From: Haliclona indistincta
Lineage: Eukaryota; Porifera; Demospongiae; Haplosclerida; Chalinidae
NCBI GenBank assembly: GCA_964017065.1
Contig: OZ024783.1
Span: 18,327,752 to 18,391,751, forward strand
Direction: 5' to 3'
DNA length: 64,000 bases
The notes below the pieces were generated by a model. It had not been told where the DNA came from. It saw only the letters and a program-made list of their open reading frames with translations, and did not search any database. The number at the start of each line of letters is the position of its first letter. The first letter of the stretch is position 1. A program made the position numbers and the translations under genes. This document shows, one piece after another, positions 1 through 64,000 of the stretch.

Positions 1-3000
1 GTTACGACACAGGTAGGTCAGTATACAAGCATGGTAATAGGCATGTGTGAGAGGTATGACACAGGGAGGTCAGTATACAAGCATGGTAGTAGACATGTGG
101 GTGTTGAGAGGTATGACACAGGTAGGTCAGTACACAAGCATGGTAGTAGACATGTGTGTGTTAAGAGGTATGACACAGGCAGGTCAGTATACAAGCATGG
201 TAGTAGACATGTGTGTGTTGAGAGTTACGACACAGGTAGGTCAGTATACAAGCATGGTAGTAGACATGTATGTGTTGAAATGTATGACACAGGTAGGTCA
301 GTATACAAGCATGGTAGTAGACATGTGTGTGTTGAGAGGTATGACACAGGTAGGTCAGTATGCAAGCATGGTAGTAGGCATGTGTGAGAGGTATGACACA
401 GGTAGGTCAGTATACAAGCATGGTAGTAGATATGTGTGTGAGGTATGACACAGGTAGGTCAGTATACAAGCATGGTAGTAGATATGTGTGAGAGGTATGA
501 CACAGGTAGGTCAGTATACAAGCATGGTAGTAGACATGTGTGTGTTGAGAGGTATGACACAGGTAGGTCAGTATACAAGCATGGTAGTAGATATGTGTGA
601 GAGGTATGACACAGGTAGGTCAGTATACAAGCATGGTAGTAGACATGTGTGTGTTGAGAGGTATGACACAGGTAGGTCAGTATACAAGCATGGTAGTAGA
701 CATGTGTGAGAGGTATGACACAGGTAGGTCAGTATACAAGCATGGTAGTAGACATGTGTGTGTTGAGAGGTACGACACAGGTAGGTCAGTATAAAAGCAT
801 GGCAGTAGACATGTGTGTGTTGAGAGGTATGACACAGGTATAGGTCAGTATACAAGCATGGTAGTAGACATGTGTGAGAGGTATGACACAGGTAGGTCAG
901 TATACAAGCATGGTAGTAGACATGTGTGTGAGGTACGACACAGGTAGGTCAGTATACAAGGATGGTAGTAGACATGTGTGTGTTGAGAGGTATGACACAG
1001 GTAGGTCAGTATACAAGCATGGTAGTAGACATGTGTGTGTTGGGAGGTATGACACAAGTAGGTCAGTATATAAGCGTGGTAGTAGACATGTGTGTGTTGA
1101 GAGGTATGACACAGGTAGGTCAGTATACAAGCATGGTAGTAGACATGTGTGTGTTGAGAGGTATGACACAGGTAGGTCAGTATACAAGCATGGTAGTAGA
1201 CATGTGTGTGTTGGGAGGTATGACACAGGTAGGTCAGTACACAAGCATGGTAGTAGACATGTGTGTGTTGAGAGGTATGACACAGGTAGGTCAGTTTACA
1301 AGCATGGTAGTAGACATGTGTGTGTTGAGAGGTATGACACAGGTAGGTCAGTATACAAGCATGGTAGTAGACATGTGTGTGTTGAGAGTTACGACACAGG
1401 TAGGTCAGTATACAAGCATGGTAGTAGACATGTGTGTGTTGAGAGGTATGACAAAGGTAGGTCAGTATACAAGCATGGTAGTAGACATGTGTGCGTTGAG
1501 AGGTATGACACAGGTAGGTCAGTATACAAGCATGGTAGTAGACATGTGTGAGAGGTACGACACAGGTAGGTCAGTATACAAGCATGGTAGTTGACATGTG
1601 TGTGAGGGATGACACAGGTAGGTCAGTATACAAGCATGGTAGTAGACTTGTGTGAGAGGTATGACACAGGTAGGTCAGTATACAAGCATGGTAGTAGACT
1701 TGTGTGAGAGGTATGACACAGGTAGGTCAGTATACAAGCATGGTAGTAGGCATGTGTGTGTTGAGAGGTATGACACAGGTAGGTCAGTATACAAGCATGG
1801 TAGTAGACATGTGTGTGTTGAGAGGTATGACACAGGTAGGTCAGTATACAAGCATGGTAGTAGACATGTGTGAGAGGTACGACACAGGTAGGTCAGTATT
1901 AAAGCATGGCAGTAGACATGTGTGTGTTGAGAGGTATGACACAGGTAGGTCAGTATACAAGCATGGCAGTAGATATGTGTGTGAGGTATGACACAGGTAG
2001 GTCAGTATACAAGCATGGTAGTAGACATGTGTGAGAGGTATGACACAGGCAGGTCAGTATACAAGAATGGTAGTAGGCATGTGTGTGTTGAGAGGTACGA
2101 CAAGGTAGGTCAGTATACAAGCATGGTAGTAGACATGTGTGTGAGGTATGACACAGGTAGGTCAGTATACAAGCATAGTAGTAGACATGTGTGTGTTGAG
2201 AGGTATGACACAGGTAGGTCAGTATACAAGCATGGTTGTAGACATGTGTGTGTTGAGAGGTATGACACAAGTAGGTCAGTATACAAGCATGGTAGTAGAC
2301 ATGTGTGAGAGGTAGGACAAAGGTAGGTCTGTATACAAGCATGGTAGTAGACATGTGTGTGAGGTACCACACAGGTAGGTTAGCATACAAGCATGGTAGT
2401 AGACATGTGTGTGTTGAGAGGTATGACACAGGTAGGTCAGTATACAAGCATGGTAGTAGACATGTGTGTGAGGTATGACACAGGTAGGTCAGTATACAAG
2501 CATGGTAGTAGACATGTGTGAGAGGTATGACACAGGTAGGTCAGTATACAAGCATGGTAGTAGACATGTGTGTGTTGAGAGGTATGACACAGGTAGGTCA
2601 GTATACAAGCATGGTAGTAGACATGTGTGTGAGGTACCACACAGGTAGGTCAGCATACAAGCATGGTAGTAGACATGTGTGTGTTGAGAGGTATGACACA
2701 GGTAGGTCAGTATACAAGCATGGTAGTAGACATGTGTGTGTTGAGAGGTATGACACAAGTAGGTCAGTATATAAGCGTGGTAGTAGATATGTGTGAGTGG
2801 TACGACACAGGTAGGTCAGTATACAAGCATGGTAGTAGACATGTGTGTGTTGAGAGGTATGACACAGGTAGGTCAGCATACAAGCATGGTAGTAGACATG
2901 TGTGTGTTGAGAGGTACGACACAGGTAGGTCAGTATACAAGCATGGTAGTAGGCATGTGTGTGAGGTATAACACAGGTAGGTCAGTATACAAGCATGGTA

Positions 3001-6000
3001 GTAGACTTGTGTGAGAGGTATGACACAGGTAGGTCAGTATACAAGCATGGTAGTAGACTTGTGTGAGAGGTATGACACAGGTAGGTCAGTATACAAGCAT
3101 GGTAGTAGACATGTGTGTGAGGAATGACACAGGTAGGTCAGTATACAAGCATGGTAGTAGACATGTGTGTGTTGTGAGGTATGACACAGGTAGGTCAGTA
3201 TACAAGCACGGTAGTAGGCATGTGTGTGAGGTATGACACAGGTAGGTCAGTATACAAGCATGGTAGTAGACTTGTGTGAGAGGTATGACACAGGTAGGTG
3301 AGTATACAAGCATGGTAGTAGACATGTGTGTGAGGAATGACACAGGTAGGTCAGTATACAAGCATGGTAGTAGACATGTGTGTGTTGTGAGGTATGACAC
3401 AGGTAGGTCAGTATACAAGCATGGTAGTAGACATGTGTGTGAGGAATGACACAGGTAGGTCAGTATATAAGCAAGGTAGTAGACATGTGTGTGTTGTGAG
3501 GTATGACACAGGTAGGTCAGTATACAAGCATGGTAGTAGATATGTGTGAGAGGTATGACACAGGTAGGTCAGTATACAAGCATGGTAGTAGACATGTGTG
3601 TGTTGAGAGATGTGACACAGGTAGGTCAGTATACAAGCATGGTAGTAGACATGTGTGTGAGGTACGACACAGGTAGGTCAGTATACAAGCATGGTAGTAG
3701 ACATGTGTGTGTTGAGAGATGTGACACAGGTAGGTCAGTATACAAGCATGGTAGTAGGCATGTGTGTGAGGTATGACACAGGTAGGTCAGTATACAAGCA
3801 TAGTAGTAGACATGTGTGTGTTGAGAGGTACGACACAGGTAGGTCAGTATACAAGCATGGTTGTAGACATGTGTGTGTTGAGAGGTATGACACAGGTAGG
3901 TCAGTATACAAGCATGGTAGTAGACATGTGTGAGAGGTAGGACACAGGTAGGTCAGTATACAAGCATGGTAGTAGGCATGTGTGTGAGGTATGACACAGG
4001 TAGGTCAGTATACAAGCATAGTAGTAGACAAGTGTGTGTTGAGAGGTATGACACAGGTAGGTCAGTATACAAGCATGGTTGTAGACATGTGTGTGTTGAG
4101 AGGTATGACACAAGAAGGTCAGTATACAAGCATGGCAGTAGACATGTGTGTGTTGAGAGGTATGACACAGGTAGGTCAGTATACAAGCATGGTAGTAGAC
4201 ATGTGTGAGAGGTAGGACACAGGTAGGTCAGTATACAAGCATGGTAGTAGACATGTGTGTGTTGAGAGGTATGACACAGGTAGGTCAGTATACAAGCATG
4301 GTAGTAGGCATGAGTGTGAGGTATAACACAGGTAGGTCAGTATACAAGCATGGTAGTAGACTTGTGTGAGAGGTATGACACAGGTAGGTCAGTATACAAG
4401 CATGGTAGTAGACTTGTGTGAGAGGTATGACACAGGTAGGTCAGTATACAAGCATGGTAGTAGGCATGTGTGTGAGGTATGACACAGGTAGGTCAGTATA
4501 CAAGCATGGTAGTAGATGTGTGTGTTGTGAGGTATGACACAGGTAGGTCAGTATACAAGCATGGTAGTAGACATGTGTGTGTTGTGAGGTATGACACAGG
4601 TAGGTCAGTATACAAGCATGGTAGTAGATGTGTGTGTTGTGAGGTATGACACAGGTAGGTCAGTATACAAGCATGGTAGTAGATATGTGTGAGAGGTATG
4701 ACACAGGTAGGTCAGTATACAAGCATGGTAGTAGACATGTGTGTGTTGAGAGGTACGACACAGGTAGGTCAGTATACAAGCATGGTAGTAGACATGTGTG
4801 AGAGGTATGACACAGGTAGGTCAGTATACAAGCATGGTAGTAGACATGTGTGTGTTGAGAGGTACGACACAGGTAGGTCAGTATACAAGCATGGTAGTAG
4901 ACATGTGTGTGTTGAGAGATATGACACAGGTAGGTCAGCATACAAGCATGGTAGTAGACATGTGTGTGAGGTACGACACAGGTAGGTCAGTATACAAGCA
5001 TGGTAGTAGGCATGTGTGTGAGGTATGACACAGGTAGGTCAGTATACAAGCATAGTAGTAGACATGTGTGTGTTGAGAGGTATGACACAGGTAGGTCAGT
5101 ATACAAGCATTGTAGTAGACATGTGTGTGTTGAGAGGCATGACACAGGTAGGTCAGTATACAAGCATGGTAGTAGACATGTGTGTGTTGAGAGGTATGAC
5201 ACAGGTAGGTCAGTATACAAGCATGGTAGTAGACATGTGTGTGAGGTATGACACAGGTAGGTCAGTATACAAGCATGGTAGTAGACATGTGTGCGAGGTA
5301 TGACACAGGTAGGTCAGTATACAAGCATGGTAGTAGACATGTGTGAGAGGTATGACACAGGTAGGTCAGTATACAAGCATGGTAGTAGACATGTGTGAGA
5401 GGTATGACACAGGTAGGTCAGTATACAAGCATGGTAGTAGACATGTGTGAGAGGTATGACACAGGTAGGTCAGTATACAAGCATGGTAGTAGACATGTGT
5501 GTGTTGAGAGGTATGACACAGGTAGGTCAGTATACAAGCATGGTAGTAGACATGTGTGAGAGGTATGACACAGGTAGGTCAGTATACAAGCATGGTAGTA
5601 GACATGTGTGTGTTGAGAGGTATGACACAGGTAGGTCAGTATACAAGCATGGTAGTAGACATGTGTGAGAGGTATGACACAGGTAGGTCAGCATACAAGC
5701 ATGGTAGTAGACATGTGTGTGTTGAGAGGTATGACACAGGTAGGTCAGTATACAAGCATGGTAGTAGACATGTGTGTGTTGAGAGGTATGACACAAGTAG
5801 GTCAGTATATAAGCGTGGTAGTAGACATGTGTGTGAGGTATAACACAGGTAGGTCAGTATACAAGCATGGTAGTAGATGTGTGAGTGGTACGACACAGGT
5901 AGGTCAGCATACAAGCATGGTAGTAGATATGTGTGAGAGGTATGACACAGGTAGGTCAGTATACAAGCATGGTAGTAGACATGTGTGTGTTGAGAGGTAC

Positions 6001-9000
6001 GACACAGGTAGGTCAGTATACAAGCATGGTAGTAGGCATGTGTGTGAGGTATAACACAGGTAGGTCAGTATACAAGCATGGTAGTAGACATGTGTGTTTT
6101 GAGAGGTATGACACAGGTAGGTCAGTATACAAGCATGGTAGTAGACATGTGTGAGAGGTATGACACAGGTAGGTCAGTATACAAGCATGGTAGTAGACAT
6201 GTGTGAGAGATATGACACAGGTAGGTCAGTATACAAGCATGGTAGTAGACATGTGTGTGAGGTACGACACAGGTAGGTCAGTATACAAGCATGGTAGTAG
6301 ATATGTGTGAGAGGTATGACACAGGTAGGTCAGTATACAAGCATGCATGGTAGTAGACATGTGTGTGAGGTATGACACAGGTAGGTCAGTATACAAGCAT
6401 GGTAGTAGATATGTGTGAGAGGTATGACACAGGTAGGTCAGTATACAAGCATGGTAGTAGACATGTGTGTGTTGAGAGGTATGACACAGGTAGGTCAGTA
6501 TACAAGCATGGTAGTAGACATGTGTGAGAGGTACGACACAGGTAGGTCAGTATACAAGCATGGTAGTAGACATGCATGTGTGTGTTGAGAGGCATGACAC
6601 AGGTAGGTCAGTATACAAGCATGGTAGTAGACATGTGTGTGTTGAGAGGTATGACACAGGTAGGTCAGTATACAAGCATGGTAGTAGACATGTGTGTGAG
6701 GTATGACACAGGTAGGTCAGTATACAAGCATGGTAGTAGACATGTGTGAGAGGTATGACACAGGTAGGTCAGTATACAAGCATGGTAGTAGACATGTGTG
6801 TGTTGAGAGGTATGACACAGGTAGGTCAGTATACAAGCATGGTAGTAGACATGTGTGTGTTGAGAGGTATGACACAGGTAGGTCAGTATACAAGCATGGT
6901 AGTAGACATGTGTGTGTTGAGAAGTATGACACAGGTAGGTCAGTATACAAGCATGGTAGTAGACATGTGTGTGTTGAGAGGTATGACACAAGTAGGTCAG
7001 TATATAAGCATGGTAGTAGGCATGTGTGTGAGGTATAACACAGGTAGGTCAGTATACAAGCATGGTAGTAGACATGTGTGTGTTGAGAGGTATGACACAG
7101 GTAGGTCAGTATACAAGCATGGTAGTAGACATGTGTGAGAGGTATGACACAGGTAGGTCAGTATACAAGCATGGTAGTAGACATGTGTGTGTTGAGAGGT
7201 ATGACACAGGTAGGTCAGTATACAAGCATGGTAGTAGACATGTGTTGAGAGGTATGACACAGGTAGGTCAGTATACAAGCATGGTAGTTGACATGTGTGA
7301 GAGGTATGACACAGGTAGGTCAGTATACAAGCATGGTAGTAGACATGTGTGTGTTGAGAGGTACGACACAGGTAGGTCAGTATACAAGCATGGTAGTAGA
7401 CTTGTGTGGTTGAGAGGTATGACACAAGTAGGTCAGTATACAAGCATGGTAGTAGACATGTGTGTGTTGAGAGGTATGACACAGGTAGGTCAGTATACAA
7501 GCATGGTAGTAGACATGTGTGAGAGGTACAACACAGGTAGGTCAGTATACAAGCATGGTAGTAGACATGTGTGAGAGGTATGACACAGGTAGGTCAGTAT
7601 ACAAGCATGGTAGTAGATATGTGTGAGAGGTATGACACAGGTAGGTCAGTAAACAAGCATGGTAGTAGACATGTGTGTGAGGTACGACACAGGTAGGTCA
7701 GCATACAAGCATGGTAGTAGACATGTGTGTGTTGAGAGGTACGACACAGGTAGGTCAGTATACAAGCATGGTAGTAGACATGTGTGTGTTGAGAGGTATG
7801 ACACAAGTAGGTCAGTATACAAGCATGGTAGTAGACATGTGTGAGAGGTACGACACAGGTAGGTCAGTATACAAGCATGGTAGTAGACATGTGTGTGTTG
7901 AGAGGCATGACACAAGTAGGTCAGTATACAAGCATGGTAGTAGACATGTGTGAGAGGTACGACACAGGTAGGTCAGTATACAAGCATGGTAGTAGACATG
8001 TGTGTGTTGAGAGGCATGACACAGGTAGGTCAGTATACAAGCATGGTAGTAGACATGTGTGTGTTGAGAGGTATGACACAGGTAGGTCAGTATACAAGCA
8101 TGGTAGTAGACATGTGTGTGAGGTATGACACAGGTAGGTCAGTATACAAGCATGGTAGTAGACATGTGTGAGAGGTATGACACAGGTAGGTCAGTATACA
8201 AGCATGGTAGTAGACATGTGTGTGTTGAGAGGTACGACACAGGTAGGTCAGTATACAAGCATGGTAGTAGACATGTGTGTGTTGAGAGGTATGACACAAG
8301 TAGGTCAGTATATAAGCATGGTAGTAGGCATGTGTGTGAGGTATAACACAGGTAGGTCAGTATACAAGCATGGTAGTAGACATGTGTGTGTTGAGAGGTA
8401 TGACACAGGTAGGTCAGTATACAAGCATGGTAGTAGACATGTGTGAGAGGTATGACACAGGTAGGTCAGTATACAAGCATGGTAGTAGACATGTGTGTGT
8501 TGAGAGGTATGACACAGGTAGGTCAGTATACAAGCATGGTAGTAGACATGTGTTGAGAGGTATGACACAGGTAGGTCAGTATACAAGCATGGTGGTTGAC
8601 ATGTGTGAGAGGTATGACACAGGTAGGTCAGTATACAAGCATGGTAGTAGACATGTGTGTGTTGAGAGGTACGACACAGGTAGGTCAGTATACAAGCATG
8701 GTAGTAGACATGTGTGGTTGAGAGGTATGACACAAGTAGGTCAGTATACAAGCATGGTAGTAGACATGTGTGTGTTGAGAGGTATGACACAGGTAGGTCA
8801 GTATACAAGCATGGTAGTAGACATGTGTGAGAGGTACAACACAGGTAGGTCAGTATACAAGCATGGTAGTAGACATGTGTGAGAGGTATGACACAGGTAG
8901 GTCAGTATACAAGCATGGTAGTAGACATGTGTGAGAGGTACGACACAGGTAGGTCAGTATACAAGCATGGTAGTAGACATGTGTGAGAGGTACGACACAG

Positions 9001-9688
9001 GTAGGTCAGTATACAAGCATGGTAGTAGACATGTGTGTGTTGAGAGGCATGACACAAGTAGGTCAGTATACAAGCATGGTAGTAGACATGTGTGTGTTGA
9101 GAGGTACGACACAGGTAGGTCTGTATACAAGCATGGTAGTAGACATGTGTGTGTTGAGAGGTATGACACAAGTAGGTCAGTATACAAGCATGGTAGTAGA
9201 CATGTGTGAGAGGTACGACACAGGTATGTCAGTATACAAGCATGGTAGTAGACATGTGTGTGTTGAGAGGCATGACACAGGTAGGTCAGTATACAAGCAT
9301 GGTAGTAGACATGTGTGTGTTGAGAGGTATGACACAGGTAGGTCAGTATACAAGCATGGTAGTAGACATGTGTGTGAGGTATGACACAGGTAGGTCAGTA
9401 TACAAGCATGGTAGTAGACATGTGTGAGAGGTATGACACAGGTAGGTCAGTATACAAGCATGGTAGTAGACATGTGTGTGTTGAGAGGTATGACACAGGT
9501 AGGTCAGTATACAAGCATGGTAGTAGACATGTGTGTGAGGTACCACACAGGTAGGTAAGCATACAAGCATGGTAGTAGACATGTGTGTGTTGAGAAGTAT
9601 GACACAGGTAGGTCAGTATACAAGCATGGTAGTAGACATGTGTGAGAGGTACGACACAGGTAGGTCAGTATACAAGCATGCATGGTAG
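1..9688 (+). repeat. Minisatellite array 1 (57/52-bp units, forward orientation)
   Basis: Tandem repeat filling the first 9.7 kb and continuing beyond the left edge, roughly 175 units. The core reads GAGGTATGACACAGGTAGG, then TCAGTATACAAGCATGGTAG, then TAGACATGTGTG. A 57-bp form ends in GTGTTGA; two 52-bp forms end in GT or GA. The forms are interspersed with scattered point variants (TATGAC/TACGAC, ACATG/ATATG/GCATG). A block near 7,000-7,600 recurs near 8,300-8,900 with an offset of 1,308 bp, so higher-order duplication is present. The array ends at CATGCATGGTAGCTCTGG, beside the downstream flank of ankyrin gene copy 1. Open frames here are period artefacts. Confidence 0.97.
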
Positions 9689-10380
9689 CTCTGGATCAGA
9701 ATAGATGAACAGTAAATGTCTAAGGCTCAACTCTTACTGTTAATCACAATCACAATTGTGATCACACAAATTCACACGAGAAAAGTGTCAAATTTGATGG
9801 TTGTCTCTCTCTCGTACACCACTACACTAGCTGAGCTTAGTAATATCAGTTCAAATGCACTTGCATACTGTCTGTTGGTTCATAAAGTGAGTGACTACAT
9901 TGGTTTGAACATGCTATTATCCTGGATGGTGGTAGTGATTACACTAACACAGAACAAATCCAGAACTGTTGCTAGAACCATTCCGTAAACCCTTAATTTG
10001 AACGTGACGGGCTTCAGACAGGCACGTTAGCACGATAGGCTTCCAGCAGGAGTATGACAAGCTTGAGCTACTCTATTTACACTAGTGCTAGAAGAGTTCT
10101 GGAACAATGCCCAGCGCTAATGTAAACACACTGTAAGATGGTGGACACAAGAGAGTGTGTGGCTAGCTCAGTCTCACCAGGTGTTGTGGGAGGGGCACCA
10201 GACTCACTGGACGGTTGAGTGGATGCTGAGAGAGAGAGAGAGATAATAAGAATTGGTTAGTAATAATTTATTTCTTATCTCAATAATTAGAGTAAGTCAT
10301 TACATGAGTATAGTATTAGTATGTTGACTATGGTAATAGTAGGTGTGGTCAGACTCTACAACACTTCATAGCTCAGTAGC
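9689..10380. other. Downstream flank of ankyrin gene copy 1 (unit 1 left edge)
   Basis: Single-copy sequence shared almost unchanged with 35,670-36,364 and 59,857-60,566. It holds a plus-strand open frame at 9,716-9,988 with a hydrophobic start (MSKAQLLLLITITIVI). The same start occurs in units 2 and 3, but there a 2-bp difference after the HTR codons breaks the frame, so I do not call it a gene. On the minus strand an AATAAA signal lies at 10,267-10,272, about 110 bp beyond the ankyrin stop codon. It is kept in unit 3 but altered to AATTAAA in unit 2. A short GA run lies at 10,228-10,242. Confidence 0.6.
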
Positions 10381-12942
10381 TCATGTTATCATGTACTGAC
10401 CAACTCTCTCCAGCAAGTCCACAATGTCTTGATGATTCCATTTTCTCGCTAGATCAAGTGGAGTCCTACCAACCTATAGTGTAACAATAGAACAGTGTGA
10501 GTCATGACACACACACAAACCAAAAATGAGAAATGGACTCAGTTAAGAAACAATGACTTTGCAATCAGTTCATTTCAATACATACTGTAACCAGAAACAC
10601 ACCCAAACTGCATAAACTGATTCTAACATAGCTTGAACCATACATGAACATAGACCCTTCCACACTCTCTGTGATATAGAATTTTATATGCGCAGATCTA
10701 CAAAATTCAATCATGCAAATCACTGTTTTTATGTGATGGTAACTACAGAACATGGTTTGGTAGCACAGAGGACAAGTATAGCTAACAAACACTTGGAATT
10801 AAGAACTCATATCTTCTTCAGAGTGGTACAGAGACACATGCAGGCTCATGTATCTACATGTATGGTATAATCTACAGTAAGCACTTTACGATAGTATAGT
10901 AGTTGTATTGTATTTCATGAGAACAGCTTTGTTCAACAACACAACATATCAGTATCACTAGAAACACATGTACTCACATCATCGGTTGTATCGGTAGCTG
11001 CACCAGCAGCAATCAGCTGCTCAGCTACAGCTGTGCGACCATTGATTGCACTCCAATGAAGTGCTGTCCATCCATCCTATAGAATAAACAACAAGAGAAG
11101 AGCACATGGTTATTGAGTGTGAAGTGGTGTCAAGCACAACACATGGTAACTGGTCTTGTTGGTAATAACACAGTAACTAGTGTATTACAGTATCAGATGA
11201 TGGCTTGTGTACCAGTACAGTATGACACATAGTGTCTACACATCACAGGAAATACTATTATTATTTGACATGTACTGCAATAGTCTACTAGTGGACGGAG
11301 CAAGCCAGAGCAAGAGAACAATGAGATTACTGTAGCACTGCAGTACACATGGTCTGGTATATCAGTGATTGTATTGTGACAAACAGACAGACAGATATTC
11401 TTAAAAGTACATTAGAAATTCTTCACCACAGCTAGTATACTGTCTGCTTAGGCAGTACATTACCATGGTATCAAAAGAGAATGCCTTCTTCAGCCCCTTC
11501 TCAAGAAGGCATAAAGCCGAAATGTCACAAGAACTGTTGTTTCGACTCTAACTTTCACCAAGCACATAGCAGTCGACCATAATTAGTTTATAGACAGACG
11601 ACAGAATGACAGACAGACAGATACACATGTGTGTGTATCTACTAACATACCACATCTCCAGCATTGATGTCTATCTCAGGTTGTGACAGGAGCAGTCGAA
11701 CAACCTGAGAGTGTCCATTCCGTGAGCTAGTGATAAGTGGTGTCAACTGTATAATAGTAGAGAATGATAACAACAACACAGTGATTATTAATAAACAATG
11801 CAACATTTTACATAATCAACTGTTGTTCAATATAGCAAGTCCCACACTGATCAAACAGTGTCCTCTGTGATGTATCTATCTATGCCTATACATCATTCCA
11901 TAAATGCTCTTGTGTTCTTATTGATTGGACAGTATTTTACCACATGTTGATCACACATTGTGTATTAGGCAGTCAGAGACTGAGCAAGTGCACAGATCAT
12001 CACAAGGCATTGTGTGTGGTTCTTCACGGCAGTAGAGCCGACCAACAAGAGTACACATGTTGAGACTGATGAACAGAGAGAGGACAGGCTACAGCTAGCA
12101 CATGATCGAAGCAACGATAAAATGGTGCTACTGAGACTGATCAACACAGCTCAGTAAATACCAGCTCAGATCATGCAGTCTGTTCTCACTCAGGCTCACC
12201 ACACACACCATTAATTTTATAGCCTGATCGATGCTGAGACAAAGTCAACTAGTTTGTTGTGAACCATGCTCTTCTTTGTCAGGTGTAACAACAATGTAGG
12301 GTGGGGCTAGCTCACATGTACAGTACATGTAGTCAATGATGGACACACTAACAGACATACAGAACCAAATGCTCAACCACTGACTGTGTGTGGTAGTAGA
12401 TACTGATGTGTGGATCTGTTACTAGCATCATGTGACCACTAACAATACTCACATTGTAATAATCAGGATTACAATAGTTGACATGAGCTCCTCTTGTAAG
12501 GAGCTCACTCACTCTACTGACATTACCATCCCTGCAAGCGTCAAAGAGTTCCTTATTCTGTGAGTAGAGCACAACATAATGTAAGCAGCATCATGCAAAC
12601 AATGGTTGCTACATGCAGTCTCCATCAACTACTGATCACATGATCAAACTCATTAATATTCATGAGATACAGTATCCTCAGTGTAGGGCACGCGAGGCGG
12701 CGGCTACTATGTCGTGTACACAGAGAGCGGCTCCTTGTGGACTGCACTACAGCAGCTAGCCTTCTGAACCGGACTGAGCCACCCGCCCCGCCCCAGGAGT
12801 ACGGGCATGGGCTCAACCAGCTCTCGCTCGCTCGTACCACAGCTTATTGCGGGACAGTGCTAGTAGAATACAGTATTCTCTCTCTTACCAACTTGCGCTG
12901 CTGTTCCTCGCTGAGAGAACTCATGGCACTAGTAGACTGCAT
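10381..12942 (-). CDS. Small ankyrin-repeat protein, copy 1 (five exons, complete)
   Basis: The exons on the minus strand are 12942-12890, 12557-12453, 11746-11651, 11076-10978 and 10473-10381, all joined in phase 0 with GT-AG introns. The product is about 148 residues: a charged N-terminus (MQSTSAMSSLSEEQQRKL; a second start lies at 12924), a cap repeat (NKELFDACRDGNVSRVSELL), then ankyrin repeats with TPLITSS, TALHWSA and TPLDLAR motifs, ending QYMIT. Each internal exon carries one repeat, split between consensus positions 2 and 3. There is no signal peptide or membrane segment, so an intracellular binding protein is inferred; the partner is unknown. Unit 2 lacks the upstream start, so the inner ATG is probably the ancestral one. 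Compared with copies 2 and 3 the exons differ far more than the introns. Confidence 0.85.
11965..12160 (+). other. Conserved open frame inside intron 2 of ankyrin copy 1, opposite strand
   Basis: A plus-strand frame of about 57 codons reads ...VEPTNKSTHVETDEQ then REDRLQLAHDRSNDKMVLL and RLINTAQ before TAA. It stays open in units 2 (near 37,940-38,112) and 3 (near 63,165-63,345) with a few amino-acid changes. The end vaguely resembles half of an ankyrin repeat (LQLAHDR.ND.MVLLRLI). The minus strand is also open over about 60 codons. I cannot show that either is used; the conservation may only reflect recent duplication. Confidence 0.25.
12690..12815 (-). promoter_or_regulatory. GC-rich island in ankyrin intron 1
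   Basis: A CpG-containing stretch in otherwise AT-rich sequence, present in all three units (about 38,625-38,745 and 63,855-63,980). On the minus strand it contains the GC-box-like motif GGGGCGGGGCGGG. It lies within the first intron, just after the short coding exon 1. It might be an intronic enhancer or an alternative promoter. Evidence is compositional only. Confidence 0.25.
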
Positions 12943-13189
12943 CAAATCAGAGATCACTGAGAGAAGGGGCGTGTATCATGAATATCAGTATACTGTTATA
13001 AAATTTGATTTATTTTAATTGAACAAAATAATTTTAAAGCACATCATTTTTTATCCGGTTCAAAATCCGGTTTATCCGTTATATTTGTTTTGACTGATAC
13101 TTACTTTTGAGGCCTAGACTTAATAATAAATTATAAATCCACTAATGACAAATAATATTATACTAAAATTAATACTAGCAGGCTATCTG
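12943..13189. other. Intergenic: ankyrin copy 1 upstream region
   Basis: AT-rich sequence between the ankyrin start and the ABCB7-like remnant, containing TTATAAAATTTG and other A/T runs. It presumably holds the ankyrin promoter. No element was recognised with confidence. Confidence 0.4.
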
Positions 13190-14449
13190 TCTCTTATGCT
13201 CCAATACTGTACTACTGGTCGCTCTATGATGTGGTAGAGATGTGTGTTGTTTGGACCATAGTTAAGTATTATTATAGTGAGTGAGGGTTTGATAACAAGT
13301 GATAGTGTGATTCTCTCTCAATGATCCTGCCATCTTGACCCAGTACTAGTATCTCATCAGCATCCACTATACTGGACAGACGATGAGCAATGAAGATTGA
13401 AGTGCGATCATGAGCTGTGATCTGACACATTGCACTCAATATATGCTACAGCACAACAGAGATATCAGATTAATACTCACTCATCATAAGTTACTTCCTC
13501 CCTCACCTGTTCAGTGATGGAGTCCATGCAGTGATGATGTAGCTTCATCATACACTAGTATTGGTGCATTCTTCAACACTGCTCTGGCTATGGCTACTCT
13601 CTGCTTCTCACCTCCTGCAAGAGAGGGATAACAAGGAGTGAGAGAGAGAATTATTCTGATATACTTAGACTGTCCCTTGTAAGAAAGTTAGTCTATACTC
13701 ATGCAAAGTATAGCTATATAATACCAATAATATTCAGTATTGTCTCCTAGCTAGGCTTGAGCCGATTACAGTGCTATCATAATTTTGGCATTTTCGGCAC
13801 TATAAAGCATCGAGCATAATAGGTACAATTTCCTGCAAATGACATCATTCAATGGGCGTGGTGGTAGGCCTGTGCTATAAAATGGCGGCAAGCTAGAGCA
13901 CGTGCACGAGTGTAGATCTAGTCATAGATCATAGATCTAGTCTAGTCGTAGACTCTGCAGACATTAGCGACGATGACGAACTGTAGCTTCATCATACACT
14001 AGTATCGGTGCATTCTTCAACACTGCTCTGGCTATGGCTATACTCTCCGCTGCTTCTCACCTCCTGCAAGCTAAGCAGGCTAGACTGCAGAGCTAGGTTA
14101 ACAAGGAGTGAGACGGACTGATACTTAATTAGACTATCCCTTGTAAGATAGTTTGCCTATACTATACTCATGCAAAGTAGAATACCAATAATATTCAGTA
14201 TTGTCTCCATGCCTGATAGCTATAGTTTGAGCCCTCTCTCACTCATATTGTAGTGGCATCCCTTCAATAGCTCTCTTGAGTCCAGCTATCTCAATGGCGT
14301 TCATCACCTCCTCATCACTAGCTGATAGGTTACCATATGATACATTATAGAGGATTGTGTTATGGAACAGCACACTGTCCTGAGGGACCACTCCGATACT
14401 CCTCCGTAAGCTATCAAGAGTGATGTTCCTAATGTCCTCTCCTCCTGCT
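13190..14449 (-). pseudogene. ABCB7/ATM1-like ABC transporter remnant, copy 1
   Basis: The 3' exons of a mitochondrial ABCB7-type half transporter (family role: glutathione/Fe-S precursor export) are recognisable. A Q-loop exon (14449-14239) reads GGEDIRNITLDSLRRSIGVV, then PQDSVLFHNTILYNVSYGN, and stops early after MPLQYE. A signature/Walker B exon (13614-13507) has [13 protein letters not shown] and [10 protein letters not shown], followed by a 4-bp insertion relative to unit 2. The last exon (13445 down) has [23 protein letters not shown] and ERGSH, and stops at NPHSL (13272-13274). The membrane domain and Walker A exons, expected at higher coordinates, are absent. A second partial copy of the signature exon lies at 13985-14075. 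This is clearly a decayed gene. Confidence 0.85.
13985..14220 (-). repeat. Internal duplicate of the ABC signature exon and its intron
   Basis: This segment repeats most of 13,545-13,750: the coding strand of the GGEKQ/Walker B exon followed by the ACAAGGAGTGAGA and CAATAATATTCAGTATTGTC intron stretch. It carries small indels that break the frame. The equivalent duplicate is in unit 2 at about 40,729-40,945, so it predates the large duplication. Confidence 0.7.
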
Positions 14450-14896
14450 CTGATCGTGAGTCATTACTGTTGAATTATTCAAGAGCCTCTCAGCTACACT
14501 TGTGTATTGTAAATTTGTAGATGAGAGAAAATTGTCAAAATTTTGTTACTGAATTTTGTAAATTAGGTGATAAAGCTGACTAGTTAACTTATTCATAAAA
14601 CAACTGTAAATCTCATTATGTAGTTATGACATTTGAAAGCCCCTGACATGAGCTACCATGCCTGACGTACCCCTATATACATCGGTTTCAGCGGTGAAAT
14701 ATATCCCGTGTTACCCTATTTTCTTCGTATAACCATTATTAATTAGTAAATTTCCATAAAATTAAGTAATGGTGTATATTAGTATACTAAACAACACGCA
14801 CAAATTAGCTTCCTGCATCTGGGATCCGGAATACATGTTTGAACACCTTGCACTAGATGCATGATGGGTATACTGGTAGTAATGCATGCTACAGTA

Positions 14897-15082
14897 CAGC
14901 AGTTTTCCTACTTCTTGCAATAACAAAGCGCAGACCGTAGAGCGACACCTCATGCACTAATGTGTGAAGTCTTTGATCATCCTCCATCGTGTGAATAAGA
15001 TAACAATGCCTTCACACATTAGTGCATGAGGTGACGCTCTACGGTCTGCGCTTTGTTATTGCAAGAAGCAGGAAAACCGCTG
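14897..15082. mobile_element. 186-bp MITE-like foldback element (unit 1 only)
   Basis: The long terminal inverted repeats begin CAGCAGTTTTCCTACTTCTT and CAGCGGTTTTCCTGCTTCTT, with a loop of about 35 bp (arms of about 75 bp). It is flanked by TA on both sides (14895-14896, 15083-15084). The empty site is seen in unit 2 near 41,417 (ACAGTATGCTG). TA duplication and CAG ends suggest a Tc1/mariner-type non-autonomous element. An older relative lies at about 16,010-16,205. Confidence 0.85.
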
Positions 15083-15187
15083 TATGCTGAATTGCCGCAG
15101 GTTAACAGGCTGATATGACTGCATAGTGATTGGATTTTCTGAACTCAGTATTATCAATACATGATTTAAAATTATAATTATTACACG

Positions 15188-15327
15188 ACTAAAAAGAAGC
15201 ACATGTGGGTGGGGCTATTCTATAGATTCACTGTACAGTACAATAATTATGTTCGGCTAAAAAGAAGCACATGTGGGTGGGGCTATTCTAAAGATTCACT
15301 GTACAGTACAATAATTATGTTCGGCTT
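15188..15327. repeat. Two-copy tandem repeat of about 71 bp
   Basis: Two direct copies of a unit running from CTAAAAAGAAGCACATGTGG to AATAATTATGTTCGG, differing at about one base. Unit 2 has a single copy (about 41,528-41,598). Confidence 0.85.
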
Positions 15328-15496
15328 GATAATAGATTCAAGATAGAATCAGTGATAAACGAGTCAGCCATGTGTCATGCACGGCCTTTTATGAGTTGTT
15401 GTTTTCCACACAAAATGGTTTTTCACATTTATAGCTAGTTCTGCATATGCAATTAATTGCTCCTTGGTTTGCATGACTCTTTAATTGCTCTTTCAG

Positions 15497-17209
15497 TTGA
15501 GCTTTGACAGTAACCCTGAGACACACGGAGTGGACAGAAACCGCTACACTGACTACGAGGTTAAGATGAAGGTCAGTCATTAGATACCGAGTGGTGGGTT
15601 TCTGTGAGCGATAGAAACCGAGGCTAACCATCCCAAGATACTACAGGAAGTACATGTACAGATGATGTGTAGGTGTGCCCTAGCTAGCAGACTCCCAGTC
15701 TAACCCAGAGGGGCTCTCCCAGTGGATTAGACCCTTGACCTTCCTGTGTGTTGTCTATAGCATGATCTCTTTCAGTTGATCATTGAGTGGGAAGGTACAC
15801 TACTGATGACTAGTATTCATTAAATTCAGCTTCCTCTAAAACTCCATATCACTATACTATATACAACTTATATGGACCACCATAATGCAATATTGTAGCT
15901 ATGTCTGAGTAGTAGTGGTATTTGTAAACTCGTGTTCAGCGATGTCGATCATATGCGCTGATGTTTGAATGTGTTTGGTGATATTCTGTCATCTTGCAAT
16001 GCCGAAGGGAAAACCATGAGTGTCACCTTCATGTACTAATGTGTTCAGTCTCTGATCATTCTCCATCGTGTGAATAAAGACAACAGTGACTTTATGTAAA
16101 ACTTCAATCACTTTAAATAGTCAGCCTCTACTGCTTTCTGTGTAAGACTGAATTCATACATTAGTGCTCGAAGGTGATGCTTTACTTTGTATTTTGTTAG
16201 AAGACAGTAAATTTTTTTGAGCTATGATGGAGGTCGAGGTGACTGTCTAGGCATAGCTAGACCTTTGTTAGATTAACAAGTAGTGGTGTGAAATGGTTCT
16301 GCAATTTAGTAACTTGCTTAGCAAATCAACAGCGACCTTTCACAAAATGTACGTACATGTGGGTTAGTATTATTGTCTGACAAGCAGCTTTCTTGTCATG
16401 GGCAGGGAGGTATGGTGTTAGGGCAGGGAGGACCGTGATTCAAGGGACAACATAGTAACAGCCTTTGAGTGTACAGTAAACCGCCTTTAACCCTTGCATC
16501 CGGTGAGAATCAGCCTAAAGCTATCTGTAGGCAACTCTCATGAGCTTATCCACCTTGAAAATCTAATTTTGGTTTGGTATCGTGTGCTTCACTCACAACT
16601 GGACTTCATCAAATCACTAGTTTCTTCCTCTATTTAAACTCGAGCTGTCAACTCTTCCTTTTTAACTACTCATTAGCACAGGTTGCTATTCATCATTTCA
16701 CATATTTTGGAAAATAAGTCTCTTTTTGTCTCTCTGCCTTTCCAATCCTAGTTACATGTACGTCCCTATAATAATTGTCTTGGAACAATTTATCATTGTG
16801 TCAGTGGATATTTCCAGCTGACGACAGACAAGCCCTCTCAGTATAACTATGATATGTACTCTATAATCTCTACTATAGACTAATATACCAGTGTTTAAGC
16901 TGAAGGAGTGTTCGAGTCGTAGACGATATCGTGATTTTGAATGGCTCAAGAAAGAACTAGAGAGAGATAGCAAGGTATGTTGCCATGTGTTAGACAGACC
17001 CTGTAACATCATGTTGTCCTCTACAGATCGTTGTTCCTCCTCTTCCTGGCAAAGCTTTCAAGAGACAACTACCATTTAGAGGAGATGAAGGTAACCCCGC
17101 CCCCTCTCATACCTTGCATGAGTGTATATATTATTGTGTGTAGGTCTATTCGATGATGACTTTATTGAAGAACGAAGGAAAGGATTGGAAGAGTTTGCCA
17201 ACAAGTTAG

Positions 17210-17271
<62 letters not shown>

Positions 17272-20200
17272 TCATATGCACCACACGAGGGGCTGAAATC
17301 TCGTATGCTGACTGGTGAAATCACGATTATAATCTTAGTATTTTTTCCTGTATATGCATTTTCTGTATAATTATAATAACACTGAAATGTCGTACCTCTC
17401 AACACACACATGTCTACTACCATGCTTGTATACTGACCTACCTGTGTCATACCTCTCAACACACACATGTCTACTACCATGCTTGTATACTGACCTACCT
17501 GTGTCATACCTCTCAACACACACATGTCTACTACCATGCTTGTATACTGACCTACCTGTGTCATACCTCTCAACACACACATTCTTGTATACTGACCTAC
17601 CTGTGTCATACCTCTCACACACACATGTCTACTACTACCATGCTTGTATACTGACCTACATGTGTCGTACCTCTCAACACACACATGTCCACTACCATGC
17701 TTGTATACTGACCTACCTGTGTCGTACCTCTCAACACACACATGTCTACTACCATGCTTGTATACTGACCTACCTGTGTCATACCTCACACACATGTCTA
17801 CTACCATGCTTGTATACTGACCTACCTGTGTCATACCTCTCACACATGTCTACTACCATGCATGTATACTGACCTACCTGTGTCATACCTCACACACATG
17901 TCTACTACCATGCTTGTATACTGACCTACCTGTGTCATACCTCACACACATGTCTACTACCATGCTTGTATACTTACCTACCTGTGTCGTACCTCTCAAC
18001 ACACACATGTCTACTACCATGCTTGTATACTGACCTACCTGTGTCGTACCTCTCAACACACATGCCTGCTACCATGCTTGTATACTGACCTACCTGTGTC
18101 ATACCTCACACACATGTCTACTACCATGCTTGTATACTGACATACCTGTGTCGTACCTCTCAACACACACATGTCTACTACCATGCTTGTATACTGACCT
18201 ACCTGTGTCGTACCTCTCAACACACACATGTCTACTACCATGCTTGTATACTGACATACCTGTGTCGTACCTCTCAACACACACATGTCTACTACCATGC
18301 TTGTATACTGACCTACCTGTGTCATACCTCACACACATGTCTACTACCATGCTTGTATACTGACATACCTGTGTCGTACCTCTCAACACACACATGTCTA
18401 CTACCATGCTTGTATACTGACCTACCTGTGTCGTACCTCTCAACACACATGCCTGCTACCATGCTTGTATACTGACCTACCTGTGTCATACCTCACACAC
18501 ATGTCTACTACCATGCTTGTATACTGACATACCTGTGTCGTACCTCTCAACACACACATGTCTACTACCATGCTTGTATACTGACATACCTGTGTCGTAC
18601 CTCTCAACACACACATGTCTACTACCATGCTTGTATACTGACCTACCTGTGTCGTACCTCTCAACACACACATGTCTACTACCATGCTTGTATACTGACA
18701 TACCTGTGTCGTACCTCTCAACACACACATGTCTACTACCATGCTTGTATACTGACCTACCTGTGTCATACCTCACACACATGTCTACTACCATGCTTGT
18801 ATACTGACATACCTGTGTCGTACCTCTCAACACACACATGTCTACTACCATGCTTGTATACTGACCTACCTGTGTCGTACCTCTCAACACACATGCCTGC
18901 TACCATGCTTGTATACTGACCTACCTGTGTCATACCTCACACACATGTCTACTACCATGCTTGTATACTGACATACCTGTGTCGTACCTCTCAACACACA
19001 CATGTCTACTACCATGCTTGTATACTGACCTACCTGTGTCATACCTCACACACATGTCTACTACCATGCTTGTATACTGACCTACCTGTGTCATACCTCA
19101 CACACAGGTCTACTACCATGCTTGTATACTGACATACCTGTGTCGTACCTCTCAACACACATGTCTACTACCATGCTTGTATACTGACCTACCTGTGTCA
19201 TACCTCACACACATGTCTACTACCATGCTTGTATACTGACATACCTGTGTCGTACCTCTCAACACACACATGTCTACTACCATGCTTGTATACTGACCTA
19301 CCTGTGTCGAACCTCTCAACACACATGCCTGCTACCATGCTTGTATACTGACCTACCTGTGTCATACCTCACACACATGTCTACTACCATGCTTGTATAC
19401 TGACCTACCTGTGTCATACCTCACACACATGTCTACTACCATGCTTGTATACTGACCTACCTGTGTCATACCTCACACACATGTCTACTACCATGCTTGT
19501 ATACTGACCTACCTGTGTCGTACCTCTCAACACACACATGTCTACTACCATGCTTGTATACTGACCTACCTGTGTCATACCTCACACACATGTCTACTAC
19601 CATGCTTGTATACTGACATACCTGTGTCGTACCTCTCAACACACACATGTCTACTACCATGCTTGTATACTGACATACCTGTGTCGTACCTCTCAACACA
19701 CACATGTCTACTACCATGCTTGTATACTGACCTACCTGTGTCGTACCTCTCAACACACACATGTCTACTACCATGCTTGTATACTGACATACCTGTGTCG
19801 TACCTCTCAACACACACATGTCTACTACCATGCTTGTATACTGACCTACCTGTGTCATACCTCTCAACACACACATGTCTACTACCATGCTTGTATACTG
19901 ACCTACCTGTGTCGTACCTCACACACATGTCTACTACCATGCTTGTATACTGACCTACCTGTGTCGTACCTCACACACATGTCTACTACCATGCTTGTAT
20001 ACTGACCTACCTGTGTCGTACCTCTCAACACACATGTCTACTACCATGCTTGTATACTGACCTGCCTGTGTCGTACCTCTCAACACACTCATGTCTACTA
20101 CCATGCTTGTATACTGACCTACCTGTGTCATGCCTCACACACACGTCTACTACCATGCTTGTATACTGACCTACCTGTGTCGTACCTCTCAACACACATG

Positions 20201-21775
20201 TCTACTACCATGCTTGTATACTGACCTGCCTGTGTCGTACCTCTCAACACACACATGTCTACTACCATGCTTGTATACTGACCTACCTGTGTCATACCTC
20301 ACACACATGTCTACTACCATGCTTGTATACTGACCTACCTGTGTCATACCTCACACACATGTCTACTACCATGCTTGTATACTGACCTACCTGTGTCATA
20401 CCTCACACACATGTCTACTACCATGCTTGTATACTGACCTACCTGTGTCATACCTCACACACATGTCTACTACCATGCTTGTATACTGACCTACCTGTGT
20501 CGTACCTCACACACATGTCTACTACCATGCTTGTATACTGACCTACCTGTGTCATACCTCACACTCATGTCTACTACCATGCTTGTAGACTGACCTACCT
20601 GTGTCATACCTCACACACATGTCTACTACCATGCTTGTATACTGACCTACCTGTGTCATACCTCACACACATGTCTACTACCATGCTTGTATACTGACCT
20701 ACCTGTGTCATACCTCACACACATGTCTACTACCATGCTTGTATACTGACCTACCTGTGTCGTACCTCACACACATGTCTACTACCATGCTTGTATACTG
20801 ACCTACCTGTGTCATACCTCACACACATGTCTACTACCATGCTTGTATACTGACCTACCTGTGTCATACCTCACACACATGTCTACTACCATGCTTGTAT
20901 ACTGACCTACCTGTGTCATACCTCACACACATGTCTACTACCATGCTTGTATACTGACCTACCTGTGTCATACCTCACACACATGTCTACTACCATGCTT
21001 GTATACTGACCTACCTGTGTCGTACCTCACACACATGTCTACTACCATGCTTGTTTACTGACCACTATCACAGTATTATGTGTCGTGGTTTACATAGTGA
21101 ATTCCTGTGGTACCATGTGTGGTATGATAATCTTTAATTTCCTCATGACTGCATGCTTCCAAATGTGAATTGTTCTCAAGTGAATTGTTCTCAAGTTGAA
21201 ATTGTTTGTAAACTCTTTATGTCTCACTTTTGAGATCACGTGATGTGATTTGAACCATGCAATTATTGTAACCTGTGGCTATCCTGTACTAAACAGTATT
21301 AGGGATCTTATATAAACTATCAATACACATGTACCAGCTTCACCGGTATTCTAAAGTGATTATCCAGTGTGAGTAGGCACGCAAGGCTTAAGCATTTGGG
21401 TTTGCCAATCAGTTGGTATGTGTGACATCAAAACACGGGCGTTTACAGCTTGAAAGCCTCCGTAAAACAGCTCTTATTCCTTGAAATTTGTGCAAGTCAT
21501 CTGTAGAGTACTGTGGCTATATCTTTCTGATACCTATGCTGTGCACAGGGGTGTTTTCTATGAACCCTAGGAATTAACTCCACTATACTGAAATAGCCCC
21601 TATTATTAGCTTTATAATAATTATAATCCCGCCATGTGTTAATCATGTGTTGCTTCTCTACTGTAGGATTGCTGGTCATCCATTAGCTCAGAATGAACGG
21701 TGTTTACACATGTTCCTGCAAGAGTCTGTAATTGATAGGAATTATGTTCCCGGGAAAGTGCGTAGTAACCATTGA
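15497..21775 (+). CDS. SNX3: Sorting nexin 3-like PX-domain protein, copy 1 (N-terminal exon not found)
   Basis: Exons: 15497-15571 (LSFDSNPETHGVDRNRYTDY then EVKMK), 16879-16974, 17027-17090, 17144-17204 and 21667-21775. They join in frame and give nearly the whole SNX3 PX domain: TNIPVFKLKECSSRRRYRDF (the RRY.DF phosphoinositide-binding motif), then VVPPLPGKAF, FRGDEG, FIEERRKGLE and AGHPLAQNERCLHMFLQ, ending VPGKVRSNH before TGA. SNX3 binds PI3P on early endosomes and acts in retromer-linked recycling. The first roughly 30 residues of the family are not visible upstream, so the gene may be 5'-truncated or its first exon may be unrecognised. The last intron (4.5 kb) is mostly minisatellite. 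An AATAAA lies at 22,197-22,202. Convergent with the ROCO-like gene. Confidence 0.85.
15572..16878. other. SNX3 intron with an old MITE-like copy
   Basis: This is the intron after the first visible SNX3 exon. Positions about 16,010-16,205 resemble the 186-bp element (shared TCCATCGTGTGAATAA core, inverted ends GTGTCACCTTCATG / CGAAGGTGATGC). One copy of TCTGCCTTTCCAATCC at about 16,735-16,751 is the single-copy precursor of the 17-bp array in unit 2. Confidence 0.6.
17213..17270. repeat. (CA)n microsatellite
   Basis: An almost perfect CA run of about 56 bp, just after the SNX3 exon 4 donor (AACAA|GTTAGTCACAC). In unit 2 the same place (about 44,395-44,440) is interrupted by CTTACACAAA. Confidence 0.95.
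17389..21063 (-). repeat. Minisatellite array 2 in SNX3 intron (reverse orientation)
   Basis: About 68 units of the family of array 1, inverted: ACCTCTCAACACACACATG, then TCTACTACCATGCTTGTATA, then CTGACCTACCTGTGTC. 57-bp units predominate on the left. From about 20,280 to the right end nearly all are 52-bp units. The variant GCCTGCTACCATG recurs near 18,064, 18,450, 18,893 and 19,326, showing block duplication of about 390-450 bp. The array lies entirely between SNX3 exons 4 and 5. Confidence 0.97.
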
Positions 21776-22345
21776 TACTAGTATTATCAGCTGATCCTAT
21801 AGCATGTGTTGTGTGTGTGTGCATGATAGACTATGCTTAATATCATGATGGACATTATATACCTCTAACCTGCTACTGATCTCTCTTCTCTGAGTTTGTC
21901 TGTTAATAATTTTATACTTTATTTTTGTGATTATCTCAGTAACGTATCACGTGGGATGGATAGACACCGCTAGCCTAGTTAACAATATTATCGAATTTCC
22001 TCGGATAGATGGAATAGAGGTTTGTCCCTTTCAGAAGCCTGGTCTGAAATAAGACTACGGTAAGAATTAACAAAATACAACTCCATGTAGTTTAGAGGGA
22101 GCAAGCATGAAGCTCTATGCATGTAGCAACTTTAAGAACATCAGTTTGAATCCTATGATAAGTCGATATTTGTTATTATTTTGACTTCAAGAGAGAAATA
22201 AATAGAAGCCCGGGCTTTCATTCGAGGAAACCACTGTTATCATTATTATCAACAGCATAATACTCTTGCCCCAAGTATTGTATTTAAAGTCAAATATTTC
22301 ACGATCAAAAATAGTGTACACTATGTTCGTAAGTAGAGTTGATAA
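21776..22345. other. Convergent 3' region between SNX3 and ROCO-like genes
   Basis: Presumed 3' untranslated regions. It contains AATAAA at 22,197-22,202 (plus) and a TTTATT (minus AATAAA) near 21,921. From about 21,925 it matches unit 2 after 48,460. No exons seen. Confidence 0.5.
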
Positions 22346-25300
22346 TTATAAAACAGCACACTTCGATGTATGTTGTGCTGTCTCTCTCTCCTGATGGTGG
22401 ACTGGTTCAGTCTCTCTCATCCTCTGCAGTGCAGCTCTCAACACCCTCCATGAAGGGACTCCCTTCTGTGTGACGTTGTCTTGTTGCTGCAGCCATGCTG
22501 AGAGCATGGCTATCTTGCAGCTATCTATTCTGCCTCGCTGCTCAAGGTCTATCCTCTCCAGTGAGGAGTAGAGAAGGCCTAGTTGCAGTCCAAGCTCCTT
22601 CCAATGGTTGACACTACGAATCTCAGCCAACACATCACACAGGTCATTCTCAGCTGTAATGAGTACATAATAACAGGGACACTCTCCATCATGTGGTGTA
22701 ACTCACTGAGTGTTCTAGAGTGGTCACCACTAACACCAGCAGCAGCTGTGGGTAGCTGTGTAGTCATGTCTATAGTACCATACAATAACTCTAATACACT
22801 GCAATGGTTCATAATAATGGCATACCTGGTGACTGCAGCCATCGCAACTCCTGTTCCCTCAATTCACACCTCTTCCTGGTTAGTTCACACTGAGCTCTTG
22901 CTGGTGGTCCTGTGCAAAGGATGTGACGAGACTCTCTGTTACAGGAGCAGGGAAAGGAGTCCTCGATAGTGATGCTGTCTACATCAAAGCTGAGCCTCTT
23001 CTCTGTTTCAAGTATTGTCTCACGGATGATGGAACGAATGACGGAGCACTCACTGTCGCTAAACGAGTAGTAGATCTCTAGTTGAAGCTGTCTCTCAATA
23101 ATAGTGACATCACCTCCTTCTTCGTATTGAAGTACAAAGATGTTTCTATACTGCTGCTGTCCATTGACAACACTGAATGAGCGAGACAGGAGCAACACGA
23201 TCAGTGTAGGAGAGAACGCAGGAGGCAGAGGAATGTAGAGCTCTCGACCACCGACTCGAGTTCTCAACCTGACTATCCACGGACACATCTGCTCTAAATC
23301 AGCTGTTGTCTCACGCTCTTGTTCCTTTGAAGCATAGCGTAGTACACACGGCATAAAGAACTCATTGGATTTCTCGATAATGGCAACAGCCTTTACCTCA
23401 GCAAGGAGGTTGATAAATGCCTCAGCATTGAGCAGGCGAGGGAATTGGAAACACTCTGCCAGTGTGTGTCGGTCAAAGCAGCCATGCAGTTGGAAGTGTT
23501 CCCTGGCACCAGCAGGAAGGTCTATGCCAAACAGATCATGGAGCTCGTCCTCATTGATAAAGGACACACCAATCAGGAGGGACACCAGGTCATGGATGGG
23601 CTTCAGATTTACGATAACGAGTGACTGGTAGTGTAAGATGAGGTTGAGGTTATGGAAGAATGTGATTGCCTTCCTGGTCTCCTGCTCATCCATATCCAGT
23701 GACCTGCCGATATCCACACACTCCTGCAGCGATAGAATGGCTCTCTGCTCGGCCTTAGATGAGGACAACAGACTAAGATAGAACCCAAACCATCGTAGCT
23801 TTATAGTAACCTTTACGGAAGGGCTCTTGCTGATTAGCCGTCGTAACTCCTTCATGTATTGCCTTCTCTGCTTCTTGTCACTGATGATTGCATTGACGGA
23901 AAGGATAGGCTTGCCTTTGTAGTTGATTCGGAGTGGCTCATAGGCTTTCAGGCTCTGGGCTAGGCTGGTGTTCTTGTCATCAAGTGACTCACTCACACAC
24001 TCGTGCATTCTGTCGGCAAATGTGCCGATGACAGCAAAACGTGGGTTACCATGGTAATCCGATGAAGGCATCAAAGAGGGAAGAAAGGAAGACATCGATT
24101 TAGCGAGAGCCTCTAGTAGCTGCCAATATGAGTGCTGGAGCCTTGTATCAGCCATGCTGATAGAGTGGCCTCGTATACAATATGAGAACTGTGGGATGGC
24201 ATCTAACCGCTCATTAAGCTTCAGAGTGAAGAGGGCTAGACACTTGTTGCGGACAAAGAGAGGGAAAACGTCCAGATAGTTTGGTTGACCACCAGAGTCA
24301 GACATTAGTAGTAATCTGGTACGAAAGAGGCGGGTTGATCCACGGACCTTGGGAAGTCGCTGCATGATGTCTGTCAATATCTGAGGAAAGTCTCGTCTGT
24401 GCTTGGTTGCAGCACCAGTAGCTGCTGGAGGAGAGTGGGCTGGGTCAGAGAGGGTAGGGGTAGCTCCTGTCTCATGCAGGACAGCACTTCGTTGCTCTGT
24501 ACCAAGATGGTCGACAGGTTTAGCCAGATCCTCGATAGTTTCACAAACCTAAGGGTGGATGAGCACAATAGGAACAATGAATAACAATTATTTTCATGTG
24601 ACAATTATAGTTTCAGTGGAGTAGATTTCAGCGAAAAAAGAGAAAAAATCAGTAGTGGTCCTAACTACCGTAGATCTGGAAATTTTGAGCATCAAAATAC
24701 TTCCGTCTGTCGTTCTAACAACGAAAATTAAAAACATGAAAATTGTGTGCATCAAAAATTTTGATCACCGAATAAATTCAAGCGGCTGGACGATCTCCCC
24801 GATCCCCAAGGTCCTCTTTCTACGCCCAAGGGAGATCATCAAGACCAACCTTGTAGACGTGATAGCCTCTAACAACAGAGTGCTTTGACACTTCCATGCT
24901 TGACTTCTACACACTGCCATGTGTGGTACCAAGCTCGACCAAGTTAATATTAGGCGTGAACAAAAATAAGTAGCAAAAATTCAACGTCGTTAGTCATATA
25001 AAGGACAGAACTGAAATTAGATGCAACGAAAATTTTACAGTACAAAATGAATACGTGAAAATTCCCAAAAATATGATAGCTCAAAAACGACTGAAAAAGT
25101 TTAGTTGCTGTGGAAAATCCAACAATTGTTCCTGAATTAAGCGGAACGATATGATTTCACAAGGTTAAAAATCAACAATAAAGAACCGCTGCACTGCTGT
25201 GTTCCAACACATATAGCAACAATGTAAGCTTGTTCAAGTTTCAAGAGATCTGTTTTCAGTTGATAAGCAAAACGCAGCTAGAACCAGCGTTTTCACTCTC

Positions 25301-25932
25301 AAAGATACTGTAGTGGAGCTATTCTTGTTGTTGGCACACACAGCCATGTCAAACCTCTATACACTGCAATCCCGCTAGAAGTTGCCATTGTCCAGCCCTC
25401 TACGAGCGATTGGTTCCCCTTGTGACGTCACGTATCACTCCGCCCAATTCAGGAACAATAGTCGGTTCACCAACAGTAACTAAAATAATTTTTATGTCGT
25501 TTTTGAGCTGACCACTGCTGATTTCTTTCTCTTTTATCACTGAAATCTATACCACTGAAACTATATAGTTTAATGAAAACTAATATTTTTATTTTGGCAT
25601 GAAAGCTCCCTTTAACTACCACAAAAATGTTTTTAATGGGTTGAAGTACCCTCGAAAACTATCGAAATTTAATCAAAGTCCGTTAAGCATACATAGCATA
25701 CCATGTCAAGCATTCTGTCAGGAGTGAGCTCCTCCCACTCCACATCCTCAGAATTATCGTCTCCTACTATGATGGAACATGATGGTGGCTCAGCAACGCC
25801 AGTGCTATGGCGCTCCAAAGCAGGGGGTCGACCCATGGCTAGATCAATAACCGATGTCTTCCCGGTAGCTGGAGGACCTTGCGTTGTCACATTAGAGATT
25901 TCGACAGTGACGTTATAGCCCAGCTTGTCCAT
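22346..25932 (-). CDS. ROCO-like GTPase with C-terminal death domain, copy 1
   Basis: Four coding exons on the minus strand: 25932-25702 (exon opens at 25949), 24548-22826, 22769-22707 and 22653-22346. They join in frame to give about 774 residues. The P-loop GPPATGKTS is at residues 19-27, a RHSTG switch I-like segment follows near 41-45, and the G3 motif DSGGQ is at about 161-165. GTFADR near 252-257 sits where G4 is expected but is not N/TKxD. A COR-like winged-helix region follows (WFGFYLSLL ... FFHNLNLILHY ... NLKPIHDLVSLLI). The end is a death domain (DVLAEIRSVNHWKELGLQLG ... LSAWLQQQDN ... WRVLRAAL). The start ATG at 25932 has a strong context (GCCATGG), but a longer N-terminus is possible. 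An intracellular signalling role through death-domain contacts is inferred. The exact family is uncertain; the GTPase/death-domain layout is clear. Confidence 0.85.
24606..25565. mobile_element. Inverted-repeat element of about 960 bp in ROCO-like intron 1
   Basis: Ends of about 55 bp are inverted copies: left TATAGTTTCAGTGGAGTAGA and, reading inward from the right on the other strand, TATAGTTTCAGTGGTATAGA. No transposase is seen, so it is probably a non-autonomous DNA transposon. It is present in both units (52,548-53,498), so it was inserted before the duplication. Confidence 0.7.
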
Positions 25933-25980
25933 GGCTTCATCATTGCTAACTGTAGAGAGGAAGGATCAGAGTAGCTATGA

Positions 25981-26145
25981 TCACAACACAGCTAGTGTAG
26001 CTACTTATCATGTGACCACAGTATCTACAATATCACAACACAGCTAGTGTAGCTACTTATCATGTGACCACAGTATCTACAGTATCACAACACAGCTAGC
26101 GTAGCTACTTATCATGTGACCACAGTATCTACAATATCACAACAT
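25981..26145 (+). repeat. 52-bp intronic minisatellite, 3 copies
   Basis: Three copies of a unit containing ACAGCTAGTGTAGCTACTTA and TCATGTGACCACAGTATCTA, upstream of the P-loop exon. Unit 2 has about 17 copies at the same place. The unit is unrelated in sequence to the large arrays, although it has the same 52-bp length. Confidence 0.95.
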
Positions 26146-26152
26146 GTATTAT

Positions 26153-26763
26153 CAAGAGTAAATAATAGAAGATAATAGAAGAGAGAGTATCCAACTCCAA
26201 TATACCCGTCAGGGACACTCTCGGGAAAGTAACGTGACCAGCACACGACCAAATTGACGTAATCTGACGTATATGTGGCAATGAAAATCTTGCCTACGTA
26301 GCTTGTTGTCGCGCCGCCTACACCTTGAAGCTATAAACAGCAGAAGCAGCAAGCGACTCCGCTCCACAGGCAAAGCGAACAGCCACCTTTCACAAGATAG
26401 TTTATTTTTGCCTTAAACACTGCTGGAGAACAAGAATATGGCGGGTGGCTTAACTTTCGCGTGGGACGCACCGTGACCACAGCTGGTAGCCATCTTCTGG
26501 TGGTCTCCAAACTGTGGTACTGGCATCCACCTGCAGGCTCTACAGCACGCAACCGACTTGTTGTCAATGAAAATGGTAGCTTTGACTTTCAAGTGCTGTT
26601 GCAATCGCGATCGCGGGCCCGCGTACTAAGTCATGACGTTACACGATGAATAATTGATACCGACAAACGTCATTTGCTCGCGTGCTGGTCACGTTACTTT
26701 CCCGAGAGTGTCCCTGACGGGTATATTGGAGTTGGATACTCTCTCTTCTATTATTTACTCTTG
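26153..26763. mobile_element. 611-bp foldback element (unit 1 only)
   Basis: Terminal inverted repeats start CAAGAGTAAATAATAGAAG on each strand. A further inner inverted pair contains CGTCAGGGACACTCTCGGGA. It is flanked by a 7-bp direct repeat GTATTAT (26146-26152, 26764-26770). Unit 2 lacks it (near 54,825). The site-duplication length suggests a hAT-type MITE; no transposase. Open frames inside (26,331-26,649) are not supported as genes. Confidence 0.85.
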
Positions 26764-26770
26764 GTATTAT

Positions 26771-27170
26771 GTAGACACACTTACAAGAACATGTAAAAAC
26801 ATCACAAGAGCTGAAGCAGCCAGAGTAAGGAATGAAGAGACAACTGATACCATCATTACCCGGGACAGGTAGGCATCAGAGGGTTAAGGGAGCTCTGTCA
26901 CCGCCCACACAAATTATCAATGGTGGTTGCTAAGGACTAAAGCTCAGCTAAAGCAATAGTTATGATATAGAGACAAATATCAGATGAAAGGCAATCACTA
27001 CAGCAGTCCTGCAAGCCAGTTTAAACACTTCAGCTGTATCACCAGCGATCGTGTAGTTACAATGCTCAAGGCTGAAATACTTTCCATGGCTTTGTCTTGC
27101 AAAACCACTACTAGCCATACGCACGTATCTTAACAAGGGAAATGCAGTAACAGAGTGCTTTTACAAATGC
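26771..27170. other. Upstream region of ROCO-like copy 1, with candidate first exon
   Basis: On the minus strand, an ATG at about 26,854 opens a hydrophobic segment (MMVSVVSSFLTLAASALVMF then LHVL) ending at a strong donor GTAAGTGT near 26,780. It is conserved in unit 2 (about 54,840-54,915) with two changes. It would be in phase 0 while the P-loop exon appears to open in phase 2, so the join does not work simply. On the plus strand the same stretch is also open (KNITRAEAARVRNEETT). Function unresolved. Confidence 0.3.
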
Positions 27171-27173
27171 TGA

Positions 27174-27535
27174 GGGAGGGAGGGAGAGAGAGGGAGAAAG
27201 GGAGGGGAGGGGGGGAGAGAGAGGAAGGGAGAGACCGAGAGGGAGGGGAGAGGGAGGGGAGAGAGAGAGGGAGGGAGGAAGAGGAGAAGGATGAAGAGAG
27301 GGAGGGAGAGAGAGAGATAGGGAGAGGAGAGTGAAGGAGAGAAGGAGGGGAGCGGGATGGAAGGCAGAGGGAGGGAGAGAGGTAGGGAGAGAGAGAAAAA
27401 GGGATGGAGAGAGGGAAGGAGGGGGGAGAGAGGGAAGGAGGGGTGAGGGAGGGAGGGAGAGAGATAGGGAGGAGAGAGGGAAGGAGAGAGATAGGGAGGG
27501 GAGAGCTAGGGAGAGAGATAGGGAGGAGAGAGGGA

Positions 27536-27580
<45 letters not shown>

Positions 27581-28190
27581 GAGAGGGAGGGAGAGAGATA
27601 GGGAGGGGAGATCGAGGGAAGGAGAGAGATAGGGAGGGGAGAGGGAGGGAGAGAGAGAGATAGGGAGGGGAGAGGGAAGGAGAGAGAGAGGGAGAGAAGG
27701 AGAAAGAGAGGGGGGGGGAGGGGAGAGAAAGGGAGGGGAGAGGGAGGAAGAGAGAAGGAGAGAGAGTGAGAGAGGGAGGGAGGGGAGAGAGAGGGAGGGA
27801 GGAGAAAGGGAAGGAGGGAGAGAGAGGAGAAGGATGAAGAGAGGGAGGGAGAGAGATAGGGAGGGGAGAGTGAAGGAGAGAGAGGGAGGGAAGGAGAAAG
27901 AGAGGGAGGGAGGCGAGAGAAAGAGGGATAGAGAAAGGGAGGAAGGGAGAGAGATAGGGAGGGAGAGGGAAGGAGAGAGAGAGGGAGGAAGGAAGGATAA
28001 AGGGAGGGAGAGAGAGAGGGAGGAGAGAGGGAGGAGAGAGGGAGGGGAGAGAAAGAGGAGAGGGAGGGAGGGAGAGGGAAGGAGAGAGAGAGGGAGGAAG
28101 GATAGAGGGAGAGATAGAGAGGGAGGGAGGGGAGAGGGAAGGAGAGAGAGAGGGAGAGAGCGAGAGAGAGAGAGAAAGGCATAGAGGGAG
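27174..28190. repeat. Polypurine (GGGA/GA) tract, unit 1
   Basis: About 1 kb almost entirely of A and G on the plus strand: GGGAGGGAGAGAGA motifs, irregular sub-repeats containing GATAGGGAGGGGAGA, and a pure (GA)n run near 27,540-27,574. The two long frames (serine/leucine/proline-rich on minus, arginine/glutamate/glycine-rich on plus) are compositional artefacts. Equivalent in unit 2 at 55,823-56,865. Confidence 0.95.
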
Positions 28191-28210
28191 AGAGGGCTAT
28201 GGTGTCAATT

Positions 28211-28230
28211 CAAAACCACAATGGTGGTTT
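28211..28230. other. Array-boundary palindrome, unit 1
   Basis: AAAACCACAATGGTGGTTTT lies exactly between the polypurine tract flank (GGCTATGGTGTCAATTC) and the first array unit (GGTAGTAGACATG). One mismatch pair lies at its centre; the unit 2 copy is perfect. Confidence 0.8.
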
Positions 28231-31200
28231 TGGTAGTAGACATGTGTGTGTTGAGAGGTATGACACAGGTAGGTCAGTATACAAGCATGGTAGTAGACAT
28301 GTGTGAGAGGTATGACACAGGTAGGTCAGTATACAAGCATGGTAGTAGACATGTGTGTGTTGAGAGGTATGACACAGGTAGGTCAGTACACAAGCATGGT
28401 AGTAGACATGTGTGTGTTGAGAGGTATGACACAGGTAGGTCAGTATACAAGCATGGTAATAGACATGTGTGTGTTGAGAGGTATGACAGAGGTAGGTCAG
28501 TATACAAGCATGGTAGTAGACATGTGTGTGTTGAGAGGTATGACACAGATAGGTCAGTATACAAGCATGATAGTAGACATGTGTGAGAGGTATGACACAG
28601 GTAGGTCAGTATACAAGCATGGTAGTAGACATGTGTGTGAGGTATGACACAGGTAGGTCAGTATACAAGCATGGTAGTAGACATGTGTGTGTTGAGAGGT
28701 ATGACACTGGTAGGTCAGTATACAAGCATGGTAATAGACATGTGTGTGTTGAGAGGTATGACAGAGGTAGGTCAGTATACAAGCATGGTAGTAGACATGT
28801 GTGTGTTGAGAGGTATGACACAGGTAGGTCAGTATACAAGCATGATAGTAGACATGTGTGAGAGGTATGACACAGGTAGGTCAGTATACAAGCATGGTAG
28901 TAGACATGTGTGTGAGGTATGACACAGGTAGGTCAGTATACAAGCATGGTAGTAGACATGTGTGTGTTGAGAGGTATGACACAGGTAGGTCAGTATACAA
29001 GCATGATAGTAGACATGTGTGAGAGGTATGACACAGGTAGGTCAGTATACAAGCATGGTAGTAGACATGTGTGTTAGGTATGACACAGGTAGGTCAGTAT
29101 ACAAGCATGGTAGTAGACATGTGTGTGAGGTATGACACAGGTAGGTCAGTATACAAGCATGGTAGTAGACATGTGTGTGTTGAGAGGTATGACACAGGTA
29201 GGTCAGTATACAAGCATGATAGTAGACATGTGTGAGAGGTATGACACAGGTAGGTCAGTATACAAGCATGGTAGTAGACATGTGTGTGAGGTATGACACA
29301 GGTAGGTCAGTATACAAGCATGGTAGTAGACATGTGTGTGTTGAGAGGTATGACACAGGTAGGTCAGTATACAAGCATGATAGTAGACATGTGTGAGAGG
29401 TATGACACAGGTAGGTCAGTATACAAGCATGGCAGTAGACATGTGTGTTAGGTATGACACAGGTAGGTCAGTATACAAGCATGGTAGTAGACATGTGTGA
29501 GAGGTATGACACAGGTAGGTCAGTATACAAGCATGGTAGTAGACATGTGTGTTAGGTATGACACAGGTAGGTCAGTATACAAGCATGGTAGTAGACATGT
29601 GTGTGAGGTATGACACAGGTAGGTCAGTATACAAGCATGGTAGTAGACATGTGTGTGTTGAGAGGTATGACACAGGTAGGTCAGTATACAAGCATGGTAG
29701 TAGACATGTGTGTGTTGAGAGGTATGACACAGGTAGGTCAGTATACAAGCATGGTAGTAGACATGTGTGTGTTGAGAGGTATGACACAGGTAGGTCAGTA
29801 TACAAGCATGGTAATAGACATGAGTGAGAGGTATGACACAGGTAGGTCAGTATACAAGCATTGTAGTGGACATGTGTGTGTTGAGAGGTATGACACAGGT
29901 AGGTCAGTATACAAGCATGGTAGTAGACATGTGTGTGTTGAGAGGTACGACACAGGTAGGTCAGTATACAAGCATGGTAGTAGACATGTGTGCGTTGAGA
30001 GGTACGACACAGGTATAGGTCAGTATACAAGCATGGTAGTAGACATGTGTGAGGTATGACACAGGTAGGTCAGTATACAAGCATGGTAGTAGACATGTGT
30101 GTGTCGAGAGGTACGACACAGGTAGGTCAGTATACAAGCATGGTAGTAGACATGTGTGTGTTGAGAGGTACGACACAGGTAGGTCAGTATACAAGCATGG
30201 TAGTAGACATGTATGTGTCGAGAGGTACGACACAGGTAGGTCAGTATACAAGCATGGTAGTAGACATGTGCATGTGTGTTGAGAGGTACGACACAGATAG
30301 GTCAGTATACAAGCATGGTAGTAGACATGAGTGTATTGAGAGGTATGACACAGGTAGGTCAGTATACAAGCATGGTAGTAGACATGTGTGTGTTGAGAGG
30401 TACGACACAGGTAGGTCAGTATACAAGCATGGTAGTAGACATGTGTGCGTTGAGAGGTACGACACAGGTATAGGTCAGTATACAAGCATGGTAGTAGACA
30501 TGTGTGTGTTGAGAGGTATGACACAGGTAGGTCAGTATACAAGCATGGTAGTAGACATGTGTGTGTTGAGAGGTATGACACAGGTAGGTCAGTATACAAG
30601 CATGGTAGTAGACATGTGTGTGTTGAGAGGTACGACAAAGGTAGATCAGTATACAAGCATGGTAGTAGACATGTGTGTTGAGAGGTATGACACAGGTAGG
30701 TCTGTATACAAGCATGGTAGTAGACATGTGTGTGTTGAGAGGTATGACACAGGTAGGTCAGTATACAAGCATGGTAGTAGACATGTGTGTGTTGAGAGGT
30801 ACGACAAAGGTAGATCAGTATACAAGCATGGTAGTAGACATGTGTGTTGAGAGGTATGACACAGGTAGGTCAGTATACAAGCATGGTAGTAGACATGTGT
30901 GTGTTGAGAGGTATGACACAGGTAGGTCAGTATACAAGCATGGTAGTAGACATGTGTGTGTTGAGAGGTATGACACAGGTAGGTCAGTATACAAGCATGG
31001 TAGTAGACATGTGTGTGTTGAGAGGTATGACACAGGTAGATCAGTATACAAGCATGGTAGTAGACATGTGTGTTGAGAGGTATGACACAGGTAGGTCAGT
31101 ATACAAGCATGGTAGTAGACATGTGTGTTGAGAGGTATGACACAGGTAGGTCAGTATACAAGCATGGTAGTAGACATGTGTGTGAGGTATGACACAGGTA

Positions 31201-34200
31201 GGTCGATCAGTATACAAGCATGGTAGTAGAGATGTGTGTGTTGAGAGGTATGAGACAGGTAGGTCAGTATACAAGCATGGTAGTAGACATGTGTGTGTTG
31301 AGAGGTATGACACAGGTAGGTCAGTATACAAGCATGGTAGTAGACATGTGTGAGAGGTATGACACAGGTATAGGTCAGTATACAAGCATGGTAGTAGATA
31401 TGTGTGAGAGGTATGACACAGGTAGGTCAGTATACAAGCATGGTAGATGATATCTGTGTGTTGAGAGGTACGACACAGGTAGGTCAGTATACAAGCATGG
31501 TAGTAGACATGTGTGTGTTGAGAGGTATGACACAGGTAGGTCAGTATACAAGCATTGTAGTGGACATGTGTGTGTTGAGAGGTATGACACAGGTAGGTCA
31601 GTATACAAGCATGGTAGTAGACATGTGTGTGTTGAGAGGTACGACACAGGTAGGTCAGTATACAAGCATGGTAGTAGACATGTGTGCGTTGAGAGGTACG
31701 ACACAGGTATAGGTCAGTATACAAGCATGGTAGTAGACATGTGTGAGGTATGACACAGGTAGGTCAGTATATACAAGCATGGTAGTAGACATGTGTGTGT
31801 CGAGAGGTACGACACAGGTAGGTCAGTATACAAGCATGGTAGTAGACATGTGTGTGTTGAGAGGTACGACACAGGTAGGTCAGTATACAAGCATGGTAGT
31901 AGACATGTATGTGTCGAGAGGTACGACACAGGTAGGTCAGTATACAAGCATGGTAGTAGACATGTGCATGTGTGTTGAGAGGTACGACACAGATAGGTCA
32001 GTATACAAGCATGGTAGTAGACATGAGTGTATTGAGAGGTATGACACAGGTAGGTCAGTATACAAGCATGGTAGTAGACATGTGTGTGTTGAGAGGTACG
32101 ACACAGGTAGGTCAGTATACAAGCATGGTAGTAGACATGTGTGCGTTGAGAGGTACGACACAGGTATAGGTCAGTATACAAGCATGGTAGTAGACATGTG
32201 TGAGGTATGACACAGGTAGGTCAGTATACAAGCATTGTAGTGGACATGTGTGTGTTGAGAGGTATGACACAGGTAGGTCAGTATACAAGCATGGTAGTAG
32301 ACATGTGTGTGTTGAGAGGTACGACACAGGTAGGTCAGTATACAAGCATGGTAGTAGACATGTGTGTGTCGAGAGGTACGACACAGGTAGGTCAGTATAC
32401 AAGCATGGTAGTAGACATGTGTGTGTTGAGAGGTACGACACAGGTAGGTCAGTATACAAGCATGGTAGTAGACATGTATGTGTCGAGAGGTACGACACAG
32501 GTAGGTCAGTATACAAGCATGGTAGTAGACATGCGCATGTGTGTTGAGAGGTACGACACAGATAGGTCAGTATACAAGCATGGTAGTAGACATGAGTGTA
32601 TTGAGAGGTATGACACAGGTAGGTCAGTATACAAGCATGGTAGTAGACATGTGTGTGTTGAGAGGTACGACACAGGTAGGTCAGTATACAAGCATGGTAG
32701 TAGACATGTGTGCGTTGAGAGGTACGACACAGGTATAGGTCAGTATACAAGCATGGTAGTAGACATGTGTGAGGTATGACACAGGTAGGTCAGTATACAA
32801 GCATTGTAGTGGACATGTGTGTGTTGAGAGGTATGACACAGGTAGGTCAGTATACAAGCATGGTAGTAGACATGTGTGTGTTGAGAGGTACGACACAGGT
32901 AGGTCAGTATACAAGCATGGTAGTAGACATGTGTGCGTTGAGAGGTACGACACAGGTATAGGTCAGTATACAAGCATGGTAGTAGACATGTGTGTGTTGA
33001 GAGGTATGACACAGGTAGGTCAGTATACAAGCATGGTAGTAGACATGTGTGTGTTGAGAGGTATGACACAGGTAGGTCAGTATACAAGCATGGTAGTAGA
33101 CATGTGTGTGTTGAGAGGTATGACACAGGTAGGTCAGTATACAAGCATGGTAGTAGACGTGTGTGTGAGGTATGACACAGGTAGGCAGTATACAAGCATG
33201 GTAGTAGACATGTGTGTGTTGAGAGGTACGACACAGGTAGGTCAGTATACAAGCATGGTAGTAGACATGTGTGAGAGGTATGACACAGGTAGGCAGTATA
33301 CAAGCATGGTAGTAGACATGTGTGTGTTGAGAGGTACGACACAGGTAGGTCAGTATACAAGCATGGTAATAGACATGTGTGTGTTGAGAGGTAGGACACA
33401 GGTAGGTCAGTATACAAGCATGGTAGTAGACATGTGTGTGTTGAGAGGTATGACACAGGTAGGTCAGTATACAAGCATGGTAGTAGACATGTGTGTGTTG
33501 AGAGGTACGACACAGGTAGGTCAGTATACAAGCATGGTAGTAGACATGTGTGTGTTGAGAGGTATGACACAGGTAGGTCAGTATACAAGCATGGTAGATG
33601 ATATGTGTGTGTTGAGAGGTACGACACAGGTAGGTCAGTATACAAGCATGGTAGTAGACATGTGTGTGTTGAGAGGTAGGACACAGGTAGGTCAGTATAC
33701 AAGCATGGTAGTAGACATGTGTGTGTTGAGAGGTACGACACATGTAGGCCAGTATACAAGCATGGTAGTAGACATGTGTGTGTTGAGAGGTACGACACAG
33801 GTAGGTTAGTATACAAGCATGGTAGTAGACATGTGTGTGAGGTACGACACAGGTAGGTCAGTATACAAGCATGGTAGTAGACATGTGTGTGAGGTATGAC
33901 ACAGGTAGGTCAGTATACAAGCATGGTAGTAGACATGTGTGTGAGGTATGACACAGGTAGGTCAGTATACAAGCATGGTAGTAGACATGTGTGTGTTGAG
34001 AGGTATGACACAGGTAGGTCAGTATACAAGCATGCATGGTAGTAGACATGTGTGTGTTGAGAGGTATGACACAGGTAGGTCAGTATACAAGCATGTTAGT
34101 AGATATGTGTGTGTTGAGAGGTACGACACAGGTAGGTCAGTATACAAGCATGGTAGATGATATGTGTGTGTTGAGAGGTACGACACAGGTAGGTCAGTAT

Positions 34201-35669
34201 ACAAGCATGGTAGTAGACATGTGTGTGTTGAGAGGTACGACACATGTAGGCCAGTATACAAGCATGGTAGTAGACATGTGTGTGTTGAGAGGTACGACAC
34301 AGGTAGGTTAGTATACAAGCATGGTAGTAGACATGTGTGTGAGGTACGACACAGGTAGGTCAGTATACAAGCATGGTAGTAGACATGTGTGTGAGGTATG
34401 ACACAGGTAGGTCAGTATACAAGCATGGTAGTAGACATGTGTGTGAGGTATGACACAGGTAGGTCAGTATACAAGCATGGTAGTAGACATGTGTGTGTTG
34501 AGAGGTACGATACAGTTAGGTCAGTATACAAGCATGGTAGTAGACATGTGTGTGTTGAGAGGTATGACTCAGGTAGGTCAGTATACAAGCATGGTAGTAG
34601 ACATGTGTGTGTTGAGAGGTACGACACAGGTAGGTCAGTATACAAGCATGGTAGTAGACATGTGTGTGAGGTACGACACAGGTAGGTCAGTATACAAGCA
34701 TGGTAGTAGACATGTGTGAGAGGTACGACACAGGTAGGTCAGTATACAAGCATGGTAGTAGACATGTGTGTGTTGAGAGGTATGACACAGGTAGGTCAGT
34801 ATACAAGCATGGTAGTAGACATGTGTGTGATGTATGACACAGGTAGGTCAGTATACAAGCATGGTAGTAGACATGTGTGTGTTGAGAGGCATGACACAGG
34901 TAGGTCAGTATACAAGCATGGTAGTAGACATGTGCGTGTTGTGAGGTACGACACAGGTAGGTCAGTATACAAGCATGGTAGTAGACATGTGTGTGAGGTA
35001 TGACACAGGTAGGTCAGTATACAAGCATGGTAGTAGACATGTGTGAGAGGGATGACACAGGTAGGTCAGTATACAAGCATGGTAGTAGACATGTGTGTGT
35101 TGAGAGGTACGACATAGGTAGGTCAGTATACAAGCATGGTAGTAGACATGTGTGAGAGGTATGACACAGGTAGGTCAGTATACAAGCATGGTAGTAGACA
35201 TGTGTGTGAGGTACGACACAGGTAGGTCAGTATACAAGCATGGTAGTAGACATGTGTGAGAGGTATGACACAGGTAGGTCAGTATACAAGCATGGTAGTA
35301 GACATGTGTGTGAGGTACGACACAGGTAGGTCAGTATACAAGCATGGTAGTAGACATGTGTGAGAGGTATGACACAGGTAGGTCAGTATACAAGCATGGT
35401 AGTAGACATGTGTGTGTTGAGAGGTACGACACAGGTAGGTCAGTATACAAGCATGGTAGTAGACATGTGTGAGAGGTATGACACAGGTAGGTCAGTATAC
35501 AAGCATGGTAGTAGACACGTGTGTGAGGTGTGACACAGGTAGGTCAGTATACAAGCATGGTAGTAGACATGTGTGTGAGGTATGACACAGGTATGTCAGT
35601 ATACAAGCATGGTAGTAGACATGTGTGTGTTGAGAGGTATGACACAGGTAGGTCAGTATACAAGCATGG
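28231..35669 (+). repeat. Minisatellite array 3 (forward orientation)
   Basis: About 134 units of the 57/52-bp family. The left part carries variants such as ACAGAGGTAGG and CATGATAGTAG repeated in blocks; the middle carries GTCGAGAGG, ATTGTAGTGG and CATGTGCATGTGTG variants. The last variant recurs near 30,268, 31,964 and 32,533 (offsets 1,696 and 569 bp). Sporadic 3- to 8-bp indels occur (GTATAGGTC, ATATACAAG, CGATCAG). It ends at CATGGATGGTAGCTCTGG next to ankyrin copy 2. Confidence 0.97.
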
Positions 35670-36364
35670 ATGGTAGCTCTGGATGAAAATAGATGAACAG
35701 TAAATGTCTAAGGCTCAACTCTTACTGTTAATCACAATCGCAACTGTGATCACACAAATTCACACGAGAGAAAAGTGTCAATTTTGATGGTTGTCTCTCT
35801 CTCGTACACCACTACACTAGCTGAGCTTAGTAATATCAGTTCAAATGCACTTGCATACTGTCTGTTGGTTCATAAAGTGAGTGACTACATTGGTTTGAAC
35901 ATGCTATTATCCTGGATGGTGGTAGTGATTACACTAACACAGAACAAATCCAGAACTGTTGCTAGAACCATTCCGTAAACCCTTAATTTGAACGTGACGG
36001 GCTTCAGACAGGCACGTTAGCACGATAGGCTTCCAGCAGGAGTATGACAAGCTTGAGCTACTCTATTTACACTAGTGCTAGAAGAGTTCTTGAACAATGC
36101 CCAGCGCTAATGTAAACACACTGTAAGATGGTGGACACAAGAGAGTGTGTGGCTAGCTCAGTCTCACCAGGTGTTGTGGGAGGGGCACCAGACTCACTGG
36201 ACGGTTGAGTGGATGCTGAGAGAGAGATAATAAAAATTGGTTAGTAATAATTTAATTCTTATCTCAATAATTAGAGTAAGTCATTACATGAGTATAGTAT
36301 TAGTATGTTGACTATGGTAATAGTAGGTGTGGTCAGACTCTACAACACTTCATAGCTCAGTAGC
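35670..36364. other. Downstream flank of ankyrin gene copy 2
   Basis: Near-identical to 9,689-10,380. The hydrophobic-start frame is broken here after IHTREKCQF by 2 bp relative to unit 1. The minus-strand polyadenylation signal is altered (AATTAAA). A shorter open stretch at 35,775-35,978 matches those of units 1 and 3, but nothing shows that it is translated. Confidence 0.55.
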
Positions 36365-38855
36365 TCATGTTATCATGTACTGACCAACTCTCTCCAGCAA
36401 GTCCACAATGTCTTGACGATTGTAGCGTCTCGCCATATCAAGTGGAGTATCACCATTCTATAGTGTAACAATAGAACAGTGTGAGTCATGACACACACAC
36501 AAACCAAAAATGAGAAATGGACTCAGTTAAGAAACAATGACTTTGCAATCAGTTCATTTCAATACATACTGTAACCAGAAACACACCCAAACTGCATAAA
36601 CTGATTCTAACATAGCTTGAACCATACATGAACATAGACCCTTCCACACTCTCTGTGCTATAGAATTTTATATGCGCAGATCTACAAAATTCAATCATGC
36701 AAATCACTGTTTTTATGTGATGGTAACTACAGAACATGGTTTGGTAGCACAGAGGACAAGTATAGCTAACAAACACTTGGAATTAAGAACTCATATCTTC
36801 TTCAGAGACACATGCAGGCTCATCTATCTACATGTATGTAATCTACAGTAAGCACTTTACGATAGTATAGTAGTTGTATTGTATTTCATGAGAACAGCTT
36901 TGTTCAACAACACAACATATCAGTATCACTAGACACACATGCACTCACCCTATCGGTTGTATCGGTAGCTGCACCAGCAGCAATCAGCTGCTCAACTACA
37001 GCTGTGTGACCTTGGTATGCACTCCAATGAAGTGCTGTCATACCACTCTATAGAATAAACAACAAGTGAAGAGCACATGGTTATTGAGTGTGAAGTGGTG
37101 TCAAGCACAACACATGGTAACTGGTCTTGTTGGTAATAACACAGTAACTAGTGTATTACAGTATCAGATGATGGCTTGTGTACCAGTACAGTATGACACA
37201 TAGTGTCTACACATCACAGGAAATACTATTATCATTTGACATGTACTGCAATAGTCTACTAGTGGACGGAGCAAGCCAGAGCAAGAGAACAATGAGATTA
37301 CTGTAGCACTGCAGTACACATGGTCTGGTATATCAGTGATTGTATTGTGACAGACAGACAGATATTCTTAAAAGTACATTAGAAATTCTTCACCACAGCT
37401 AGTATACTGTCTGCTTAGGCAGTACATTACCATGGTATCAAAAGACAATGCCTTCTTTAGACCCGTCTAAAGAGAGCATATATAAAGCCGAAATATCACA
37501 AGAACTGTTGTTTCGACACTAACTTTCACCAAGTACATAGCAGTCGATCATAATTAGTTTATAGACAGACGACAGAATGACAGACAGACAGATACACATG
37601 TGTGTGTATCTACTAACATACCTGTGTTCTGGCATTGATGTCTATCTCAGGTTGTGACAGGAGCAGTCGAACAACCTGAGAGTGTCCACCCATTGAGCTA
37701 ACGATAAGTGGTGTCGTCTGTATAATAGTAGAGAATGATAACAACAACACAGTGATTATTAATAAACAATGCAACATTTTACATAATCAACTGTTGTTCA
37801 ATATAGCAAGTCCCACACTGATCAAACAGTGTCCTCTGTGATGTATCTATCTATGCCTACATCATTCCATAAATGCTCCTGTGTTCTTATTGATTGGACA
37901 TGTTGATCGCACATTGTGTATTAGGCAGTCAGAGACTGAGCAAGTGCACAGATCATCACAAGGCATCGTGTGCGGTTCTTCACGGCAGTAGAGCCGACCA
38001 ACAAGAGTGCAAATGTTGAGACTGATGAACAGAGAGAGGACAGGCTACAGCTAGCACATGATCGAGGCAACGATAATATGGTGCTACTGAGACTGATCAA
38101 CACAGCTCAGTAAATACCAGCTCAGATCATGCAGTCTGTTCTCACTCAGGCTCACCAAACACACACTCCATTTATAGCCTGATCGATGCTGAGACAAAGT
38201 CAACTAGTTTGTTGTGAACTATGCTCTTCTTTGTCAGGTGCAACAACAATGTAGGGTGGGGCTAGCTCACATGTACAGTACATGTAGTCAATGATGGACA
38301 CACTAACAGACATACAGAACCAAATGCTCAACCACTGACTGTGTGTGGTAGTAGATACTGATGTGTGGATCTGTTACTAGCATCATGTGACCACTAACAA
38401 TACTCACATCGAGAATAGGTTGACGACAGTTGACATGAGCTCCTCTTGTAAGGAGCTTACTGACTCTACTGACATTACCATCCCTGCAAGCCTCATAGAG
38501 TTCCTTATTCTGTGAGTAGAGCACAACATAATGTAAGCATGCAGTAACAGACAATGATTGCTACAGTCTCTGATCACATGATCAAACTCATTAATATTCA
38601 TGAGGCACAGTATCCTCAGTGTAGGGCACGCGAGGCGGCGGCTACTATGTCGTGTACACAGTGAGCGGCTCCTTGTGGACTGCACTACAGCAGCTAGCCT
38701 TCTGAACCGGACTGAGCCACCCGCCCCGCCCCAGGGGCTGGGCTCAACCAGCTCTCGCTCGCTCATACCACAGCTTATTGCGGGACAGTGCTAGTAGAAT
38801 ACAGTATTCTCTCTCTTACCAACTGGTCCTGCTGTTGCTTGTTGAGAGAACTCAT
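36365..38855 (-). CDS. Small ankyrin-repeat protein, copy 2 (five exons, complete)
   Basis: Exons: 38855-38820, 38509-38408, 37717-37622, 37047-36949 and 36457-36365, all phase 0 with GT-AG introns. The product is about 141 residues: MSSLNKQQQDQL, NKELYEACRDGNVSRVSKLL with a short RQPILD end, TTPLIVSSMGGHS ... INARTQ, SGMTALHWSAYQGHTAVVEQ, then NGDTPLDMARRYNRQD to QYMIT. No frameshift or stop. Relative to copy 1, exons 3-5 differ at about 41 of 288 positions, almost all amino-acid changing, while intron 4 differs at only about five positions plus two small indels. The changed residues fall on the variable ankyrin surface positions. Role is inferred as recognition of a partner; the partner is unknown. 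Confidence 0.85.
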
Positions 38856-39146
38856 GGCACTAGTAGACTGTACTCAAATCACAAAATCAGATCATTAGGC
38901 AGGCCACGCCTGACTACGCATGAGATCGAGAGAAGGGGGCGTGTATCATGAATATCAATACTGTTATTAAAATTAATTAATTTGAAAAATTTAAAGCTAC
39001 ATTTTTAACCGGTTCACAAAAATTGGGTTTTTATTTGTTTGTTCTGACTGATATTTACTTTTGAGGCTTAGACTTAATAATAATAATTATTAATCCACTA
39101 ATGACAAATGATATTAATAGTTTTTATTACAATTAATACTAGCAGA
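38856..39146. other. Intergenic: ankyrin copy 2 upstream region
   Basis: AT-rich sequence similar to 12,943-13,189, with an extra stretch near 38,895-38,925 (GGCAGGCCACGCCTGACTAC). It presumably contains the ankyrin promoter; no motif is certain. Confidence 0.35.
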
Positions 39147-39809
39147 CTATCTGTCTCTATGCTCCAATACTGTACTACTGGTCGCTCCATGATGTGGTAG
39201 AGATGTGTGTTGTTTGGACCATAGTTCAGTATATAGTGAGTGAGGGTTTGATAACAAGTGATAGTGTGATCCTCTCTCAATGATCCTGCCATCTTGACCC
39301 AGTACTAGTATCTCATCAGCATCCACTATACTGGACAGACGATGAGCAATGAAGATTGAAGTGCGGTCATGAGCTGTGATCTGACACATTGCACTCAATA
39401 TATGCTACAGCACAACAGAGATAACATATCAGATTAATACTCACTCATCATAAGTTACTTCCTCCCTCACCTGTTCAGTGATGGAGTCCAGTGATGATGT
39501 AGCTTCATCATACACTAGTATTGGTGCATTCTTCAACACTGCTCTGGCTATGGCTACTCTCTGCTTCTCACCTCCTGCAAGAGAGGGATAACAAGGAGTG
39601 AGAGAGAGATACTTAGACTGTCCCTTGTAAGAAAGTTAGTCTATACTCATGCAAAGTATAGCTATATAATACCAATAATATTCAGTATTGTCTCCTAGCT
39701 ATAGGCTTGAGCCGATTACAGTGCTAGCAGCATAATGCTAGCATAATAGGTACAATTTCCTGCAAATCATGTGACGTCATTTAATGGGCGTGGTGGTAGG
39801 CCTGTGCTA

Positions 39810-40622
39810 GCATCGATAATACAGTACACAGTGGATATGGAGTGAAGCAGTGTGTGAAACGGATGTAACGGACGTGTCCAAGGATTATAATGGCTGCTCG
39901 CCTTACAGTGCACAAAAACAGTTGAAAACATTGCAGGAAATGTGTAGACAGCGACGAAAGCAACTTCAACCATTGGTTTTCCTTGTAATAGAGCCATTCC
40001 GTTCACTTCTAATGCTGGAAGCAGCGTATCTATGTGAAAAATCATTGTTTACAAGCTCCATAGCTTGACTATAGTGTGATGATGCTAAAGACAAGATATA
40101 CTGAACGTTGTGATCGTTTTGTGCGTACAACTTCAGTTTCTCGCAGTAGAATGAAGACAGTAGCATTCACTAGTCCTGTTCATGGAGTTCTGAAGTCGTC
40201 AGTGTGGCAGATAATCTAACACAAAACAACCGTGACAAGAAGGAAGAATTCGCTGCTTGGTAGCGTCTCAGCAGTTGTGCACAGAGTGTATAACTCCTTG
40301 ATAATAGTTTCTCACAATGCACAACACTATGAGCTACCAGTATAGGTATGTAAAAAGGCCTTGTAGTATGATAAGCCAGCGCTGTAATAATCTAACACAA
40401 AGTAGCCGTATCAAGAAAAGGGAGCCAAAACGGCAGAAACCAAGGTTCAGCTATAACAACAGAAGTCTTTTACAGTACCAGGATCTTCTCTACCAATTGA
40501 TGAACACGTTCATTGCTTTATAAAAGCTTCCTTATCTCTTCAGAACGGTAAAAACAGCTTTACAACTTTCAGCTACTCAACTAAGACCCGTTGCAGTGTA
40601 CTGTATTATCTATGGTGCTAGC
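39810..40622. mobile_element. 813-bp inverted-repeat insertion (unit 2 only)
   Basis: Ends are inverted: left GCATCGATAATACAGTACAC, right (other strand) GCTAGCACCATAGATAATAC then AGTAC. It is flanked by GTGCTA direct repeats (39804-39809, 40623-40628). Unit 1 shows the uninterrupted site (GTGCTATAAAATGGCGG near 13,873). Overlapping open frames of 60-92 codons on both strands match no family I recognise. It is probably a non-autonomous DNA transposon. Confidence 0.75.
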
Positions 40623-40728
40623 GTGCTAAAATGGCGGCAAGCTCGAGCACGAGTACGTGTAGATCGAGGTGTAGATCTATAGCTAGTATGATCTAGTAGA
40701 CTCTGCAGACATTAGCGACGATGACGAA

Positions 40729-40945
40729 CTGTAGCTTCATCATACACTAGTATTGGTGCATTCTTCAACACTGCTCTGGCTATGGCTACTCAGGCTCTGT
40801 GCTTCTCACCATGCACTCCTACAAGAGAGCTAGGTTAACAAGGTGAGACGGACTGATACTTAATTAGACTGTCCCTTGTAAGATAGTTTGTCTATATACT
40901 CATGCAAAGTAGAATACCAATAATATTCAGTATTGTCTCCATACC
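40729..40945 (-). repeat. Internal duplicate of ABC signature exon, unit 2
   Basis: Second, damaged copy of the GGEKQ/Walker B exon and adjoining intron, equivalent to 13,985-14,220. It is separated from the main copy by the 813-bp insertion and flank. Confidence 0.65.
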
Positions 40946-41177
40946 TAGTCCTCTCTCACCAACTGGTCGGTCTCATAATTGTAGTGGCATCCCTTCTATA
41001 GCTCTCTTGAGTCCAGCTATCTCAATGGCGTTCATCACCTCCTCATCACTAGCTGATAGGTTACCATATGATACATTATAGAGGATTGTGTTATGGAACA
41101 GCACACAGTCCTGAGGGACCACTCTGATACTCCTCCAAAAGCTATCTAGAGTGATGTTCCTAATATCCTCTCCTGAC

Positions 41178-41763
41178 ATGAGCTACCATGCCTGACCCCT
41201 ATATACATCGGTTTCAGCGGTGAAATATATCCCGTGTTACCCTATTTTCTTCGTATAACCATTATTAATTATTAAATTTCCATAAAATTAAGTAATGGTG
41301 TATATTAGTATACTAAACAACACGCACAAATTAGCTTCCTGCATCTGGGATCCGGAATACATGTTTGAACACCTTGCACTAGATGCATGATGGGTATACT
41401 GGTAGTAATATGCATGCTACAGTATGCTGAATTGCCGCAGGTTAACAGGCTGATATGACTGCATAGTGATTGGATTTTCTGAACTCAGTATTATCAATAC
41501 ATGACTTAAAATTATAATTATTACACGACTAAAAGGAAGCACATGTGGGTGGGGCTATTCTAAAGATTTACTGTACAGTACAATAATTATGTTCGGCTTG
41601 ATAATAGATTCAAGATAGAATCAGTGATAAACGAGTCAGCCATGTGTCATGCACGGCCTTTTATGAGTTGTTGTTTTCCGCACAAAATGGGTTTTCACAT
41701 TTATAGCTAGTTCTGCATATGCAATTAATTGCTCCTTGGTTTGCAGGACATGAGCTCTTTCAG
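41178..41763. other. Junction region between ABCB7-like and SNX3 remnants, unit 2
   Basis: Equivalent of 14,450-15,496 but shorter: it lacks the 186-bp element, one copy of the 71-bp repeat, and about 190 bp at its left end. No exon for the ABC membrane domain or the SNX3 N-terminus is seen. Confidence 0.5.
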
Positions 41764-42320
41764 TTGAGCTTTGCATGATGGTAACCCTGAGACACACGGA
41801 GTGGGCAGAAACCGCTACACTGACTACGAGGTTAAGATGAAGGTCAGTCATTAGATACCGAGTGGTGGGTTTCTGTGGGCGAGAGAAACCGAGGCTAACC
41901 ATCCCAAGATACTACAGGAAGTACATTGTACAGTTGATGTTTGGGTGTGCCCTAGCTAGCTAGACAGAGCAGACTCCCAGTCTAACCCAGAGGGGCTCTC
42001 CCAGTGGATTAGACCTTTGACCTTCCTGTGTGTTGTCTATAGCATGATCTCTTTCAGTTGATCATTGAGTGGAAGGTACACTACTGATGACTAGTATTCA
42101 TTAAACTCAGCTTCCTCTAATCTCCATATCATATAGACAACTTATATGGACCATCATAACGCAATATTGACTTTTATTGTAGCCATGTCTGAGTAGTAGT
42201 GGTATTTGTAAACTCGTGTTCAGCATTGTCGATCATATGCGCTGATGTTTAGGTGTGTTTGGTGATTTTCTGTCATCTTGCAATGCTGATGGGAAAACCA
42301 TGCATAGAGTGTCACCTTAA

Positions 42321-43005
42321 GGTGGCGGGATACCGTTTTAATGGGATTCATGACTTTGCAAGGGGCTATTTCTTTTTAAGCCAAGTCTATCTGTGCAGAC
42401 GGAGTTGCAGTGTGCGCTTTGTTTGTCTATAGATAGGCATCGATAATAGCAAGTTTCAGCCACGTAGTGTTCGCCATCACGGAACGACGAGCTCGCCTGT
42501 GAAGACTAAACACGATCGAGTTTTTACAATTTTTCTTTAGTTGTGTGAAACGTACGAAGCTAAAACTGCTCATGCAAGCTCATCTTCCATTCGTGGAGGA
42601 GCCTGCGTATCGATTTCGCCGAGCAATGCTCGTACGCGATACTGCAGCTACGTACTGCCAGACAGTACAGAGTACGCAGCTGTAGTATCGCGTACGAGCA
42701 TTGCTCGGCGAAATCGATACGCAGGCTCCTCCACAAATGGAAGATGAGCTTGCAAGAGCAGTTTTAGCTTCGTACTTTTCACACAACTAAAGAAGAATTG
42801 TAAAAACTCGATCGTGTTTAGTCTTCACAGGCGAGCTCGTCGTTCCGTGATGGCGAACACTACGTGGCTGAAACTTGCTAATATCGATGCCTATCTATAG
42901 ACAAACAAAGCGCACACTGCAACTCCGTCTGCACAGATAGACTTGGCTTAAAAAGAAATAGCCCTTGCAAAGTCATGAATCTCATTAAAACGGTATCCCG
43001 CCACC
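42321..43005. mobile_element. 685-bp near-perfect palindromic element (unit 2 only)
   Basis: The arms of about 320-330 bp begin GGTGGCGGGATACCGTTTTA on both strands and meet near 42,660. TTAA flanks both ends (42317-42320, 43006-43009). As expected for a palindrome, both strands show an almost identical open frame (CETYEAKTAHASSSS / CEKYEAKTALASSSS). It interrupts an older element copy in the SNX3 pseudogene intron. TTAA suggests a piggyBac-type MITE; a TA duplication (Tc1/mariner) is equally compatible. Confidence 0.9.
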
Positions 43006-43578
43006 TTAATGTCTGATCATCCTACATCGTGTGAATAAAGACAACAGTTACTTTATGTGAAACTTGAATCACTTCAAATTGTCAGTCTCTACTGCTTTCT
43101 GTGTCTATTATCGAGATCGAATTCATACATTAGTGCACGAAGGCGATGCCTTACGTAGAAGACAGTAAATTATTTTTGAGCTATGATGGAGGTCGAGGTG
43201 ACTGTCTAGGTATAGCTAGACCTTTGTTAGATTAACAAGTAGTGGTGTGAAATGGTTCTGCAATTTAGTAACTTGCTTAGCAAATCAACAGCGACCTTTC
43301 ACAAAATGTACGTACATGTGGGATAGTATTATTGTCAGACAAGCAGCTTTCTTGTCATGGGTGTGACTATGGTGGTAGGGCAGGGAGGGCCATGATTCAA
43401 GGAACAGCATAGTAACAGTATCACTGACCTTTGAGCCTACAGTAATCCACCTTTAACCCTTGCATCGTTGAGAATCAGCCTACAGCTATATCTGTAGGCA
43501 ACCCTCATGAGTTTATCCACCTGCAAAATAAAGATTTTGTTTGGTACTGCACACTTCACTCACAAAGTCTCTTTTTGT

Positions 43579-43901
43579 CCCTCTGCCCTTCCAATCCCTC
43601 TGCCCTTCCAATCCCTCTGCCCTTCCAATCCCTTTGCCCTTCCAATCCCTCTGCCCTTCCAATCCCTCTGCCCTTCCAATCCCTCTGCCCTTCCAATCCC
43701 TTTGCCCTTCCAATCCCTCTGCCCTTCCAATCCCTCTGCCCTTCCAATCCCTCTGCCCTTCCAATCCCTCTGCCCTTCCAATCCCTCTGCCCTTCCAATC
43801 CCTCTGCCCTTCCAATCCCTCTGCCCTTCCAATCCCTTTGCCCTTCCAATCCCTCTGCCCTTCCAATCCCTCTGCCCTTCCAATCCCTCTGCCCTTCCAA
43901 T
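43579..43901 (+). repeat. 17-bp minisatellite, 19 copies (unit 2 only)
   Basis: Nineteen head-to-tail copies of CCCTCTGCCCTTCCAAT, varying only as CCCTTTG in three or so units. Unit 1 has one related copy near 16,735. Because 17 is not a multiple of 3 and no frame meets a stop, long serine/leucine/proline-type frames appear in several frames. They are artefacts. Confidence 0.97.
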
Positions 43902-44549
43902 CCCGTAGTTATATCCCTATATTATCTTGAAATAATTTTGTCATTGAGAGCATCCAGCTGACGACAGACAAGCCTTCTTAGATTAACTTTGTGCTCTAAT
44001 CTCTACTATAGACTAATATACCAGTGTTTAAGCTGAAGGAGTGTTCGTGTCGTAGACGATATCGTGATTTTGAATGGCTCAAGAAAGAACTAGAGAGAGA
44101 TAGCAAGGTATGTTGCCATTAGACAGACCCTGTAACATCATGTTGTCCTCTACAGATTGTTGTTCCTCCTCTTCCTGGCAAAGCTTTCAAGAGATGCAAC
44201 TACCATTTAGAGGAGATGAAGGTAACCCCGCCCCCTCTCATAACCCCGCCTCTTCTCATAACCCCGCCCCTCACACAACCACGCCCCCTCTCATACCTTG
44301 CATGAGTGTATATATTATTGTGTGTAGGTCTATTCGATGACGACTTTATTGAAGAACGTAGGAAAGGATTGGAAGAGTTTGTCAACAAGTTAGTCACACA
44401 CACACACTTACACAAACACACACACTTACACACACACATGCACCACACAAGGGGCTGAAGTCTCGTATGCTGACTGGCGAAATCACGGTTAAAATCTTAG
44501 TATTTTTCCTGTGTATGCATTTTATGTATAATTATAATAACACTGAAAT

Positions 44550-47500
44550 GTCGTACCTCTCAACACACGCATGTCTACTACCATGCTTGTATACTGACCT
44601 ACCTGTGTCATACCTCTCAACACACACATGTCTACTACCATGCTTGTATACTGACCTACCTGTGTCATACCTCTCAACACACACATGTCTACTACCATGC
44701 TTGTATACTGACCTACCTGTGTCATACCTCTCAACACACACATGTCTACTACCATGCTTGTATACTGACCTACCTGTGTCATACCTCTCAACACACACAT
44801 GTCTACTACCATGCTTGTATACTGACCTACCTGTGTCATACCTCACACACATGTCTACTACCATGCTTGTATACTGACCTACCTGTGTCATATACCTCTC
44901 AACACACACATGTCTACTACCATGCTTGTATACTGACCTACCTGTGTCGTACCTCTCAACACACGCATGTCTACTACCATGCTTGTATACTGACCTACCT
45001 GTGTCATACCTCTCAACACACACATGTCTACTACCATGCTTGTATACTGACCTACCTGTGTCATACCTCTCAACACACACATGTCTACTACCATGCTTGT
45101 ATACTGACCTACCTGTGTCATACCTCTCAACACACACATGTCTACTACCATGCTTGTATACTGACCTACCTGTGTCATACCTCTCAACACACACATGTCT
45201 ACTACCATGCTTGTATACTGACCTACCTGTGTCATACCTCACACACATGTCTACTACCATGCTTGTATACTGACCTACCTGTGTCATATACCTCTCAACA
45301 CACACATGTCTACTACCATGCTTGTATACTGACCTACCTGTGTCGTACCTCTCAACACACGCATGTCTACTACCATGCTTGTATACTGACCTACCTGTGT
45401 CATACCTCTCAACACACACACATGCATGTCTACTACCATGCTTGTATACTGACCTACCTGTGTCATACCTCACACACATGTCTACTACCATGCTTGTATA
45501 CTGACCTACCTGTGTCATATACCTCTCAACACACACATGTCTACTACCATGCTTGTATACTGACCTACCTGTGTCGTACCTCTCAACACACGCATGTCTA
45601 CTACCATGCTTGTATACTGACCTACCTGTGTCATATACCTCTCAACACACACATGTCTACTACCATGCTTGTATACTGACCTACCTGTGTCATATACCTC
45701 TCAACACACACATGTCTACTACCATGCTTGTATACTGACCTACCTGTGTCGTACCTCTCAACACACGCATGTCTACTACCATGCTTGTATACTGACCTAC
45801 CTGTGTCGTACCTCTCAACACACGCATGTCTACTACCATGCTTGTATACTGACCTACCTGTGTCGTACCTCTCAACACACACATGTCTACTACCATGCTT
45901 GTATACTGACCTACCTGTGTCGTACCTCTCAACACACACATGTCTACTACCATGCTTGTATACTGACCTACCTGTGTCATACCTCTCAACACACGCATGT
46001 CTACTACCATGCTTGTATACTGACCTACCTGTGTCGTACCTCTCAACACACACATGTCTACTACCATGCTTGTATACTGACCTACCTGTGTCGTACCTCT
46101 CAACACACACATGTCTACTACCATGCTTGTATACTGACCTACCTGTGTCGTACCTCTCAACACACACATGTCTACTACCATGCTTGTATACTGACCTACC
46201 TGTGTCGTACCTCTCAACACACACATGTCTACTACCATGCTTGTATACTGACCTACCTGTGTCATACCTCTCAACACACGCATGTCTACTACCATGCTTG
46301 TATACTGACCTACCTGTGTCATACCTCTCAACACACACATGTCTACTACCATGCTTGTATACTGGCCTACCTGTGTCGTACCTCTCAACACACACATGTC
46401 TACTACCATGCTTGTATACTGACCTACCTGTGTCGTACCTCACACACATGTCTACTACCATGCTTGTATACTGACCTACCTGTGTCATACCTCTCAACAC
46501 ATGTCTACTGCCATGCTTGTATACTGACCTACCTGTGTCATACCTCTCAACACACACATGTCTACTACCATGCTTGTATACTGACCTACCTGTGTCGTAC
46601 CTCTCAACACACACATGTCTACTACCATGCTTGTATACTGACCTACCTGTGTCGTACCTCACACACTTGTCTACTACCATGCTTGTATACTGACCTACCT
46701 GTGTCATACCTCTCAACACATGTCTACTACCATGCTTGTATACTGACCTACCTGTGTCATACCTCTCAACACACACATGTCTACTACCATGCTTGTATAC
46801 TGACCTACCTGTGTCGTACCTCACACACATGTCTACTACCATGCTTGTATACTGACCTACCTGTGTCATACCTCTCAACACATGTCTACTACCATGCTTG
46901 TATACTGACCTACCTGTGTCATACCTCTCAACACACACATGTCTACTACCATGCTTGTATACTGACCTACCTGTGTCGTACCTCACACACATGTCTACTA
47001 CCATGCTTGTATACTGACCTACCTGTGTCATACCTCTCAACACATGTCTACTACCATGCTTGTATACTGACATACCTGTGTCATACCTCTCAACACACAC
47101 ATGTCTACTACCATGCTTGTATACTGACCTACCTGTGTCATACCTCTCAACACACACACATGTCTACTACCATGCTTGTATACTGACCTACCTGTGTCAT
47201 ACCTCTCAACACACACATGTCTACTACCATGCTTGTATACTGACCTACCTGTGTCGTACCTCTCAACACACACATGTCTACTACCATGCTTGTATACTGA
47301 CCTACCTGTGTCGTACCTCTCAACACACACATGTCTACTACCATGCTTGTATACTGACCTACCTGTGTCATACCTCTCAACACACACATGTCTACTACCA
47401 TGCTTGTATACTGACCTACCTGTGTCGTACCTCTCAACACACACATGTCTACTACCATGCTTGTATACTGACCTACCTGTGTCGTACCTCACACACATGT

Positions 47501-48445
47501 CTACTACCATGCTTGTATACTGACCTACCTGTGTCGTACCTCTCAACACACACATGTCTACTACCATGCTTGTATACTGACCTACCTGTGTCATACCTCT
47601 CAACACACACATGTCTACTACCATGCTTGTATACTGACCTACCTGTGTCGTACCTCTCAACACACACATGTCTACTACCATGCTTGTATACTGACCTACC
47701 TGTGTCGTACCTCACACACATGTCTACTACCATGCTTGTATACTGACCTACCTGTGTCATACCTCTCAACACACACATGTCCACTACCATGCTTGTATAC
47801 TGACCTACCTGTGTCGTACCTCTCAACACACACATGTCTACTACCATGCTTGTATACTGACCTACCTGTGTCGTACCTCACACACATGTCTACTACCATG
47901 CTTGTATACTGACCTACCTGTGTCATACCTCTCAACACATGTCTACTACCATGCTTGTATACTGACCTACCTGTGTCATACCTCTCAACACACACATGTC
48001 TACTACCATGCTTGTATACTGACCTACCTGTGTCGTACCTCTCAACACACACATGTCTACTACCATGCTTGTATACTGACCTACCTGTGTCGTACCTCAC
48101 ACACATGTCTACTACCATGCTTGTATACTGACCTACCTGTGTCATACCTCTCAACACATGTCTACTACCATGCTTGTATACTGACCTACCTGTGTCATAC
48201 CTCTCAACACACACATGTCTACTACCATGCTTGTATACTGACCTACCTGTGTCGTACCTCACACACATGTCTACTACCATGCTTGTATACTGACCTACCT
48301 GTGTCATACCTCTCAACACATGTCTACTACCATGCTTGTATACTGACCTACCTGTGTCATACCTCTCGACACACACATGTCTACTACCATGCTTGTATAC
48401 TGACCTACCTGTGTCATACCTCTCGACACACACATGTCTACTACT
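44550..48445 (-). repeat. Minisatellite array 4 (reverse orientation)
   Basis: About 70 units of the 57/52-bp family in the same orientation and place as array 2, after SNX3 exon 4. Mainly 57-bp units, with 52-bp and shortened (CAACACATGTC) units in a regular higher-order pattern between about 46,430 and 48,440. GTCATATACCTC variants mark earlier blocks. Frames longer than 500 codons are open on both strands over 45,631-47,186. It ends at CTACTACTAATTATTTTTG. Confidence 0.97.
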
Positions 48446-49265
48446 AATTATTTTTGTTAAAATAAAATTATCTCAGTAACGTATCACGTGGGATGGATAG
48501 ACACCACTAGCCTAGTTAACAATATTATTGAATTTCCTCGGATAGATGGAATAGAGGTTTGCCCCTTTTAGAAGCCTGGTCTGAAATAAGACTATGGTAA
48601 GAATTAACAAAATACAACTCCATGTAGTTTAGGGGGAGCAAGCATGAAGCTCTATGCATGTAGCAACTTTAAGAACATCAGTTTGAATCCTATGATAAGT
48701 CGATATTTGTTATTATTTTGACTTCAAGAGAAAAATAAATAGAAGACCGGACTTTTATTCGAGGAAATTGAAACTTGGTATGGTCGAAGACTATCTATAG
48801 ACAAGCAAACTGCACTCTGCTAGTCCGTCTGTACAAATACCCATGCCTAGAAAATAAAGCTACTTGCCACTACTTGCTAAAGTTAATTCTCACATTAATA
48901 ATATTCATAATCTGTGGTCATGCTAATCATCACTGAGGTTGGCTGGGTTGTGTAAACTGGTGATGGTTGCATACTCTTAGGTAATGAACTCTTGTTATTA
49001 TGTCAATTCAACACAAAACACCTTCAATTTTAAGGCAGTATTTTGAGCTAAAGTCAAGAACCCAAACACATACATGAGGCTGGGTGCTGTACTTTGACAT
49101 TAGAGTGTATGTTGAGTAAGTTGAACGCTTTGCATTAAAAACAAAAACAGAGTTGATAATTATAAAACAGCACTGTGACACCTCAATGTACATTGTGATG
49201 TCTATCTTGATGGTGGACAGTGCAGAGGGAGTGAGGAGGGATCAGGAGGAAACAAGGGAGGAATC

Positions 49266-49297
<32 letters not shown>

Positions 49298-50312
49298 TAG
49301 AGAGAGACGAGACAGAGAAAGAGAAAGGAGAGAGGTGTAGCAACTTCTCATCCTGCAAACGAAAAAAGGAGGGGCTAAAAAGTGAGAGAGGGTCTATAGG
49401 ACCTCAAGAGGGGTTCCACTGTATACACCATTTGGTATACATTGCACATGCTTGCCTTTTAGCTCCTGAATGGGACCGGAACCTGTCATGCAAATTTCTC
49501 CTTTTGTGAGCAATTATAGTGAAACCGTAAATAAATGATGCATTGGGATGGATGAGAGAAGCTGTCCTCTGTTTAGAGGTACCAAATGTATACAGTGGAA
49601 CCTCTCTATGGCGGACACCATTGGGACCAACACAATCGTCCATTATAGAGAGGGTGTCCTCTGGTCAGGGGTTTATTATACATGTACATTATGTGGGTTA
49701 TATTTCAGTAAGTTTCCCTTATAGAGTGTCCATAACTTTTTCTGCTTTGAAAGAGGGCCACACTCGCAAGATGACACACATGTATGCATGACGTGTGTCT
49801 CATCGTTCTTCCTCCTTCTCATGGTATTGTTGTATGGTACCTGTGTTCACTAGTTGCTGCATCATAGACAGGCAGAGCCTTGGTTGGTATGCTGACACAC
49901 TGGTACATATGGAGAGCTATAGGGTATAAGTGTGAGGCTGATCGACTTGAATTAATATTGAGAGGAATCCGGCTTCGCCGGCTCGATATGCTCCTGGTTC
50001 TATCTATAGTAGTACACTACATGCACCTTCTGCAGGTATGTAAGCTGCAATCACAAGCTACACCGAAATACTGTAGTTCACTGTTAAATAATTAATAATT
50101 AATGATTATGTGAGAAAACAAAAGTGAAAAAGTTAAAAATGAAGTGTGATGTGAATAAGTACATGCATAATAGCTAGTTTTATGAGCTACAGTATTATGG
50201 TTGTGCTTTGTGAGACACCAGATGAAACTGAAAATGTTCCATTGTGTTTCTCCTCCTGTATGGGAGACACACTCTCACAATGCATCATGTACTAGTCACA
50301 ACTCACCATCAG
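48446..50312. other. Region downstream of ROCO-like copy 2, with insertions
   Basis: Starts as the equivalent of 21,925-22,235, then diverges. About 48,770-48,850 resembles an arm of the 685-bp palindrome (GAAACTTG ... TATCTATAGACAAGCAAAC ... CCGTCTGTACA). GA-rich stretch at 49,258-49,335. Outward-facing TIR-like ends GGGGTTCCACTGTA (about 49,416) and TACAGTGGAACCTCTC (about 49,591) resemble pogo/Tigger termini. A small hairpin CCGGCTTCGCCGG lies near 49,968. No gene recognised. Confidence 0.45.
49591..49625 (+). mobile_element. pogo/Tigger-like terminal repeat fragment
   Basis: TACAGTGGAACCTCTCTATG begins at a TA and matches the familiar CAGTGGAACCTC end of pogo-group Tc1/mariner elements. 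An inverted relative ends near 49,430. No transposase seen. Confidence 0.5.
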
Positions 50313-53300
50313 TTACTGGATCTTGCTAGCTAACTCATTCTCTCCCATCTTCTGCAGTGCAGCTCTCAACACATTCCATGAAGGGACTCCCCTCTTTGAG
50401 ACGTCATCTTGCTGTTGCAGCCATGCTGAGAGCATGTGCATTTTGCAAGCCGCTATCGTGCCTCTCTGTTCACGGTCTATCCTCTCCAGAGTGGGGTAGA
50501 CAAGGCCTAGTTGTAGTCCAAGCTCTCTCCAGTCATTGAGATCATGAATCACAGTGAACACATCACACAGGTCATTAACAACTGTGATTATAATGAGTAT
50601 ATAATAATAACAGGATCACTCTCATTGTAACTCACTGAGTGTTCTAGAGAGGTCACCACTAACACCAGCAGCAGCTGTGGGTAGCTGTGTAGTCGTGTTT
50701 GTGCCTATAGTACAACACAATAACAATGAAATGGTTCATAATAATGGCATACCAGCTGGTGACTGCAGCCATCGCAACTCATGTTCCCTCAATAAACACC
50801 TCTTCCTGGTTAGTTCACACTGAGCTCTTGCTGGTGGTCCTGTGCAGAGAATGTGGCGAGACTCTCTCTGCAGTGGGTTACAGGAGCAGGGAAAGGAGTC
50901 CTCGATAGTGATGCTGTCTACATCAAAGCTGAGCCTCTTCTCTGTTTCAAGTATTGTCTCACGGATGATGGAACAAATGACGGAGCACTCACTGTCGCTA
51001 AACGAGTAGTAGATCTCTAGTTGAAGCTGTCTCTCAATAATAGTGACATCACCTCCTTCTTTGTATTGAAGTACAAAGATGTTTCTATACTGCTGCTGCC
51101 CATTGACAACACTGAATAAGTGAGAGGACAGGAGCAACACGATCAGTGTAGGAGAGAACGCAGGAGGCAGAGGAATGTACAGCTCTCGACCACCGACTCG
51201 AGTTCTCAACCTGACTATCCACGGACACATCTGCTCTAAATCAGCTGTTATCACACGCTCTTGTTCCTTTGAAGCATAGCGTAGTACACACGGCATAAAG
51301 AACTCATTGGATTTCTCGATAATGGCAACAGCCTTTACCTCAGCAAGGAGGTTGATAAATGCCTCAGCATTGAGCAGGCGAGAGAATTGGAAACTCTCTG
51401 CCAGTGTGTGTCGGTCAAAGCAGCCATGCTGTTGGAAGTGTTCCCTGGCACCAGCAGGAAGGTCGATGCCAAACAGATCATGGAGCTCGTCCTCATTGAT
51501 AAAGGACACACCAATCAGGAGGGACACCAGGTCATGGATGGGCTTCAGATTTACGATAACGAGTGACTGGTAGTGTAAGATGAGGTTGAGGTTATGGAAG
51601 AATGTGATTGCCTTCCTGGTCTCCTGCTCATCCATATCCAGTGACCTGCCGATATCCACACACTCCTGCAGCGATAGAATGGCTCTCTGCTCGGCCTTAG
51701 ATGAGGACAACAGACTAAGATAGAACCCAAACCATCGTAGCTTTATAGTAACCTTTACGGAAGGGCTCTTGCTGATTAGCCGTCGTAACTCCTTCATGTA
51801 TTGCCTTCTCTGCTTCTTGTCACTGATGATTGCGTTGACAGAAAGGATAGGCTTGCCTTTGTAGTTGATTCGGAGTGGCTCATAGGCTTTCAGGCTCTGG
51901 GCTAGGCTGGTATTCTTGTCATCAAGTGACTCACTCACACACTCGTGCATTCTGTCGGCAAACGTGCCGATGAGAGCAAAACGTGGGTTACCATGGTAAT
52001 CCGATGAAGGCATCAAAGAGGGAAGAAAGGAAGACATTGATTTAGCGAGAGACTCTAGTAGCTGCCAATATGAGTGCTGGAGCCTTGCATCAGCCATGCT
52101 GATAGAGTGGCCTCGTATACAATATGAGAACTGTGGGATGGCATCTAACCGCTCATTAAGCTTCAGAGTGAAGAGGGCTAGACACTTGTTGCGGACAAAG
52201 AGAGGGAAAACGTCCAGATAGTTTGGTTGACCACCAGAGTCAGACATTAGTAGTAATCTGGTACGAAAGAGGCGGGTTGATCCATGGACCTTGGGCAGTC
52301 GCTGCATGATGTCTGTCAGTATCTGAGGAAAGTCTCGTCTGTGCTTGGTTGCAGTACCAGGAGCTGCTGGAGGAGAGTGGGCTGGGTCAGAGAGGGTAGG
52401 GGTAGCTCCCGTCTCATGCAGGACAGCACTTCGTTGCTCTGTACCAAGATGGTCGACAGGTTTAGCCAGATCCTCGATAGTTTCACAAACCTAAGGGTGG
52501 ATGAGCACAATAGGAATAATGAATAACAATTATTTTCATGTGACAACTATAGTTTCAGTGGAGTAGATTTCAGTAAAAAAAGAGAAAAAATCAGTAGTGG
52601 TCCTAACTACCGTATAGATCTGGAAATTTTGAGCATCAAAATACTTCCGTCTGTCGTCCTAACAACGAAAATCAAAAACACGAAAATAGTGATCACCGAA
52701 TAAATTCAAGCGGCTGGACGATCTCCCCGATCCCCAATGTCCTCTTTCTACGCCCAAGGGAGATCGTCAAGACCAACGTTGTAGACGTGATAGCCTCTAA
52801 CAACAGAGTGCTTTGACAATTCCATGCTTGACTTCTACACACTGCCATGTGTGGTACCAAGCTCGACCAAGTTAATGTTAGGCGTGAACAAAAATAAGTA
52901 GCAAAAAATTCAACGTCGTTAGTCATATAAAGGACAGAACTGAAATTAGATGCAACGAAAATTTTACAGTACAAAATGAATACGTGAAAATTCCCAAAAA
53001 TATGATAGCTCAAAAACGACTGAAAAAGTTTAGTTGCTGTGGAAGATCCAACAATTGTTCCTGAATTAGGCGGAACGATATGATGTCACAAGGTTAAAAA
53101 TCACCAATAAAGAACCGCTGCACTGCTGTGTTCCAACACATATAGTAACAATGTAAGCTTGTTCAAGTTTCAAGAGATCTGTTTTCAGCTGCTAAGCAAA
53201 ATCAAGCTAGAACCAGCGTTTTCACTCTCAAAGATACTGTAGTGGAGCTATTCTTGTTGTTGGCACACACAGCCATGTCAAACCTCTATATACTGTAATC

Positions 53301-53879
53301 CCGCTAGAAGTTGCCATTCTCCAGCCCTCTACGAGCGATTGGTTCCCCTTGTGATGTCACGTATCTCTCCGCCCAATTCAGGAACAATAGTCGGTTCACC
53401 AACAGCCACTAAAATAATTATTTTTTAGGTCGTCTTTGAGCTGAACACTGCTGATTTCTTTCTCTTTTATCACTGAAATCTATACCACTGAAACTATATA
53501 GTTTAATGAAAACTAATATTTTTTATTTTGGCATGAAAGCTCCCTTTAATTACCACAAAATGTTTTCATCGGTTGAAGTACTCTCGAAAACTATCGAATT
53601 TAATCAAAGTCCGTTAAGCATACATAGCATCTTTTACGCTACACAAACCATGTCAAGCATTCTGTCAGGAGTGAGCTCCTCCCACTCCACATCCTCAGAA
53701 CTGTCGTCTCCTACTATGATGGAACATGATGGTGGCTCAGCAACGCCAGTGCTATGGCGCTCCACAGCAGGGGGTCGACCCATGGCTAGATCAATAACCG
53801 ATGTCTTCCCGGTAGCTGGAGGACCTTGTGTTGTCACATTAGAGATTTCGACAGTCACGTTATAGCCCAGCTTGTCCAT
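50313..53879 (-). CDS. ROCO-like GTPase with C-terminal death domain, copy 2
   Basis: Exons: 53879-53649 (exon opens at 53896), 52490-50753, 50704-50636 and 50581-50313, in frame, giving about 768 residues. P-loop GPPATGKTS, DSGGQ, GTFADR and COR-like region are as in copy 1, with few changes. The main exon is about 15 bp longer (HLFSV, NPLQRES and SPAG indels). The death domain is more diverged (DVFTVIHDLNDWRELGLQLG ... EQRGTIAACKMHML) and ends KMGENELASKIQ, not the longer tail of copy 1. The P-loop exon donor reads ATG|GTTTGT where copy 1 has ATG|GTATGC, because the adjoining intron differs by about 17 bp. The join still works in frame if GTTTGT is used. Coding is otherwise intact. Confidence 0.83.
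52548..53498. mobile_element. Inverted-repeat element of about 950 bp in ROCO-like intron 1, unit 2
   Basis: Counterpart of 24,606-25,565, same TATAGTTTCAGTGG ends and about 30 bp internally deleted (near 52,685). Inherited through the large duplication. Confidence 0.7.
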
Positions 53880-53929
53880 GGCTTCATCATTGCTAACTGC
53901 AGAGAGGAAGGATCAGAGTATAGCTATGA

Positions 53930-54825
53930 TCACAACACAGCTAGTGTAGCTACTTATCATGTGACCACAGTATCTACAATATCACAACACAGCTAGTGTA
54001 GCTACTTATCATGTGACCACAGTATCTACAATATCACAACACAGCTAGTATAGCTACTTATCATGTGACCACAGTATCTACAATATCACACCACAGCTAG
54101 TGTAGCTACTTATCATGTGACCACAGTATCTACAGTATCACAACACAGCTAGTGTAGCTACTTATCATGTGACCACAGTATCTACAATATCACAACACAG
54201 CTAGTGTATAGCTACTTATCATGTGACCACAGCATCTACAATATCACAACACAGCTAGTGTAGCTACTTATCATGTGACCACAGTATCTACAATATCACA
54301 ACACAGCTAGTGTAGCTACTTATCATGTGACCACAGTATCTACAATATCACACCACAGCTAGTGTAGCTACTTATCATGTGACCACAGTATCTACAGTAT
54401 CACAACACAGCTAGTGTAGCTACTTATCATGTGACCACAGTATCTACAATATCACAACACAGCTAGTGTAGCTACTTATCATGTGACCACAGCATCTACA
54501 ATATCACAACACAGCTAGTGTAGCTACTTATCATGTGACCACAGCATCTACAATATCACAACACAGCTAGTGCAGCTACTTATCATGTGACCACAGCATC
54601 TACAATATCACAACACAGCTAGTGTAGCTACTTATCATGTGACCACAGCATCTACAATATCACAACACAGCTAGTGTAGCTACATATCATGTGACCACAG
54701 TATCTACAATATCACAACACAGCTAGTGTAGCTACTTATCATGTGACCACAGTATCTACAGTATCACAACACAGCTAGTGTAGCTACTTATCATGTGACC
54801 ACAGTATCTACAATAACACAACATT
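53930..54825 (+). repeat. 52-bp intronic minisatellite, about 17 copies
   Basis: Tandem units with ACAGCTAGTGTAGCTACTTA and TCATGTGACCACAGTATCTA, expanded from three copies in unit 1. Variants CAGCATCTAC, CACCACAGC and GTATAGCTAC recur at regular spacing, showing that multi-unit blocks were duplicated. Confidence 0.97.
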
Positions 54826-55081
54826 ATGTAGACACACTTACAAGAACATGTAAAAACATCACAAGAGCTGAAGCAGCCAGAGTAAGCAATGAAGAGACAA
54901 CTGACACTATCATTACCCGGGACAGGTAGGCGTCAGAGGGTTAAGGGTGCTCTGTCACCGCCCACACAAATTATCAATGGTGGTTGCTAAGGACTAAAGC
55001 TCAGCTAAAGCAATAGTTATGATAAAGAGACAAATATCAGATGAAAGGCAATCACTACAGCAGTCCTGCAAGCCAGTTTAA

Positions 55082-55673
55082 CCCTTTAACCCCTAATGTC
55101 GCCTTTTGGCGACATACATACTTCAGACACCATAACTTTATCAAAAAGTGTTAAAATATCCCAAAATTAAGCCAAATTGAAGAATACAAATAACCGCAAA
55201 AAATTGACCGGTTTTCGGCGCGCCCCCCCGCGCTAAACGTTATGGCGACGGCATTTCTATGGCTTCAGTGCAAATTTCACAACATTTTAGGAAAAACAAA
55301 ATGGCTGCCAAGAAGATTTGGACATTTTATGGCTTCAGGGTGCTCGCAAACACATTTTTGTGCATTCTCTATGATCTGGGCTACATTTTGCACTCACCAA
55401 AACCACTGCCATTTGTGTGTACTTTTCAGTAGCCAGCCCCAAAGTACCAACTTTGAGCAAAATTTGACGAGGTCGTTGCACTTTATCGGCTTCACTTTCG
55501 AAGTGGGAGGGGCATATCGACCGACTTGAGTGTGGGCAATTGCGGCTACTCACTGGGGTAAAAGGACGCAAATTTGAGACCAGTAGCACACAAGACACAC
55601 GAGATATTCACGAGAGAAGTGGTCAGCACTTACGAGGTTAAAATTTCAGCTGGATAATTTAGTAATTAAAGGG
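55082..55673. mobile_element. 592-bp TTAA-flanked element (unit 2 only)
   Basis: Ends are CCCTTTAACCCCTAATG and, from the other strand, CCCTTTAATTACTAAAT, flanked by TTAA (55078-55081, 55674-55677). A subterminal hairpin GTCGCCTTTTGGCGAC lies at the left end. Unit 1 has the empty site near 27,020 (CAGTTTAAACAC). TTAA target and CCCTTT ends fit a piggyBac-type MITE. An internal frame at 55,242-55,529 has no recognised similarity. Confidence 0.88.
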
Positions 55674-55822
55674 TTAAACACTTCACCTGTATCACCAGCG
55701 ATCGTGTAATTACAATGCTCAAGGCTGAAATACTTTCCATGACTTTGTCTTGCAAAACCACTACTAGCCATACGCACGTATATTAACAAGTGAAATGCAG
55801 TAACAGATAGCTTTTACAAATG

Positions 55823-56119
55823 CTGAGGGAGGGAGGGAGGGAGGGAGGGAGAGAGAGAGAGGGAGAAAGGGAGGGGAGGGGGGAGAGAGAGGAAGAGAGA
55901 GAGAGGAAGGGAGAGAGAGAGAGGGAGGGGAGAGGGAGGGGAGAGAGAGAGGGAGGGAGGAAGAGGAGAAGGATGAAGAGAGGGAGGGAGAGAGAGATAG
56001 GGAGAGGAGAGTGAAGGAGAGAAGGAGGGGAGCGGGAGGGAAGGGAGAGAGGTAGGGAGGAGAGAGGGAAGGAGAGAGATAGGGAGAGGAGAGGGAGAGA
56101 GATAGGGAGGAGAGAGGGA

Positions 56120-56202
<83 letters not shown>

Positions 56203-56376
56203 GAGAGGGAGGGAGAGAGATAGGGAGGGGAGATCGAGGGAAGGAGAGAGATAGGGAGGGGAGAGGGAGGAAGAGAGATAGGGTGGGAGATCGAGGGAAG
56301 GAGAGAGAGAGGGAGAGAAGGAGGAAGAGAGGGGGGAGGGGAGAGAAAGGGAGGGGAGAGGGAGGGAGAGAGAAGC

Positions 56377-56408
<32 letters not shown>

Positions 56409-56865
56409 AGGGGAGAGAGAGGGAGGGAGGAGAAAGGGAAGGAGGGAGAGACAGGAGAAGGATGAAGAGAGGGAGGGAGAGAGATAGGGTGGGGAGAGTG
56501 AAGGAGAGAGAGGGAGGGAAGGAGAAAGAGAGGGAGGGAAGGGAGAGAAAGAGGGATACAGAAAGGGAGGAAGGGAGAGAGATAGGGAGGGAGAGGAAAG
56601 GAGAGAGAGAGGGAGGAAGGAAGGATAGAGGGAGGGAGAGAGAGGGGGAGGGGAGGGGAGAGGGAGGGGAGAGGGAGGGAGGGAGGGGAGAGGAAGAGGA
56701 GAGGGAGGGAGGGAGATAGGGAGGGAGAGGGAAGGAGAGAGAGAGGGAGGAAGGAAGGATAGAGGGAGAGAGAGAGAGAGAGAGGGAGGGAGGGGAGAGG
56801 GAAGGAGAGAGAGAGGGAGGGAGCAAGCGAGAGAGAGAGAAAGGCAGAGAGGGAGAGAGGGCTAT
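55823..56865. repeat. Polypurine (GGGA/GA) tract, unit 2
   Basis: Equivalent of 27,174-28,190, about 1 kb of A/G only on the plus strand. The pure (GA)n run is longer here (about 56,120-56,196). Open frames are compositional. Confidence 0.95.
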
Positions 56866-56875
56866 GGTGTCAATT

Positions 56876-56895
56876 CAAAACCACCATGGTGGTTT
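56876..56895. other. Array-boundary perfect palindrome, unit 2
   Basis: AAAACCACCATGGTGGTTTT, a perfect 20-bp palindrome, sits at the exact left edge of array 5, in the same place as the near-perfect one at 28,211-28,230. Confidence 0.85.
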
Positions 56896-59400
56896 TGGTA
56901 GTAGACATGTGTGTGTTGAGAGGTATGACACAGGTAGGTCAGTATACAAGCATGGTAGTAGACATGTGTGTGTTCAGAGGTACGACACAGGTAGGTCAGT
57001 ATACAAGCATGGTAGTAGACATGTGTGTGTTGAAAGGTATGACACAGGTAGGTCAGTATACAAGCATGGTAGTAAGCATGTGTATGTTGAGAGGTATGAC
57101 ACAGGTAGGTCAGCATACAAGCATGCATGGTAGTAGACATGTGTGTGTTGAAAGGTATGACACAGGTAGGTCAGTATACAAGCATGGTAGTAAGCATGTG
57201 TATGTTGAGAGGTATGACACAGGTGGGTCACTATACAAGCATGGTAGTAGGCATGTGTGTGTTGAGAGGTATGACACAGGTAGGTCAGTATACAAGCATG
57301 GTAGTAGACATGCATGTGTGTGTTGAGAGGTATGACACAGGTAGGTCAGTATACAAGCATGGTAGTAGACATGTGTGTGAGGTACGACACAGGTAGGTCA
57401 GCATACAAGCATGGTAGTTGGCATGTGTGTGTTGAGAGGTATGACACAGGTAGGTTAGTATACAAGCATGGTAGTAGACATGTGTGTGTTGAGAGGTACG
57501 ACACAGGTAGGTCAGTATACAAGCATGGTAGTAGACTTGTGTGTGTTGAGAGGTATGACACAGGTAGGTCAGTATAAAAGCATGGTAGTAGGCATGTGTG
57601 TGTTGAGAGGTATGACACAGGTAGGTCAGCATACAAGCATGGTAGTAGACATGAGTGTGTTAAGAGGTACGACACAGGTAGGTCAGTATACAAGCATGGT
57701 AGTAGGCATGTGTGTGTTGAGAGGTATGACACAGGTAGGTCAGTATACAAGCATGGTACTAGACATGTGTGTGAGGTACGACACAGGTAGGTCAGTATAC
57801 AAGCACGATAGTAGACATGTGTGTGTTGAGAGGTACGACACAGGTAGGTCAGTATACAAGCATGGTAGTAGACATGTGTGTGAGGTACGACACAGGTAGG
57901 TCAGTATACAAGCATGGTAGTAGACATTTGTGTGTTGAGAGGTACGACACAGGTAGGTCCGTATACAAGCATGGTAGTAGACATGTGTGTGTTGAGAGGT
58001 ACGACACAGGTAGGTCAGTATACAAGCATGGTAGTAGGCATGTGTGTGTTGAGAGGTATGACACAGGTAGGTCAGTATACAAGCATGGTAGTAGACATGT
58101 GTGTGAGGTACGACACAGGTAGGTCAGTATACAAGGATGGTAGTAGACATGTGTGTGTTGAGAGGTACGACACAGGTAGGTCAGTATACAAGCATGGTAG
58201 TAGACATGTGTGTGTTGAGAGGTATGACACAGGTAGGTCAGTATACAAGCATGGTAGTAGACATGTGTGTGAGGTACGACACAGGTAGGTCAGTATACAA
58301 GCATGGTAGTAGACATGTGTGTGTTGAGAGGTATGACACAGGTAGGTCGGTATACAAGCATGGTAGTAGACATGTGTGTGAGGTACGACACAGGTAGGTC
58401 AGTAAACAAGCATGGTAGTAGACATGTGTGTGTTGAGAGGTACGACACAGGTAGGTCAGTATACAAGCATGGTAGTAGGCATGTGTGTGTTGAGAGGTAT
58501 GACACAGGTAGGTCAGTATACAAGCATGGTAGTAGACATGTGTGTGTTGAGAGGTACGACACAGGTAGGTCAGTATTCAAGCATGGTAGTAGACATGTGT
58601 GTGAGGTACGACACAGGTAGGTCAGTATACAAGCATGGTAGTAGGCATGTGTGTGTTGAGAGGTATGACACAGGTAGGTCAGTATACAAGCATGGTAGTA
58701 GACATGTGTGTGAGGTACGACACAGGAAGGTCAGTATACAAGCATGGTAGTAGACATGTGTATGAGGTACGACACAGGTAGGTCACTATACAAGCATGGT
58801 AGTAGGCATGTGTGTGTTGAGAGGTATGACACAGGTAGGTCAGTATACAAGCATGGTAGTAGGCATGAGTGTGTTGAGAGGTATGACACAGGTAGGTCAG
58901 TATACAAGCATGGTAGTAGACATGTGTGTGAGGTACGACACAGGTAGGTCAGTATGCAAGTATGGTAGTAGGCATGTGTGTGTTGAGAGGTATGACACAG
59001 GTAGGTCAGTATACAAGCTTGGTAGTAGACATGTGTGTGTTGAGAGGTATGACACAGGTAGGTCAGTATACAAGCATGGCAGTAGACATGTGTGAGAGGT
59101 ATGACACAGGTAGGTCAGTATACAAGCATGGTAGTAGACGCATGTGTGTGTTGAGAGGTACGACACAGGTAGGTCAGTATACAAGCATTGTAGTAGACAT
59201 GTGTGTGAGGTATGACACAGGTAGGTCAGTATACACGCATGGTAGTAGACATGTGTGTTGAGAGGTATGACACAGGTAGGTCAGTATACAAGCATGGTAG
59301 TAGACATGTGTGAGAGGTATGACACAGGTAGGTCAGTATACAAGCATGGTAGTAGACATGTGTGTGTTGAGAGGTATGACACAGGTAGGTCAGTATACAA
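56896..59400 (+). repeat. Minisatellite array 5 (forward orientation)
   Basis: About 45 units of the same family, the shortest of the forward arrays. Between about 57,770 and 58,950 it alternates 57- and 52-bp units in a repeating pattern. It breaks off mid-unit at GTCAGTATACAA and is followed by a foreign segment instead of the usual ankyrin flank. Confidence 0.97.
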
Positions 59401-59856
59401 ATATAGGTTAGACGATGGATTCGAGGTGTCTACGGGATTTAGATCACCGCGGAAACCGATGTTTTAGACGTCCCGAGCGCGTAGCACGAGGGCGTCTATT
59501 TCGGTTTCCAAGGTGAGCTAAATCTCATGACACAGGTAGGTGTCATGACACAGGTAGGTGTCTCATGACGCAGGTAGACCATACCTGCGCTTAAGCAAAC
59601 GAAGCGCTCGAGGTGTTAGAGAGCCCAGAGAAGTTCCCAGAGTCAAACGACAGCCCGTTTTCAAACGATGGCAGTATAAACTCGCGTGCGTTTTTCGACG
59701 ACGCCATGTTGTTGTGGTTATTAATGACGTGGTTAATTAAAGGTAGTCTAAGTAAACTCAGCGGTATACTAAGTGAAATCAGCGGTGGTCTACTTGATTT
59801 AGTTTACCTCTGGCTGACCAATCAAATTGCAGAATTACATTGAAGTATGGTCTAAG
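59401..59856. other. Novel segment at the unit 2/unit 3 boundary
   Basis: About 455 bp found only here. It has an imperfect inverted repeat at about 59,437-59,528 (GGGATTTAGATCACC ... GGTGAGCTAAATCTC, with CGGAAACCGA / TCGGTTTCC inside). Then come three short echoes of the array unit (GACACAGGTAGGT, about 59,530-59,577), then unmatched sequence with a plus-strand frame of 60-76 codons that I do not recognise. It looks like an insertion into, and partial copying of, the array end. Confidence 0.5.
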
Positions 59857-60566
59857 CATGCATGGTAGCTCTGGATCAGAATAGATGAACAGTAAATGTC
59901 TGAGGCTCAACTCTTACTGTTAATCATAATCGCAACTGTGATCACACAAATTCACAGGAGAGAAAAGTGTCAAATGTGATGGTAGTCTCTCTCTCGTACA
60001 CCACTACACTAGCTGAGCTTAGTAATATCAGTTCAAATGCACTTGCATACTGTCTGTTGGTTCATAAAGTGAGTGACTACATTGGTTTGAACATGCTATT
60101 ATCCTGGATGGTGGTAGTGATTACACTAAGACAGAACAAATCCAGAACTGTTGCTAGAACCATTCCGTAAACCCTTAATTTGAACATGACAGGCTTCAGA
60201 CAGGCACGTTAGCACGATAGGCTTCCAGCAGGAGTATGACAAGCTTGAGCTACTCTATTTACACTAGTGCTAGAAGAGTTCTGGAACAATGCCCAGCGCT
60301 AATGTAAACACACTGTAAGATGGTGGACACAAGAGAGTGTGTGGCTAGCTCAGTCTCACCAGGTGTTGTGGGAGGGGCACCAGACTCACTGGACGGTTGA
60401 GTGGATGCTGATAGAGAGAGATAATAAATATTGCATGGTTAGTAATAATTTATTTCTTATCTCAATAATTAGAGTAATTAAGTCATTACATGAGTATAGT
60501 ATTAGTATGTTGGCTATGGTAATAGTAGGTGTGGTCAGACTCTACAACACTTCATAGCTCAGTAGC
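59857..60566. other. Downstream flank of ankyrin gene copy 3
   Basis: Third copy of the flank at 9,689-10,380, starting CATGGTAGCTCTGGATCAG. The minus-strand AATAAA is kept near 60,450. The hydrophobic-start frame is broken as in unit 2. Confidence 0.55.
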
Positions 60567-63500
60567 TCATGTTATCATGTACTGACCAACTCTCTCCAGC
60601 AAGTCCACAATGTCTTGACGATTGTAACGTCTCGCATCATCAAGTGGAGTCCTACCAGCCTATAGTGTAACAATAGAACAGTGTGAGTCATGACACACAC
60701 ACAAACCAAAAATGAGAAATGGTCTCAGTTAAGAAACAATGACTTTGCAATCAGTTCATTTTAATACATACTGTAACCAGAAACACACCCAAACTGCATA
60801 AACTGATTCTAACATAGCTTGAACCATACATGAACATAGACCCTTCCACACTCTCTGTGCTATAGAATTTTATATGCACAGATCTACAAATTCAATCATG
60901 CAAATCACTGTTTTTATGTGATGGTAACTACAGAACATGGTTTGGTAGCACATAGGACAAGTATAGCTAACAAACACTTGGAATTAAGAACTCATATCTT
61001 CTTCAGAGTGGTACAGAGACACATGCAGGCTCATGTATCTACATGTATGGTGTAATCTACAGTAAGCACTTTATGATAGTATAGTAGTTGTATTGTATTT
61101 CATGAGAACAGCTTTGTTCAACAACACAACATATCAGTATCACTAGACACACATGTACTCACATTGTCGGTTGTATCGGTAGCTGCACCAGCAGCAATCA
61201 GCTGCTCAGCTACAGCTGTGCGACCATTGATTGCACTCCAATGAAGTGCTGTCCTACCACTCTATAGAATAAACAACAAGTGAAGAGCACATGGTTATTG
61301 AGTGTGAAGTGGTGTCAAGCACAACACATGGTAACTGGTCTTGTTGGTAATAACACAGTAACTAGTGTATTACAGTATCATACGATGGCTTGTGTACCAG
61401 TACAGTATGACACATAGTGTCTACACATCACAGGAAATAGTATTATCATTTGACATGTACTGCAATAGTCTAATAGTGGACGGAGCAAGCCAGAGCAAGA
61501 GATTTCGTAGAATTAGGCTTGGTGTTCACAACATGAGGAGAGAAAGAAAGACTGAGTGAAGCAAGAGGGATTACAACAGACAGTTGATGATCAAGTAATC
61601 CGGTCACTACCAAAGCGTAGACGTGTTCGTGCTCGAAGAACTATTATGATTACACACACACTATTATTGAAAGAGAGTAAAATTGTCGAATTAAAATAAC
61701 TAGATAATAACAAATAAGGCACAACCCAATACTACTGTTTTTCGTTTCTCTTGCAGCTGATGTATTATTTTCAGCCTGTGTACTCTTCTTAGCAACAGGT
61801 TGTATACTCTTGTTAGTATACTGTACTCTTTTCTGTTGTCTTTCGATCTTTGCGTTTCAATAATATTTTCTTCACTGAGCTGCATCTGAATACTGAAGGT
61901 AGGATCGTCCAGCATCAGAGTGATTACGTTTACAAGCAGACTACCATCCGTTAGACTACCATCCGTTATCTATCCGTTGTGGTTGTCTAAGTACCTGCCA
62001 CAGATTCTCCACGTCGCCCTTTGGTAGCGGACTGTCCGTGTGAGAAGGCGCTAATTAGCCGTGTTGCCAATCCCGGGAGGGTAATATATTATCTATGCAC
62101 ATATAGTGTCTACACATCACAGGAAATACTATTATCATTTGACATGTACTGCAATAGTCTACTAGTGGACGGAGCAAGCCAGAGCAAGAGAACAATGAGA
62201 TTACTGTAGCACTGCAGTACTCATGGTCTGGCATATCAGTAATTGTATTGTGACAGACAGATATTCTTAAAAGTACATTAGAAATTCTTCACCACAGCTA
62301 GTATACTGTCTGCTTAGGCAGTACATTACCATGGTACAGTAGCGTAACTACGGTAGGGCAGGGGGGGCAGTTGCCCCCCCGCTTTTGAAGAACCGGAAGC
62401 AAATTAATAACAGACCTTAGCTTCTAGAAGTCCTCCTGACCTAGAGAGTGAGTCTAGTACACACTCAGCAGTACAGCATACGCACATATACGTAGCGCGC
62501 CATCTTTGCTATGGGATTTTAGCGAATCAGAGTGTCTAAATGACGTCATCTCATGAATATTAATTAGATTTTGCGTTTGGCGGCGCGCGCGCGCTTTGCG
62601 CGCGCATATTCTACTTTCCTATGGCTTGCCCCTCCGGTTCGTCAATCCTAGTTACGTCCCTGTGGTATCAAAAGAGAATGCCTTCTTCAGACCCGTCTGA
62701 AGAAGGCATAAAGCCGAAATGTCACAAGAACTGTTGTTTCGACACTAATTTTTACCAAGTACATAGCAGTCGACCATAATTAGTTTATAGACAGACGACA
62801 GAATGACAGATACACATGTGTGTGTATCTACTAACATACCGATGATCTGGCATTGATGTCTATCTCAGGTTGTGACAGGAGCTGTCGAACAACCTGAGAG
62901 TGTCCCCTCAATGAGCTAGCGATAAGTGGTGTCCACTGTATAATAGTAGAGAATGATAACAACAACACAGTGATTATTAATAAACAATGCAACATTTTAC
63001 ATAATCAACTGTTGTTCAATATAGCAAGTCCCACACTGATCAAACAGCGTCCTCTGTGATGCATCTATCTATGCCTACATCATTCCATAAATGCTCCTGT
63101 GTTCTTATTGATTGGACAGTATTTTACCACATGTTGATCACACATTGTGTATAGGCAGTCAGAGACTGAGCAAGTGCACAGATCATCACAAGGCATCGTG
63201 TGTGGTTCTTCACGGCAGTAGAGCCGACCAACAAGAGTGCACACGTTGAGACTGATGAACAGAGAGAGGACAGGCTACAGCTAGCACATGATCGAGGCAA
63301 CGATAATATGGTGCTACTGAGACTGATCAACACAGCTCAGTAAATACCAGCTCAGATCATGCAGTCTGTTCTCACTCAGGCTCACCACACTCTCCATTTA
63401 TAGCCTGATCGATGCTGAGACAAAGTCAACTAGTTTGTTGTGAACCATGCTCTTCTTTGTCAGGTGTAACAACAATGTAGGGTGGGGCTAGCTCACATGT

Positions 63501-63734
63501 ACAGTACATGTAGTCAATGATGGACACACTAACAGACATACAGAACCAAATGCTCAACCACTGACTGTGTGTGGTAGTAGATACTGATGTGTGGATCTGT
63601 TACTAGCATCATGTGACCACTATAACAACACTCACATCGTAATGATCATGATGGTTGATATTAGCTCCTCTTGCTATCAGTTCACTCACTCTACTGACAT
63701 TACCAACCCTGCAAGCATTGCAGAGTTCACCATT
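60567..63734 (-). CDS. Small ankyrin-repeat protein, copy 3 (first exon beyond window)
   Basis: Exons 63734-63636, 62935-62840, 61261-61163 and 60659-60567 are intact, phase 0, with GT-AG introns. The short first exon would lie just past position 64,000. The repeats read NGELCNACRVGNVSRVSELI ... HHDHYD, WTPLIASSLRGHS ... INARSS, SGRTALHWSAINGRTAVAEQ ... TTDN and AGRTPLDDARRYNRQD to QYMIT. It combines states of copy 1 (INGR, VAEQ in exon 4; AGG codon in exon 5) and copy 2 (AGT GGT start of exon 4; RRYNRQ in exon 5). Introns carry two unit-specific insertions (61,503-62,102 and 62,337-62,662). The last repeat has an unusual aspartate in TPLDDAR. Confidence 0.85.
61414..62191. repeat. 89-bp direct repeats flanking a 600-bp insertion in ankyrin copy 3 intron
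   Basis: 61,414-61,502 and 62,103-62,191 are the same 89-bp intron sequence (ATAGTGTCTACACATCACAG ... GAGCAAGAGA) with two mismatches. Units 1 and 2 have one copy. The 600 bp between them is found nowhere else in the window and has no clear terminal repeats. No gene recognised. Confidence 0.85.
62337..62662. mobile_element. 326-bp MITE-like element (unit 3 only)
   Basis: Ends CAGTAGCGTAACTACGG and, other strand, CAGGGACGTAACTAGGATTG; flanked by TGGTA (62332-62336, 62663-62667). The interior has a G-run/C-run hairpin (GGGGGGGCAGTTGCCCCCCC) and a GCGCGCGC-rich palindrome near 62,580-62,605. Empty sites are seen in units 1 and 2 (CATGGTATCAAAAG). Probably a hAT-like non-autonomous element. Confidence 0.85.
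62680..62707. other. Perfect 13-bp-arm hairpin in ankyrin intron 3
   Basis: GCCTTCTTCAGAC, loop CC, GTCTGAAGAAGGC. Unit 2 (37,450-37,477) has a changed but still paired base in the same stem; unit 1 (11,483-11,510) has a weaker version. Followed in each by ATAAAGCCGAAAT. Confidence 0.6.
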
Positions 63735-64000
63735 CTGTGAGTAGAGCACAACATAATGTAAGCAGTATCAGAGAATGATCGCTACAGTCTCCAGCAACTA
63801 CTGATCACATGATCAAACTCATTAATATTCATGAGATACAGTATCCTCAGTGTAGGGCACGCGAGGCGGCTGCTACTATGTCGTGTACACAGTGAGCGGC
63901 TCCTTGTGGACTGCACTACAGCAGCTAGCCTTCTGAACCGGACTGAGCCACCCGCCCCGCCCCAGGAGTACGGGCAAGGCTCAACCAGCTCTCGCTCGCT

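Follow-up and report, generated by a model that had tools for sequence, protein, structure and literature searches.

Hypervariable ankyrin contact codons in tandem candidate Roc-COR-Death receptor genes of the sponge Haliclona indistincta

Described systems with diversified binding surfaces

Ankyrin repeats precede the Roc domain of DAPK1, and designed ankyrin libraries are randomised at positions 2, 3, 5, 13 and 14 of each repeat. The principle of surface diversification is known from fungal NLRs (PMC4986451) and brown-algal ROCO genes (PMC11378527). In the fungal proteins, as described for ankyrin, TPR and WD repeats of Podospora, positive selection acts on a small number of sites in each repeat, which lie mainly on the concave face, while the rest is conserved, and a function in non-self recognition has been proposed (PMC4986451). 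These genes are presented as STANDs with a NACHT or NB-ARC domain that vary between repeats and between alleles of one locus (PMC4986451). The brown-algal LRR-ROCO genes, candidate immune receptors, are described as joining a Roco body to exons of constant phase that each encode one repeat, with four selected ligand-face residues per repeat; that account describes no Death domain and attributes diversity to exon shuffling and alternative splicing (PMC11378527). DAPK1 stands in the Death-domain Roco group as described, with Roc-COR and a Death domain and without LRR (PMC6337361). In the snake-venom process ASSET, surface exon segments are reported to change radically while introns stay similar, whole segments being switched by an unknown mechanism (PMC2711939).

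The window analysed here, a 64-kb stretch of DNA (64,000 nucleotides of contig OZ024783.1, positions 18,327,752 to 18,391,751), holds three genes that, judged by their sequence, resemble receptors whose binding surface is diversified in the germline. With the designed libraries, as described, they have a fixed framework in common (PMC8683736, PMC8229355). Variation at positions 2, 3, 5, 13 and 14 is likewise shared; unlike those libraries the arrays are natural and germline-encoded, and vary also at positions 10 and 16 and not at 33. Unlike in the fungal NLRs, variation lies between tandem genes, the repeats occupy separate exons and the body is predicted to be Roc-COR-Death. The brown-algal ROCO type was considered and agrees in the predicted Roco body, in exons of constant phase with one repeat each and in selection on ligand-face residues, but the repeats here are ankyrin, not LRR, and five to seven codons are significant per exon, against the four selected sites described per algal repeat (PMC11378527). 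The predicted Roc-COR with a Death domain and without LRR is shared with DAPK1; the differences are a large tandem family, a hypervariable ankyrin surface and the lack of a kinase match in the four segments scanned. Together with a predicted start codon directly 5' of the ankyrin repeats, that lack led to the rejection of a DAPK1 assignment. As in ASSET, surface-coding sequence changes and introns stay similar, but it is isolated codons that change, in a manner explicable by point substitution. What looks new is the architecture and the strength of the diversification.

Gene structure and the downstream body

The exons, given here in window coordinates, lie on the minus strand. In copy 1, exon 1 (12889..12924) supplies the start ATG, MSSLSEEQQRKL, and exon 2 (12453..12557), whose end varies in length among genes, the first ankyrin repeat. 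Further repeats are encoded one per exon by exon 3 (11651..11746), exon 4 (10978..11076) and exon 5 (10401..10473), followed by a Ser/Thr/Pro-rich linker, exon 6 (10178..10225), which runs from phase 1 to phase 1 with splice sites placed by eye. Copy 2 repeats this order in exons 1 to 5 (38820..38855, 38408..38509, 37622..37717, 36949..37047 and 36385..36457) and the linker exon 6 (36168..36215), whose end in phase 1 fits the phase 1 start of a P-loop exon (25702..25949). Beyond it lie a Roc-COR exon with a DSGGQ motif (22826..24548), joined in frame as LDM-VCETIE as in uninterrupted relatives, and a Death exon of type I with a phase 1 start (22346..22653); splice sites from exon 6 onward were again set by eye. 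Copy 3 begins just past the window edge (exon 1, C1:18391763-18391795) and continues with exons 2 to 6 (63636..63734, 62840..62935, 61163..61261, 60587..60659 and 60360..60407) and with open frames containing the P-loop exon (53637..53912), the Roc-COR exon (50739..52490) and a Death exon of type II (50316..50615). In copy 2, the inferred intron that separates exon 6 from the P-loop exon consists for the most part of a 57-bp minisatellite (28231..35669, plus strand), with equivalents at 6-9680 in copy 1 and 56896-59400 in copy 3.

These three genes are members of tandem arrays on one chromosome, built of a duplicated unit of 24-26 kb. The arrays account for 17 and 19 among the 40 exon-5 matches listed, two of which are fragments. 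Exons were located by flanking intron motifs with 3-4 mismatches tolerated, so that divergent ones were missed. Rate and per-codon analyses covered 14 of the 17 array-B genes, leaving out g12, g13 and g14. Exons 4 entered the codon tables if 99 bases long, so that those of 102 bases (g12) and of 105 and 101 bases (array A) are absent, as is the exon 5 of g14 with its 71 bases; the intron alignments exclude introns of at least 2600 bases (g08 intron 3). Comparisons of flanks with framework used 15 exons 3, 29 exons 4 and 27 exons 5, each with both flanks.

The N-terminal part is an ankyrin repeat domain: the spliced copy 1 protein matches PF00023 in four stretches (76.0 bits, cut-off 21.1) and PF12796 (76.2 bits, cut-off 27.3). 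Downstream, the P-loop motif GxxxxGK[ST] is present as GPPATGKTS, relatives read from the P-loop into COR uninterrupted, and the exons join in phase with the ankyrin and linker exons; the ankyrin, P-loop, Roc-COR and Death exons would thus appear to form one transcript. The AlphaFold model of P0009, a public relative that shares 82% identity with the window exon, has a pLDDT of 76.2, and all 21 of its PDB matches in Foldseek at E <= 0.001 are LRRK1, LRRK2 or bacterial or archaeal Roco proteins (query TM 0.32-0.48). A Roc-COR-like GTPase is accordingly predicted by way of the relative's model rather than that of a window protein. Profile scores lie below cut-off: COR-A (PF16095, cut-off 35.3) reaches 15.6 bits in the window exon and 26.1 bits in P0009, and Roc (PF08477) matches neither, while precomputed PF16095 matches exist on many relatives. 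The Roc-COR exon is under purifying selection in the one pair compared, copies 2 and 3 (pN/pS 0.37; 0.31 for the P-loop exon). A C-terminal Death domain is probable (PF00531, E 1.4e-4, 22.4 bits against a cut-off of 22.6) and occurs in three types, as compared over 10 array-B Death exons out of the 11 or more listed. An NLR or STAND receptor was considered and rejected, the four scanned segments having no Pfam match to NACHT or NB-ARC and the fold matches being Roco.

Divergence and codon rates of the ankyrin exons

The preliminary description of this DNA had put exon divergence at about ten times that of the introns, and counting bears this out. Between copies 1 and 2, 42 of 268 bases differ in exons 3-5 (15/96, 14/99 and 13/73, respectively), against 38 of 2297 (1.65%) over introns 1 to 4 (8/306, 11/686, 13/570 and 4/491) and the 250 bases past exon 5 (2/244), a segment made up of intron 5, exon 6 and a bit of intron 6. 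Some finer counts had to be revised: intron 4 has four base differences rather than about five, and path averaging makes about 4.3, not about two, of the 42 changes in the exons synonymous. The 13 changes of exon 5 do fall in six codons, but the exon is 24 codons and one base long and leaves 18 codons unchanged, not 25. Copy 3 behaves alike, as had been stated, its exons 3-5 differing from copy 1 by 30 bases and from copy 2 by 29. Over array B, mean divergence is 0.039 in introns 3 and 4, 0.071 in intron 2 and 0.18 (median 0.082) in the 250 bases past exon 5.

Per-site likelihood tests on the 14 genes, using a tree built from introns 3 and 4 whose branch support is low (14-87), placed 18 of 89 codons above the intron rate after Bonferroni correction (19 with the printed, rounded values, e3-5 being borderline); 23 codons had beta > 1 at LRT > 3.84. 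The 18 are e3-1, 6, 9, 10, 31 and 32, e4-1, 3, 8, 11, 12, 14 and 33, and e5-1, 3, 8, 11 and 12, and their median beta is 61 relative to the intron rate, or 74 with kappa 4. By counting in the same genes, dN/dS is 4.0 within 20 variable codons picked by eye (pooled pN 0.51), 1.86 across all 89 codons, and 0.39 in the 69 framework codons (pN 0.024, pS 0.061), which are under purifying selection. Nonsynonymous change at variable codons is about 13 times the framework synonymous change; how large the ratio comes out varies with the yardstick chosen, at about 13 to 60 times background, with others lower. In four genes chosen for near-identical flanks, exon 5 has one change in 298 flanking bases and one in 55 framework bases, with at least 22 changes in the 18 bases of its variable codons, which speaks for recent change.

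The ankyrin register was set by aligning the repeats with designed ankyrin chains of solved structure. In it, positions 2, 3, 5, 13 and 14 comprise 13 codons, every one of them significant, compared with 5 of 76 elsewhere (p = 6e-12). The variable codons thus sit on ligand-contact positions rather than being scattered, as first proposed. From the original list of positions, array B retains 2, 3, 5, 10, 13, 14 and 16, together with position 1 at one junction and more weakly at another. Position 33 falls away: it is R in 14 array-B exons 3 and G in one, and T in 16 of 16 exons 4, the change seen earlier being private to copy 1.

Origin of the variable surface

The explanation favoured here, with a probability of about 0.78, is that these are tandem germline ankyrin-Roc-COR-Death receptors whose contact surface was remade by very strong diversifying selection after recent duplication. 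The genes would encode a receptor of cytosolic type in which N-terminal ankyrin repeats are followed by a Roc-COR GTPase, with a Death domain at the C-terminus. Following recent duplications of the 24-26-kb unit, diversifying selection would have driven to fixation point mutations that alter the amino acid at some 18 ankyrin ligand-contact codons, with the introns, the framework codons and the GTPase evolving at ordinary low rates. Diversifying selection in a recognition-type family had been proposed beside targeted mutation and conversion; it is well supported because the contact-position codons are fast and the framework codons and GTPase exons are under purifying selection, and the two other processes fare worse. 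For the family itself, a role in recognition is what we infer from its sequence.

A dedicated mutation process aimed at the variable codons, either hypermutation or template-directed mutagenesis such as that of a diversity-generating retroelement, was taken seriously because several of these codons keep one third base (NNT, NNG or NNC; NNT in 29 of 29 at e5-1) with the first two saturated. Changes also come in whole-codon clusters, and pairs with near-identical flanks are as variable as distant pairs. Such a process was dropped as very unlikely because simulated point substitution under amino-acid selection gave the same third-base and multi-base patterns and the synonymous rate is at background. 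The ratio of third- to first/second-position variability is 0.56 both as observed and in 200 runs of amino-acid-driven single-base substitution, and invariant-third-base sites number 4 against a simulated 2.4 ± 1.3; the fit is less good for identical codons, whose frequency lies somewhat above the simulated one (0.18 versus 0.14, reached in 2.5% of runs). The best shared synonymous rate of the 18 codons is about 1x the intron rate, with 0.1x (the lowest tried) to 2x lying within 2 log units, 4x worse by 2.5 and 8x by 7.7, and a mutation-only model (alpha = beta) is worse by 52 log units. A different codon for the same amino acid occurs in 19 of 334 array-B pairs at variable codons (5.7%), compared with 4.8% in the framework and 66% when randomised. 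Because synonymous change within the variable codons is not raised, amino-acid-blind targeted mutation is rejected, and the data favour diversifying selection over it. The probability that the ankyrin exons lack importance, through relaxed constraint or as pseudogenes, is close to nil: one array-B exon 5 is frame-shifted (71 bases) and 4 among the 77 Roc-COR matches listed contain a stop, but the framework is under purifying selection and the variable codons far exceed the neutral rate, which relaxation cannot yield.

An MHC-like history, in which balancing selection preserves old exon variants and the introns are rejuvenated by recombination or conversion between copies, with the ratio inflated as a result, is possible though doubtful, and could operate jointly with diversifying selection. 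Synonymous change in the framework runs at about double the intron rate, and the framework pS of exon 4 is 2.6 times the median flank divergence in array B (0.098 versus 0.038; flank means 0.07-0.09) and 3.3 times in array A (0.21 versus 0.064), so introns may be constrained or homogenised; homogenised introns may add to the contrast around exon 4. Two array A-array B exon-4 pairs with 2/296 and 2/292 flank differences have 9 and 13 framework differences, and 28-31% of intron site pairs are incompatible, which makes some recombination between copies likely, although these tests are weak and PHI on few intron sites gave p 0.89 (9 sites, 11 genes) and 0.055 (18 sites, 7 genes). Such a history is at odds with the array-B exon 5 framework, which is not older than its flanks (pS 0.029; flank median 0.10), with the low synonymous change also found within variable codons, and with an exon-5 pair that has 0/300 flank and 0 framework differences and yet differs at 5 of its 6 variable codons. 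No single tract can renew the variable codons and leave the framework codons untouched, since the two kinds are interleaved at intervals of a few bases. It is unlikely that paralogues reshuffle an existing pool of variable codons by short-tract gene conversion or exon shuffling. Such exchange would account for recurring words, for instance RRYN, which copies 2 and 3 and gene g02 all have in exon 5, and has a parallel in the concerted evolution held to act on fungal ankyrin NLR repeats (PMC4986451); three Death-exon types are intermixed among array-B copies, so exon-scale exchange may occur there. However, with modest power, no linkage among variable codons was found within an exon (p 0.45) or within two codons (p 0.25) in 14 genes, nor between nearby ones in 20 tests over both arrays (sum p 0.17). 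This result and the identical-flank pair leave block conversion unsupported; any tracts would need to be as short as about one codon, and the origin of a codon pool would itself require strong selection. Quite unlikely, too, is a compound scheme in which codon-scale exchange or editing between copies, perhaps helped by inverted minisatellites around the ankyrin cassettes, renews a DARPin-like germline binder library fused to a GTPase and exchangeable Death exons, with selection retaining the amino-acid-changing outcomes.

Under the favoured explanation by diversifying selection, each gene would bind a different partner through its variable surface, binding would switch the Roc-COR unit, and the Death domain would signal in immunity or in self/non-self recognition. 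If true, this would be a large germline family of candidate recognition receptors in an animal, built of ankyrin on Roc-COR-Death rather than LRR on NACHT. It would also give a quantitative case of selection outrunning mutation, by about 13 to 60 times background depending on the yardstick, and make germline selection versus dedicated diversification a testable question. The frozen framework set against saturated contact codons would show, in a natural map, the positions at which ankyrin repeats bind, and that split would offer a direct route to what these receptors recognise.

Divergence of exons and introns across the arrays

The window (C1:18327752-18391751, in a genome of 144 Mb in 46 contigs) carries three ankyrin genes on the minus strand, one per tandem unit at a spacing of 24-26 kb. 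An exon-by-exon alignment of copies 1 and 2 shows differences at 42 of the 268 bases that make up exons 3-5, each of which encodes one ankyrin repeat, vs 38 of 2297 mostly intronic bases (introns 1-4 and the 250 bases 3' of exon 5, linker exon 6 included). The exon-intron contrast seen in the preliminary description stands on these values, and the counts given there are near those measured, with minor corrections needed. Copy 3 differs from copies 1 and 2 at 30/268 and 29/268 bases of the same exons, respectively.

Among the best-scored candidates, two intron probes had at least 56 and at least 61 matches, every one on C1, and an exon-5 probe had at least 40, of which 39 were on C1. The 40 listed exon-5 matches fall in two tandem arrays, array A at 16.48-17.41 Mb (17) and array B, which includes copies 1-3, at 18.25-19.01 Mb (19, two being fragments), with four elsewhere. 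Extraction via flanking intron motifs provided standard-length exons from array B (15 of exon 3 and 16 each of exons 4 and 5) and, from array A, 13 each of exons 4 and 5; one array-B exon 5 is frame-shifted. The framework, meaning codons other than the variable ones, is constant in the codon tables, as in exon 5, xGxTPLDxARxxNHQDIVDLLERV, where x represents near-random codons.

Rates were estimated from the 14 genes of array B whose exons 3-5 are standard (89 codons). The 20 codons picked as variable have a pooled nonsynonymous divergence (pN) of 0.51 and a dN/dS of 4.0 by counting within them, while the 69 framework codons have a pN of 0.024, a synonymous divergence (pS) of 0.061, and a dN/dS of 0.39; all 89 codons together give 1.86. 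With the tree and rate from introns 3 and 4 as the clock, the nonsynonymous rate exceeds 1 at LRT > 3.84 for 23/89 codons, and 18/89 are Bonferroni-significant, with codon 5 of exon 3 borderline. The median rate of these 18 codons is 61 on the intron clock (74 with another transition bias), but this ~60-fold value is an upper-end figure because the introns do not form one clock. In array B, introns 1-4 have mean divergences of 0.036, 0.071, 0.039, and 0.039, and the sequence 3' of exon 5 has a mean of 0.18 (median 0.082). Simple counting against framework synonymous sites gives a ratio of ~13 (JC of 0.51/JC of 0.061). Between copies 2 and 3, pN/pS is 0.37 in the downstream Roc-COR exon and 0.31 in the P-loop exon; thus, the rate contrast falls within one gene.

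The fraction of differing variable codons stays flat, at 0.74 to 0.89, across every class of flank distance (flanks being the 150 bases either side of each exon). For exon 5 of copy 1 and g02, another array-B gene, the flanks (0/300) and framework have no differences and 5/6 variable codons are changed. In a set of four array-B genes chosen for near-identical exon-5 flanks (copies 1 and 2, g02, and g06), one change is needed over 298 flank bases, one over 55 framework bases, and 22 or more over 18 variable bases. The exon 4 ratio is the least certain, as framework synonymous sites there have diverged beyond the median flank in both arrays, such that the surrounding introns may be homogenised or constrained. 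One exon-4 pair ~1 Mb apart, C1:17092057 (array A) and C1:18252249 (array B), differs at 2/296 flank bases and nine framework bases; near-identical flanks in such distant pairs likewise suggest intron homogenisation or constraint.

Selection or mutation at putative ligand-facing positions

To fix the ankyrin register, the ankyrin domain of spliced copy 1 was aligned with designed ankyrin chains. At positions 2, 3, 5, 13, and 14, which we take to be the randomised positions of designed ankyrin libraries, 13/13 codons are significant, vs 5/76 at other positions (four at positions 10 and 16, one at position 1). In the designed chain aligned, positions 2, 3, 5, 13, and 14, plus a few others, vary among repeats. 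As described in two publications (PMC8683736, PMC8229355), the randomised positions of these libraries make the binding face.

Such variability could reflect mutation directed at these codons or selection on their products. With one synonymous rate shared by the 18 codons, the likelihood maximum equals the intron rate, the likelihood is lower by 7.7 at 8x that rate, and a model accepting all changes equally at these codons is 52 log units worse. Gene pairs with the same amino acid at a variable codon use a different codon in 19/334 cases (array B) and 18/184 cases (array A), like framework codons (361/7563 and 329/2833), where randomised codons would differ in 66% and 55% of such pairs, though the low share is partly due to shared descent. 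Simulated single-base substitution with amino-acid selection reproduces both the third-base behaviour observed and the proportion of codon differences that involve two or three bases; identical codons make up a somewhat high share (0.18 observed vs 0.14 simulated, reached in 2.5% of 200 runs).

Downstream exons and the tandem unit

In copies 2 and 3, P-loop, Roc-COR, and Death exons lie 3' of the ankyrin exons on the same strand. With splice sites placed by eye, the end of exon 6 and the start of the P-loop exon are both in phase 1, the P-loop/Roc-COR junction reads LDMVCETIE as in unbroken public relatives, and the Death exon is likewise in phase. The join from exon 6 to the P-loop exon is predicted from sequence and would span ~10 kb, mostly minisatellite. 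P0009, a public relative with 82% identity to the Roc-COR exon in the window, has a structure model (pLDDT 76.2) whose matches at E ≤ 0.001 are all Roco and LRRK entries (21/21; query TM-scores 0.32-0.48). The Roc-COR exon has at least 77 matches genome-wide, with a stop in four of those listed. Two other loci (L006, L008) encode ankyrin repeats and a Roc over the Pfam cut-off in a single open frame. These (L006:988-3222, L008:961-3210) represent another ankyrin-Roc family, and listed ankyrin matches crowd on C1 0.2-5.8 Mb and C5 1.1-1.4 Mb; the ankyrin-Roc genes here may constitute a very large superfamily.

Divergence of the Death exon between copies 2 and 3 (pS 0.31, pN 0.20) is far above the surrounding sequence and extends ~400 bases. 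At least 150 related Death exons occur genome-wide. Ten of the at least 11 array-B Death exons (window 22346-22653 and 50316-50615; L069-L076) were compared and form three types (6, 3, and 1) ~19-34% apart in DNA, while array-B Roc-COR proteins matched full length have mostly 89-97% identity to copy 2. The mixing of Death types over otherwise similar genes suggests that output modules may be swapped between them.

A 57-bp minisatellite occupies window 6-9680, 28231-35669, and 56896-59400 in one orientation and 17388-21063 and 44549-48444 in the reverse, with inverted blocks on either side of the ankyrin cassette in copy 1 and in copy 2; for copy 3, one side falls within the window. Genome-wide, its 39-base core is present 1005 times in forward and 161 times in reverse orientation; the first of the places listed is C1:18243992, where array B begins. 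Just 5' of exon 1 (window 12881-13281), copies 1 and 2 diverge by 11% and 6% per 200 bases, and by 0-1% over the next 400 bases upstream; promoters are possibly diverging as well. Minus-strand fragments at window 13300-14500 and 39200-41100 resemble an ABC transporter; compared with copy 2, copy 1 carries a 4-base insertion here, and the fragments are possibly decayed. Plus-strand exons at window 15490-17210, which by eye we take to resemble a PX-domain sorting nexin, sit in a more diverged portion of the unit.

Relation to known systems

Animal ankyrin-Roc-COR-Death arrays with hypervariable ankyrin exons were not found among the literature titles and abstracts listed by the searches, which mostly exclude subscription journals, and a word search of the main text of a sponge NLR paper (PMC12909245) returned "ankyrin" and "Roco" zero times and "Ank" once. 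The principle seen in the array genes is shared by the ankyrin repeats of fungal NLRs (PMC4986451) and by the ROCO genes of brown algae (PMC11378527). The best reading is a tandem ankyrin-Roc-COR-Death family with a binding surface under exceptionally strong diversifying selection, for which we infer binding partners and a role in immunity or self-recognition.
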